Shown here: piece after piece, positions 1 to 64,000 of the stretch
How the letters are laid out: each line of letters opens with the position of its first letter
Position numbering within the stretch: position 1 is the first letter of the stretch
Assembly (NCBI GenBank): GCA_037893225.1
Contig: JAZGUH010000370.1
Location: 1,240,001-1,304,000 of the forward strand
Reading direction: 5' to 3'
Length of the DNA: 64,000 bases
DNA from: Hippasteria phrygiana
Taxonomy: Eukaryota > Echinodermata > Asteroidea > Valvatida > Goniasteridae
Position numbers and translations under genes: made by a program
Notes under the pieces: generated by a model
Seen by the model: the letters and a program-made list of their open reading frames with translations, nothing else
What the model was told of the DNA's origin: nothing
Database searches by the model: none

Positions 1-186
1 TTGGCCCAACTTTTATCCTGATTTTGTCCTCCGAGGTCCTACTTTTGTCTTGCTGTTCACCTACGTTTTCACCTGGGTCTTTCGTGAAAGCCTGCGTATA
101 ATACACGGATGCACTGCATTATTTTATGCTCCAGCTCGCGCTTACGGAAGAGCTAATGAATGTTTGCATCATTGGTAGCCCTTGCC

Positions 187-792
187 TTAAAGGCAGTGTA
201 CATGATTGGTCATTGTTGGAATTTTCAGAAATGGGCGGATTTGGGGGTTAGTATTTTATAGGAAATATCGTTTCACTGAACTGTTCAAAGTTTTGCGTTC
301 TTGGATGGCGAAAAACGAGAGAAAAACAGCGTTTGTTTTCAACCGTCGGGCGGCAGTTAATACTGGATTTGTTATAGCGCCCTCTTGTAAAATAGCACAA
401 TTTTTTTGTAAACGGGATCGTTTTCAATTGGTCACATAACTACGCGAGCCGACTGGTTACAACCTGTCGCTTCGGTACACTACGCGACACACACTTGTAC
501 TATAATTGCGACCTTGCGCCTGTTTTGTTATTGTTAACCCATTTTAGATGCAACGCGGACTAATAGAGGGCAGTATTAAAAAAATATGTTATTTTTTTCC
601 ATTGATTCTTACGTGGAACAATCGTTGGAAAACGATATAAATTTCAACTTTTCTTGAAAACGACAGCACACCAGGTGCCATCATTTCACAGGATGATTGA
701 GATTGTTCTTTATAACTTAGTCTAGTAAGGTATTTTGTAATAATTCAGTAAACAACATTTGGAGCATTACCAATCGTGTACACTACATTTAA
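187..792 (+). mobile_element. TTAA-AGG MITE, copy 1
   Basis: Terminal inverted repeats TTAAAGGCAGTGTACATGA and its diverged complement at 775-792; TTAA at both ends. The body matches the other full copies (GGGCGGATTTGGGGGTTAGT, GACAGCACACCAGGTGCCA). No coding capacity. Lies in the RFC1 intron before the first visible exon. Confidence 0.9.
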
Positions 793-841
793 ACATTTTT
801 TACTCACACGCACCACTCATTTATCATCCCTATGGATATAG

Positions 842-1063
842 GAGCTTGGATTCAAGACATTAGAGCTCAACGCCAGCTCCTCCCGCAGCAAGAAGACCCT
901 CGACCTCGTCATGAAAGAGTTCCTGCACACCGACTCCATCGAAGGCTACTTCAAGGTCAAAGCGGACCAGGGCAAAGGTCAAGAGGTCAAAGTTCACCAG
1001 CAATGCCTGCTGATGGACGAGGTGGATGGGATGTCTGGGAATGAGGACCGGGGAGGGGTTCAG
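842..1063 (+). CDS. RFC1: RFC1 exon with Walker B motif
   Basis: 74 codons, phase 0 at both ends, from ELGFKTLELNAS to NEDRGGVQ. It holds the Walker B sequence LLMDEVDG (about 1007-1030), which binds Mg-ATP. The acceptor GATATAG is weak, but codons before it meet a stop (the TAG of the acceptor) and the homology begins exactly there. The donor is CAG|GTAAAT. Confidence 0.93.
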
Positions 1064-4000
1064 GTAAATCGGCCTTTGGGGCCAAATTTACCTAAACATA
1101 GCGTGACCTCAGGATTTTTTTTTAGATTTTAGGTTTTAGGTAATTTCATGAAAAATACAGATTTTTTTGAGCAAAATATTGATTTTTGGCTTTCTGAGTA
1201 CTGAAATGATTTTGAAAAGGTTGGCCGCTCTGGGCTACTGTTCACATTTGACTGCAAAGAATTCGTCCAAGTCGGACATTATTCAAAGCATGTACACTCA
1301 TAATTTTCCCAGCAGTGGGTTTGCGGCGCCCGAGTCTCAAAGGTCAAAGGTTATTCGGGATAAAATTGCTGACGTAATATCACGCCATGTTACGTGAATG
1401 CCCATTCTGATTGAATTTTATCCCGAATGACCCGCGTGACCTAACGCGCGCGTGTGTGTGAATGCAAAAGGTGGTCGCGCAACACGCACGTGTTAAATTC
1501 TGATTGAAGTTGTGCAACCACATTTTGCGTTCACTCACGCACGTTAGGTCACGCGGGTCATTCGGGATAAAATGCTATTGTGCACATGCGCAGTTGAAAT
1601 ACCGAACTGGCTTATTGTCAGGATTCTTATGGCAGGATTTATATTGATTTTAGGTATTTTTTTTAAACAATCTCTTTCGAAATCTGCAATTCCTGAGGTG
1701 TTGTTTCACTTGTAAAAGTGGATATAGACCAATAGTAACGGGTATTTTAAGGGGTGCCTTTAGGCAAATACAAACCATAGACCCTGGGGTCTTCGGCGAC
1801 CCCCCAAACACTGCAGATTTTGTGGATTTATTTTAATTAATTTTTTTATTTATCTCACCCCTGACAAAAACCTTTTTGTTTTCGACTCGTAGGAATTTAT
1901 TCAGATGATCAAGAAGTCGCACATTCCCATAATCTGCATGTGCAATGACCGGAACCATCCTAAGATAAGGTCACTGGCCAATCATTGCTTTGACCTCCGC
2001 TTCTATCGACCTCAGGTCAAACAGATCAAGGTAAAGTACCAAGAGTAAAACTGCATACTTCACTTTCAACCGTACGACTTTTCTAGTCCTGCTGGGCATT
2101 TAAAGGTTCATAAAAATTCCGAGGAACTATTCTGTAGATGGATTGAGCACCATTGATTGAAAGTTAACCCTTGCTCTTGTTTACACTCCAACGCACTTTA
2201 ATATTCGCCCCCCAAAAAATGCATGGTCTTCCAATAACTGTCACATTATTTCCAATGGGGAGTCCTTGTACACTCCAAGGAATGCCAAAGGAAACTGGAG
2301 GATAACTTGGTCATGCTGTGAGTAAACAGTGTATTACATTGATAAGCAAAGCCACATGCCATAATCCTCTGGAGTGAGATGGAGGGTATGTCTAAAGCCG
2401 CGTTCGCATTGGACTTAAAATTGTACAAAGTTACCGTGCGTAATTGTTGAACATTCCACTGTGGTTATTCTTCCGTGCGTCCGCACTTGGATTACACTGC
2501 TCGCAGAAAGTCCTTGGCACATATAAACATTGCAGTGTTCAAAATGCACATTTTTACATTTACAGTGGCTGTCCGCACTGGACTTTCATCACAAGCCCTC
2601 CAGTCCTAATCCCAATCACAAGCTATTCATATGAGCTTTGACAAAGGGATTACTTTGTCATTGTTCATCCAGTTACTTGTGACCGGCTTTATGAAAGGAC
2701 TTCTGACTGGACTTGCGAAAGGACTTGTAAAAGGACTTGCAGGGACTCGACTACAACTCTGCCTAATAGTCATCGGTTGAATAACTATTAAGAGTCAATT
2801 GTTCTGCATTACCTTGTTTTTCTGTGTATACAAAAAAGAAAGATATTTCATATGGTATATGACAGGCGTATTTTTATATCCTCGCTCAGGGAGCAATGCT
2901 GTCTATTGCCTTCAAAGAGGGCGTGACCATCCCGCCCCTCGCCATGGACCACATTATCACAGCTTCCAATCAGGATATCCGACAGGTACATTATTTTTGG
3001 GCCTCTTTTTTAAGAATTTCGCTTGAAGATCTGACATGACAACAAAAGGGTGTTAAAAACGTCATATCCCACATCACAGCAGTCAACAATTGTTTTGTTA
3101 TATCGCTAATAAAACACAATTTTTTTCAGTTCAACTTGCCTTGCTCGGTGGAAATTAACTCAAACAAATCACGCGATCAAAACAGCTGATCGTCTGCTAG
3201 TCCGCTGCTCCCACTATAGTTTACTATCGTCAACAGTGTAGGTGAAAATTGCGTGGGTACCATTGATACAGCTCAATAGCTAGCTGGCTGATGTGTGATA
3301 TCATGCTTGGAGTGTGCCATGCATTTTTATAGACCGGGCACGTGATCGTTCTAGGCCAATCAAAATACAGTATCCAAGACGGAGATATAACAAAGTCATT
3401 TGTCTGTGTTCTAGGCTATCACGCGCCATTTTTTGATAACACGTCTCGATTTTGTGCACAAGAATTTTTAATTTTTTAATTTTTATTTTTTCTGCAAAAA
3501 TGAAACGAAAAACTTTACAACCTGGAGTCAGAACTTGGGTCTGCAACACCAATGCCATGTTTACCAGACTCGGGGTCTACTGGTCCAGTGCCACTTTTCA
3601 GCCCCGTATAAAGGGGCGTGCTTATTATTGGCTCCGAGCATAAGTTAATCAATTGTGATCGATATTTTGTGACTCGTAACAGGTGCTGCACAACATGAGC
3701 ATGTGGAGTGCAGGAATGAAGAAACTCAGTCAGGATCAGGTGGACTCGGATGCCGAGAAGGCCAGGAAAGACCTGAAACTGGTTAGTTAATGGTTAAACA
3801 GTCATTAAACCTAGTAATGGCAGGTAGTGAGTTTAGTAGTGAAACGGCCAAGAAAGACTTGAAACTGGTTAGTTAATGGTAATAAACAGTCATTAAACCT
3901 GGTAATGGTAGGTAGTGAGTTTAATAGTGGAACGGCCAAGAAAGACTTGAAACTGGTTAGTTAATGGTTAAACAGTCATTAAACCTAGTAATGGCAGGTA

Positions 4001-7000
4001 GTGAGTTTAGTAGTGGAACGGCCAAGAAAGACTTGAAACTGGTTAGTTAATGGTTAAACAGTCATTAAACCTAGCAATGGCAGGTCATGAGTTTAATAGT
4101 GGAACGGCCAAGAAAGACCTGAAACTGGTTAGTTAATGGTTAAACAGTCATTAAACCTAGTAATGGCAGGTCGTGAGTTTAATAGTGAAATGGCCAAGTA
4201 AGACCTAAACCTGGTTAGTTGATGGTTAAACAGTCATTAAACCTTGTCATGGCAGGTCGTGAGTTTAACCAGTTCGAGTCGGATGACGAGTTAACATGCA
4301 AAAGTTTTGCGTGATAAACACGCACTCGACCGGTAGACCGGTATCTATCTGTCAGCGACCCGCTTGCAGCGAGCGAGGCCGGAAATATCAGGGTGTTCTG
4401 CCTGCAGATTACGGCCTGATTCTGCCTGAACCGGTCTGGCATCTAGGCTCGGGAAAAAAATTCCCGCGGCTGGGTCCGTTAATGTCAAAATAATCCCGAC
4501 GTGAACTGGTTAATAGTGAAATGGCTAAGAAAGACTTGAAACTAGTTAGTTAATGGTTAAGCAGTCATTAAACCTAGTCATGGCAGGTCGTGAGTTTAAT
4601 AGTGAAATGGCCAAGAAAGACTTGAAACTGGTTAGTCAAATCGGAGCAGTTTATAGAGTCGGGGAATTATCAGGTCGGAGAAACTAGACTTTTTCCAACT
4701 AATGTTGGCTGATAATCGTTGGAAAAATGATACAATTTTCCACTTTTCTTGAAAACGACAGCATACCAGGTGCCATGATTTCACAGGATGCTCGAGACTG
4801 CTATTTACTTACAGTCTAGCACGGTAATTCGTAATAATTCAGTAGTTTTGTTTTTTGATGTTTGCAAATGTTGCATACTACCTTTAATGCATCGAGGACA
4901 TCAAGTCTCAAGTAGGAATATTCTGGCTGGGCTCTGCTGTCCTCAATCCTACAAAATCCTCTGAAACCTTGGACGATGGATTTTGAAGGGTTCCGAGCAT
5001 TAAGGTCTAACCTTTAGGGGGACAAGTTTAATATTACCTCGGGGGTTGAATACCAAATGGAATTATGCAATGTTGGCTTTTACGTTTTGATTTTAGGATA
5101 TAAACCCGTTTGTCCGAACTGTTTCTGCCGCAGGGCCCATGGGACGTCCTGAAGCAGGTCTTTGCCTGTAACGAGGAGGCGTTGAAGATGACGCTGATTG
5201 ACAAGATGGCGCTGTTCTTCCACGATTACTCCATCGCGCCGCTCTTCGTTCACGAAAACTACCTCTCGGTCGCTCCTAAGAAAGCCAAGTAGGTCTCAGC
5301 GACGGTGGAAGTTACCCCGCCTGGGTCTATAGGTCTAAAAATTGGGATAATTTCTCCGGTATCTGTTGAAGATTTATCCTCTATTTAGATCTGGACCCAG
5401 GAAAACCGTAAGGGTGGTAGGGCTGGGAACCTGGCCAACATCACTACCTCTGTTGTAGCCCTTGACCTAGGGTGGCTTGTAAAAAAAATATTGAAAAATA
5501 TTGGAAAATATATATTTAAAAACAAAAGTTGATTTCACATGCCGCTTTCGTTGCAAAAGTTTTTAACTGTAGGCCTTGCATAAATTAGATTTTATTATGC
5601 AAAGATTGATTCGAATTTGCCTGCCAGTAGCGGTATACAATCAAAAGGGGGCGCTTTGAATGTGGACATTGGTGTTCAGGTTGAAAACAACTGGTTAAAA
5701 AACTGGTTAGTTGAGGGTTAAACCATCATTAAACCTAGAAATGGCAGGTAGTGAGTTCAATAGTGAAATGGCAATTTGAAGCTGGTTAGTTGAGGGTTAA
5801 ACCATCATTAAACCTAGTAATGGCAGGTAGTGAGTTCAATAGTGAAATGGCAATTTGAAGCTGGTTAGTTGAGAGTTAAACCATCATTAAAACCTAGTAA
5901 TGGCGAGTAGTGATACTTGGTTAAACCAGGGAAATGATTTGTATTCGTGGTAGGGGTGATGCTAAGAAACATTTGGATCTTCTCAGCGAAGCAGCGGACA
6001 GCATCTGCAACGGTGATCTGGTGGATCGAGCCATCCGCAGCAAGCAACGATGGAGTCTCCTACCAACACAGGTCAGGGAGCATTTTATATTGTCTGGATG
6101 CGGTATCGATTGCGGTACCGCTGTTTTTCTGTGCGGCGCCGCATTCCCGTACCTCAAACCTTGCTGATGAATGGGAAGCCAGGCGGCTTGTTTTAATCAT
6201 TTTGTTGTTTTAATCATTTTGTTGTTGGTCATTCACTTTCAGTCGTTTTTAGCTAGGGATCTCTGTATTTTTACTCTTTGAAATATTTCTTTTAAGTGAA
6301 ATTTTCTTCATGTTTTTTGCCAATTTTTTAATGCAATTTTAGATTTGTAAAACATTGCTACTATTTTAACCCTAAGCATTCTTACTAGAAACCTTCCTCA
6401 ACCCGTCAAATTCCAACGCCATGTTTGACTGTTGCTGGTTAACAATACCCAACCCGTCAAACTCCAACAGCCCACTTGCCATAACAGTACACAACCCGTC
6501 AAACTCCACCACCCCCTTAGCTGTTGGATTTTGATTGAGTGGGTACACTTGGCCAAATGCACAGCATGAACAATGGGGACATACAGTACCCATCCCGTCA
6601 AAATCCAACAACTGTATTCATGTGCAAAATATTCAAGCCCTAATTATGCAACATACATTATTCAATGTATGTGTTCCTTAGAAGTATTATATAAGACACC
6701 ATTCAAGCTGTTTATTCCATTGTTTGGTCTACCTCCGTACCCTATTGTTTAGTATAATGTCAAACAAAACATAGAGCCACACACACATCCCAACACCAGA
6801 GCTCTATGTAGCCATTGCTCGAACCAACCTTCCCCGATCAGTCAAAACCCAACACTGTTACTGTGCAGCTACAGTACCCATCCCGTCAAAATCCAACAAA
6901 ATCCAACACCACATCAAAAGTACACAGTACCTAACCCGTCAAATTCCTACGAAACCTGGTGTTGGAGTTTGGCTGGATGGGGATTGTTAGGGTTGAAGCT

Positions 7001-10000
7001 GATGTAACTGCTGTGCAATTCAACCCTTGGGCAACCTGTCTCGTTTGTAGGCGATCTTTGCCAGCGTCCTTCCCGGCGAGACCATGAAGGGTTACATGCG
7101 GGGTATGATCGCGTTCCCCAGCTGGTTAGGAAAGAACTCGACCAGGAACAAGAACCGAAGATTGCTCCAGGAGATTCAGCAACACATGAGACTGTCGTAA
7201 GTCATGCCCAAAAACTTGAATCATTTTACCCCTTATGTCCGGCTGTTATTGATGGGGTGCTGGTATGCTGAGACGGGCTTGTGCAGCCAAGCGTAATGCA
7301 AACAATAGGCAAACAATTAATTGAGTATGTGCAGGAATGTGCGTATGGATGACAACCGGCCAGGTGGTCTTTTTCAAACCGCAGCTATGGCCGTCGTCCG
7401 TATTCCAAAGGTTAGGCCTAACCCTTGTTTATTGGCTTTCCCCAGTATTATTCAAGCATAAAAACATTTATGCAGAAAAAGCAGCTGACTGCTTGTTGAA
7501 TGGTTGCATTTTCAACCAAATATTTCACCCGCAAGAATTTATTGAAAAGGAAAATGTGTGTGAGGTTTGTTCCATTGAACTTATTCTTTCATATGGTGTA
7601 AAAATTGCTAAAATAGCAACAGTTACTTGCTATTTTCTCTTCTGGCCCACTTTATCAAACAGGAAACTTACTTTTTCAAAGTAAACAAAGAAAACTGGCA
7701 GGAGCGGGATTCGAACCTGCGACCTCCGGAATACTGTACCGTCGCTCTACCAACTGAGCTATCTTGCCCTATGTTGGCGGTCTCCCAAATTGTCAGTATC
7801 TTTGTTCGGGTGGGCGCTAGTCAGAAGTCATAAACCCAGAATGCCGTATAGCCAGGGATCACACCTAATTTTACGATACTGGGAAGCGACATTGTGGGGA
7901 TCACTCAATGAGGATACGACTTTTTTACTTATAATTCGTCAAACAATCCACAGGAAACGTACTTGTTACATGAACACATAGCTCTCCATACACACTGTAC
8001 AGGGAAAGTTCAGAAAGAGTTTCGCAAAAATATTGTAATGGTGACACATGAATTTGCTAGCACCATCGGAAAGATCCGAACAAGCTCTTTCTGTTGGTAT
8101 AAAGATCATGTATGGACAGCGAAAAACGCCAGCACAGTTCGTTGAAACATGGTGAATATATTTGTTGTTTGGATACTCTGGTGTGTGGTTTCCTTGTCGA
8201 GTAAACTCGACATCGGTTAGGCCAGGGTTAATCCCCCATCCCCGTATCCGAAGCTGTTTTGCAGAGAGGAATCACAAAGACTCCATAAATCTAAAAGAAT
8301 TATACAAATCCTCCTTGAGAAAGTTGTCAAATTTGTTTCCTTCGTTCGTTTGCACATCAACCCTCAGTTCGTCAGGTAGCCTCAACGACATCAACTTTGA
8401 TTACGTGCCGCGTCTGCGGGACTCGCTGACCCGACCCCTGCTGACCCAGGGGTCGGATGGCGTGTCGGAGGTCGTGGAGTTGCTGAACAGCTACGACCTG
8501 ACGAGAGAGGACTTTGACACGGTGCTGGAGGTCGGCCAGTTTGAGGGCCGGCAAAAGCCGATGGCACAAGTCCCACCAAAGGTTAGTAAAGTTCTTGTCA
8601 AATCAAATTGTGTGCCTAGATGCTGGGAAAACAAAGAGAAAAAATTATGTTCTTGTAGTCTGGTTCCCTGACCCTACTTCAGTCAACACAGACCAACTCA
8701 CAGACGTCAGGGAATTATCAGGTCAGGGAACTAGACTAGCTGGCTGGCACCCGTTCACAGATGTGTAACCAATTGCCGAACAAAATGCGGACTAAGTTGA
8801 TAAATTGGGGGCAGTATTTAAAATTGATAAAGAAATTCCACTTTTCTTGAAAATGACAGCACACCAGGTGCCATGATTTCACAGGATGCTTGAGACTATT
8901 ATTTTACTTGCAGTCGAGTGAGGTATTTCATAATAATTTGGTAGTTTTGTTTTTTGATGTTTGCAAATTGTTACATTATTAGCTTTAACAGCTCCATGAT
9001 ATTGTGCATAGTGCATTGGTTGTCATACTGGTGTCATACCTCAACAAAGTGTATCAGTACGCCGCATAAAAAAATAGTTCCAGTATATCAGGACTTTGTT
9101 GTGGTTATCGTAGGTCAAGGCAGCTTTCACCCGCGCGTTCAACAAAGAGGGCCACATGGTCCCCTACGCCTATGGTGATATCAGCAAGAAACGTAAAGGC
9201 GCCGTGGCAACGGACGATGCGGAAGGCTTTGGGGAGGCAGAGGAAGGGGCGGAGACTGTCATAGAGGAGGAAGGCAGCGACGACGACATCAGCAAGAACG
9301 CCATGGTTAAGGTCAGTAGGCACGACTTTTGATGTCCATAAAATAGGTTTATAGCAGGGCTGTAGTCGAGTCCATCACAAGTCCATCACAAGTCACTGCA
9401 AGTCCCTGCAAGTCCCTGCAAGTCCATCACAAGCCCTCCAGTCCTAATCCCAATCACAAGCTATTCAAATGAGCTTTGACAAAGGCATTCCTTTGTCATT
9501 GTTCATTCAGTTACTTGTGACTGGCTTTATGAAAGGACTTCTGACTGGACTTGCGAAAGGACTTGTGAAAGGACTTGCAGGGACTCGACTACAGCCCCTG
9601 GTTATTAGAATTGAAATCTGTCGAAGTGAAGTATCAGTTCGGCTTGAAGAAAAGTTATAACTTACCAACATTTGTCATTTTAGTGGGTGCGTTCGAGTAG
9701 CTCACCCGGATCGACTCGGGTCAAGGCAGACAGGTTAGCCCCGAATGCCGTGCTAATCGCACGCCCAAATGCGTTCTGTCACGATCCTCACATGATTGCC
9801 GCAGTCGTAGCCATTAACAAAACGCCCTTTTCAGACCGAGGTTTACTTTGAGGTTTACTGCTTTTCCGTTAATCACAAAAGTGGATTAACAGTTTCTAAA
9901 GTCGCAATGAGCTCAATAAGTAATTGTTTAAACTTCAAATAAAGTTGGTTTTTAGGCACAGCTTATCTGCAGTCCGGCCGCAGTATTTATCCCTTTCTTG

Positions 10001-10887
10001 GAAGGAATTGAACGACGCACGCGTGTGACGTATTTCTACAACTGTCTGCTCCACGAGCACGGTCTGTCGTGGCTGACGCTTGGCCGAGTAGGACGTCAGA
10101 GCTAATCGAACAGCACGGGGCTAACCCGAGTCGACCCGAGAAATGTTTGACTTATTCGGATGCCATTTGGGACCCAATCTGCAAAAAGGCCAATTATGTT
10201 GCAAAATTTGAAAATAGTGTTTTATATATAGCTGGAAAGGCCATTTTATAAGCTTTCGTATGGTATATGTCTGAGGCCTGTAGCATTTTGCATTCACGAG
10301 ATATTTGGAAATTGGCATGTTTGTTTTCAGGAATTTCTTGAAATGACTTAAGGAGAAACAAGCCATTTAAAAAAACAAAAAGCAAAGCAATAGATGGAAG
10401 CACTCGACACAAACACATTCTTTTTCCAACTTTATTCACTGAAATCAAAGATTTTTTGTATGAACTAGGATATTATAGGTATCAAAGATGCAAAAAATTT
10501 CCTCCCTTCAAAATCACTTGTTTGAAGAATTTTTCACCCTCTTCACATAGAACAGCCCATTACGCGTAAAAGCAGACAGCGACTTATGTGCTCTTTTTGC
10601 AGAGCGGGTCACATTTTGTTAGAAGCCCGATGACGTCATGAACCAACTCTGGCCAACAGTTTAACTCTTGGCGTCTTGTGCGGTGTCAGCATTCATTACA
10701 AAAAGCAGGCTTAAGCTGTGCGAGTAATCTTCCCGTTTAATCTTCATTTATTTATCACTTACAGGTTCAAACTGCCAAGGATCAGACCGGTGCCAAATCC
10801 AGCGAGGTCAAGGGTAAAGGGTCAAAGGGCAAAGCTCCTGCCAAAGGAAAGGCGACCTCGAAGGTCAAATCTAAAGCCAGGAAGTAG
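842..10887 (+). CDS. RFC1: Replication factor C subunit 1, C-terminal part (10 exons, 5' partial)
   Basis: RFC1 is the large subunit of the five-subunit AAA+ clamp loader that opens PCNA and loads it on primer-template DNA in the nucleus. Exons: 842-1063, 1893-2030, 2890-2985, 3683-3781, 5134-5288, 5954-6071, 7051-7196, 8368-8581, 9114-9311, 10765-10887. They join in frame to 502 residues and a TAG stop. Visible in order: ELNAS, the Walker B block LLMDEVDG, the sensor-1 region CMCNDRN, the AAA+ lid, the RFC1 C-terminal helical domain (FFHDYSIAPLF, AADSICNGDLVD, FPSWLGKNS), an acidic stretch and a lysine-rich tail. The Walker A loop and the BRCT/DNA-binding N-terminus lie upstream of the window. 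Spacing of conserved blocks follows vertebrate RFC1 and all junctions are GT-AG. The introns are full of MITEs, and the gene is convergent with EXD2. Confidence 0.96.
1290..1625. mobile_element. Hairpin MITE, family with ends ACTGGCTTATT
   Basis: Internal inverted repeat around ACCCGCGTGACCTAACG and CGTTAGGTCACGCGGGT; ends CGCAGTTGAAATACCGAACT. A second copy is at 51530-51760. Confidence 0.75.
1893..2030 (+). CDS. RFC1: RFC1 exon with sensor 1
   Basis: 46 codons, phase 0. Encodes EFIQMIKKSHIPIICMCNDR and then RNHPKIRSL...CFDLRFYRP, the sensor-1 strand and following region of the AAA+ module, nearly identical in layout to vertebrate RFC1. Acceptor CGTAG, donor AAG|GTAAAG. Confidence 0.96.
2577..2761 (+). 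mobile_element. CAAGTCC foldback element, 5'-diverged copy
   Basis: Shares TTGTCATTGTTCATCCAGTT, GACTGGACTTGCGAAAGG and the end GGGACTCGACTACAACTCTG with the intact copies; the left end is diverged. Confidence 0.8.
2890..2985 (+). CDS. RFC1: RFC1 exon, AAA+ lid
   Basis: 32 codons, phase 0, GAMLSIAFKEGVTIPP to ASNQDIRQ, the lid helices of the AAA+ module. Acceptor CTCAG, donor CAG|GTACAT. Confidence 0.95.
3683..3781 (+). CDS. RFC1: RFC1 exon, VLHNMSMW
   Basis: 33 codons, phase 0, VLHNMSMWSAG to KARKDLKL. The last 26 bases of this exon, with the donor CTG|GTTAGT, are the seed of the tandem array that fills the next intron. Confidence 0.95.
3756..4640 (+). repeat. Tandem array built from an RFC1 exon end and its splice donor (about 8 units, 86-88 bp)
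   Basis: Each unit begins with a copy of the last ~26 coding bases of the RFC1 exon at 3683-3781 (AAGAAAGACTTGAAACTG), then the donor GTTAGT and ~55 bases of intron (CAGTCATTAAACC, ATGGCAGG). Units start near 3756, 3841, 3929, 4015, 4102, 4188, 4514 and 4600. A TTAA element (4269-4509) interrupts the array. Confidence 0.92.
4269..4509. mobile_element. TTAA-target MITE inside the exon-derived array
   Basis: Ends CCAGTTC and GAACTGG are inverted; both are flanked by TTAA (4265-4268, 4510-4513). Neighbouring array units read GAGTTTAATAGTG without interruption, giving the empty site directly. Confidence 0.88.
4636..4887 (+). mobile_element. TTAA-AGG MITE, partial
   Basis: Right two thirds of the family (GACAGCATACCAGGTGCCA to TACCTTTAA) with a GTTTTTTGATGTTTGCAAATG variant end. 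Also seen at 8655-8990. Confidence 0.75.
5134..5288 (+). CDS. RFC1: RFC1 exon, FFHDYSIAPLF
   Basis: 51 codons plus two bases. GPWDVLKQVF through FFHDYSIAPLFVHENY to APKKA. The donor is AA|GTAGGT; reading straight on gives an immediate TAG, so the intron must be removed here. The split AA joins G of the next exon to give Lys. Confidence 0.94.
5300..5478 (+). repeat. Dispersed repeat with GGTGGAAGTTACCC end
   Basis: Shares GCCTGGGTCTATAGGTCT, CCTCTATTTAGATCTGG and GGGTGGTAG with segments at 40780-41450, 55637-55768 and (inverted) 62407-62608. Probably a short DNA transposon. Confidence 0.75.
5697..5905 (+). repeat. Second array of the same exon-derived unit, in the next RFC1 intron (3 units)
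   Basis: About 80-bp units with CTGGTTAGTTGAGGG, CCATCATTAAACC, ATGGCAGGTAGTGAGTT, diverged from the array at 3756-4640 and 1.1 kb downstream across a coding exon. Confidence 0.88.
5954..6071 (+). CDS. RFC1: RFC1 exon, AADSICNGDLVD
   Basis: One base completes the split Lys, then 39 codons GDAKKHLDLLSEAADSICNG to WSLLPTQ. Acceptor GGTAG, donor CAG|GTCAGG. Confidence 0.95.
6366..6996. mobile_element. TTAA/CCCTAA element, expanded copy
   Basis: Starts TTAACCCTAAG and ends GTTAGGGTTGAA. Contains about eight copies of CCCGTCAAANTCCAAC, far more than its relatives at 11065 and 28751. In the RFC1 intron before 7051. Confidence 0.75.
7051..7196 (+). CDS. RFC1: RFC1 exon, FPSWLGKNS
   Basis: 48 codons plus two bases, AIFASVLPGETMKGYMRG to IQQHMRL. 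Acceptor TTTGTAG, donor TC|GTAAGT. The block FPSWLGK is characteristic of the RFC1 C-terminal domain. Confidence 0.96.
7674..7950 (-). mobile_element. tRNA-derived SINE, copy 1
   Basis: On the minus strand, ~200 bases are followed by a 72-nt tRNA-like module at 7697-7768 (D-arm GCTCAGTTGGTAGAGC, T-loop GGTTCGAATCC). The anticodon stem is imperfect and position 33 is not U, so it is not a functional tRNA. It sits inside a repeat whose uninterrupted inverted copy is at 32460-33000. Confidence 0.85.
8368..8581 (+). CDS. RFC1: RFC1 exon, DINFDYVPRLRDSL
   Basis: One base completes Ser, then 71 codons SSGSLNDINFDYVPRLRD to MAQVPPK. The acceptor is CCTCAG at 8367. A second AG 13 bases on would give an in-frame TAG, which decides the choice. 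The donor is AAG|GTTAGT. Confidence 0.92.
8655..8990 (+). mobile_element. TTAA-AGG MITE, subfamily with internal TAGTCTGGTTCCCTGACC hairpin
   Basis: Arms TAGTCTGGTTCCCTGACC and GTCAGGGAACTAGACTA flank the shared right half. Left end diverged. Confidence 0.7.
9114..9311 (+). CDS. RFC1: RFC1 exon, KAAFTRAFNKE and acidic stretch
   Basis: 66 codons, phase 0. Begins VKAAFTRAFNKEGHMVPY, conserved in RFC1, then a low-complexity acidic run (EEGSDDDISKN). Acceptor CGTAG, donor AAG|GTCAGT. Confidence 0.95.
9355..9600 (+). mobile_element. CAAGTCC foldback hAT-like element, copy A
   Basis: Ends CAGGGCTGTAGTCGAGTCC and the complementary GGACTCGACTACAGCCCCTG; imperfect 8-bp flanks GTTTATAG and GTTATTAG. 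Three TGCAAGTCCC-type units in the left arm. Confidence 0.88.
10169..10612. mobile_element. Inverted-repeat element with CTGCAAAAAGG ends, copy 1
   Basis: Ends TCTGCAAAAAGG and CTCTTTTTGCAGAGCGGGTC are inverted. The body is nearly identical to 61473-61918. In the last RFC1 intron. Confidence 0.85.
10765..10887 (+). CDS. RFC1: RFC1 last coding exon, lysine-rich tail
   Basis: 40 codons and the TAG stop. VQTAKDQTGAKSSE followed by Lys/Ser/Ala-rich repeats ending KVKSKARK, comparable to the basic tail of vertebrate RFC1 and possibly a nuclear localisation signal. Acceptor TTACAG after a fair pyrimidine tract. The poly(A) signal was not identified with confidence. Confidence 0.93.
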   Translation, partial: VQTAKDQTGAKSSEVKGKGSKGKAPAKGKATSKVKSKARK

Positions 10888-11064
10888 TCGTCAGTTTGAC
10901 CCCTGTGTAGCGCAAACGATTTTCAGACGCCATGTTGAGAATGATTACCTTGTGCTAGTTTCAAAGCATTGCAGAGAAGGAAGGACATTTTTTGCTCATC
11001 CGAAACAGCCAGCGACAGCAGTGTATAGGGTTCTGGTGTCGTACCGCAGAACAATATGCATTTC

Positions 11065-11283
11065 TTAACCCTAACCCCTGGACATTTTTACAAGGAAGTG
11101 TCCGCAACCTGTCCAAATCCAACACTGTGAAGTATACCTATGGCACATTCTTTGTACTTAGACAAATTGGGGCATCATAGCTCCATGTAAAGTAATGGTG
11201 CCAAGGCGCTACCGTCCTGAACCCATCAAAATTCAACACAACCTGCTGTTGGGGTTTGTAAGGCTTGGGGTAGTTAGGGTTAA
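11065..11283. mobile_element. TTAA/CCCTAA element
   Basis: TTAACCCTAACCCC at the left, GGGTAGTTAGGGTTAA at the right; internal CCTGTCCAAATCCAACACTG. Just downstream of the RFC1 stop. Confidence 0.85.
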
Positions 11284-12424
11284 GATTTATGCAAATTTAA
11301 GTTGAAAATGATACTCGGGGGCGCCGTGGCGAAAAGCTCTCGATAGAAAAACAATTGATAGATGTTTTATTTTGAGCATACGCAATCCCCGTGCATTACT
11401 AATATGCATCGAGGAAGAGTTTTTTTCGCAGAGAGATTCCTTAAGCCTCATTTCCAATTCAAATTTGCATAAATGTCAAGAAAGGTGTATAGCCCTTAGG
11501 CGTTGCAGCCAAATTCAAAATATATTATTTTGTCATTCAAATTCTGTAACAATTTACATACGAAAGGTTTATCCATGCATATCCAATGAGATCTATAGGT
11601 TCAATAGTACATTGCTTCTAACTTCTCGTAAGCATCATGGATAAGATTTCTCTACATTGTTCCTGATTTCAGGATTTCTGGTGAGACGTCTTTATTTCCG
11701 GAAGGTTTTTAGGTCCTTAAATTGCTTTTATCATTCCAAAATGACCTCTGCATCCTAAAACATTCTAATTTATGTTTTGTTTGCAATATTGAACCGTGTT
11801 CTTTTGCAGTTTTTCAGAAACACCATGCAAATCGAATGCCTCGTAAAATTGTTCATTTTCCCTCAAATCTCACCCCAGAAGCGTACGAGATTGTATATAA
11901 AAAAAAAGTTAAGCCCGGCATTGTATTTGTTTCCATCTTCAAATTGGACCGTAGATCTTTTTGTGTGAATACTGACTTTTTATAAGCAAAATGTGAATTC
12001 GGCTATGCTTTATCTGCAGACGAAGGTCTTCCTTGTTCATTGAGAATGAAAATTAACCATCCTACTATCACAACCTATCGAAAAACCAAATCCTCTCCTC
12101 TCCCACAGCTTGTGTATCTCAACCTGTCACTCGATAGGTTTTGATAGATAGGGTAGTTGGCTCCATTTTGGCACCGAGAGAGGGAGGGTTGACGACTCTC
12201 TGTGAAGATGGAATTTGCTTCGGGGATGATGTCAATTGACCTATCGCGGTCGAATCGCGTCAACGCAGCTTGTGAATTATTGTCCAATAACTTCAATTAC
12301 AATTCCACGTGGAACGTGCGAAATCTGAGACAACAAAAAATACCACACAAAATTCCCACAGTGTTGTCTAAGGGGCGTGGTTAACTCGTAAACGGCGATA
12401 GGTCAATTAGTTAGAATTTCCGAG

Positions 12425-12728
12425 AGCCTGTGTGAAAAAAAATCACAGGCTTACTCGGGTGGGACTCGAACCCACGACCTCCCGCTTACTTACAGGCATG
12501 AAATTTGTCCTCGGATCAGCTGATTTCCTCATTTTTCCACTTCAAACTTATTATGCCATTGAAAATTGAAAAACACTGTACGTACAAAGTCTTGTGAAGA
12601 TTGGAATTTCCTCGTTTTTTTTGTTAATTCCAAGTTGTATAACTGTTACTAGTGCAGGAGGTAGTGGGTTCGAATCCCGCCTGAGTAAGCACTTTTCCCC
12701 CACAGGCCCTCGGAAAGCACTGAACATA
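12425..12728. repeat. Inverted pair of tRNA-like 3' halves
   Basis: TTACTCGGGTGGGACTCGAA (12463 on, minus orientation) and GGGTTCGAATCCCGCCTGA (plus, about 12667) are T-arm halves facing each other, bounded by TTCCGAGAGCCTGTG and CACAGGCCCTCGGAA. A relative with a fuller tRNA-like body is at 58190-58345. Confidence 0.75.
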
Positions 12729-13210
12729 CAGTGCTTCGAACAGTTCGTCGGAAAACGGTAAATAAAATGTCTTCACTTTGTTGATACATTCAGGTCTAGT
12801 TGACTTGAAAGTTCGGTTTATCTTTTGGAAGAAGGAAGTGTGTTATTTTGTTTCAACGGCATTGCTACTCTCACCAAACATAAAGTAGATTCTGATCATT
12901 TGCGTATGTAGATGATATGTGTCATCTTTTTTTTGTCAACAGAACCCTGTGGGTTCGAAATTGTATAGATTGCGAAACTTGTGTATAGAGTATTCGGAAA
13001 TAAACTAACAATCTAAAAAGGTATGATATAGCTTTGGTAATGATAAAAACCAAATTAATTAGTTTCGATATGAAAGCTTACTGTTTATAAAGATGATACT
13101 GGTACCAATTCTCCTCAGAAATATTTGTCTGAAATGCTGTCATCTTTGAGAAAATTGTATGAAGACCACCCAAAATGTTGTGGCTTTTTATATTTCAACA
13201 GTCAAAATAA

Positions 13211-13354
13211 CAGAGATGTAGTGGAGTCCATCACAAGCTATTCAAATGAGCTTTGACAAAGGCATTCCTTTGTCATTGTTCATCCAGTTGCTTGTGACCG
13301 GCTTCATGAAAGGACTTCTGACTGGACTTGCGAAAGGACTCGACTGCAACTCTG
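13211..13354 (+). mobile_element. CAAGTCC foldback hAT-like element, copy B
   Basis: Ends CAGAGATGTAGTGGAGTCC and GACTCGACTGCAACTCTG. Perfect 8-bp target duplication CAAAATAA at 13203-13210 and 13355-13362. Confidence 0.93.
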
Positions 13355-13425
13355 CAAAATAATCCACTATGAACACACGCAGAATCACTGTTAATTAAAA
13401 CAGAACATTTTTTTTCACTCGTTTC

Positions 13426-13568
13426 TCATTAGCCTTTTAGAGGAATGGTGGACACAATAGAAGGGCGCTATTTGATTTGGGTATACCTTTTGTGCCATAC
13501 AAAAGGTTTACCCAAATCAAATAGCGCCCTCCTATTGTGTCCGCCATACCTCTATTTAAGGCTAATGA
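13426..13568. mobile_element. Short hairpin MITE
   Basis: Two ~65-base arms from TCATTAGCC to GGCTAATGA, sharing GGGCGCTATTTGATTTGGGT and its complement, with a very small loop. Confidence 0.85.
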
Positions 13569-13614
13569 CTCGGATGACAGATTGAGCTCAGACTTTAACA
13601 AGTTTATTTCATTT

Positions 13615-13735
13615 TCAAAGTGAACAAAGAAACTGGCAGGGGCGGGATTCGAACCTGCGACCTACCAACTGAGCTATCTTGCCCTATGTTGCCGGTCTCT
13701 CAAATTGTCAGTATCTTTGTTCGGGTGGGTTTATT
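13615..13735 (-). mobile_element. tRNA-derived SINE, truncated copy
   Basis: Same module as at 7697 but with about 23 bases deleted across the anticodon arm (13635-13684). Confidence 0.82.
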
Positions 13736-14034
13736 TCATGTCAAAATGTATGTCCAAACCAGGCGGAATTGGGCAGAGCTACGAACGGAGGAACAGCTGC
13801 AAAATGCCTTGGGGGCGATTGTTAGTGATTTTGAGATTTTTGGAAATCTATGATGCTACAAATGTTCTGTAAAAGTTTCTAACTGAAATTTCATCGACAA
13901 AGCATATTTTTTTTTACCACTTTTAGAGAGGCATGTAATTTCACAAAATTATGCCTTGAAAATCAACTACAGACCAGTTTCTTTGCTCCTGCATGCCCGT
14001 TGCTAAGGTAACATTGTTGACCTACTTGTTTTGT

Positions 14035-14256
14035 TTAACCCCTTGAGTACGGTTGACACAAATACGTGCGGATTGAAAATTGCCACTTGGCTGGTTGACG
14101 TCTATGTGTGAAAATCTCTGCATTTTCAATCGATTAGTGGGGTATTGTGTATGTTATGCTTGGCTGCACAAGCCTCTTGTTTCCGTTTCGCTTGGCTGCA
14201 TAACCTGTCCTGGCACCCCGGGTTCTCCCATGTTATGCCCGGTGGCAAGGGGTTAA
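14035..14256. mobile_element. TTAA MITE with CCCCTTG ends, copy 1
   Basis: TTAACCCCTTGAGTACG and GGCAAGGGGTTAA. Shares GCTTGGCTGCACAA and TTTCGCTTGGCTGC with 43687-43943. Confidence 0.85.
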
Positions 14257-14506
14257 ACTCGAACCTTAAAGGGCTACGTCTCAGTTTCGATGTTCGGACA
14301 GTTCGAATTCAAATCTTAATAACTCTGCATTGGAATATCCGCTTTGAAAATAGAAAGCGGCATTGTAAAGCGCAAGGTCTATATTTTATTAATATACCAA
14401 TAACTCAGAATTGACCTCTTGCCCAACTGCACCTGGTTTTGACAAACCGCGTCACGTATATGTTGAATCCCACAGAGTATGAAGACTGCATACATCTCTG
14501 CCAGTT

Positions 14507-15136
14507 TTAAAGGCTGTGTACATGATTGGTCATTGTTGCAATTTTCAAAAATGGGCTGATTTGGGGGTTAGTATACAAATAATGAATGTTTATGAGTGCA
14601 ATGGTAAGAATAATTTCATGAGGTGACAGATTGAATGGGACATTCCATCTGTCACCGAATGAAATTATTCTTACCATTGCACGAATGTGAAACATTCATT
14701 ATTTGTTTTATACAACGCCTGAATATGTTATATGAAATATCGTTCCACTGACCTGTTCAAAGTTTTGCGTTGTTGGATGGGGAAAAAAATCGAGAGAAAA
14801 ACGGCGCTCGTTTTCAACCATCGGGCGGATGATAGCCTTTGGTCAAGGCGCGCGTGGCTACCAGCTGGACACGTGACACGCCCTGAATGCCAGCATGTCC
14901 AGGAAGCGCCACGCGCGCCTTGACTAAAGGCTACAGGGCAGTTTTCCAACGATTTCCAGCTGGAAATCGTTGGAAGACGATATACATTTCCGCTTTTCTT
15001 GACAACGACAGCACACCTGGTGCCATAATTTCACAGGATGATTGAGACTACTATTAACTTACAGTCTAGTAAGGTATTTCGTAATAATTCAGTAACAAAA
15101 TATTGGAGAATTACCAATCGTGTACACTATCTTTAA
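14507..15136 (+). mobile_element. TTAA-AGG MITE, copy 2, carrying a nested MITE
   Basis: TTAA at 14507-14510 and 15133-15136. Internal hairpin TAGTCAAGGCGCGCGTGGCT type. Interrupted at 14576-14705. Confidence 0.92.
14576..14705. mobile_element. Palindromic MITE nested in the TTAA-AGG MITE
   Basis: Arms CAAATAATGAATGTTT and AAACATTCATTATTTG, with GGTAAGAATAATTTCAT and its complement. The host reads GGGGTTAGTATTTTATAGG without it in other copies. Confidence 0.88.
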
Positions 15137-16340
15137 ATCATACCTTGAAAAAAAGAAGTTTAACCAATGCAAATCAACAACAATTATGGAGAATTGTAGT
15201 TATGGTGCATGTAAAAATGAAATAGGTATTTTTACATGTATGTCATTGGATTAATTTCCACTAATGTGATTATACCTGTAAAATGTATGAACAACTCTTG
15301 CATTGTATAAACGTCCAATGATCTTCAGTCAAAACGAATAGGAATGTACCATTCATTTTGACATGTTGGATCTCAAAATAAGTCATGTTACAGGCATGGA
15401 GATTTATTACCATGATTTTCCTAATTCAAGGTGAGAATGTGAGATTTGTTAAAAGGTGCACACTTTGTCATCGGTTATATTTTTATAAAACTGTTTTGGA
15501 AGCAACAGGTGTTTGAAAGAATAAACTTGGTCCCCCAAACATTGACCGCTGTGTGACTTTATTAATTTAAATTTGTATACATGAAAAAAATATATGAAAC
15601 CGTATATACATTGAGCAGCAGAAGAAACTCGTCAAATCTTTAGAAGTACACATTTGAAATCCTCCAGGGAAAAATGAAAAATATTTACTTGTGTTCAAAT
15701 ATTTTTCTTTTTTCCGTGGAGGATTTTAATGAGTGTACTTCTAAAAATTTGATGAGTTTCTTTTGCTGCGCAGTGTATTTTATGCAAAAATATGTAATAA
15801 TAATAATTCCTGTGCATGCGGCAAACGGTCGACTCTGCCACCAAATAACCCCAAAAGGGCGCCCATTTAGAGCACTTTCCCCACGCACCTTACTAAAAAA
15901 AACACTCCAAAGGGGCGACTTTCACAATAGGGCGACAGTTGTGTCGCCCGAACCCACTCTTTTGTAGCATTATGTATCGCCCCATTAGGAAAACTACTTC
16001 TTAAAGCCTGATAAAACCCTACTTTGTCCTATTTAAAAAAAAATCTAATAATCTAATATCTCCTACTTCTGCTAGAAAGCCTGCATTTGGTCGAAGGGTT
16101 TGGGAAAGAAACCCAGTGAGGCAAATTTTAACTTTGCAGGGCCAAGTGATATAATGACATCACACTGCAGCCAGCGAATTTTTTTTCCGTAGGCGGGTGA
16201 AGCAATATGTAATCATGAATAATTCAGTAGTTTTTATGTGAAAGGCATGTTTATTCATTATAATAGAACAGAACGTCACAGCATTGTTATTATTTAGTCA
16301 ACTAGTTACATTCAATCATTTTAAAGAACGGCTGTTGTCG
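15137..16340. other. Intergenic, RFC1-EXD2, no gene seen
   Basis: AT-rich. A local inverted pair around CTTTAGAAGTACACATTTGA and AGTGTACTTCTAAAAATTTG (15640-15760) is a probable short hairpin element. No coding homology. Confidence 0.6.
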
Positions 16341-16344
16341 AGCT

Positions 16345-16428
16345 GCTACAGACTAGTCTAGTGGATAGTGGGATGGGCTATGGATCAAAAGGTCCCCAGT
16401 TCGAATCCACCTGTACCCATTTTTCTTT
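16345..16428 (+). repeat. tRNA-like sequence ending in a T-run
   Basis: TAGTCTAGTGGATAGTGGG resembles a D-arm/box A and CCCAGTTCGAATCCACC a T-arm/box B; a TTTTT run follows. No clean cloverleaf, so a SINE head or tRNA pseudogene. Confidence 0.6.
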
Positions 16429-17262
16429 ACTGGGATATCTTTGGGATATTTTTAATTTAAGGGGAGACCGAGAACCTAAGTACTAGCTGTGCAGTGATCA
16501 ATGCAACCACCGAGTTATTCATGAAAATTGCTTCATCCGCCTACGGAAAAACAAATTGGCCTGCAGGTCCCCACATGCTCATACAAAAGAAATGGGAAAA
16601 AATAATTCTTCAGGCCGGGGAACAACGACGATGAGTCTTAAAGACAATTTTGAAGACAGAACTATCATTGGAATCGAGTGGACAAAGGGTTTCTAAACGG
16701 GAGTCATACCGACTTCTACTTAACAATAAAGTCCAGAAAATAAGTGAAAAATTAATATAAACTTTCGCCGTTTCGGCATCCTGCATCAAGAGCACATTTT
16801 TGTTTCAAAAATGAAAGACAATTTGAAGGAATCTTATAAATAACTTTTTGAAAGTGAAATTTAAATAGTTTTTTTCCTTTGTGCTGCCTTACTTCAGAAA
16901 TCACTCGCTGCCACTTTTCTTCTGCTCAATCTGTGAGCTACCTTTAAAAAGAAAAGTCATTCCTTCTGTTTTAAATATATGTAAGAATAAACGGATCCCA
17001 AAGTTGACGAAAAATAGGACCGATCTGCACACTTCCAGGTTTGAAAGCGAGGATCTCAGTGCTATTGACTAAAGCTGAACATGCGCTGCCATTTATGCAT
17101 GAATGGATTTGTTGAATAGCAGTTTGTTTTCAACCTAGAATTGCGCAGTCGGGGCTAATGTAAAATTCGTCTAGATGTTGAATATCTTTGCTACCGATCT
17201 GCCCATTCCTCAAGAATGGTTCAGCTCTCCGTATCGTCGAAAACATTCATTAGCACAGTCTG

Positions 17263-17827
17263 TTACATCACTTTATCGATGTCTGTAACTTCTCCGTTCG
17301 CTGCTTTGTCGGAATTTCCACCTTTGTGTCTGTGATGCACAGACCACAGTGCCGGCAGAAACCGGGGTTTCATCGTCTCCAGGAAGTTCCGTCTCCACTT
17401 GCACTCAAATCTCTCCAGTCCCTTCTCTTCCTTCATCACCATGGCGACGACCTTGTCGCCGTGCGACCCCGTGAAGTCCACATTCTCGCACTTTATGCTC
17501 ATGGTGACCGTCTGACCGATGACGTCGTCGTCCACGTCCTCGATGCTCCAGAAGTCCGACAAAGTCTTCTGCAGCTCGGCCACACGCTTTGCCGGAAGCC
17601 GCCCGAATTCCTTGTGTCGCTGGAGCGCCTTGGCGGCCGAGCGGACCTTGATTTTCTCTGGATCCTCGCGATAGCGGTTATTGGTCGAGTCGGTGATTGG
17701 CGCATTGTACTCGCTGACGAGCTCCTGCCGGACATTGCGGTCGTAGCAAGAGCTGAGTTGGTGGCAGGCCAGACAGAGGAGGAGAACATCATGGGACGTA
17801 TGCTTCTTCAGCTGCTCCGGGAAATGT
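17263..17827 (-). CDS. EXD2: EXD2 exon 4, Cys/His C-terminal domain
   Basis: Continues the split Arg with HFPEQLKKHTSHDVLLLC, CHQLSSCYDRN, EYNAPI, EDPEKIKVRSAAKAL and ends DIDKVM followed by the stop at 17263. The acceptor is TTGCCAG. Residue pattern and spacing follow vertebrate EXD2 closely. Confidence 0.95.
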
Positions 17828-20800
17828 CTGGCAATGAAAATCGTCCAAAATTTCACTCAAGATTTCGCACCCATGCAAGTGAAAATGTATCCAGAACAGC
17901 CCCAGAGTAACCACATTTTTTATTACAATAGATGACAAATGGTCAAGACGTCATGCAGAAACATAACTCGTACCTCGTACTCATTTTTCTAGGTTTTTGA
18001 AAGGTGGGTATACCCGTTAAAACTTGGAAACAGAACCAGATTTTTCCGCAGCTTGTTTTCGCCGCGGTTAAAACAAAGACCACCTGGCCGGTTGTTGTCT
18101 ATATGCACATCCCTGCGCATACTCAATCCATTTTTGGAGCGTTGGGGGCTTAGTGTATCGGACTCGAGCTCTCGGTGATAATGAGATCGTGGGTTCAAGA
18201 TTGGATGGGGGTCATGGTGCTTGTGTCCTTGAGCAAGGCACTTTGTCACAAGTCGCTTCTCTCCACCCAGGAGTAAATGGGTACCTGTGAGGGCAGTGAT
18301 GGTTATGTGTTCGATTAGCCCATGTGCGCTTAAAATGTAGTGTACACGATTGGTAAACCTTCAATTTTCTTTTACTGAATTATTACGAAATACCTTGCTA
18401 GACTGTAAGTTAATAGTAGTCTCAATCATCCTGTGAAATGGTGGCACCAGGTGTGCTGGCGTTGTCAAGAAAAGTGGAAATGTATATCGTTTTCCAACGA
18501 TTTCCAGCTGGAAATCGTTGGAAAACTGCTCTGTAGCCGTTAGTCAAGGCGCGCGTGGCTACCCGGGACGAGTGGCTCGCCCCGGACATGATGGCGCCAT
18601 GGCATGTCACGCGCGCCTTGACTAAAGGCTATCATCCGCCCGACGGTTGAAAACGAGCGCTGTTTTTCTCTCGTTTTTTTCGCCATCCAACAACGCAAAA
18701 CTACGAACAGGTCAGTGGAACGATATTTCCTATAAAATACTAACCCCCAAATCCGCCCATTTCTGAAAATTGCAACAATGACCAATCATGTACACTGCCT
18801 TTAACTTGCAGCCGGGGCTGTATACTCGCCGGAGAGTTGGGGTTTCAGGAATCATTAATAGGCCCGATGAGCAGGGGTAATACTAATAATATTGTAAGCG
18901 CTGTGATATAGTTTACTATTTGAGCATTCTTAAATGCTGATTAGCCCTAACCCTGCCAGACGCAGCACAGTGCATCTGTGCTGACAGCTTGACCTTGCTG
19001 CACTCTGCACACAAGTCAATGTGACAAAGTATGCAATCTGATGCGTCTGGCAGGGTTTCTAGCCAAAATACCCTGGAGGGTTAGGGTTAGTATTATTATT
19101 AGTTTACCTACTGTGACGCCGAAATAATCTGACAAAATTGTACCTTCGATATTCATGAGGCACTATATTCTTTCTAATGTAGGAATCTTCACGTCCGCAC
19201 ACCACACATACGTTGGCCTTCTCCTGCATGTAGTACGCCCGGTCCAGCCCGGGCATTCCCGACGGCTCAAAATTCAGCCGCACGGTGAAGGGTTCCTGGC
19301 GTTCCACCTCTCCGATGCCTTTCTTGACGTACCACTCCGCTTTCTGTCTGTGGCAGGTGCAGAGCAACTCGCCGTTCGGCGCCAACAGCCGACAGTTGTG
19401 GTACATCTGGGTCTGGCGTGGCTTGTACGCATTGCTCGACTTGTTGACTGGGACCTTCTCGCGGCTTAGCGTCAAAACGTTTGTGTTCGTCCGTCGCTGG
19501 GATGCTTTGTTCTTGTATTTTACGTCCACCAATCCCTGACACATTGCCCCGACTTCACTCCAGTAACCCGCGGAGGGTTGCTCAGGAATTGCGGACAGCT
19601 TTCTGTAGACGATTTCAAGGAAGATTTCCACGGCGACCAGCACGTCTTGCGCCGCGTATTTGATCTGCCGGGGGGACAGCGTGCCGGCCTCCCAGTTCCC
19701 ACAGCGGACGCTGTCGGATTTGTCCAGCGACTCGTCAAGAAAGACCACGGCGAGGTTGCCCAGGCCTCCCGTGAACTTTGACCGGAGGTCCCGCCGCAGG
19801 TGACGGTAGGCCAGGTGTCGGAGGTCCAGGCAGCCCCTCGCCACGAGGAAGTGGTCTTTCAGGAGGCGGTTCGCATCGTCCAGAACAGCCACGCCCACTT
19901 TGAGGATGCTACAAAATCAACCAAACAGAACACACGATTTTGAAATGTCAGTTTCCATGTTCACTGGCTAATGTTCTGAAACTAGCTCGACAAATTTTAT
20001 CCCTTTAAACTCTTGAATACAGACGATGGCCATAGCTGCGGTTTAACAAAAGACCACCTGGCCGGTTGATGTCTATAGGCGCATTTCTGCACTTACTCAA
20101 TCCATTCATTTGAGAACTATATTGTTCTTGAATGGGAGTGTAATGAATAGATGGAGCTTTTTCAAAGAAAGCTTTCATTCGCACGGAAGGGGGCTCCGAG
20201 TGCGATGAATAGGACGACTCTATTCAGTGTGGTGCCTATTTGCATAAATTTACGCTTGGCTGCACAGCCCATTCTTGGCATACCAGCACCGCATCAATAA
20301 CAGCCAGATGCATGGGGTTATTTTTTTACAACGCAAACGAACCTTCTGTCGGCCAGTAGATCCCTTAAGCTGTTGGGCAGACGGAGGCTTTCCAGCTTAC
20401 AAAGCCGTATCAGGACAGAGTAGCCGCTGGCTGTGGCTAGCTGAAGCAGAGCCACTGGTCGGCGCTGGCCGCGCGTCTCGCTGCACCATTCACAATCCAG
20501 ACCAACGACCTGAGGGTTGAAGTGAAAAGAAAAACTGTGATGATAAGACTTGCGGATGCACTGTGTGGCTCGTAACTTTTCAAATCTAGTTTCAATCGCA
20601 CACGTTCTGCATCTCTATGGAATTCTTTGCCTGGTGCATGTTTCCCTTCATCTTACGATCTTTCCTGCTTCAAGAGGAATCTTAATTCCTGCCTCTTGTA
20701 TCTTTGATTCTTTTTTCTTGTTGTAGCTCTGTACTCCGGGAAAAAAAAATTGAACGTTGCCCTCTCACGAGACCCAATAAAACATACCTTAAACTTTGAA

Positions 20801-20991
20801 GTGTCCTCGACAATTCTTGTCATGGCCGTTTCTAGGGCATCTATAGTTTCCACGACAACGGGATCTCTGGGGGGCATCCTCTTTCTTCCCTTCGGCTTCA
20901 ACCATTGGTAGAGCAGGTAGGTTGCCGCAGCGATTCCAGCCAATGAATATGATGCCAGAACGACACGGCTTGTTTTAGGCTGGGCCGACAT
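17263..20991 (-). CDS. EXD2: Exonuclease 3'-5' domain-containing protein 2 (4 exons, complete)
   Basis: EXD2 is a DEDDy-family 3'-5' exonuclease. In vertebrates it is linked to the outer mitochondrial membrane and to DNA end resection and fork repair. Exons in transcript order: 20991-20788, 20509-20343, 19908-19144, 17827-17263. They join in frame to 566 residues. The start ATG at 20991 has an in-frame TGA three codons upstream. Residues about 10-31 are a hydrophobic anchor. Catalytic motif I is GLDCEW (D73, E75) and motif III is YAAQD (Y208, D212). After a linker come CHRQKAEWYVKKGIGE, CVVCGREDSYIRKN, VPHEYRR and HTSHDVLLLCLACHQLS, the Cys/His C-terminal domain typical of EXD2, then LPALWSVHHRHKGG near the end. 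Length is slightly below human EXD2 because the N-terminus is shorter. Convergent with RFC1, divergent from CAMSAP. Confidence 0.96.
18127..18310 (+). mobile_element. tRNA-derived SINE with conserved central domain
   Basis: tRNA-like head (GGGGGCTTAGTGTATCGG, GTGGGTTCAAGATT) followed by GTGTCCTTGAGCAAGGCAC and CACCCAGGAGTAAATGGGTA, a body seen in many deuterostome SINEs. Confidence 0.75.
18330..18804 (-). mobile_element. TTAA-AGG MITE, copy 3
   Basis: Inverted relative to copy 1. TTAA at both ends, ends ATGTAGTGTACACGATTGG and CATGTACACTGCCTTTAA; contains the GCGCGCGTGGCTACC internal hairpin. Between EXD2 exons 3 and 4. Confidence 0.92.
18941..19090 (-). mobile_element. TTAA/CCCTAA element, CCTGCCAGACGCA type
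   Basis: TTAGCCCTAACCCTGCCAGA to GGAGGGTTAGGGTTAG, inverted copy of 42016-42165 and 49745-49894. Subterminal arms CCTGCCAGACGCA are inverted. Confidence 0.88.
19144..19908 (-). CDS. EXD2: EXD2 exon 3, exonuclease core and linker
   Basis: 765 bases. Encodes SILKVGVAVLDDANRLL, GCLDLRHLAYRH, LDKSDSVRCGNWEAG, IKYAAQDV (motif III), then a basic linker and the first Cys pairs, ending HEYR. Acceptor TTTGTAG, donor AAG|GTACAA. Confidence 0.96.
20020..20290 (-). repeat. Dispersed repeat with GACCACCTGGCCGGTTG end
   Basis: Related to 7240-7400, 18070-18125 and 56565-56830 (CGGGCTGTGCAGCCAAGCG, GCTCCATCTATTCAT). Lies in EXD2 intron 2. Confidence 0.7.
20343..20509 (-). CDS. EXD2: EXD2 exon 2, exonuclease motif I
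   Basis: 55 codons plus two bases. VVGLDCEWCSETRGQRR then VALLQLATASGYSVLIRL, matching motif I of DEDD exonucleases with both metal-binding acids present. Acceptor CTCAG, donor AAG|GTTCGT. Confidence 0.95.
20788..20991 (-). CDS. EXD2: EXD2 exon 1, membrane anchor
   Basis: 68 codons from the start ATG. Polar start MSAQPKTSR, then a hydrophobic helix VVLASYSLAGIAAATYLLYQ and a basic flank KPKGRKR, a signal-anchor layout. The donor is AAG|GTATGT. Homology is weak here; the exon is tied to EXD2 by frame, by the upstream stop and by the matching topology of EXD2 proteins. Confidence 0.85.
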
Positions 20992-21091
20992 CGCTAATCA
21001 CAGGTTTGGGGGCCACGGATAGGCATTTGTCATATTTCTGTGGAGTAAAAAGAACTGAACGCAAAACACCACTTTATGATGGGCGATTGTG

Positions 21092-21297
21092 TAGTCTTGG
21101 TTCAAGACGTTGTTTTATATTGAATACGCGAACATCCGACGCAAGAGGGCGCTTTCATTAACGAACCGATGTCGCGCACGAGCCACCGCAAAACCGTTTC
21201 GGTGGCTTGTGCGCGATATCGGTTCGTTAATGAATGCGCCCTCTTGCGTCTGATGTTCGCGTATTCAATATAAATCAACGTCTTGAACCAAGACTAG
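21092..21297. mobile_element. Long hairpin MITE just upstream of EXD2
   Basis: Arms of about 95 bases, nearly perfect (TAGTCTTGGTTCAAGACG, CGCAAGAGGGCGC, CATTAACGAACCGAT and complements). Flanks CGATTGTG and TGATTGTG match at 7 of 8. About 100 bases before the EXD2 ATG, so probably in its promoter or 5' UTR. Confidence 0.9.
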
Positions 21298-21809
21298 TGA
21301 TTGTGTAGTGTGGGGCCCCTCTTTAGTTTTGATCAAATTGGAGTCGGGTATGTTTTCTCATTCCAAAATGACTTTTTCAACCTAAAGCAGACTTCTCTTT
21401 ATAATTCAATTGACATCTTTTTTTGTAATTTCGAATGGTTTATTGCGGTAGAAAATGAGATTTTCTTACACATTTTACAGCAGTTGCCATGCGAATCAAT
21501 GCGGTTTTGCGTATTTACTGTGCGTCGCGGTGATCGCCATCTTTATTTTTGCATTGCGTTTTGTCGTCTTCATCGTAGCTTTACCCCCAAAATTTCCCTT
21601 AAAAACTAAAACCCTGCCCTTTATCTACGGCATATACCTGTTGGTTTGTAATGTCGCTAACTAGTTTGGCAATTCCAATAACCTAAAAGTGGATTTTTGT
21701 TCCCTTATTTATAGGGAACAGGGCCCTACACTAAACAATCGCAAACTCTGGACGCTCTGAACACTAAACTAGTTTTAACACTCTAATTTCTTGGGGTTAG
21801 CAATGGGAA

Positions 21810-21844
21810 GGGGGGGGGGGGGCAGTTGCACCCCCCCCCCCCCC
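21810..21844. repeat. Poly-G/poly-C hairpin
   Basis: Thirteen G, an 8-base loop CAGTTGCA, then fourteen C. Confidence 0.9.
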
Positions 21845-23239
21845 TATGGCTACGACAGTCACTGTGTTATTCATTCATGTCATTGTGCAGGACGTGTGTG
21901 CCCCAAAATATGAAAAGGGGCGGGGCCTTGTCAGATTTTAGTCCGAAAATTGGACTCCCATCTTGCCCAAGTTGCACAGTGCACGCATGGTTCAAAACTT
22001 CCTCCATGGTGCACGTCAGTAGCAATCAAGAGACAGACTTGTGATGTGAACATGGAGAAACAAAACATGATCCAAAAAAAAAAAGTTACACGATACTGCA
22101 AAGTTTCGGGGGAGTCGTAAACTTGAAATAAAGCGGGATAACTTACGCCAGAAATGCCGAATAACATACAGCGCAGAGAGTTATTCACTTAGTCAAAAGA
22201 GGGCGCACTTCAATAACTGCGGACGGCCGGCGGACAGGGTGATAATCCATCCTCGACTCCATGGGCGCGTGTGCGTTCCTTCACTAACCCCTGGCCGTGA
22301 GGAATACGCTAACGACGCTGACTGGCTATTCGAAATGAATTATTATGTACTGAAAGTGAACCGCGCGCGTAATCCGAATGTTGAACGCCCTGTGTGCGCT
22401 CGCGTCCGCGTTAACATCCTGTTCGTCACGTCACATCAGCAAAACGACTCCGAGCACTTTTTTTCCATTATCAAGACAAGGCCACTAGTCTTGGTGGCTA
22501 CGATAAACGATATGGATTTTTTCTGGTCAGGAAATACATGTATTTTATGTTTAAACAGAGATAGAAAAGGCACACATATTATAAATTCGAGTCGAGGCCG
22601 GAAATCAAAATTGTTCCAATCGATAATAAATTTACTCATTTATCCAGTTCAAGAAAGCAGCTCATTCTCAATGACAGTGTTTGCCGCCGCTGCAGAAGAT
22701 GCATCGAAAGGTTTGACAAATTTGCGAAAACAGCTGAGAAAAACATTTGGAAAATTACACAACTGACATCCGGCGATAATGGGCGGAAACGGTCATGACG
22801 GTCGTCATACTTTTCCTTCCTCCAGATCCCACCAGGCCGGCTGTTACTACTATATACTCAGTGCAGTGTTAGATTTAACGTCAGGCGGGAAAAACATTAG
22901 GCATCATTATTAGGAGCTAATCACATCCTTCCAAAAGATTGATTCTACAAATAAAACCTTCCTACTAAAAACACTGCGTCGCGCGTTAAACACATCGACT
23001 GCAGTCCTAATTACCATATCCCACTATGTGGGATATGGTAATTACACAATTCCAGGGGTTAAGATCGCGCAAGGCATGGTGGGAAAACATGGCGCCGCAA
23101 GATCGTACCCATGGTAACGAGGTTGGGTGATAATAGACTGGTTCCAGGCCCCTCGCTGATCTCCACGTATACAAATCTGAATCGCTCATTGGCCGTTGCG
23201 CGCTATACGAACAACTGTTGCAGTAGCCGCCATATTACC

Positions 23240-23860
23240 ACTCTCGGAATATCCGTAAATCATTGCTGCCTGCGCCTGACCGCGCGCCCCGCCCGCCGGC
23301 CGGCCCTGCTGACGTCATGCTTGTACTATTGTTATAGTGTGCATTCATTCAAGCGTCGCGTGGAGTGCAAAGATGGCGGATAGTGACGTCAACTTGATGT
23401 GAACAGCAAAATGATCAATCCATATTTTTATACACAAAGCACGGTGGTCCCTCGGGGGAACCAGTCTGGGATGAAAACAACGAGGTAGAATTTTTAGATG
23501 AAAACCAACAGAGTGTCGTTGTATAGTGGTAACGTATTTTACGCATTTGCAATTATGATCTAAGAACGCATGACTGAACACAGCAGGTTTGGCATGCATT
23601 TAGTCCAGTGTTCGTCACCAAAATAAAGTATTGGACTGGATCATTCTTTTACAGCGTGTGGGCGGGGTGCAGTTAAATTGCTGGTGTGATCATCAGCTGA
23701 TTGGAAAGACGGTCATTTCACTCTCATGACACATCATACATTGGCCATTGGGTCATCTGGTCATCTCAGTCTTCTGGTTGATTGAGTTTGTGGCCATCCA
23801 GATCCAGCGCCAGTAAGAACAAAAATGGCCGATGTTATGGCAGATTTCTTTTTGTAAGTA
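23240..23860 (+). promoter_or_regulatory. Candidate promoter region between EXD2 and CAMSAP
   Basis: CpG-rich stretch with perfect CRE palindromes TGACGTCA at 23310-23317 and 23384-23391, a YY1-like AAGATGGCGG at 23370-23379 and a GC box at 23660-23667. Downstream, ATGGCCGATGTTATGGC at 23825 runs into a consensus donor GTAAGT at 23854. It may be a 5' exon of CAMSAP or of a separate transcript, but no in-frame join to the CAMSAP ATG was found. Confidence 0.4.
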
Positions 23861-24563
23861 TATCATGGTGATTTGTCTGGTGCTACATGTAGCTATTTGC
23901 TGTGTACAGATTATTATAATGCTGGAAATTTAATATATTTTTTTGGTATTTTTTTTTTTGAGATAATAATTTAATATTTAATATAAAACTGTTTCTCTCT
24001 CTAACGTTAGTCTAGTCATGGTCTAGTCATGTCAGTGGATTTTTTCCATTGTATTTACCTCAATTACATCACCAAAGATTAAGAAGAATTTCCATTATAT
24101 CTTATTCTGACTTAGGCCTATGTCTCTTTGGCCATGTTGGCAGAATAGAAACAAATGTTTAGTGTCTTATGTCTCTTTGGCAGAATAAAAACAAATAGCA
24201 TCATGTCATGTTCAGAGGACGCCATCTTCGTAGGAAAATTACAACTGCGTGTTCAACGCCATCAGCTGCGTATGCACACAGTGTGCAAAATATTCTAAAC
24301 ACGCGGCTTTGTTGCCCGAAATTTCTTCGAAATACAGCGCAGCCGATGCGCGTCACGACAATTTGACGCACAAAATGCCGATGCACGTGGCAATTTGTAG
24401 GAAGTGACGTCATTTGAGAGAGACCTACATGTATACATGTTGGTTGCGAGTCATGGATCTGTGCAATAACACATTTTGGGCAAACATCAGTTGATCGAAC
24501 AGACATTGCTCGATTGCGCAAACATCGCTCAGTCGCGCAAGGCAAAGTGTTGCACAAAGACTG

Positions 24564-25276
24564 TAGGGATGTCCTGAATATACCGAATATTTGAATAGTC
24601 ATTTGTCAAGCGAATATTCGAATACCTTTTTGTCGGTTCAAATATAAAAAAAAAAATACATATGATGATGATGTTGTTGTTGCTGATGCGGAAAGATTTT
24701 ACTTTAATACCCCCCACCAAAATCGGTAAGGAACAGCAAATCTTGGACAATAACCATCCATTTGTGTTCATAATTGTATACATAAACACTTGGCACAACC
24801 TTTAATTTTGAGAATTTGTTGGGACATTTTAGTGCAATATAGGGGAAGAAAGTTTGTGTTTTCTGTGTTAGAAGTTCTTGGCACCATGTAAAGTCACTCA
24901 AAGTGTTCACATTTACAGATTTTGCTGACATAAATCTTGAAATAACAGGTTGTGCCACATGTTTAGACAGTTGTTATCAAGGAGGGTTGGTTATTTTCCA
25001 AGATTTTGCTGTTCTTGACCGATTTTGGTGGGGGGTATTAAAGTAAAATCTTTCCGCTGATGCTGTTTTAAAGGAAAAGTTACATTGCTTTAGCATGCAA
25101 CAAAAATGTTCATCGAGCGGTCCATAATATCGATCGTCGCACCTAAAACACCGGTGTGCTTTGCAACTTCTTACTGCTGCTGACGCTGAAAAACTTGATC
25201 GGCAAGTATCGAATATTCGGTCAAACCCAGTTTAAGAATAATCAAATACTAAATTATTCGAAAATGAACAGCCCTA
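24564..25276 (+). mobile_element. AATATTCG hAT-like element, copy 1, with a nested element
   Basis: Ends TAGGGATGTCCTGAATA and GAAAATGAACAGCCCTA. Flanks AAAGACTG and AAATACTG match at 7 of 8. Interrupted by 24688-25057. Confidence 0.88.
24688..25057. mobile_element. Nested MITE with GCGGAAAGATTTTACTTTAA ends
   Basis: Inverted ends of about 57 bases, GCGGAAAGATTTTACTTTAA through ACCCCCCACCAAAATCGG and complement. TGAT on both sides (24684-24687, 25058-25061). Confidence 0.9.
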
Positions 25277-25887
25277 AAATACTGCCCGGCGTCATCAACC
25301 GATGCTTGCATGAATGTTAGGCTGCGTCCGAATCGCTTGTCTAGGGCTATTGTCTAGGTGTTCGTCCATTACAACTACGCGTGACGTAGCCGTAGCTGTA
25401 GCTGTAGACGCCCATTTCGGACACGGCCATAGATTACTTGAAAGTGCAGGCGATTGACTAATCGCACAAATCCACCAATAAGGGAGTTTCACATTTCGCG
25501 ACCATCGTGAATTTAGCGCCACAGCTGATGAGGGGAGCACACCGGAAGCCGTGTGCTAGAAAGGGTATGTTGTTCCTCTCTGAAGTTAGTGCGGCCTACA
25601 GAGGGCGCTCTACTGTGCATGCGCAATTGCATTGTGAAACATTACTGCATCCAATATATTCATTAAGTAACCCTCCTACTGATATAACTATCATAACCTG
25701 TCAAAAAACCTAAGCCCTTCTTCTCCAACAGCTTGTGTGTTTCAACCTGAGACTCGATAGGTTTTGATAGGTAGGGTAGTTGGCTCCATTTTGGCACCGA
25801 GGGTTAATCATACTTTTTGCTCGACCAACAAGTGAGTGGTATAGCTACACGTCAAATACGTTGGAACCCGTCTGCCCTTATGGTTAT

Positions 25888-26350
25888 AATAAACCTTTTC
25901 GACATTCTCAAAGCATCATGGGAACTGCATCAGCCCTAACTGGCATTAGAAGAGTAAGCACATTAGAACGGACGTGATTGGTCGCATTGGTCACATGTTC
26001 GTTGTCTTGCTTGCAAAAATCCTCTTCTGATTGGCTAATAATGTGACATTATTGGCTGTTCTAATTCCAGAAATTTGCAAACATCAGTAACTGGTACCCT
26101 GAGAGGGATTCCCCAATTATTTCCTTTATTTTTATTGCCATTTAAAATTGATTTTTCTGGTTATTATTTTCCTTAAATGTTCCATGCAAAGATATGTGAA
26201 AAGGGTATCGCTCAACTCATGACAGATATTTAGCATAAAATCAATTAATATTTGGACTGGTTCACAGTGCGCCATAGGTTTGTGTGTAAATTACATGGTT
26301 TGTTTGGCCTCCAAACCCACAATGCATTGAGAATGTCGAAAAGGTTTATT
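25888..26350. mobile_element. MITE with AATAAACCTTTTCGACATTC ends, next to the CAMSAP start
   Basis: About 28-base inverted ends. Inverted second copy at 40911-41386, diverged relative at 60380-61030. Ends 160 bases before the CAMSAP ATG. Confidence 0.92.
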
Positions 26351-26510
26351 ATCGCATCTAATCAATTGGTAGATTTTGTTTTGGAATATTTTTTTCCTCA
26401 AGTATGATTTTTCTCACCGTGATCATAGGGACGGTGAGCAGTCTACAATTACAGCTGTTTGCGTGTAACGCCGTCTCGGTGCAAAACCAGGGGAATATCG
26501 GTTTCCAGTT

Positions 26511-26648
26511 ATGGCACTGAATCATGGGAATAACTCGAGGGCTCGGAGTTTGTCGTCCAGCTCGGCTTCGAGTTACCACAGCTTGTCCGATAGAGGGTCG
26601 TCCTTAACCTCAGAGATTTTACCCATAGGGCAGTACAATTCCAAAAAG
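26511..26648 (+). CDS. CAMSAP: CAMSAP first coding exon
   Basis: 46 codons, phase 0. Ser-rich MALNHGNNSRARSLSSSSAS then EILPIGQYNSKK, with donor AAG|GTAAGT. Joined to the exon at 52109 it gives QYNSKKAKLCASIRW, which parallels the LDRYDAARAKI...LQW start of the conserved region of vertebrate CAMSAP1. An in-frame TAA at 26466-26468 supports this ATG as the start. A MITE ends only 160 bases upstream. Confidence 0.82.
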
Positions 26649-29600
26649 GTAAGTGCCATTTCAGACAAAAGTCGTTTAAAGTCAAAGTTCGTCGAACAAT
26701 CCACAAGGGAAACTGACTAGGTAAATTTGAACAAAGAAACTGGCAGGAGCGGGATTTGAACCTGCGACCTCCGGGTTACCGTACCGGCACTCTACCAACT
26801 GAGCTATCTTGCCCTATGTTGGCGGTCTCCCAAATTATCAGTATCTTTGTTCGGGTGGGCGCTAGTCAGAAGTCATCAACCTCAAGTCGTATCCGGAGGT
26901 CGCAGGTTCGAATCCTGTTCGGGCCAGTTTCTTTGTTAACTTTGAAAATGTGTTCAAATTTACCTAGTCAGTTTCCCTTGTGGATTGTTTGACGAATTAT
27001 AAGTTAAAAAGTCGTATCCTCATTGAGTGATCCCCACAATGTCGCTTCCCAGGTCGTATCGTAAAATTGGGTGTGATCCCTGGCTATACGGCATTCTGGG
27101 TTTATGACTTCTGACTAGTGCCCACCCGAACAAAGATGCTGACAATTTGGGAGACCGCCAACATAGGGCAAGATAGCTCAGTTGGTAGAGCGCCAGTACG
27201 GTAACCCGGAGGTCGCAGGTTCGAATCCAGCTCCTGCCAGTTTCTTTGTTCACTTTGATAAAGTAAAAGTTATTTGTTTTGGATCAAGAGTCGGTTTTCC
27301 AGTTATGTACATGGTTGGTATTTGCAGTGGAGCAGTGTTACGAGTCCAGGCTTATGAGTCCAGAAATTTAGACGCTGGTCTTGCAGACTAATGTACATTG
27401 CCCATTTACTGCGTTAGCTTGCGAAACTGCTTGCGCCAGCTTGCGAAGCTAAAAATAGCGCAACTAGCGCAGCAGTGGGCAAACGTTCTTGCGAAAGCTT
27501 TTGCCAATTTTATCTTGCGAAATGGCTTTGCAAGCTGTTGCGCTAGTTTTGAACCCGCCCCAAAAATAGCGCGAAATAGCGCAAGCCAAGCTGCACTAGA
27601 CGTCTTTCGCAGTGCATCGCAGTGCATCGCAGTGCATCGCAATGCATCGCAATGCATCGCAAGCAGTGTACAGGCCTACTGCAGGCATGCGCAACGAGCG
27701 CAATGCAGCGCAAGGCAGCACAATCTGCGATTTGTTGCGAATTCTTGCATTTGTTGCACCGGTGGGCAACAGCGTTTTGCAAAAAATCGCAACAAATTGC
27801 AAAATTTGCAAATAGCACAATATATCGTAAATATTTGCGGAAAAATTTGGCGCAAAAATTTACAAAAAAATGCAAGTAGCATAAACGACCAAAGTAGACC
27901 AGCGGATGTAAAGATGGAATTTGTGTCGCGTATGATGTAAAGGAAAGATTTTACTTAATCCTCCCCCCCCTATCAAAATCGATGAGGAACAGCAAAATCT
28001 ATGGGGAAAAAAATCCATTTGTGTTCAGAATTGTATAAACACATGGTACAATATTAAAACGCAGTATACAACATTTGCTTTTGCTGCAATTTTCAGAAAT
28101 GAATGGATTCGGGGGTCAGTATTTTGTAACAAATACTGTAACACTAACCTGATTAAAGTGTTTTTGTGCATGCATGTACAACGTACATGTACATGTAGAT
28201 GCTAGGAAAACAGAGAAAAAAATGCTGTTCTTGTAGTCTGGTTCCCTGACCTTTTCTTCAGACAAAACACAGCAATTTATAGACGTCAGGGAATTACCGG
28301 GTTGGGGAACTAGACTACATTGTATTTCCAGAAATGGTCAGCCGACTATCGCTGGAAATTGATACAAACATTTCACTTTTCGTGAAAATGACAGCACACC
28401 AGGTGCCACGATTTCACAGGATGCTTGAGACTATTATTTACCAGAGTCCCTGCAAGTCCCTGCAAGTCCCTGCAAGTCCCTGCAAGTCCCTGCAAGTCCC
28501 TGCAAGTCCCTGCAAGTCCCTGCAAGTCCCTGCAAGTCCCTGCAAGTCCCTGCAAGTCCCTGCAAGTCCCTGCAAGTCCCTGCAAGTCCCTGCAAGTCCC
28601 TGCAAGTCCCTGCAAGTCCCTGCAAGTCCCTGCAAGTCCCTGCAAGCCCATCACAAGCCCTTCAGTCCTAATCCCAATCACAAGCTATTCAAATGAGCTT
28701 TAACAAAGGCATTCCTTTGTCATTGTTCATCCAGTTACTTGTGACCAGCTTTAACCCTAACCCCCTTGGCATTTTTACTAGGAGGCTTCCTCAACCTGTC
28801 AAAATCCAACACTGTGCAGTATACCTATGGCACCTTCTTTGGACTTGGACAAATTGGGGCATCATAGCTCCATGTAAAGTAATGGTGCCAAGGCCCTGCA
28901 GTACTGAACCCATCAAAACTTGACAAAACCTGCTGTTGGAGTTTGCAAGGCTTGGGGTAGTTAGGGTTAATATGAAAGGACTTCTGACTGGGCTTGTGAA
29001 AGGACTTACAGGGACTCGAATACAACTCTGTTATTTACTTAGTCAACTTCAAGTAAGGCACGTGTGTACACAAAAACATGTACATATCATAAATCAGTAG
29101 TTTTTTTTTTTTTTTATGCTTGCAAATGTTGTACCCGGTTATGTTACCTTTAATTTTGTGACTCGAGTCGGGAAATTTTCGTGCAATATAGGGGAATAAA
29201 GTTCGTGTTTTTTTTGTGTTAGATTGTTCTTGGCATAGTCACTCAGTGTTCACGTACACGTACATTTGTACACATTAACTTTTGCCTCACCTAGGCAGGA
29301 TAACTTCTACTCTCCGATACTGTCAGGCCGTTCAGTGACCCACTACTTGTCGCCCCCTGGCAAAATTGTATCAGATTCGGAGAATAATAACTGACATACT
29401 TTGGCATTGTCACGTTTGGCAATACTCCCAGACAGCTCTACACTTCTGTATTCAGTCAGCGTGACCTCTGTATTGCACCTGACACTGTCATTTCACAATA
29501 GAATTTCTTCTGCAATGGCACCTGCGATTGTTATAGTTATATCGCTGAGCCTTTCGGTCTCAACCCCCAACCATCTGCACGGGAGTGCATGCATAATATA

Positions 29601-32600
29601 ACCAAGGTTAAAGAAATTTGCCATGATGAAGCGAGGCGGGAAAAGCATACAAAGTGGGGGAGCATTCCTCCCGCATTGTGAAAACCGCTCCCCATTAATT
29701 TGGGGGCGCGTGGGACACGGTTGGCCTGAGATGTGGAGCTGGGAAAAAAATATCTGACTTTTGGGGGGGGAAAGCCTGGGTTCGGTTTCAGATGATTGTC
29801 GTGAAATCACTGAGCCGTGGATTTTTATAACAAATTGTAGCAAAGGCGTCCATTGCTGTCTCAGAAATGTTCTGCATGTATCTTTTCATTTATTTCTTTT
29901 TTTTCTTTTTTTGGAAGTGGGGTGGGGGCAATGTTGTCAAGAGTTGGCATTTATAAATTTAGTTTTGATGTGCATGTACATTGGGGTTATTCCATGAAAT
30001 TGAGACAAACACACATTTTGGCATTCCTTGATCATGTAATTGTTTTTCTTGTTTAAACCAAACTGGCTTTAATGATGATTATGGTATGAACTTGAAGAGT
30101 AAAAGGAAGGCTTTCGAGTGATACAAAACATGAGGGCATTATATGTGATATATTTATGTCACCAAGTGTGATGGTGTCCGGGGCTAAATTATGGGGGAAT
30201 AGGCCCTAAAAAACTTACAATGTACAAAGTACAAATAGGGTTCAGAAGTTAAAAAAAATATTAACTATTTCTTTTCTTTTACCTGAGAGGTTATGCAAAA
30301 CTGCATGTAACTTAACTGAAAATTTGGCGACCATTTTGAATTTAAATGCTTGGCGGCCATCTTGGAAAAACAATATAAAAAAAAATTAAAAGGCCCTCAT
30401 CCTCCTCCTTTTTTAAAACACCCGGACGATCAAAGTTGTGTTTAGAATTTAGTCTAAAAAACTCTAAAGTCTTAGACATATTCCAATAAAATGGACATAC
30501 ATACATATGTACATGTACAATGTACATGTATGACCACAAATAATGAAATAGGTCGAATGGTCGAAAGTACATATATATGTACATGTACATGTACACATAC
30601 AGTCTTAAAATTTATATTATGGTTTTTCTTAAAAGTACAAATGTATGGGCTAAAAGCTTTAATTTGATATGACATGTATTTTGTGTTGGTGAACTGCAAA
30701 CTACATGTATATGTACAAATGTATGTATACATGTATGCATTCGACATGTACACATTATGTACAATTTGTACAACATAATACATCACTTTAGAACTTCCGT
30801 GTACCATGTTGGTTAAAATATAGAACTTTGGAATATGATCACAAATATTTTTAGGATGTAAAATTATTACAAATTCCAAAATAGACTTTCCACTGGAATA
30901 ATGGTTGTACAATGTGTGTATAATGTACAATGTACAATGTACGTGTACACAGTCAGAATACCCCAAGGAGCGACCTTACTAAATGTACGTTCATTTGATT
31001 GGTCACAGAACATATTATACAGTGTGTATACATTGTCATAATGTACATACACGCATAATTTAATTGCCTTGTATTTTAAGCATATTTGCTGTAAGGCCGA
31101 GTAAAAAAAAAAACATGTTTCACATCCGGGTTTTCAAAAAAAAGGAGGAAAAGGGGTTTTTAAATTTTAAATTTTTTATTTTCAAGATGGCCGTCATTTA
31201 AAGAAATTCTGGCAACCGTTGGTGTTTCCCTGTTCAAAGACGCATTAAAAATGAAAGAGACATGTTGGACAAGAGAACTGAACATATTGAAAGTGTTTTT
31301 TAGTATGTTTGTAGTAGGGCTGTCCCGAATATACCGAATATTCGATATTCGATCGTCAAGCGAATATTCAAATACCATTTTGCCAGTTCGAATATTCAAA
31401 AAGATATATATGCACGTACAGATACGACTCTGATGCTATTTTAATAGAAAAGTTACGGCACTTTTTGTCAATCGTAACTTTTTGTGGACAGGGGTTTATT
31501 GTTGCCGTCCGTAAAACCCTTGATACAACAGGGGCATGCAAAAAATGCCGTTTGAAAGGTCCATAATTTCAAACGCCATACGTAAAACACCGGCGTGCTT
31601 TTACATGCAATTTTTTTTTACCGGTGCGGCATGCACAGAAAAACTTGATCGGCGAGTATCGAATATTCGAATATTCGGTCAAACCCAGTTTGGAATATTC
31701 GAATACTAAATTATTCGAAAATGAACAGCCCTAGTTTGTAGCACCATATCAGCAAAAAAAAATTAAAAACTTCCGACTCGCAAGTATTTATTTTCCGATT
31801 GACTGGTTGACATTTTTGTTTTTTATACAGAATTTTTCTGTGGTAAATTAATTTGTTTAAATCCAGGCGGCCCTCCAAAAAGGAAGCGGGCGGGGACCCG
31901 AAACATGTTTTTTTTTTTATTTCACCTTATGTGGACAATTTCATTTGCATTGTTCGTGTGTACGTGTACTGTATGTTTATAAATACAATACATGTACAAT
32001 ATGTACGTCATTACATTCTGTATGTTACGCCTGACATTTTCAAAGAGTGTAATGCAAGTTGTACACCTGAGGCAGAGTTGTACTCGAGTCCCCTGCAAGT
32101 CCTCTCACAAGTCCTTTCGCAAGTCCCAGTCTGACGTCCTTTCATAAAGCCGGTCACAAGTAACTGGATGAACAATGACAAAGGAATGCCTTTGTCAAAG
32201 CTCATTTGAATAGCTTGTGATTGGGATTAGGACTGGAGGGCTTGTGATTGGGATTAGGACTGGAGGGCTTGTGATGGACTTGTGATGGACTTGCAGGGAC
32301 TTGCGATGGACTCGAATACATCTCTGACCTGAAGCAATTTTAAACAATCTGGCGCTGGTACAGGTGACCCTGCATGAGCTCTGTAGAGCTCTACGGAAGC
32401 TTATTTTACATGTATGCCATATTTTAGATTTTAGTTAATCTTTAACCCTTTCCTTACCAATGTCGAGTTTACAAACCTGTACTGGACAAGGAAACTACAC
32501 CAGAGTATCCAAACAGCCATGTTTCAATGAACGGTAGTGCTTGTGTTTTTCGCTGTCCATACACGGACACGATCTTTATACCAACAGAAAGAGCGTGTTC

Positions 32601-35600
32601 GGATCTTTCCAATGGTGCTGCCAAATTCATTTGGAGAAAACTGTATCCGAAGTTTCCCTGTACAGTTATGTGTATAGAGTGCCATTTAATTTGTTCATGT
32701 GGCGAACAACTTTCCTGTTTGATAAAGTTGGCCAGAACAGAAAACAGCTGTAACTTTGTTATTTTAGCAGTTGCGACTTTCAATTTTTACACCATACGAA
32801 GGAGAAATTGTCATGGAGTAAACGTTACACACGCGACATTTTTCTTTTCAATCAATTCTTGAGGGTGAAATCTTTGGTTGAAAATACGACTATTCAACAA
32901 GCAGTCATCAGCTGCTTAATTTTTCTGCATAAAGTGGTTTTATGACTGAACAAAGAATGTGGTACTGGGGGAAGATACAAATGTAAGCCAATAAACAATG
33001 TGGTAAGGTAAATATGGGTTACCTTTAATATTTACCTGTAAATATAAAGGAACAAATAATATATGTGTATATTTTCTTGTAATGTACATTGAAAATTCCC
33101 TCTAATAGTGATCAGCACCAATTTCAACCACCAGAGCAGTTGTCAATTGTAGTACAATGTTTTGGCAACAAATTGGCACCGGAAATGTTAGTCCGTGATG
33201 ATCCGCCAAAGTATGTCAAAAACCAAGCTTAAAGATCCTTAAAAAATTAAATTAAAATTTGCAAAGTAAATGAACAAAAGTGACAGCATAGCAAATTTTT
33301 CTTCCCGCCTAAACTTTCTACCTCTAGGATGTCAATAACCAACCCTACTACTCATTGGCCCACAGCCAGGCCATGCCAAGTATCACATAACAAGATCTCT
33401 GATTGGCTGGTTACCCTTCCCAGCCTTCTCAGCAATTGGTTGGAATTTGTGGCATTTGTTTGGCTATTCTCCGGATTACAGAATCCCACTTTTGTCACAA
33501 ATTCTTCTATTGATTTTCGTGTACAAAATTCTCCATAACAAAGTACATGTAATGGAGGCACAGCGAGCTGTTATTGCATGCCGTATTGCCATCCTTTTGC
33601 ACCACACATAATGAATAGGGGAAGATCAGTTGCAAAAATTTGCTGCTTATAAATAATTTGATCATTTAGTGATAAAATTGAATATTTTCTTGTAATGTAC
33701 ATTGACATGTTGTATACATGTACATGTACGTACATTTGTACACATTGATATTTTCCGCTTTCAAGATGTCGATTTACACGTGTGCCACCTGCAGAAAAAT
33801 GTGTACACGTACACTTACAGTACTTAGGGCCTAATGGTTGGATTTGGACAACTAATTTTGTTCGTCGGTCGCAAGGGAAAGTACACTCGCTCCTTTTTTA
33901 TTTTATACGTAATGTATTTATACAGAAAAATTTGACGGGGGCTCATAATGCATAATTGAAATACATTAGGGAATTACTGTGCAAGGCCTTTGCGTTATCG
34001 AGCAAAAGATGAGTTAATGGTGTGTCGACCATTAAACTAATTATGGTCAATATTGCTGCAAGAAATTAATGCTGAAGGCTACAGTTTTGGGCGCATGAAC
34101 TGTATGATGTACAGCACAACGGGTTTAATATCTCTGCTGCAAATTTGTACAAATTGGGTCTATCCACACTAATGACCCCATTTGGTGTGACATGGGAGGA
34201 GAATTTCAGATTGTAGTTATTATATCGAATAATTTTCCATTGATTTTTGTCACAATACATTCAGTACCCATCACCAAGTTTGTTTTAGCAAAATAATCAA
34301 CATCTAACAGAGTATTTAAGAAGTTAGACCTGGAATCATCTTCAAGATATTATGTTTGTAACATATCAAACGTGTACAATTTCTGGACGGACATTTGTCA
34401 CAAAATGTCCGTCCATGTTTGAACATAATCTGTATCACATCTTAATTTGTTAAAAGACCTCAAAATTTGTCATAATTCCCACTGATAACAATCCTGACAT
34501 TGTTAGAGATGTAAACTGACCAACATTTTTGAATGTTACTAAATTCCTCTTTTCTTTTTCCCAGTCAATAATAAAAAAAATGTCCGTCCATGTTACAAAC
34601 ATATTGTCTTGAAGATGACCCTCTAATTTCTGATATCCAGAGTTTTATCCTATTTTTTTTTATGTCAGTGTGATCACTAACAGCTCTGGAAAGCATCAGA
34701 AAAACATTTGGGCAAAATACTTGATTTGATGTCCCTCTTCCATGTCTTACTCCCATTGTTATCTTTTGATGCTAAATGGTCCCTTTAGTGTGGACAGACC
34801 CACATGGGTTATTCCATAAATTAGGGTACCAACTTGTGACATTTTGACCCAAAATGAAAAAAATTGATTTACAGGGGATTTATTAATATTTTTCACTAAC
34901 TTAAATATATTGACATTCCTGATTAATTGTAGCCAAAGTCAGACATTATTTACTCCAGAAATGCCAAAATATCATGTCAAAACCCATTCACGGTTTCACG
35001 TGTAAAGGGGACACCAAATTCGCTTTCTGCTATTTTTGTGATAATTCATGCTCAATGTGGTGTGTTTATTTTAAAATGTATTACCCAGGATAAAACATCA
35101 AGGTTTATTGTGAAAATAACTTGATTAGACTAAAAATAACAATTTGGTGCATGATTGCATATTGGGACACCATTTGGTGGGACATGTAATTAATGATGAT
35201 AGATTTGGATTTGCCAGTGAACCCAATTATCTTTTTATTTAGCTCAGAAACATTACACAAATTTCACGTGTAAAAGGGACACCAAAAAAGTGGGTCTTGT
35301 TTACACGTGAAACATTTGGGCTAACACACTGTCAATTTCGGTCAACTAGTTATTAAATCATTTAAATATGGTGCCATTCGTAAGCAGTATTAACATGCTT
35401 TAACATAATGAAGGGCAATTTTTCATACACATATGTGCACATAGTAGTATTTGAGAACCAAACAATGCATTTCAACAGCAGTTTTTTCAAATGTCGCAGC
35501 TTTGGTGTCCCTTTTACATTTCTGTCCATGTCACGTACGTTACCTATATAAGTGTCTCAAATACCAACAAAATTGTGTTTATTGTGGCTGTTAGCACTCC

Positions 35601-38600
35601 TAAATGGGTTATTAATATGAATGAGATGACATTTGGGTAGATTCATGCACATGATAATTAGTGTCCTGTCAATTTGTACATGTAGTTAAAATTCCGTCTT
35701 TGTTACGTACGTAATTATTTACGACGACCCCTGTAATTTCCAAAGTACAGAGAAAGTCCTCTATATTTTTTTGTACACATGATCATTAATAAGGCCTAAG
35801 GAATGTACAGGAAACAACTAAACAAAATATCTTGCTTTGCTGTACCCTCCAGTGTCCCCCCTCAAATCCAAAATTTGCTATCAATTGTACCCCATTAGTG
35901 TGGAAATGCCTACATTGTACATGTACATTGTACAGCAAACCTTTGACACTGTGCAAAATGAATTGCAGTTGTCACAATGCATACATGTACATGTACATGT
36001 ACAGCAAAGTGGAATAAAAATCAATATAGACAGTAATATCAGTAAAAATCAGAATCCCTTGTCATACACACACGTATTGTTTAATGCCTAAACACCTGTT
36101 GTCTGCTATTTTATGCATAACATCACAAACGTCTAAATGTATACATGTACATTTTTTTTGTACAATGTATGTGTACTGTACGTACATGTACATGTACACA
36201 CAGTCGTACTTCCCCAATACGTCCGAGGACAATGCTTTGTGTTTCCTATTGTTCCTTTAATATAACCAACCCCCATAGACTAAGCACGTATCCTTACGTT
36301 CGAGGACCGATTTCAACAAAAGACTCTACGTTCGAGGACTGAAAGGTTTCTTTGTGTTTCCTTTCTTCTCTTGTCCTCGGAGATATATACAGTGCACGTA
36401 CACTATGTACACGCACATGTGACCGTACACGCACATGTGGACCGTACTCATTTGTGACCCGCTCTACAAAAAAGGGTATTACATGTATGTCGCACTACAA
36501 TGTATGTGAAAACACACACACAGGGCTGTTCTATGTGAAGCGGGCGAAAAATTCTTCACATTTATAAGTGATTTTTCTTGTTTTTGGTTTGTTGGCTTCT
36601 ATAACATCTATATTTTCAAAATGTATTTTCAGAAACATTAACCCTAACCCCCTAGGCCCTTATTGCTAGGAACCATCCTCAATCCTCCAAAATCCTCCTG
36701 TGCTTCAATCACCATTCATCCTCAATCCTCCAAAATCCTTTGCTTCAATCACCATTCCTCCTCAATCCTCCAAAATCCTCTGTGCTTCAATCACCATTCC
36801 TCCTCAATCCTCCAAAATCCTCCGGTGCTTCGATCACCATTCCTCCTCAATCCTCCAAAACCCTCCAAAACCACCATGAGGATTTTGGAGGATTGAGGAG
36901 GGTTAGGGTTAATATTGACGAATAAAGATGAAAAAATAATCTTATTTCTTTGCACATTTTGTGTTTAAAAAGTCTGTATCTCTAAATGCATTTCCGTTAA
37001 ATTGGAAAATAGGAGTACATGTTTTTGTACATACAAATGTCAAGATATCTCGAGAACACAAAATGCCACAGGGGTCAAAACTACACCAAATTAAAGCTTA
37101 GGATGTGACAAATTCAACTATGTATAACTCATTTTTCAAATTTGGCGACATAATACCCTTTTTGCAGAGCTCGTCACATTTAAAAGAGCTGAAGTTAATC
37201 CTAACTTCCTTCAATTTGTTCGTATGGCCCTGCTAAATGCAGCAATTTCCAACAAAACTGAAATGAGAAGCCTGCTAAATACAACAAAATCCAACAGCAA
37301 ATTTTGTTGGATTCTGCAGTGTACCACCTACACAGCCTTGGCATTTTGCGGCCACACTTGACCCGGCTGAATCCAACAGAATGAGTGTTGACTACTACAT
37401 GAACACGTAAATCTAATAAATTCAACATTTTTGCTATCGTCGGATTTTGTTAGATTTAGCATGGTTAAAGGGACACATTGCTTTGGATGTTGCGATTTGG
37501 GCTATAGAACTGAAATGGATATGGTTTGAAAGCTTTTTTAAAAGTAGAATATACAGATTCACATAACTATCCCTTCAAATTGCGTGGTTTTTGTTCAATT
37601 TCGTGACAAATAACGGTCCGCCATTTTGTAGAACCAAATTTTTGACTCCACAAAATGGCGGACCATGTTCACCAGTCGTATTTCCAGTCGCATCTGGTTG
37701 AAGTACGTTCTGTTGATCCATTTTCATGTACTGTGGCACGGCGCACAGCACTGGCGATATGTGTCGCGAGGTAGAGAATTGTACCTGGCGATCATCTGAT
37801 AGGTTCACAAGGCCACTGGCTGCGGTGCCAGCCTAAAGACTCTTACAGCGTATTTTGCGCATCATTTAGACGGTGGTATTTAGTACTGGAAATAAGTCTA
37901 TGTTTCGCGGGTCAGATGTCAGGGGTAAGCGGCCAATTTTTTGTTTTGTAATCACTACTCACTAATTACAACACATTATACGTGTTTTTTTGCATGAACA
38001 ACTCTTATCAAAGATAAGGAACATTTCTAAACAGCAAAATTTCATGACATTTGAAGGCAATGTGTCCCTTTAAGGCTAATGTAAAAAAAAAATCTATTAT
38101 AAATTAAATTTTATATTTATGAATAACGCATTCATCATGTTCATCAATTTCCTAAGGAACATTCTGATTTCCTAATAATATTTGCGGCATGCAAAACCTC
38201 AATACACTATGTATGTAAAATTTAAGCATTACATAGTTTTTTACTTCTAAAAATATAAAGAAATGAATGCCATAATCACTCTTTATGTGAGTTACATATT
38301 TGATTACCAAAATCATAAAGAAAAAGTGCAAGGGAAACGCAAATAAAGGGTTTTATTATTTTTTTCCCCCCAGATAAAAACTATCAACTAAGAGTGAATT
38401 TGTTGCACGAATCTGAACGGGTGAACATTCCTCAAACGAGTTTCAAAAATTTAAATAACATTTTTTAAGCTTGGTTAAATTACATGTAATACACTGTGCA
38501 TGTAATGTACAATGTACGTGCATGTGCCACGATAACGATGACGAAAACGAAAACGATGTGAATAAACGCTCTCTATTGGTGGGTGGAACGTGCGCGTATT

Positions 38601-41600
38601 TCACCAATCAGTGGCGTTCATTCTCATCGTTTTCCTCGTCGTTTATCGTGGCCAGTGTGACCGGCCCTTAAATCACTATTTAAAATTAGTACTCATTTTT
38701 GTCTTTATAGTCTGGTCAGGCACCCGTCAATGGTTTCTATGAGCTAAAGTCTAGCACCCAGTAACCACTGCCTGTGTGCTCATGCTATCATCAGGCTGTG
38801 TCAAAGGTCATCTCATAGGCAATTTGGCAGTCCTTCCGAAGGGCGCCACTGGAGAGACCCCATCGTTTCCTTTTGTCAATATGAAATGGTATCACGGTCT
38901 GCCTATTCACAACCGTCCCACCATAACCACACATGTATACATACTTGTTACTTGCAGGGCAAAACCAACAGAGGCCCCACACACATGTGTTCCACAGGAT
39001 AATCTGGGAATATCAAACGGGCCGTTTGACAGACTGAAATTTCTTGGTCATCTTCGGGGATAAATATTTGTGTGCCATGGATGGACTGTGATTTGATTCC
39101 TCAATATGGACAGGGCGGATAAGGTTTGTACGTCTGTGGGAAATGCACTTGTGTGGTGTGGTTTTGAAAATGTTCTTCTGTTAAACTTGACGGTTGGACT
39201 GACCTTTTTGAGAAGACATGCATGACCAGTTCAGGATAAAGCTGTGTGGTGTCGCGGTGTTTGTAGAAATATGTAGCCATCTTTGTAAACTAAAAGTTGA
39301 CTGTAAATGTTGCAGTGTAAAACATACGTTACGTTTTTACATATATGCACCACTGCCTACATGTACTTGTGTACATGTAGGCATATGTACAGTTTACACT
39401 TTGTATTATTTTGTGTTTAATTCATTCTAGTGTTGTAATTACCAAGTAATTTTTTCTCAAGTCAAGTCAAGTCCCGAGTCAATTTTTTTCCAAGTCATCA
39501 AGTCAAGTCCCGAGTTAAATTTTTTTCAAGTCAAGTACCAAGTCTCAAGTCAATTGTTGCACAATGACAATTTCCAATGACAAATGACTTTTGGCTGGCA
39601 CGTATTCACTGTACAAAATCAACCTTGCAGCCCCGCATAGGTACTGGACACCCAGCTCGCTATGCACTCTACATGTAGGCTTGGCTTTTTTTTTCAACTG
39701 ATATGTGCATACATGTATACATGTAGGCCCTAAAGTTGTGTTTGTTTTAACAAAAGTGTTGATGTCAGCAAGTCAAATTTATTCAAGTCAAGTCGAGTCC
39801 CAAGTCGTTTTCTTTCCAAGTCAAGTCTCAAGTCGAAAAAATCGCGACTCGAGTCTGACTCGAGTCAACAAGACCGATTCATTCTGACCTCGGGATAAAA
39901 ATTGTTTTATAGGCTGTTGGCCTTTGGACTTCAAATAGTCTAACTTATAGTTCAGAACTAAACTTGATAATCAGTACCGGTACATTGTATAGTTTTATCC
40001 GTCTTGGCTCAATTCGGTCAATATTCATAAAATGCATATATGTACATTGTACATGTATTTTTTATTATTACTGTACAATGTAGGTAAAATATCCAAACAT
40101 TCATCTACATCTACATGTACATGTACATGTACATGTACATGTACATTGTATAACATGTACATTGTATAACATGTACAGTGTATAACATGTACAGTGTATA
40201 ACATGTACAGTGTATAACATGTACAGTGTATAACATGTACAGTGTATAACATGTACATTGTTTGTACACAAGTGTACATGTACTGTATGTACATGTAGGG
40301 CTGTATACCACATTTTCACGATACGATATGTATCACGATACTTGGGCCACGATGCAAAACATACATGTATCGTAAAAACAAAAAAATAACCCCCAAAACA
40401 AAAAACATAAAAAGGACCACCACCCCCCCCCCCCCCCCCCAAAAAAAGAACCTTTTTAAATTAAACCTTCCAAGCAAATGTTTCATTTCAACATTTCATT
40501 TGTATAGTACTGTACATGTACATTGTGGGAAAATTGTTACATGTACGTGTAGCTGCCCACAGTGTATGTAATTATGGTACATGCTACATGTGTACCTGTA
40601 TAATTCAATAACGGCTGCTGTGTTATCGGACATTACAGACTATCCTAATTCATAATTGAAAATCAATACGTCCTCTAGTAGTTGGTCTGCGCCATCGGTG
40701 AAATACTTCACCGATAGCACTAAACGGATTCCCTGAGTTTAATGGGACATACATGTAAGAGAGGAGGTGATTGGTCGCGGCGGTGGAAGTTACCCGCCTG
40801 GGTCTATATAGGTCTGAAAATTGGGGAAATTTCTCTGGAATCTGTTGAAGAATGATCCTCTATTTAGATCTGGGCCCAGGAAAACCTTAAGGGTGGTAGC
40901 TAGGGTTGGCAATAAACCTTTTCGACATTCTCAATGCATTGTGGGTTTGGAGGCCAAACAAACCATGTAATTTATACACAAACCTATGGCACTGTGAACC
41001 AGTCCAAATATTAATTGATTTTATGCTAAATATCTGTCATGAGTTGAGCGATACCCTTTTCACATACATTGTATCTTTGCATGGAACATAAAGAAAATAA
41101 TAACCAGAAAAATCAATTTTAAATGGCAATAAAAATAAAGGAAATAATTGGGGAATCCCTCTCGGGGTACCAGTTATTGATAAATGCAAATTTCTGGAAT
41201 TAGAACAGCTAATAATGTCACATTATTAACCAATCAGAAGAGGTTTTTTGCAAGCATGACAACGAACATGTGACCGATGCGACCAATCACGTACGTCCGT
41301 TCTAATGTGCTTGCTCTTCTAATGCCAGTTATTTTTAGGGCTGATGCAGTTCCCATGATGCTTTGAGAATGTCGAAAAGGTTTATTCAAAATGTGGCCAA
41401 CCCCACCACCTCTGATCGTAACCCTTTACCTAGAGTGGCTTTTAGCCTTGTATTGGATGGGTGATTTCAATTTTATTTTTTAAATAGAGGCACGAGTGAT
41501 TTCATTGTTTTGAAGATTTAAAATATCTTCCTCATGATTTTTATGAACATTTTGGAATTACTGTTCAGTGTGCAGTACACCATCCATAGTTATTGCTATC

Positions 41601-44600
41601 TGGCTATTTTTGTCATGTCCATGACCTTGTACTTAAATTATTTGTTTTTTAAACCAACCAGGGGCAAATCGTGCTATGATAAATCCTTAGCCTTGGGGTG
41701 GGTGTCAGTTTTTGTGTGACCAATTGCTGTGGAATGACCATTTGGAATAATTTAAATTCTAGTGTTTTTTTTTGTTTTTTTGTTTTTTTTTTGCGTATCG
41801 CAGGCCACGCAGGGTTGTGGTAAAACTTAAAGCTGGATTTGAAGAATGTGTCCTGAATTGAAAATCCATGTATGTCAGATGTAAGAGGGACACCAAAATT
41901 GGACCCCAAATTTATGGAATGACCTACATAATGTACGTGTACATTGTACATTATGGTGACCCACATGTGTGTAGTGTACATGTGGTTTTAATTATCCCAT
42001 GTAAATGAACCTTAATTAACCATAACCCTCCATGGTATTTTGGCTAGAAACCCTGCCAGACGCATCAGATTGCATACTTTGTCACATTGACTTGTGTGCA
42101 GAGTGCAGCAAGGTCAAGCTGTCACCACAGATGCACTGTGCTGTGTCTGGCAGGGTTAGGGTTAAAGGCCCTGTACATGATTGGTCATTGTTGCAATTTT
42201 CAAAAATGGGTGGATTTGGGGGTTAGTATGTTATAGGAAATATCGTTCCACTCGCGTGTTCAAAGTTTTGCGTTGTTGGATGGCGAAAAAACCGAGAGAA
42301 AAACCGCGCTCATTTTCCACCGTCGGGCGGATGATAGCCTTTAGTCAAGGCGCGCGTGGCTACCAGCTGGACACGTGACGCGCCCTGAATGCCAGAATGT
42401 CCAGCGCGCCATTCGTCCGGGTAGCCACGCGCGCCTTGACTAAAGGCTACAGGGCAGTTTTCCAATGATTTCCAGTTGGAAGACGATATAAATTTCCACT
42501 TTTCTTGACAACGACAGCACACCTGGTGCCATAATTTCACAGGATGATTGAGACTACTATTAACTAACAGTCTAGTAAGGTATTTCGTAATAATTCAGTA
42601 AAAAAAATTGGAGAATTACCAACTGTGTACACTACATTTATGTAGGCCTACATGTACATGTACATCACATCATGTATTCCTACTATGTATATTCTTTGGC
42701 ATTGAAATGATCAGAGTCCAGCACATGTCCCTCATCAGTGGGACACATTTTCAGCACAAGTTGGCCTGGAAGTAATCTGTCGCAGGTTGATGGAGTGTCG
42801 TGTAATTTATGTGTGCAGTACTGTGTGTGGTGACTCATGGATTGTGCTTCTTCACTGTCAATACATGTCTTGTGATCACCTCTCCAGTTTTGATTCATTA
42901 AAAGAAATATGTACTTTACATTTTATGATGGTGGGTGGGGTGGGGCTCTCTTAAAACAATGTCTGACATTGGTTCATCTTCCCATATATTGATCATGGAG
43001 CAGGGGTGGAGTCAGGAATTTTTGCGGGGGGGTGTCAATTTCATCTTATTTTTATTTCCAGTAGAAGCAAAACAAAAACAAGAACTTAATACCAAAGGTT
43101 TCCAGAAAATGTATGGTCTGAGACTGTTACACCAATATTGTATCAGGCCCCCCCCCCCCCCCCCCAAATGTTTAGCATCATGCCTTTCTCAAAAAATGGA
43201 GCCCCCTTTTTAGCGGTTCCGCATACAGTGCGGAACCGCTATTGTCTTCATTAAGATTTTTTATTTTTTTTATTTCTATTTTTGGCAGACAATATTTTCT
43301 GAAATTCCCACCTCCTTTTCGTTTCAAGATGGCTTTGGTCAACAGTTTGGTCTCATGTACATTTTGTACGAGACTACATGTATATGTACGGGAACATGTA
43401 TCTGATCAATTCAAAGACCCAGTGAATCGACTGCGGCTCGGAAGCATTTTCTCTTCTCTGTTGACATTTTTAATGGTTTTTTTTTTTAGTGAAGACCAAA
43501 AAAACACCCAAAAAATGAAGGCGGAGATATTAACCATTTTTTTTTTTTTACTTTCTTTGAGAACAAAAATGCAGCTTGTTTGTCTATAGGGGTGGTGAGT
43601 TGGTCTCACTGATGGTGGTAAATTCCGCACTAACCCCCGTAAGCACAGAATCCTCGGTTACAGGACAAAACCCGTGTCTGCTGTAGTTAACCCCTTGCGT
43701 ACTGATGACGGCATTTGGCGCAAAAAAAACAGTGCCACCAGGCCGGATGACGCCATTGGCCGCTGTTTGTGCAGTTTCAATCCATTGTTGGATTAAACAG
43801 TGCCACCAGGCCGGATGACGCCATTGGCCGCTGTTTGTGCAGTTTCAATTCATTGTTGGATTATTGTGTATAAGTTATGCTTGACTGCACAAACACATTG
43901 TAGTCGTTTCGCTTGGCTGCCAGAGCTGTACTCAAGGGGTTAACAGTGATTGGTTACCATTAGCAGATTGATCTTGGGCCTAGAATACTGAGGAGATTGG
44001 CGGTCACGACACATTGCAGCCCAAATCTGGAAATTTGTAAATAATTTGCAACATACATGTAATAGGGCTGTTCATTTTCGAATAATTTAGTATTCGATTA
44101 TTCGAAACTGGGTTTGACCGAATATTCGATATTCGCCGATCAAGTTTTTTTTTACGCAACAGCTGCAACTGTTTGCCGCGCCGGTAAAAAGTTGCACGCA
44201 AAGCATGCCAGTGTTTTACGTGCGGCGATCGATATTGTGGACTGCCCGATTGACCTATTTATTGTATGCGCGCGCCTGTTGTATCCGGATCATTACGGGT
44301 ACGTATTGTGGTACTGTATAACATTCTGAAAACCAAACTCCAGCCTGTGCCAAGGGTTTTACGGACGGGAACGATAAACCTCCGTCCACAAAAAGTATAA
44401 CGTCCACAAAAACGAGGCATTTGACAAGTGACGTAACTTTTCTATTAACCCTAACCACCCCATGGGTGTGTGGAAATTCGTATTGATATTGATGGGTATA
44501 GAAAGTATCCTGAATTCGCAAAAATCCACCTATTTTGTCATCATGCACAAAAAGTTGGTTTTTGGTGACTGCTCAATATGGAGGTATCCTGAATCCATCA

Positions 44601-47600
44601 AAATCCTGCAGTACCGCTAGGCTTATTATAATCCTCAATCCATCAAAATCCCCCAGGTTTCAATACGGAGGTATCCTGAATCCGCCGAAATCCTCCAAAA
44701 CAGGGGAAGGATTTTGATGGATTTCTGTACGTTAGGGTTCAAATAGCATCAGTCGTATCTGTACACGTGTTTTTTTTTTTTTTTAGAACCAGCAAAAAGT
44801 ATTCGAATATTCAGTTGACGATCAAATATTCGGTACATTTGTGACAGTCCTACACAGTGTACAACATAAATATTTACTGTTATCAATTCGCTTGACATGC
44901 ACTATACAACATGTGTATTTTAAACAAAATTCCCAGAATGCATAAACACACCAATGGGAAAAAAAGAAACCCTCGGATCTCAACAAATGATTATTCATCT
45001 GATTGATCGGGAAACACCCTCGCATAGATTAAGCATGACTGGACGGTTTCTGCCTCCATCACCGGTACCCACCCCCACTCGATCCAACCACACAATTTAC
45101 ACAATCCAATAACACCAACTCTCCATACATTCCACATGTGCAATTCAACTGGCAATTAATTTTGATGTGTGGTTAAACCCTTACGATCTTGAATCATAGG
45201 GGAAACACCCAAACTATTAAGGTACTGTATACCCCGAGGATGTGTGAATCAGCGTGGCATTGTAGCCATACTCAATGTAATTATCATGTCTATGTATGTA
45301 CTCTGTACAATTGACGTGCAGATTAACATGTACGTTGCATGGGCATGGCACAGTACCTGCAGTTTCCGTACATGTACACAAACGCATATAGACGATACAA
45401 GATGACTCACTGTTCATAAAAAGAAAATTAATTACACTGTCTGAAGGCCCAGACGCCTGCGGTGCTCATGTACATGTACATTATATTGTATGTGTACGTT
45501 TTGCATACATTGTGCATGTACATGTACTGTCGTAGCGATGTACATTTTTGACGTCTTTGCACAGATACATGTACATTGTATGTATACATTCTACATGTAC
45601 GTATGCATGTGGTCATTCCATAAATTTGGGGTCCGAAAGTGTGACATTTTTGGTGCTCTGTAATACATAGTGACATCTATAAGATTAAAATTACACAGGT
45701 ATCTGTACATGTATGTATTTGTACACGTATTTAATTCTCTCTGGTAATAAAAAAAAAATGATTCCTCAAAAGTGCCCAAGGCACTGTACCTGTATCTCGA
45801 AAGCCTGAAGAAACCTGTAGAGAGAAGACAGTGAGAAGAAGTTAGTGACTTTTAGAGGTGGGAGGAAAACCCCAGAAGAATATTCGGGGGAAAACCTGCG
45901 GAATCAGGTAGGGACTGATGAAAACCCAATCCACATGTGGACCAGGGCAGGAATCGAACCCGGGCCACAGCTCGGTGAAAGGCGGGGACAGTAACTACTG
46001 CGCCAACCTGACTCCTCCTTGTGCCCGTCAAGTGTAACGGGCACAAACAAAGTCACAAAAGTACTTACATGTACATGTGCAAATGTAGGCAATTGAACAA
46101 TCTTTCCCTTTAACCGTTATTAGTCCCTTACCACAATTGACTCAAGGCCTTGCATAAGTGCACTTGTGTATGACTTCCTTCTGACAGTCTTTGTATTATT
46201 TTGTTGGCGGTCATATATCATCATACATTGTACATGTAGTTTTATCTCTCCTTTTCAAGGGCTCTACAGCCTTCCTTGAACCTTGTGCGGATCGTTCTGG
46301 GTCAGTCCGAAGGTTTGATGGAAGTCCAGGATAAATAGGCCCCATGATGACCTCCATGAGTATCTCTCGATGAATAACATGCATTCACAAAGTGTTATTT
46401 TTGTATTTATTATTTAGTTACTGTTTACTTTTAAAGTGCATTTGGTCTAAATTGTTTACTAACATTCAGCTGTTCATGTTTGAAATCTACCAGTCTTGCA
46501 AAGTGAAGTTCAGTGGTTCAGACAACATTGTTTTAATTTTGTGGTCGAATGACATTAATCCATCTTAACCGCGACAGTCAGCGACTTTATCATGTGTTGT
46601 AGACCCTTTTACCCATAGTTGCACTGCATTGTGGGCCAGTTTACGCGAAATTTTGTACACAAGGCGGCCTTTGCGTAAAAATAGTTTGAGTGCTGCTGCT
46701 GTCATGGTAACGTCCCTTTACATGTAAACCTACACTGTGTCTAAGGCATGTAAGGATGTCTTACATCAGTGCTGACAAATTGCCAAAAAGCCCCCCCCCC
46801 CCCCCCAAAAAAAGAATAGGAAAAAGAAAGGCCCTCATATTTTTCTGGTTTCCTGTTTTCGTTGAAACGAGCTACATGTACATGGCAGCCCCCCGGCGAC
46901 CCCCCCCCCCCCCCCCCCAAACACTGCAGGGCCCCAGGACATCTTTTTTTTCAGAGAAGGATTATCAGAAAGAGCCCGTAGAGTTCAGAGGCCTTTGTGC
47001 TTTGCCTGCAAGGGACTTAAACTCATTGCACAAAACCAGAGGTCACTGACCCGGTGCTGGACATTAAAACCCTAACTCCTAGGGTGTGTGGAAAATCATA
47101 TTAACATTGGAGGGTCGATGAGTTAAATACACATACTGTAGATGTACATACATATTGTACGTGTACAGAAAAGAAGCCGTTTAGTGCTAACGGCCAACTA
47201 ATCCAATGGGTCTTTTGAGACACTGGAGGGCAGCAGACATACCTGTCCTTTTCGCTTGTTCTGAGCACGTGTACGTATATATACATACATGTAGTTCTGG
47301 GCATGCACACGTAGTTCTGAGCGTGCGCGCAAAATTCTGAGCATGCATGCATACAATTCTTGGCATGCGCGCGCGTACATGTATGTACACACAAACGCGT
47401 ATCCTACCGTCGAACGCGAACGTCCTATTGTTCCCTCTTTTGTTTGTACTTTTTCGGAAGGCTCCCATAGGTTTTATACACGATCTCAATCGCGGACGTT
47501 CGTTGGGAATCCCGGACGATATTGTTCTCTTTTGTTCTCAGGAATTTTTCGTCCGCGGTTTGAATACCCCAACACGTTCATGTAGTTCTGAATTTGCGTA

Positions 47601-50600
47601 CGTAGTTCTGAGCATGCGCGCGTACATTCACAGGTACATGTACATTGTACATGTATACAGGTACATGTACACGAATATGTAGTTCTGAGCTTGCATACAA
47701 TGTACATGTACAATGTACATAGTTCTGAGCATGTGCGCGTAATTCTGGGCATGTGTGCATACATGTACATTGTAGTACTCTGCATGCTCACGACTGGTGA
47801 GAACAATGGAAAAGGACCGGTATGTCTGCTGCCACCAGTGTCTCAAAAGTCTCGCATTGGAGTTGTGTACCGCATGATACTGAAATGTACAACTTCACAT
47901 GTTTGCTAAAAATAAAATACTTGTACATGTACATAAGTCTGGTTTAATAATTGATTAACCCTAAGCCCACTGGGCATTTTTACCAGGAAGTGTCCTCAAC
48001 CTGTCAAAATCCAACACTGCAGTATGTATGTACATGTACATGTATGGCGTATTCTTTAAAATTCTAGACAAATTGGGGCATAGCTCCATGTAAAGTAATG
48101 GTGCCATAGGCCCTACACAGTCCTGAACCCATCAAAATTAGGCAAAACCTGCTGTTGGAGTTTGCAAGGCTTGGGGTAGTTACAAATGTAGGGTTAAATA
48201 AAACACCAAATTAGTGGGAACAGGCGGAAAGCCGAGTTTCCCGCTCAAACACCCTAACTGGAGGAACCAAGCTGGACAAGCCGGTGGAACATTTATGTAC
48301 CATGAAAATATCACTCATAGTTTTTACAAAAGGGATGTCCGAGAGACTCCCCATTTTCAAGGTTGACACCCAATTTTATTTTCCATTCACATACAAAAGG
48401 TTTTAAACTGAACAATTTAGACATCCAATTTCTCAATTTACAGCTAATTTCCAAGACATTTTGTTTCCAAATCCTGGCTATGAAACCTTGTCTGTAACCA
48501 TTCTTCCTATTTCACATACATGTACATGTAACTTACAATGTACATCCACTTTACAGACAGAGCACGTTTTTCTACATCATCAATATCCGTCTAGTCTGTG
48601 GCGCATCTAAGAGGTCATAAATCTTTGAAGAGAGCGGATCGCCATAGCAATTGTTGCCATGAAAGATGCTGACTTCATGAATTAATAGGTGTGTGCATCG
48701 GAACCGAGTACCCGACCGTTCATGTTAGGGCTGTTCATTTTCGAATAATTTACTATTCGAATAATTTACTATTCGAATATTCGAAACTGGGTTTGACCGA
48801 ATATATATTCAAATATTCGATATTCGCCGATCAAGTTTTTCAGTGCATGCCACACCGGTAAAAAACATTGCACGTAAAAGCACGCCGGTGTTTTACGTAT
48901 GGCGATTGATATTATGGACCGTTCAAACAGCATTTTTTTTGCATGCCCCTGTTGTATCAAGGGTTTTCCGACAGAACAATAAACTTCCGTCCACAAAAAA
49001 TTGCGATTGACAAAAATGCAACATTTGACACTGCTAAGCGCCGTAACTTTTCTATTAAAATAGCATCAGAGTCGTATCTGTACGTGCATACATGTCTTTT
49101 CGAATATTCGAACTGGCAAAATGGTATTCGAATATTCGCTTGAATATCGAATATTCGCTTGAATATCGAATATTCGCTTGAATATCGAATATTCGGTATA
49201 TTCGGGACAGCCCTAATTCATGTCAGGAACCGGTTCCAGATTATGGAATTGAGTACCCGTACAACTTTACATTATCGCGTACATGTACATGTACATGTAC
49301 ATGTACATGTACATATGTACATGTAGTAACTTCCCAGAAAATAAAAAAGGAAAGGTTTCGAAGGTTATTTGTCGGGAATTTTCAAAATTAAAACCCACTA
49401 CATGGGAAACCAGCACAGATTTCATGTTTATGACGCTCACGAAAATTGACAATAAAGGGAATTTTAATACCGGTTGTGGTTTTTGTAGTCTGGGTATGAA
49501 TAATGAGCCCCGACGAGACATAATAGCATGCCTCATTCCACAATAAATACAACTGTATAAAGCTTCTGTCTTTTGTGATATATGCCGGCGCATACACGTG
49601 CCGGAACATGTAATGGCGGAGTAGTGATCATGTTTACTGGACAGGCATGAGATTTTTCAGACTTTTGTCTGAAATCAGACTTTTGAATCTTAGCGAAACA
49701 CATTATTACAACTTCCGGGATTGGAAGTTTTGGGTTGGGTTTCTTTAACCCTAACCCTCCAAGGTATTTTGGCTAGAAACCCTGCCAGACGCATCAGATT
49801 GCATACTTTGTCACATTGACTTGTGTACAGAGTGCAGCAAGGTCAAGCTGTCCCCACAGATGCACTGTGCTGCGTCTGGCAGGGTTAGGGTTAATGGGTA
49901 CCTGGGTTCCCGTATTTTTTTCAATCGGGTACCCAGTTCTTTTACTACCCGTAAATGCACACCCCTATGATTTAACAGCCGCTATATAACATTCTATGTA
50001 CAATGTAGACGGACTGCCAATATTTTCAAAGCTTTGTATAAAAACCATAAACACGGTGATACTTAATCCACCAAAAAACATGGCTACTTCCCACCCTTAA
50101 TAATTACGGGCTAGTTTGCTTCCGTTTCTTGAATAATATCACTTTTAAAAAACACAAAAACCACATTGCATCACTGAATTCCGATTGTCACAAATGTCCA
50201 TTCTGAAGTTGACACAAGCCGTTTCCATGGTGATACATGTAAGTCATTCCTGAATATCACGTCGTTTAAGTAAATAATGGCACCCGAGTGATATCTGGCT
50301 ATATATAGCCCTTTGTTCATTTTGAATAATTTACGGCCAATCAATAATGACGTGTACATAATTTGTTTTACTAGTAACATTTTTGTGGCTGCCATACAGA
50401 CGGTTGCCATGATAACCAACCTTGAGCAAGAAAATTCCATTCTTTTGAAAGTCTGGTTCCCTGTTTGTCTAGGCAAATGTGTACATGTACATGTATCTAT
50501 AGGTTCTTTGAAGTGTGTCGGTGGTTAAATCACCAGACTGTTTTAACCCAAACTACCCCAAGCCTTGCAAACTCCAACAGCAGGTTTTGTCAAGTTTTGA

Positions 50601-53600
50601 TGGGTTCAGTACTGTAGGGCCAATTGGCACCATTACTTTACATGGAGCTATGAAGCCCCAATTTGTCTAAGTCCAAAGAATGTGCCATACGTATACTGCA
50701 CAGTGTTGGATTTTGACAGGTTGAGGAAGCATCCTAGTACAAATGCCTAGGGGGTTAGGGTTAAACATTTGATTGCAATGCAGGTAAATATTTGTAAATA
50801 TTTGTACATACATTTACATGTAGATTCATAAAAGGAGAAACGAAATTTTATTGAACATTTTTTTGTTATGGAAGTCGCTTAACCCTAACGTACGTAAATC
50901 CATCAAAATCCTTCCCCTGTTTTGGAGGATTTCGGCGGATTCAGGATACCTCCGTATTGAAACCTGGGAGGATTTTGATGGATTGAGGATTGTAAGCCTA
51001 GCGGTACTGCAGGATTTTGATGGATTCAGGATACCTCCATATTGAGCAGTCACCAAAAACCAATTTTTTGTGCATGACAAAATGGGTGGATTTTGGCGGA
51101 TTCCGGATACTTTCTAGTCAAGTTACCCAAGGGGTTAGGGTTAAATAAGGCCCCAAAAAATGGTCCGTTTTGAGGAAATAAAATAAAGCGGGCCTCTAAG
51201 GAGGAAGTTGGCGGAGACGGTAAATATTTAATTGGCTTGACCATTCAGCCAGTGTTGGTGTGGAAACCAATCTGTCTTTACAGTCCAACACGTATTTATT
51301 ATTTTCTTTCTTAATTCAGTCATGGATTGCTGGTCTTTATTGTAGGCAGTTTCCATGGTAACGAGACGGTCTGTCCAGGCTTGGGTAATCATCTGATCAG
51401 TGCAAGTTGCGAGGCTCGTTTATTTATTGTCGCGTGCGTGTAATCATCTCTGCAAAGGTTGCTCGGGATTTTGAGGATGGGAATTGTGTAAATATTGGAG
51501 ACAAATTTAATACCAATGTGTACATGTGATTGTACAGCCAGTTCGGTATCCCAAAGGTCAAAGGCTATTCGGGATAAAATTGCCAACGTACATTGTGTAA
51601 TGTCACGCGATCTTACGCGAACACTGAATTTAACACGTGCGCGTTGCGCGACCACCTTTCCCGTGCACACGCGCATGTTAGGTCAAGGGTCATTCGGGAT
51701 AATTTTGTCATTGTGCACATATGCGCAGTTGAAATACCGAACTGGCTTATTGTTCAACTGTTTAGCTTAAATTGGTAAAGTATCTGTAAATGTTTCTGCC
51801 CATGCTCAGTAGGCCCTAATTAATCCAAAACAATGAGAAACATGTAGGTAAGGGTGGGGTGAGGTTTAGGGTGGAAATACAATGTAGGCTTAGTGTTAGG
51901 GTTTGTAAAAGGTTAAAGGTTATTCCATTGCAAATAATTGTATTAAATATAAAAGCACAATTGTGTTGCAATGCACCATGGGTAGAGAGTCGGATATTCA
52001 TGGGAGTCGGTTATTCATATGACAACGTCTGATGGTCTACTGGACACATGTACATTTTTATGATCTTCAAGCCCTGTGACGTATCTCTCTACTTTGTCTT
52101 ACGCACAGGCCAAGCTTTGTGCCTCTATACGATGGCTCGTTTCGAAGGCCTACAGTAGCTCAAGCATCCCCCCAGATATCCGAAATCCATTCTTCAAAGA
52201 CAAAGAGGTGAGTTAACGAGAGCCAAGGACCGGGCCTTAGTTTAACCCCCCCCTGTAGCTGAAAATCCTGACAACCATGGAATACTGCAGCCATATCTGG
52301 GCTGTGCTCCAGCTTGCTGTCTGTCCCTCTTTGATAAGATTCAGTGGCGCGTTTTAAATCTTGTTGGTCAAGGACCTGACATCTAATACCTGGAACCTCT
52401 TCATGTCCGATGCTATGTTGCTTCATTGAGCCTCTTTTATCGATACTATCATGGAAGGTGTTCCAGTGGCCTTTCATCATTAGTTCACCCTTTCCAAACT
52501 TTCAGGCGCTCTACTCGCCTGGTTGTCTCATCACGTCCTTTCACTGTTGTTGTTCCAAAGGCTAGCACTGTGAGAAACTCTTCCAAGTTTTTCCCCTCGT
52601 ACTGCCTCTCGGGAATTCCTTACCTGTAACCTGCTTCCCTCCCACCTATAATCTTTCACAATAAAGCCAGTTCGGTATTCCAACTGCGCATGTGCACATC
52701 AAGATTTGACAATTTCTCTTTCGGGAGAAACATTTCATCGTATGCGTGCAAAAGCTTAGCGGGTACCAGCAAATTCAAAGAGATCGTCGAGTTCTGAAGT
52801 AACATTTTTTCAAAAAACGTTTGGATAGCGAAGTGTTTTCAGGTGTCTTGTGTGTCCAAACTTTTGTTGGAACGAAAGTGTCCATCGTCTTTTCGATTGC
52901 ACAAAAGAAATTGCACAGAATGCAAATTTGGTTACCACGTCCCCCATAGCCTTGTGTGCATTTATCTGCCACGTTTTTCCCGAGAGAAAAAAATCGTCGA
53001 ATCTTGTTGTGCACATGCGCAGTTGGAATACCGAACTGGCTTATAAATTCAAATGGAAAATGATTAGATACTTTCTATCCCTGTGATTTCTGTCTTTTCT
53101 TGTCTTTTGTAGCCCACACCTTGAGTGGCCAATTTGCCTTGTGTTTTTAATACCCAGAAGAAAAAAAATTAAAATAAAAACTTCTCATCACGTTTTCTTT
53201 TTGGTCTGTCTCTAGGGTGAGGACCATCTCCGCCCGGCCGTCATCTACCAGCTATCGTCGGGGGAGTTGTACAGCCGAGCCTGCGCCAACATCTTCCCCC
53301 CGTCCCTCCACCAGTGGGAGGGGCACTGGAGTGTCATCCAGGGGTTGTCGCGACGAGGGATCTACGTGGTGGACGACAAGCGGCAGCCGGTGACCGAGGC
53401 CATGCTGACGCAAACGCAGAGAATCAAACTGGTATGAAAGCTGAGGCATTTCCAGGATAGTTTTCCCCCGGGGGTGGGGGGAGGGGGTGAGAGGAGTTTA
53501 AGTAGTTTAATCATTTTCAAAGTGAACAAAGAAACTGGCACGAGCGGGATTCGAACCTGCGACCTCCGGGTTACCGTACCGGCGCTCTACCAACTGAGCT

Positions 53601-56600
53601 ATCTTGCCCTATGTTGGGCGGTCTCCCAAATTGTCAGTATCTTTGTTCGAGTGGGCGCTAGTCAGAAGTCATAAACCCAGAATGCCGTGTAGCCAGGGAT
53701 CACACCCAATTTTACGATGCAACCTGGGAAGCGACATTGTGGGGATCACTCAATGAGGATACGACTTTTTAACTTATAATTCATCAAACAATCCACAAGG
53801 GAAACTGACTAGGTAAATTTGAATACATTTTCAAAGTGAACAAAGAAACTGGCACAAGCTTAATCATTAATATTCATGAATGAATGAATGAATTAAAGGT
53901 AGTGTACACGATTGGTAATCCTCCAAATTTGTTTGTTACTGAATTATGACGAAATACCGTACTAGACTGTAAGTTAATAGTAGTCTCAATCATCCTGTGA
54001 AATGATGGCACCTGGTGCGCTGTCGTTTTCAAGAAAAGTGGAAATTTATATCGTTTTCCAATGATTGTTCGGTCGAACAATCGTTGGAAAACTGCCCTCT
54101 ATTGACCGAATGTAGTTAGTCCAAGTTGAGTTTGAAATGGGTTAACAATCCGAAAGCGGGCGCACGCGTAGTGTACTAAAGCGACGCGTTGTAACCAGTG
54201 CATGCAGTGGATCTTGGACGTTCCACTCGGCCCTCGGCCTCTGTACATGTTATGTGACCAATTGAAAACGATCCCGTTTACAAAAATTGGGCTTAATTTA
54301 CAAGAGGGCGCTGAAACAAATGCCGCCCGACGGTTGAAAACGATCGCCGTTTTTCTCTTGTTTTTTCTCTCACCATCCAAGAACGCAAAACTTTGAACAG
54401 GTCAGTGAAACGATATTTCCTATAAAATACTAAACCCCCAACTCCGCCCATTTCTGAAAATTGCAACAATGACCAATCATGTACACTACCTTTTAAACTG
54501 GTGCCTGACTGGATTGACCTGAAATATGCAAATCAGCAAAATTAGCTTGCCTAACGTTTCAAACTTTAAGCAAGTTCTTTCTCAAAGGCAAATGACAGTA
54601 GTACAAGAAACAAACATGTGTAGGACACACAAGCATGTAGGGGTGATTGGAGAAACACAAAGTTTCATATTTATTTTCACAACTCAACTCGACATAAATA
54701 TGCCCAAAAAACTGTTCATGTCCGTGTGACATTCCTCCTCCTCAAATGCAGACTCTTAAGATTTTTAGGATTCTGGAGCCCAGCCTAGTTTTTTTTTTAT
54801 TGCCGAACCGGTCCTTGCCGGCAGAGATCGGTAATCTTCACAGCCGACCCAGAAATACACCCGATTGAATTTCCCGAGGTTGATTGGAGGACTTCCTTTA
54901 ACGGGAAGATAAACATCCCGCCATCATTTGGTGCTGATTATGCTCGGGAATATTGGAAAATGATTTTGTGAAAGTGTTTATTCGTAGATATGCCAAGAAT
55001 TGGTTGAATGTTGCAGCATAAATAGCCCGAATGGCCGCTGGCAGTTTTGACGATTGTCGAGAGGAAATTGAGCACTGGCAGTATCGTGTAGGCAGCATAT
55101 CTAATCATATTGCAGTACGTTTGTGGCCATAGGGCTATACTCTTGTCATTGCACCCGTTGCTAAAAATAGGAGTTGAATTAAAGTTACGCAGTGCCTTCC
55201 TTTACCCCTAACCTTCCCAAAAATCCTCCAAAATTCTCTTTGCCAAATGGAGGAATTTGGAGGATTGATAGGTCTTTGGAAGTTGAAGCATCGGAGGATT
55301 TTGCAGGATTGAGGGCATGAGAGGATTTTTGCCTCTGGAGGAAAATGGAGGATCCAGGTCACCAGGCCCCAATCTGATGCTGGTTGATTTTGGAGGATTG
55401 GGGTTACTGGGGTGTTTACGAAAACCCCTGTAGGATTTTGGAGGATTCATGCAATGGTCCCCATAAGAGGATTTTGGAGGATTCAGGTTACATGCAGCTT
55501 GGTAACACTTTGAAATCAGAGGATGTTGGAGGATTCAGGTTACTTGGACGGAAAATGGTGGAGGGAGTTAGGGTTAATGCCTTCTATCTCCAAGGGTGAT
55601 TGTGTAAAAGCAAAGTACCTGCCAAACAAATACAAAATTGGGATAATTTCTCTGGAATCTTTTTAGATCTGAGCCCGGGAAAACGGTAAGGGTGATAGAG
55701 GGTTGGCAATTCAAAATGTCGCCGACCCTACCGCCTCTTGTCATAACCATTTACATAAAGTGGCTTTTAAAGGCAGTGTACATGATTGGTCATTGTTGCA
55801 ATTTTCAGAAATGGGCTGATTTGGGGGTTAGTATTTTATAGGAAATATCGCTCAACTGACCTGTTCAAAAATTTGCGTTGTTGGGTGGTGAAAAAAAAAC
55901 GAGAAAAACGACGCTCATTTTCAACCGTCGGGCGGATGATAGCCTTTAGTCAAGGCGCGCATGGCTATCTGGGCGCATGACGTGCCCCGAATGCCAGCAT
56001 GTCCGGGGGGCGCGCCACTCGTCCAGGTAGCCACGCGCGCCTTGACTAAAGGCTACAGGGCAGTTTTCCCAACGATTTCCAGCTGGAAATCGTTGGAAAA
56101 CGATATAAATTTCCACTTTTCTTGACAACGACAGCACACCTAGTGCCATAAGGTATTTCGTAATAATTCATTAAAAACAAAATTGGAGGATTACCAATCG
56201 TGTACACTACCTTTAAGCCCTTGTATTGCGTGATTTTAATATTAAAAAAAAATTGAAATTTTATGATCCTCGTACTTTGATTTCAGAATGCGCATCTTGC
56301 CGTGATGGACTCCATCATGACTGCTTACACCGGGGAGGTCGTCAGTATCGAAAAGATCGTACAAGCTGTCAGGTAGAGTATGCCGTTCTACATGTGTGTA
56401 GGTATGGTCACGGGGGGGAAATCCACAGTCTTTCACATCTTCACCCTAAAACCCTCGGACATCCTTAGCGAGGAACCTTCGAAATTTCTCCGAAATCCCC
56501 GACTGGGCAGTGTGGCAATTTGCTCTTACTGGCCGGGCTTCTTCCTGTTCAACTTGGAAAATAGCCCCATCTGTCCAGCTGGTGTGCCAAGAACGGGCTG

Positions 56601-59600
56601 TGCAGCCAAGCGTAAATGCAAACAATAGGCACCGCACTGAATAGAGTGGTCCTATTCATTGCACACGGAGACCCCCCTTTCGCGTGAATGAAAGCTTTGT
56701 TTGAAAAAGCTCCATCTATTCATCACACTCCCATTCAAGAGCAATATAGTTAAAAAATGAATGGATTGAGTAAGCCCAGGAATGCGCCTATAGATGTCAA
56801 CCGGGCGGGTTTTTCACACTTGTTTTCACTTTGTTTTCAGACTTATCACAACTTTCAACGCCTCTAGTGAGTTGCCCTTTGACCTTGAGAATGCCTTGGT
56901 GTTCTGGGTCAACAAAGTCTGCGTCGCCGAGAGATACGGGATGGAACGCGAGCGCAGGGGACAGGAGCAGTCGCTGCAGTCTCCAACGCAGAAGGTACGT
57001 AAATGTGCTTGGAGCAGAAAAGTTGTGCTTGGCAAAAATGGGTCACCAGCCAAAATGTCATGTTATGTGTGTGGTTCCCGGCTAATGTTTGCTAAGCGGG
57101 AAAATTTTCTGAGCAGTATTTTGTCGTAAGCCGCTAGGGCCTAGGTGAACCAACTGCCGTGATGGAATGGCTTGTAAGACTTGTCTACATTAACCATTGA
57201 GCCAGACTTTGTTAGCAATTTGCAGGCTTTAAAGTATTCCTACTTTTTCTTAATTTTTGTTTTACCACGCTCCTACTTTTCCTACTTTTTTTTTCTTGAA
57301 ATTCCTATATATTTTTTCCCCGACTTTTACCTACTTGAGTACTTTTCGTAAGTGTTTACACATTGTCGTATACAAATCACACAATGAAGGGTTTGGGTGC
57401 AGGAGTACTGCAACTTTACTCCCAAGAGCTTAGTTGAGGATGGAGCACAAGTGTTGTGCGTACAGAACGTGCCAAATGAGGCTTGTGATGCTGCGGACAC
57501 GGGCGAGTATCAATGAAAACAATTCCCAAAAGCCCACAAAAGTCCTACTTTTATCCTGATTTTTGTTGTTGAAAAGTTTGATCCTACTATTCCACTTTTG
57601 TACCTTGGTCTTCCTGAAAGCCTGAGTTTGTCAAACCTGTAAACAGTCTGCTTTACTAGCATAGACTACTCAACCACTCGACCATTAGAGTCGTAGGCCT
57701 CTGCAGAGCTATTTGACAGGGCAGTAGTCCTGCAAGTCCTTTCGCAAGTCCAGTCAGAAGTCCTTTCATAAAGCCGGTCACAAGTAACTGGATGAACAAT
57801 GACAAAGGAATGCCTTTGTAAAAGCTCATTTGAATCGCTTGTGATTGGAGTTGGGACTGGAGTGCTTGTGAGGGACTTGTGATGGACTCGACTACAGCCC
57901 TGCTATTTGACATAGCCACTGACTTGTTTATTATCCAAACCCAGGTTCGAGTCAAACGACAGCAGCTGCAGTTGAAGGAGATGCCCAATGTCCCGGTCAT
58001 CAAGAACGTCACCAAGGACGTGTCGGATGGCCGCTGCCTGTGTCTCCTGATCCATCACTACTGCCCTCATCTCTTCTCAATGGACGGTAATTTATTGCCA
58101 TTCATAAATGCCTGAAAATGAAAACGCAGTTAGAAGATGGAATTAGACTTTTTTTCCCTTCACCGGCTTAGTGTATGAAGCACTGTGTTCACCGTGCTTT
58201 CCGAGAGCCGGTGGGAGAGAATTCAAAGGCTTACTCGGGCGGGATTTGATCCCACGACTTTTTGCTTACTAGTGCAGACGTCTTAACCACTCGACCACCG
58301 CGGTCAACTGGTCGGTTTGAATGCAATGTAGCAGCGAGTAGCATGTAATCGGTGCTTCATACACTACATCGGGAACGGGCAAGCATGTCTTTGTAATTGA
58401 CAACACGGTAGTTTGGCGAAAGTAAACAGAAATGTCTTTCTAATTGACAACACGGTAGTTTGGCGAAAGTAAACAAAAATTCCTAATGACGACACGGTAG
58501 TTTGGTGAAGTAAACAAAAATGTCTTTGTAATTGACAACACGGTAGTTTGGCGAAAGTAATTGAGGGTTATGCAGTACGGTGATGTGCAAAATTGTTCTA
58601 ACACTTGGCATATTTTAGGTTCTTTTAGTTGTTTGTGATGAAATGGCAATCAATATACCAATGTACATTCAAATGAAACCCTCTGGAATGAACTTCAGAA
58701 GACTTGGAACAGCATTAGTGTAGAAACTCTATCAGGAAATATATAGACACTATGCCTGAAAGATATGCCGCAGTGATTGCTGCCAAGGATGGACACACAC
58801 CAAATATTAGAGTAAAGAAAATATATGGCTATAATTTTTGCTGATTACGGGAGGGGCAAAAAAACCTCAAAAAAACCTTTTGGGAGAAAACACGGGAAAA
58901 TTCCCATCCGGCTCCTTATTGTTATGGCAACCAAGTTTGTAAACTCCGTAGATCAGCACAGATTTAGATTTGTATAATCAGTGAGACAGCGAAAAAATAC
59001 ATATTTGCGGAAATATTACTGACTGAACGTTTGACGTAGTTCAGATTTGAACGAGGTCAGAGAAGTCATGGTTCTCAACTGTACATGCAAATTATTCCAT
59101 ATGATTGTACCTGTTACAGCAAAGCTTGAGGCATAACATTCTTTTTTCGCAAAAGGAATCTTCAGTGCCATGTCAGTGGATTGTCTCGTTTCACGATTCT
59201 GAATAAGTGGTGTAAACAGATTTGTCATATACAAAGGAGTAATTTTTTTTATACATTTGTAGACAAGAATAACCTTTTTATAATCAACTCTTTCAGAAAA
59301 TGACATCCAATTAAGTCTAGCAAACATATCGGCTGAAGGAGTTAAGAATGCACACTTAAGGATTATCCGCGCGGCTCTTTTCAGACATTTAAATATTGTC
59401 GTGAGATGTGTACCGTCCTCCCCATACAGTACTACAATAATCTATCAATTATATGTCAAGTATTCAAATAATTTTGCACACCACTGTACCTAATGTAAGG
59501 CATGTTTCCACTGCTTCCTGAGAAGCTGTGTGAAAAAAGTTTACTTGGGTGGGATTCGAATCCAGTATGTCCTCTTTGCTCGGGCAGGCATCTCGACCAC

Positions 59601-62600
59601 TCGGACACTGAACTTGCACAAACACCAAATTCGCCAACAATTTGTTGCTCTCCGTCTTATGGTAAATCCTTTTCCAACTTCCTAGACGTGGACCTCCACG
59701 ACACGATGTCCTTTGCCGACTCGGTCAACAACCTCCAGAAAGTGGAAGACTTCCTTGAGCAGCACCTCGCGGAGACGCACCACTTTACCTTCGAGGACCT
59801 CCTGTATTCCCCAGAGGCCCTCAGGGTTAACATCCTCGCACTGATCGCAGAGTTGTTCTACTGGTTCGAGGTGGCTAAACCTCTGTACCTTGGCTTCAGC
59901 CAAGAACAAGGTATAATTACTATTGGAGCTAGGATCATTGATTTTATTCTGAATGTGACCTGTTCCCACAAAATGAGGATAAAGTAGCAAAATTTGAAAA
60001 TCAAGATTATTGTATTTCCTAAAAGTATGGGTTAAAAGCTTTAATTTGATATATTGTGTGTTGTGGTATCTCGTTCCTAGCCCCTGATACAACCTTCTAA
60101 AATTATCAGTTTTTTCAATCTTGACCCCATGTTTTGAGAAAATGAAGCTCAAAGTTTGTGATCTGTGCACACTTTAACCAGAGTTCAAAAATGAAATCAT
60201 TCCCCAAAAAATATTTTGTGAAGAGATTGAGTTTAAAATCTTTGGGTATGATAGAATAGATGTTTTTTTTTTAATATACATGTATAGTTGTTAAAATCCA
60301 AAAATTGACTTTTCAGTGAAAAATTGTTGTTTCTGCTTGTAACTCAGAAAGCCATAGTGTGACTTTATTCTCATTTTGTGCTGTCCGGTCACAAATATCT
60401 GTCTTGAGTTGAGAGATACTCTTTTCATCTCTGTATGGAACATACAGCGCATTGCAATTGAACGTTAGCACTGTGAAATTTTGTGAGAAGAATTCCGCAT
60501 TTCGCATTTTGCGCGCAACTTTTCCCCCCCCCTGCAAATTCAAGTGGGAAATTATTTTTCCACTTTCGTGAAAAGGCGCGAAAATATTTTACCACTTCTG
60601 TGAAAAGGCGTGAGAATGTTTTACATCTGTGGGGAAAACAATTCACATTTTGTGTGTGGAAATTTGTTAAACGAAAATGAATTCCCTGGGAAAAGAACGA
60701 GTGAGAAGAGAAAATTCCATTCCAAGGTAAACTCTCAAGTGCAGTGTACTGTGAGGAATATGATAACCAGAATTTTTGATAGAAATAAGAAAAAGAAAAT
60801 AATTGGGAAATCCCTTTCAGGGTACCGGTTACTGATGAATGCAACCTCTCTGAAATTTGAACAGCTAATAATGTGATATTATTAGCCAATCAGCACGATC
60901 AGAATGGGATTTTACAACCATGACAACCAGTGTGACCAATCACATGCATTCTAAATGTGCTTGCTATTCTAATGCCAGTATGGCTGATACTGTTTGTCAT
61001 CCGTACCCATGATGCTTTGCGGATGTCAAAAAGGTTTAACCCTAACTCCCTACTTCATTTTTCCTCCAAGTAACCTGAATCCTCCAACATCCTCCGATTT
61101 CAAAGTGTTAAAGTTACATATAACCTGAATTCTCCGAAATCCTCTCATGAGGGACCATTGCATGAATCCTGCAAAGTCCTCCAGGGGTATTCGTAAACAC
61201 CCCAGTAAATCATCCTCCGAAATCATGATCAGATTGAGCCTGATGACCTCTATCTTCCATTTTCCTCCTGAGGTGAAATCCTCTTATGCCCTCAATCCTG
61301 CAAAATCCTCCGATGCTTCAACTTCCAAAAGATCCTCGAATCTCCAAATTCCTCCTTTTGGCAAAGAGGATTTTTGAGGATTTGAGAAGGTTCGGGTTTA
61401 AGGATGGGCTAATTTCGTGGAGTTATCAAGTACAACCATTGCTTAGCACATAAAGGGATTTGCGTTAATACCATAAACTCTGCAAAAAGGGCAATTATGT
61501 TGCAAAATTTGAAAATAGTGTTTTATATATATAGCTGGAAAGGCCATTTTATGAGCTTTCATATGGTATATGTCTGAGGCCTGTAGCATTTTGCATTCGC
61601 GAGATATTTGGAAATTTGCATGTTTGATTTCAGGAATTTCTTGAAATGACTTAAAGGAGAAACAAGCCATTTAAATAAAACAAAAAGCAAAGCAATAGAT
61701 TGAAGCACTCGACACCAACACATTCTTTTTCCAACTTTATTCACTGAAATCAAAGATTTTCGTTATAAACTAGGATAATATAGTTATCAAAGATGCCAAA
61801 AAAATCCCTCCATTAAAATCACTTGTTTGAAGAATATTTCACCCTCGTCACATAAAATGGCCCATCATGCGTAAAAGCATACAGCGACTTTTGTGCCCTT
61901 TTTGCAGAGCGTGTCACAAATTAGATTAGCTTGTCCATTGGACAGGTAAGCAGGTGGCTAGACAAGCCATTCATAGCAAATAGTAATAATAATAGCGGAG
62001 TTACTTTACTGGACTCGACAAATGTGGTTGATTTAGGACAAAGAGCTGCCAGCACGCCGGAAGCCGGAAGGTCGAGGGTCCAACAGCTGCCCCCACTTCC
62101 CATCAGTTCAGCCACCAAGAAGAGTTTCCATGGAGATGCATCGTCGGCACGGTCGGAGCTCCGAAGTGCGGCCAGCAACCCTGAGGTCAATCGATTGACC
62201 TCAGCAAGTCCGCAGTAAGTTTTTGAACCATCGAATGTACTTAATGTACCACTGTCTGTGAGCTATTCGACAACCGTACGGAAGTTTTTACGGTAATTTT
62301 TGTTTGTCCCAGTTTTTACCCGTCCACGTCAAATTGTAACTAATGTAACGGGACAATATTTGACAAACTGTAGTCACGTGATTCTACTGCAGTAATTTTT
62401 TTTTATGGAAGTCGCCCAATACAAGGCTAAAAGCCAATCTAGGTAAAAGGCTACAACAGAGGTGGCCACATTTTAGGTTGCCAGCCCCACCACCCTTACG
62501 GTTTGCCAGGGTCCAGATCTAAATAGAGGATAAATCTTCAATAGATACCAAAGAAATCCTAATTTTCAGACCTATAGACCCAGGCGGGGTAACTTCCACC

Positions 62601-64000
62601 CTCAGTGAGACCAACTAACCTCCCCCTTTAGTTGGGGAAGGAGGCTCATTTTGCAGGCACTTCCTCACCTGACCGCCGTCCCCATACCTAATTTTACCTT
62701 GGGTTAGAACATATACAACTAGGGGTGGGTTGTACCAGCCCTCGATGGAAGTGACACACCTTTTTCATGCATCCTTTGTATTCGTCACCTGTGATTCAGG
62801 AGGTCGCAGTCCCTTCTAGCCCACCGGGAGAGGAGGCCAAGACAAGCCCTTCATGCTGACCAGGCTGAGGGCGGTCTGTCCAACCTCCGACGGGCCAGCT
62901 CCCTGGAGAATATGGAAGCTCGGCAGTCCTTCCTTGCCTGGCAGAGTCGAGAGGACCCCAGGGACAGGTACGTGGCTTCAGACCCGGGACAAGTGCTGCG
63001 ACGTTTCATGAGCTGCTGAGTTTTGCTTAGCTGAGAATAGATTTGCTTTACGTATTGCTGGCTGAACTGCTGTGATGTTTTACTTGTGCCTGATTTCATC
63101 TTCCTTTTTTGAAAATTAATATCAGGACATTAGCTAGAACAAAGAATAATCACTTTACCGTCCAAGCTCTCCTTAACCGTTTTCTACAAAAAACTTGATT
63201 ATTAAGATATACAAATTTGGTTGTTACTTTTTTGTTTCAGATCACATACGTTTGGAACTTCCAGCCCAGGAGACGCTCAAGAGTCGACTGTGAGGGATAG
63301 TAACACAAGCAGCCTCCTAGCCAATGTCAGCATCGACAGTGACATGAATAACAGCCAGAACTTCTCCAAACTCAACCCTCTCCCCAATCTTAATGGCCAG
63401 ATGGGAGTGAACAGCAAAGGGCTGTTTTCGTCGGCCGAGTTTGAGAACGATGATGATATGGAGGTGGAGAGTTTGACCTCTGCCCTGTCCCGGGCCTCCC
63501 AGCGAGTCGAGAAGCCAGTGTCGCGTAGTTTTGACGAGGAGTTGCAGCTCCCCAACAGATCACCAGTGGATGAAAATGGCTGTCCGATGGATCAAGAGTT
63601 GACAAATGTGACACCTCTGAGTAGTATGTCCTCGAAGCCGAATGAGTCTTTGAACTCTGAGCCTGGTCAAATAAACCAATCATATGGTCAGAATGGTCAA
63701 TCAAGGACATACAGTAATGGAGGGTTTGCAAATCCACTTTCAGTTGAACCAGAATCGGCAAAGACAGTCGTGACACAGTCTCGGCGGCGCCTGAAACTGG
63801 ACATCCAGCCAGTCAACACCAAGCACACAGAGAGACTTTTACCGGCAGTCGTCAAGCCACTCAAGGAGAAATCCAGCAATGTCAACAAGAAGGAGGAGAG
63901 TGGGGAAGGTCGGCGGATGGGCCGCAACCCCTGCGAGGACAGACCTGGAAGGGTGCCTAACCCGAATGGAGGCAACATGACTACTTGGTCCAGGAAGCCA
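26511..64000 (+). CDS. CAMSAP: Calmodulin-regulated spectrin-associated protein (CAMSAP/Patronin), N-terminal 10 exons, 3' partial
   Basis: CAMSAPs bind and stabilise non-centrosomal microtubule minus ends through a C-terminal CKK domain. Exons: 26511-26648, 52109-52207, 53216-53431, 56287-56372, 56841-56994, 57945-58086, 59686-59910, 61962-62214, 62800-62967, 63241 to the window end. They join in frame to 747 residues. Visible: EILPIGQYNSKK plus AKLCASIRWLVSKAY at the start of the conserved N-terminal region; HWSVIQGLSRRGIYVVDD; the CH domain from LPFDLENALVFWVNKV (about residue 190) to LIAELFYWFEVAKPLYL (about residue 345); LPISSATKKSFHG; RRASSLENME; SSLLANVSIDSD. The rest is Ser-rich and disordered. 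The CKK domain would lie beyond the window. The last two exons are alternative-splicing candidates in vertebrates, but nothing here tests that. Which vertebrate paralogue it matches is not meaningful for a likely single-copy invertebrate gene. Confidence 0.95.
26720..27260. mobile_element. Two tRNA-derived SINE copies in opposite orientation
   Basis: tRNA-like modules at 26742-26813 (minus) and 27167-27238 (plus), sharing the 200-base body with 7674-7950. A third partial T-arm (GGTCGCAGGTTCGAATCC) is at about 26897-26925. In CAMSAP intron 1, right after its first coding exon. Confidence 0.85.
27405..27880. repeat. GCGCAA/TTGCGA word-rich block with a 10-bp array
   Basis: Dense TTGCGAA, GCGCAA, TTGCAAA and AATAGCGC words, with five TGCATCGCAG/A units at 27607-27660. 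Stop codons are scarce, so open frames of 110-180 codons appear on both strands; I regard them as compositional. Confidence 0.7.
28451..28640 (+). repeat. Nineteen perfect TGCAAGTCCC units
   Basis: 10-bp unit without a single change in 190 bases. Because 10 is not a multiple of 3, all frames are open and give a false repeat protein. Confidence 0.97.
28751..28970. mobile_element. Nest level 4: TTAA/CCCTAA element
   Basis: TTAACCCTAACCCC to GGTAGTTAGGGTTAA; inserted in the foldback between CCAGC and ATGAAAGGACTTC, which are contiguous in other foldback copies. Confidence 0.92.
29291..31306. other. CAMSAP intron 1, AT-rich with GTACAT runs
   Basis: Multiple ATGTACATGTACAT tracts at 30480-30760 and 30905-31050. 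Open frames here are repeat shadows. Confidence 0.6.
31315..31733 (+). mobile_element. AATATTCG hAT-like element, copy 2
   Basis: Ends TAGGGCTGTCCCGAATA and GAAAATGAACAGCCCTA. Perfect 8-bp target duplication GTTTGTAG at 31307-31314 and 31734-31741. Confidence 0.95.
32073..32326 (-). mobile_element. CAAGTCC foldback hAT-like element, copy D
   Basis: Ends CAGAGTTGTACTCGAGTCC and GGACTCGAATACATCTCTG; 8-bp flanks ACCTGAGG and ACCTGAAG. Confidence 0.92.
32460..33020. repeat. Repeat copy, uninterrupted relative of 7360-8240
   Basis: Inverted copy of the sequence around the SINE at 7674-7950 (CTTTATCAAACAGGAAA, AAAGATCATGTATGGAC, GAATACTCTGGTG-like blocks). No coding meaning seen. Confidence 0.7.
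33021..36451. other. CAMSAP intron 1, low-complexity and GGGACACCAAA repeats
   Basis: GGGACACCAAA or its complement recurs near 35010, 35168, 35270, 35503 and again at 41886, often after CGTGTAAA. GTACAT runs at 33700-33830 and 35910-36200. No exon found. Confidence 0.5.
36452..37180. mobile_element. Inverted-repeat element with CTGCAAAAAGG-type ends, carrying a TTAA/CCCTAA element
   Basis: Ends GTGACCCGCTCTACAAAAAA and CCCTTTTTGCAGAGCTCGTC; the element at 36638-36912 is inserted within it. Confidence 0.75.
36638..36912. mobile_element. TTAA/CCCTAA element, CCTCCAAAATCC type
   Basis: TTAACCCTAACCCCCTAGG to GGGTTAGGGTTAA. Five or more CCTCCAAAATCCTCC-like units point inward from the left and one GGATTTTGGAGGATTG from the right. 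Confidence 0.9.
37465..38073. mobile_element. TTAA MITE with AAAGGGACACATTGC ends
   Basis: TTAAAGGGACACATTGC and GCAATGTGTCCCTTTAA, perfect inverted ends at TTAA. Internal hairpin around GACAAATAACGGTCCGCC and AAAATGGCGGACC. Confidence 0.9.
38520..38672. mobile_element. Short MITE with CACGATAACGATGACG arms
   Basis: GCCACGATAACGATGACGAA and its complement TCGTCGTTTATCGTGGC bracket ~150 bases containing AACGCTCTCTATTGGTGG and CCACCAATCAG-like arms. Confidence 0.75.
39440..39870 (+). repeat. CAAGTCAAGTC-rich repeat
   Basis: Two blocks (39460-39560, 39775-39865) of CAAGTCAAGTC and CGAGTC words around a unique centre. Looks like a diverged foldback element, distinct from the TGCAAGTCCC family. 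Confidence 0.65.
40143..40262 (+). repeat. 16-bp minisatellite AACATGTACAGTGTAT
   Basis: About seven units, the outer ones with ATTG in place of AGTG; preceded by a (GTACAT)n run. Confidence 0.93.
40780..41450 (+). repeat. Dispersed GGTGGAAGTTACCC repeat split by a MITE
   Basis: Left part 40780-40910 and right part from 41387 (AAAATGTGGCCAACCCCACC) are contiguous in copies at 5300, 55637 and 62407. Confidence 0.85.
40911..41386. mobile_element. MITE with AATAAACCTTTTCGACATTC ends, copy 2
   Basis: Inverted relative to 25888-26350 with the same ends. Inserted in the repeat at 40780-41450. Confidence 0.92.
42016..42165 (+). mobile_element. TTAA/CCCTAA element, CCTGCCAGACGCA type
   Basis: TTAACCATAACCCTCC to GGCAGGGTTAGGGTTAA. 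Its right TTAA is also the left TTAA of the next MITE. Confidence 0.9.
42162..42641 (+). mobile_element. TTAA-AGG MITE, copy 4
   Basis: TTAAAGGCCCTGTACATGATT to GTGTACACTACATTTA, with the GCGCGCGTGGCTACC internal hairpin. Confidence 0.9.
43687..43943. mobile_element. TTAA MITE with CCCCTTG ends, copy 2, with a 68-bp internal duplication
   Basis: TTAACCCCTTGCGTACTG and TACTCAAGGGGTTAA. The segment ACAGTGCCACCAGGCCGG... is repeated in tandem at 43729-43796 and 43797-43864 with one difference. Confidence 0.9.
44063..44855 (-). mobile_element. AATATTCG hAT-like element, copy 3, with a nested TTAA element
   Basis: TAGGGCTGTTCATTTTCGAA to GTGACAGTCCTA. Split at 44445-44742; copy 4 reads CTATTAAAATAGCATCAG uninterrupted at the same point. 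Confidence 0.88.
44445..44742. mobile_element. TTAA/CCCTAA element, CATCAAAATCC type
   Basis: TTAACCCTAACCACCCC to GTTAGGGTTCAA. Internal ATCCATCAAAATCCTGCAG and inverted GATTTTGATGGATT. Confidence 0.9.
45000..45839. other. CAMSAP intron 1, GTACATG-rich
   Basis: Palindromic GTACATGTAC tracts at 45300-45730. No gene. Confidence 0.55.
45840..46025 (-). mobile_element. tRNA-derived SINE, third type
   Basis: On the minus strand: GTTGGCGCAGTAGTTACTGT (box A) and CCCGGGTTCGATTCCTGCC (box B), followed by GGTTTTCATCAGTCCCTACC and GGGGTTTTCCTCCCACC. Confidence 0.85.
47203..47860. mobile_element. MITE with long inverted ends and a TAGTTCTGAGCATGC array
   Basis: About 50-base inverted ends (CTTTTGAGACACTGG, GGCAGCAGACATACC). 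Nine or so TAGTTCTGAGCATGCGCGCG variants flank a central unique segment. Confidence 0.87.
47955..48197. mobile_element. TTAA/CCCTAA element
   Basis: TTAACCCTAAGCCCAC to GTAGGGTTAA; internal CCTGTCAAAATCCAACACTG. A GTACATGTACAT run interrupts the middle. Confidence 0.88.
48726..49215 (-). mobile_element. AATATTCG hAT-like element, copy 4
   Basis: TAGGGCTGTTCATTTTCGAA to GGGACAGCCCTA; 8-bp flanks GTTCATGT and ATTCATGT match at 7 of 8. The right end carries three AATATTCGCTTGAATATCG units. Confidence 0.92.
49745..49894 (+). mobile_element. TTAA/CCCTAA element, CCTGCCAGACGCA type
   Basis: Perfect TTAA flanks (49745-49748, 49891-49894), TTAACCCTAACCCTCC and GGCAGGGTTAGGGTTAA. Confidence 0.93.
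50543..50764. mobile_element. TTAA/CCCTAA element, inverted
   Basis: TTAACCCAAACTACCCC to GGGGTTAGGGTTAA; internal GTGTTGGATTTTGACAGGTT. Inverted copy of 11065 and 28751. Confidence 0.9.
50879..51144. mobile_element. TTAA/CCCTAA element, CATCAAAATCC type, inverted
   Basis: TTAACCCTAACGTACG to GGGGTTAGGGTTAA. Inward CCATCAAAATCC from the left and several GGATTTTGATGGATT. Confidence 0.9.
51530..51760. mobile_element. Hairpin MITE with CCAGTTCGGTAT and ATACCGAACTGGCTT ends
   Basis: Shares GGTCAAAGGCTATTCGGGAT, GCGCAGTTGAAATACCGAAC with 1290-1625. Confidence 0.8.
52109..52207 (+). CDS. CAMSAP: CAMSAP exon 2
   Basis: 33 codons, phase 0: AKLCASIRWLVSKAY to NPFFKDKE. Acceptor CGCACAG, donor GAG|GTGAGT. 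The W-SKAY and DIRNPF blocks are conserved across CAMSAPs. Confidence 0.94.
52258..52630 (+). pseudogene. Second non-LTR reverse transcriptase C-terminal fragment
   Basis: In CAMSAP intron 2: MEYCSHIWA, a frame change, SLFDKIQWRVLNLVGQG, a stop, then VASLSLFYRYYHGRCSSGL, RRSTRLVVSSRPFTVVVPK, FFPSYCLSGIPYL. The pattern EYCSHIWA...SLFYRYYHGRCS...FFP is the end of a LINE reverse transcriptase of a different family from the fragment at 59016. It is broken by at least one stop and one frameshift. Confidence 0.8.
52670..53044. mobile_element. MITE with 35-bp perfect inverted ends
   Basis: Ends AAGCCAGTTCGGTATTCC and GGAATACCGAACTGGCTT continue into CAACTGCGCATGTGCACA and complement. In CAMSAP intron 2. 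Confidence 0.92.
53216..53431 (+). CDS. CAMSAP: CAMSAP exon 3
   Basis: 72 codons, phase 0: GEDHLRPAVIYQLSSGELY through HWSVIQGLSRRGIYVVDD to TQRIKL. Acceptor GTCTCTAG after a pyrimidine tract, donor CTG|GTATGA. Confidence 0.96.
53514..53855 (-). mobile_element. tRNA-derived SINE, copy bounded by direct repeats
   Basis: tRNA-like module at 53537-53608 on the minus strand. TTCAAAGTGAACAAAGAAAC occurs at both ends (about 53516 and 53831). Confidence 0.87.
53893..54496 (-). mobile_element. TTAA-AGG MITE, copy 5
   Basis: TTAAAGGTAGTGTACACGATT to CATGTACACTACCTTTTAA with TTAA at both ends. Same subfamily as copy 1. Confidence 0.92.
55201..55577. mobile_element. TTAA/CCCTAA element, CCTCCAAAATCC type
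   Basis: TTTACCCCTAACCTTCCC to GAGTTAGGGTTAA. More than ten GGATTTTGGAGGATT-type units. Inverted relative of 61036-61400. Confidence 0.85.
55767..56216 (+). mobile_element. TTAA-AGG MITE, copy 6
   Basis: TTAA at 55767-55770 and 56213-56216. Ends 70 bases before CAMSAP exon 4. A ~35-base deletion near 56148 removes part of the right half. Confidence 0.92.
56287..56372 (+). CDS. CAMSAP: CAMSAP exon 4
   Basis: 28 codons plus two bases: NAHLAVMDSIMTAYTGEVVS then IEKIVQAV and a split Arg. Acceptor TTTCAG, donor AG|GTAGAG. A TTAA MITE ends 70 bases upstream. Confidence 0.95.
56565..56830 (+). repeat. Dispersed repeat between CAMSAP exons 4 and 5
   Basis: CGGGCTGTGCAGCCAAGCG, AATAGAGTGGTCCTATTCAT and AAGCTCCATCTATTCAT match 20020-20290 inverted. 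Confidence 0.75.
56841..56994 (+). CDS. CAMSAP: CAMSAP exon 5, CH domain start
   Basis: Completes Arg, then LITTFNASSELPFDLENALV followed by FWVNKVC, and a charged stretch ending SLQSPTQK. LPFDLENALVFWVNKV is the signature helix of the CAMSAP CH domain. Acceptor TTTTCAG, donor AAG|GTACGT. Confidence 0.96.
57717..57902 (-). mobile_element. CAAGTCC foldback hAT-like element, copy E
   Basis: Ends CAGGGCAGTAGTCC and GGACTCGACTACAGCCCTG. Perfect 8-bp duplication CTATTTGA at 57709-57716 and 57903-57910. Ends 42 bases before CAMSAP exon 6. Confidence 0.94.
57945..58086 (+). CDS. CAMSAP: CAMSAP exon 6, CH domain
   Basis: 47 codons plus one base: VRVKRQQLQLKEMPNVPV, then VSDGRCLCLLIHHYCPHLF. The DG-x-LL-x-H-YCP pattern is the CH-domain core. 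Acceptor AACCCAG, donor G|GTAATT. A hAT foldback element ends 42 bases upstream. Confidence 0.95.
58190..58345 (-). repeat. tRNA-like SINE head, Ser/Leu-like
   Basis: Minus strand: GGTGGTCGAGTGGTTAAGAC (box A) and GTGGGATCAAATCCCGCC (box B). No acceptor-stem pairing good enough for a real tRNA. A diverged copy is at 59540-59612. Confidence 0.72.
58385..58560 (+). repeat. Minisatellite of about 46 bp, four units
   Basis: Unit contains GACAACACGGTAGTTTGGCG; the third unit is shortened. Confidence 0.93.
59016..59455 (-). pseudogene. Non-LTR retrotransposon reverse transcriptase C-terminus, frameshifted
   Basis: Read on the minus strand from about 59455: DYCSTVWG, a +1 frame change near 59407, then TIFKCLKRAARIILKCAF, LTPSADMFARLNWMSFSERV, YKCIKKITPLYMTNLFT, RETRQS and WNNLHVQLR. 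This order is typical of the C-terminal thumb region of non-LTR (LINE) reverse transcriptases. It is a short, 5'-truncated, inactive fragment in CAMSAP intron 6. The clade cannot be named from this piece. Confidence 0.85.
59686..59910 (+). CDS. CAMSAP: CAMSAP exon 7, CH domain end
   Basis: Completes Asp, then VDLHDTMSFADSVNNLQKVE, FTFEDLLYSPEALRVN, ILALIAELFYWFEVAKPLY, ending SQEQ plus one base. This is the last helix of the CH domain. Acceptor TTCCTAG, donor G|GTATAA. Confidence 0.96.
60380..61030. mobile_element. Diverged relative of the AATAAACC MITE
   Basis: Shares AATGTGATATTATTAGCCAA, TCCCTTTCAGGGTACCGGTT and ATGATGCTTTGCGGATGTC with 25888-26350; left end unclear. Confidence 0.65.
61036..61400. 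mobile_element. TTAA/CCCTAA element, CCTCCAAAATCC type
   Basis: TTAACCCTAACTCCC to AGGTTCGGGTTTAA. Many AATCCTCCRAAATCCTC units. Inverted relative of 55201-55577. Confidence 0.82.
61473..61918. mobile_element. Inverted-repeat element with CTGCAAAAAGG ends, copy 2
   Basis: ACTCTGCAAAAAGGGCA to GCCCTTTTTGCAGAGCGTG. It ends 43 bases before CAMSAP exon 8. Confidence 0.88.
61962..62214 (+). CDS. CAMSAP: CAMSAP exon 8
   Basis: Completes Asp, then KPFIANSNNNSG to NRLTSASP plus two bases; contains LPPLPISSATKKSFHG, matching the VPISNATKRSF block of vertebrate CAMSAP1. The acceptor TGGCTAG at 61961 is the only nearby AG whose phase avoids a stop; its pyrimidine tract is poor. The donor is CA|GTAAGT. 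The start is less certain than the body. Confidence 0.85.
62407..62608 (-). repeat. Dispersed GGTGGAAGTTACCC repeat, inverted copy
   Basis: Complement of 5300-5478: GGTTGCCAGCCCCACCACCC, CCAGATCTAAATAGAGG, CCCAGGCGGGGTAACTTCC. Confidence 0.8.
62800..62967 (+). CDS. CAMSAP: CAMSAP exon 9
   Basis: Completes Gln, then RSQSLLAHRERRPRQALHAD to SREDPRD plus two bases, with RRASSLENMEARQ. Arg/Ser-rich, predicted disordered. Acceptor GATTCAG, donor AG|GTACGT. Confidence 0.9.
63241..64000 (+). CDS. CAMSAP: CAMSAP exon 10, runs off the window
   Basis: 253 codons open to the window end with no stop: Arg, SHTFGTSSPGDAQES, SSLLANVSIDSDMNNS, FENDDDMEVESL, RRRLKLDIQPVNTKH. Ser/Asn-rich with acidic patches, predicted disordered. 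SLLANVSID matches the SLLSNVSIE block of vertebrate CAMSAP1. Acceptor TTGTTTCAG. Confidence 0.93.

Follow-up and report, generated by a model that had tools for sequence, protein, structure and literature searches.

The window analyzed here is a 64,000-nucleotide stretch of the Hippasteria phrygiana genome (944 Mb in 1285 contigs), corresponding to C370:1240001-1304000, and positions are given in window coordinates unless a locus prefix is shown. It contains exon(s) of an EXD2-like 3'-5' exonuclease on the minus strand (19107-19916) and exon(s) of a CAMSAP CH-domain protein on the plus strand (57834-58112). Of 47 proteins matched by the EXD2-like exon, the best aligned over 95% of the exon at 51% identity, and none exceeded 64% identity. 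Between these exons, at approximately 27942-29290, four short non-coding DNA transposons lie nested in one another, referred to from the outside inward as layers 1 to 4: an outer inverted-repeat element, a TTAA-AGG element, a CAG...CTG foldback and a CCCTAA element. A palindromic repeat occupies 26675-27266, with copies at 7668-7979, at 53514-53853 and in several neighboring places.

Table 1. Coordinates of the nested elements, their target-site duplications and their uninterrupted relatives within the window
Feature	Position	Strand	Details
Outer element (layer 1), 5' part	27942..28053	+	terminal GGAAAG to TTAA target; pairwise alignments with 4 copies
TTAA-AGG element (layer 2), left part	28054..28441	+	TTAA 28054-28057; left terminus degraded
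Target-site duplication TTATTTAC, 8 bp, left copy	28434..28441	.	
Foldback (layer 3), CAG...CTG, left part	28442..28750	+	28603-28753 is 93% identical to 9378-9529; 39 other genomic copies scored
20 perfect copies of 10-bp unit AGTCCCTGCA, foldback left arm	28445..28646	+	
CCCTAA element (layer 4)	28751..28970	+	body 28755-28966; TTAA 28751-28754 and 28967-28970
Foldback (layer 3), right part	28971..29030	+	end CAACTCTG
Target-site duplication TTATTTAC, 8 bp, right copy	29031..29038	.	
TTAA-AGG element (layer 2), right part	29039..29153	+	end CCTTTAA, TTAA 29150-29153; BLAST match to 4834-4873; gapped global alignment to 4600-4890, 8600-8985
Outer element (layer 1), 3' part	29154..29290	+	truncated, without 3' inverted repeat
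Uninterrupted outer-family copy (layer-2 empty site)	24688..25057	+	GCTGATGC on both sides, read directly
Uninterrupted layer-2 relative (layer-3 empty site)	8617..8985	+	gapped alignment
Uninterrupted foldback relative	9365..9595	+	layer-4 site is GCTTTATG

Comparisons of the nest covered the remainder of the window, 29 other foldback loci, 19 other right-flank loci, 80 kb of the adjoining contig and 10 additional foldback copies. The four-level nest claimed in the sequence-only reading is real: the layers and their ends were recovered, all four within a few bases of the positions noted earlier, together with perfect paired copies of TTATTTAC for layer 3 and paired TTAA for layers 2 and 4. 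The best within-window match of each layer had an E-value of 4e-19 (outer), 2e-40 (TTAA-AGG), 6e-61 (foldback) or 2e-98 (CCCTAA), and chance matches are thus excluded. Together, the four families occupy 10,603 of the 144,000 bases around the locus, and two more nests were found within the 80 kb of neighboring DNA.

The outer element had been described as resembling 24688-25057 and as split at a TTAA. The split was found on both sides of the inserted DNA: 27942-28051 aligned with 24690-24798 and 29146-29253 with 24798-24910, each at 79% identity in these within-window comparisons and in the same order. The element is not complete, however, as homology weakens up to approximately 29290 and then ends, and the nest copy lacks the final third of the outer family, including the 3' inverted repeat. 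This truncation indicates some deletion or rearrangement at the right edge of the outer element. The outer family probably makes 8-bp duplications, since two relatives, 24688-25057 and L054:6352-6743, are bordered on both sides by GCTGATGC and TAATTTTT, respectively; inspection of the printed flanks of two others, L054:5798-6188 and L054:2137-2515, revealed no clean duplication. In a search for a second haplotype, no second copy of the right flank of the nest (29260-29957) was found among the 40 of 399 candidates scored. In the same scoring, a repeat of approximately 340 bp at 29973-30316 was matched at 86-90% identity by 39 other places in the genome.

The TTAA-AGG element was confirmed as previously delimited, with TTAA at each end, and at least eight relatives occur in the window (beginning at 189, 4634, 8617, 14506, 18802, 42188, 54496 and 55766), the closest at 72-84% identity. 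The 5' end reads TTAAAGG in five of six relatives and differs in the nest copy, where it is degraded; the 3' end reads CCTTTAA in three of eight copies, including that in the nest, with variants in the others. The proposed empty site for this layer was borne out, as 24688-25057 and three neighboring copies of the outer family carry no interruption there. All four other outer copies aligned over the TTAA site lacked an insertion, and the flanks joined across layer 2 aligned straight through the site in these relatives. The empty site reads CCTTTAATTTTGAG in three of the four uninterrupted copies and CCTTAAATTTTCAG in the fourth. Because CCT is common to the right end of layer 2 and to the outer empty site, the boundary between the two elements is ambiguous by three bases.

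The foldback lies, as claimed, between perfect 8-bp duplications, with TTATTTAC matching exactly at both ends. Among 29 other foldback copies, a scan that leans toward matches because the best CAG/CTG pair was picked detected, at recognizable foldback ends, 8-bp duplications with no more than one mismatch in 20, of which 12 were perfect. The remaining nine comprised one copy with three mismatches at clear ends and eight copies whose best pair did not coincide with both ends of the foldback itself; a one-mismatch pair in one of the eight was excluded from the 20. The empty site proposed for layer 3 was upheld in part. The target string is kept in two uninterrupted layer-2 relatives, 8617-8985 (with one extra T, as in the string noted earlier) and 4634-4888, but alignment across the joint is gapped and lacks a spanning BLAST match. 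BLAST matches of the joined layer 2 ended at most 6 bases beyond the joint, and a 140-base query of the joined layer-3 site gave no spanning match at E <= 1e-3; a separate, co-linear downstream match was obtained in the relative at 4634-4888, at 4834-4873. The flank alignment is weaker here, where the case for insertion of layer 3 is carried by the perfect 8-bp duplication.

Contiguity of the flanks in other copies had been chosen beforehand as the feature that separates a nest from a mosaic. It was clearly found for layers 2 and 4 and, in weaker form, for layer 3 as a gapped global alignment in two relatives. An origin of the nest by rearrangement, instead of by successive insertion, would account for the truncation of the outer element near 29290 and for the missing BLAST match across the joined layer-3 site. 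Such a mosaic is nevertheless highly improbable given the perfect 8-bp duplication, the TTAA that bounds layers 2 and 4 on each side, and the same-strand, co-linear flanks of the uninterrupted relatives. We rejected it on the duplications and continuing flanks, those of layer 3 aligning only with gaps.

The left arm of the foldback carries an array of 20 AGTCCCTGCA units directly after its left end, while the longest exact run of this unit in the 39 other foldback copies was 9. The left end reads CAGAGTCCC and the copy's own right end, inverted, reads CAGAGTTGTATTCGAGTCCC, a difference corresponding to the loss of 11 bases between two GAG triplets. One speculative reading, which we advance only tentatively, is that this copy is an early satellite seed: after it landed, the unit would have grown to 20 copies and 11 bases of the left terminus would have been lost, so that the foldback would now be becoming a tandem array inside the nest. 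With such array growth and terminal loss, the copy may no longer move. A comparable process is described for Tetris of Drosophila virilis, a foldback-like, non-autonomous element in which amplification of the inner tandem repeats gives longer arrays (PMC4079207). Layer 3 shares the non-autonomous, foldback-like form and has inner repeats that would likewise have amplified; the Tetris repeats, as described in that source, are approximately 220 bp and form kilobase-size arrays, whereas the layer-3 unit is 10 bp and its array approximately 200 bp.

The CCCTAA element was likewise confirmed, with TTAA at both ends. Its window relatives are 95% (50765-50543), 89% (11065-11286) and 81% (47955-48182) identical; the nearest of six aligned relatives differs at 4.2% of 212 positions, and four differences are private to the nest copy. 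The flanks joined across layer 4 run on through the site in alignments with other foldbacks, in which it is three bases shorter. An empty site had been placed near 9530, and the foldback at 9365-9595 is indeed uninterrupted there. Its sequence at the site, however, is GCTTTATG and not GCTTTAATATG, so that it falls short of an exact empty site with TTAA. Removal of layer 4 from the nest leaves GCTTTAATATGAAAGG, with three extra bases (ATA) relative to the other foldback copies. None of 39 other foldback copies had TTAA at this position; all 39 had GCTTTATG or a one-base variant of it (GCTTTATC, GCTTTACG).

A TA or TTA duplication was considered for layer 4, since the other foldbacks lack TTAA, and was ruled out by a CCCTAA copy at L058:4474-4695 (C370:1328474-1328695). 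This copy sits in an outer-family element, at a TTAA inside the terminal repeat, and thereby supports a TTAA duplication for the CCCTAA family. Its flank past the TTAA is identical to the uninterrupted L054:5798-6188 for more than 20 bases, and the 11 bases preceding the TTAA contain 2 differences. Alternatively, the innermost insertion could have taken place in an unmodified foldback, at a site other than TTAA (TTTA or TTAT) and with the addition of three bases, rather than at a TTAA that had already arisen by mutation. The absence of TTAA in all 39 other foldback copies would fit such an event, as would the behavior of piggyBac in mouse cells, where TTAA was the site in 93% of integrations and similar motifs were used otherwise (PMC3983033). 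Simple repair of TTTA or TTAT, however, cannot by our reasoning give TTAA on both sides plus TA unless three bases are added. Creation of a TTAA by an earlier 3-base insertion is about equally simple, and targets would be limited to copies with TTAA. Use of a non-TTAA site is possible, but we consider it less probable than insertion into a pre-existing, mutated TTAA.

The ends and duplications of the inner layers resemble those of known superfamilies. Kolobok-type miniature elements have AGG-starting ends, piggyBac-type elements have CCC-starting ends, and hAT-type elements combine 8-bp duplications with CAG...CTG ends. By its ends and duplication, layer 2 would be a Kolobok-type MITE, with a TTAA duplication and with AGG-starting 5' ends in five of six relatives, although the left end of the nest copy is degraded and the 3' ends of its relatives vary. 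Layer 3 would be a hAT-type MITE or foldback, sharing the 8-bp duplication and CAG...CTG ends assigned to that group, but its arms, unlike those of hAT-type MITEs, consist of 10-12-bp repeats. Layer 4, with a TTAA duplication and CCC-starting ends, would on the same grounds be a piggyBac-type MITE. Both Kolobok and piggyBac are listed with a TTAA duplication (PMC6428116).

We infer that the nest most probably arose by four successive insertions in situ, in the order outer < TTAA-AGG < foldback < CCCTAA (probability approximately 0.88). Under this model, the outer inverted-repeat element would have been present first; the Kolobok-type TTAA-AGG element would then have entered it at a TTAA, the hAT-type foldback would have entered the TTAA-AGG element and made the 8-bp duplication, and the piggyBac-type CCCTAA element would have entered the foldback at a TTAA. 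At some stage, the 3' end of the outer element would have been lost and the 10-bp repeat of the foldback would have grown to 20 units. All four would be MITE-like, non-autonomous elements moved by transposases encoded elsewhere. This order, also that of the sequence-only reading, remains the best reading of the duplications, of the flanks of the relatives and of the absence of the insert from all 39 other foldbacks, and we consider it well supported, not proven.

Nesting would not give the order of insertion if two of the inner elements had moved together. The pair most open to this is the foldback and the CCCTAA element, which might have entered the TTAA-AGG element jointly, with the foldback already bearing its insert; the similarly low divergence of the two layers and the lack of a TTAA pre-insertion form among the 39 other foldback copies would both suit joint entry. 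Copies of a single composite would, however, be expected among the closest matches, and not one of the 39 other foldbacks scored (29 and 10 read, of 1252 candidates) had a CCCTAA element at the nest's site. Joint entry is accordingly quite improbable. An adjacency scan of 297 kb, in which matches of at least 45 bases lying within approximately 20 bases of one another were sought, revealed no foldback at the nest's site in any other TTAA-AGG copy. Another foldback does lie inside a layer-2 element at L052:6771-6984 (C370:1206771-1206984), at a different site and with its own perfect 8-bp duplication, CAGCACAC. Next to the layer-2 copy that hosts this foldback, a CCCTAA-like start, TTAACCCTAACCC, follows.

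Five nested pairs were present in 144 kb: foldback in TTAA-AGG twice, and CCCTAA in foldback, CCCTAA in outer and TTAA-AGG in outer once each. None of the five runs in the opposite direction. Three of them come from the nest itself, and because only two are independent of it, the pairs lend weak support to the proposed order, which they do not contradict.

Divergence was considered as a second means of dating. The closest relatives of the foldback and CCCTAA layers were 99% and 95% identical, as against 72-84% for layer 2 and 79% for the outer element (within the window for the outer, layer-2 and CCCTAA elements). In a set of 34 foldback and 6 CCCTAA relatives, which leans toward young copies because 29 of the foldbacks had been chosen as top matches, the nest foldback differed from the majority at 3 of 128 core positions and the CCCTAA element at 12 of 212, 4 of them private. 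Divergence separates an older pair (layers 1 and 2) from a younger pair (layers 3 and 4) but not the members within either pair, and it was rejected as a full ordering. Judged by divergence alone, the CCCTAA element would seem no younger than the foldback.

Nests of this kind are commonplace where genomes are rich in repeats, and the present one is an ordinary phenomenon in a well-preserved and unusually readable example. Insertions of one element into another are directional and give a relative order, and the use of nested insertions as a relative clock is established practice, as in TinT (PMC3014933) and interruption analysis (PMC2517846). Compared with the approaches outlined in those sources, the present case is a single locus and not a frequency matrix, and all four of its layers are short DNA transposons with uninterrupted relatives in one window. 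The nest leaves the understanding of transposition unchanged; it illustrates cleanly how nesting yields relative dates, and the order of activity that it suggests for four of the genome's transposon families can be tested. Counting, across the whole genome, how often each family interrupts each of the others would extend this one locus to a chronology. Elsewhere in the window, two tandem arrays at 3760-4268 and 5703-5913, with units of 86 and 79 bp, respectively, have a common unit core, TTAAACCTAGTAATGGCAGGTAGTGAGTT.
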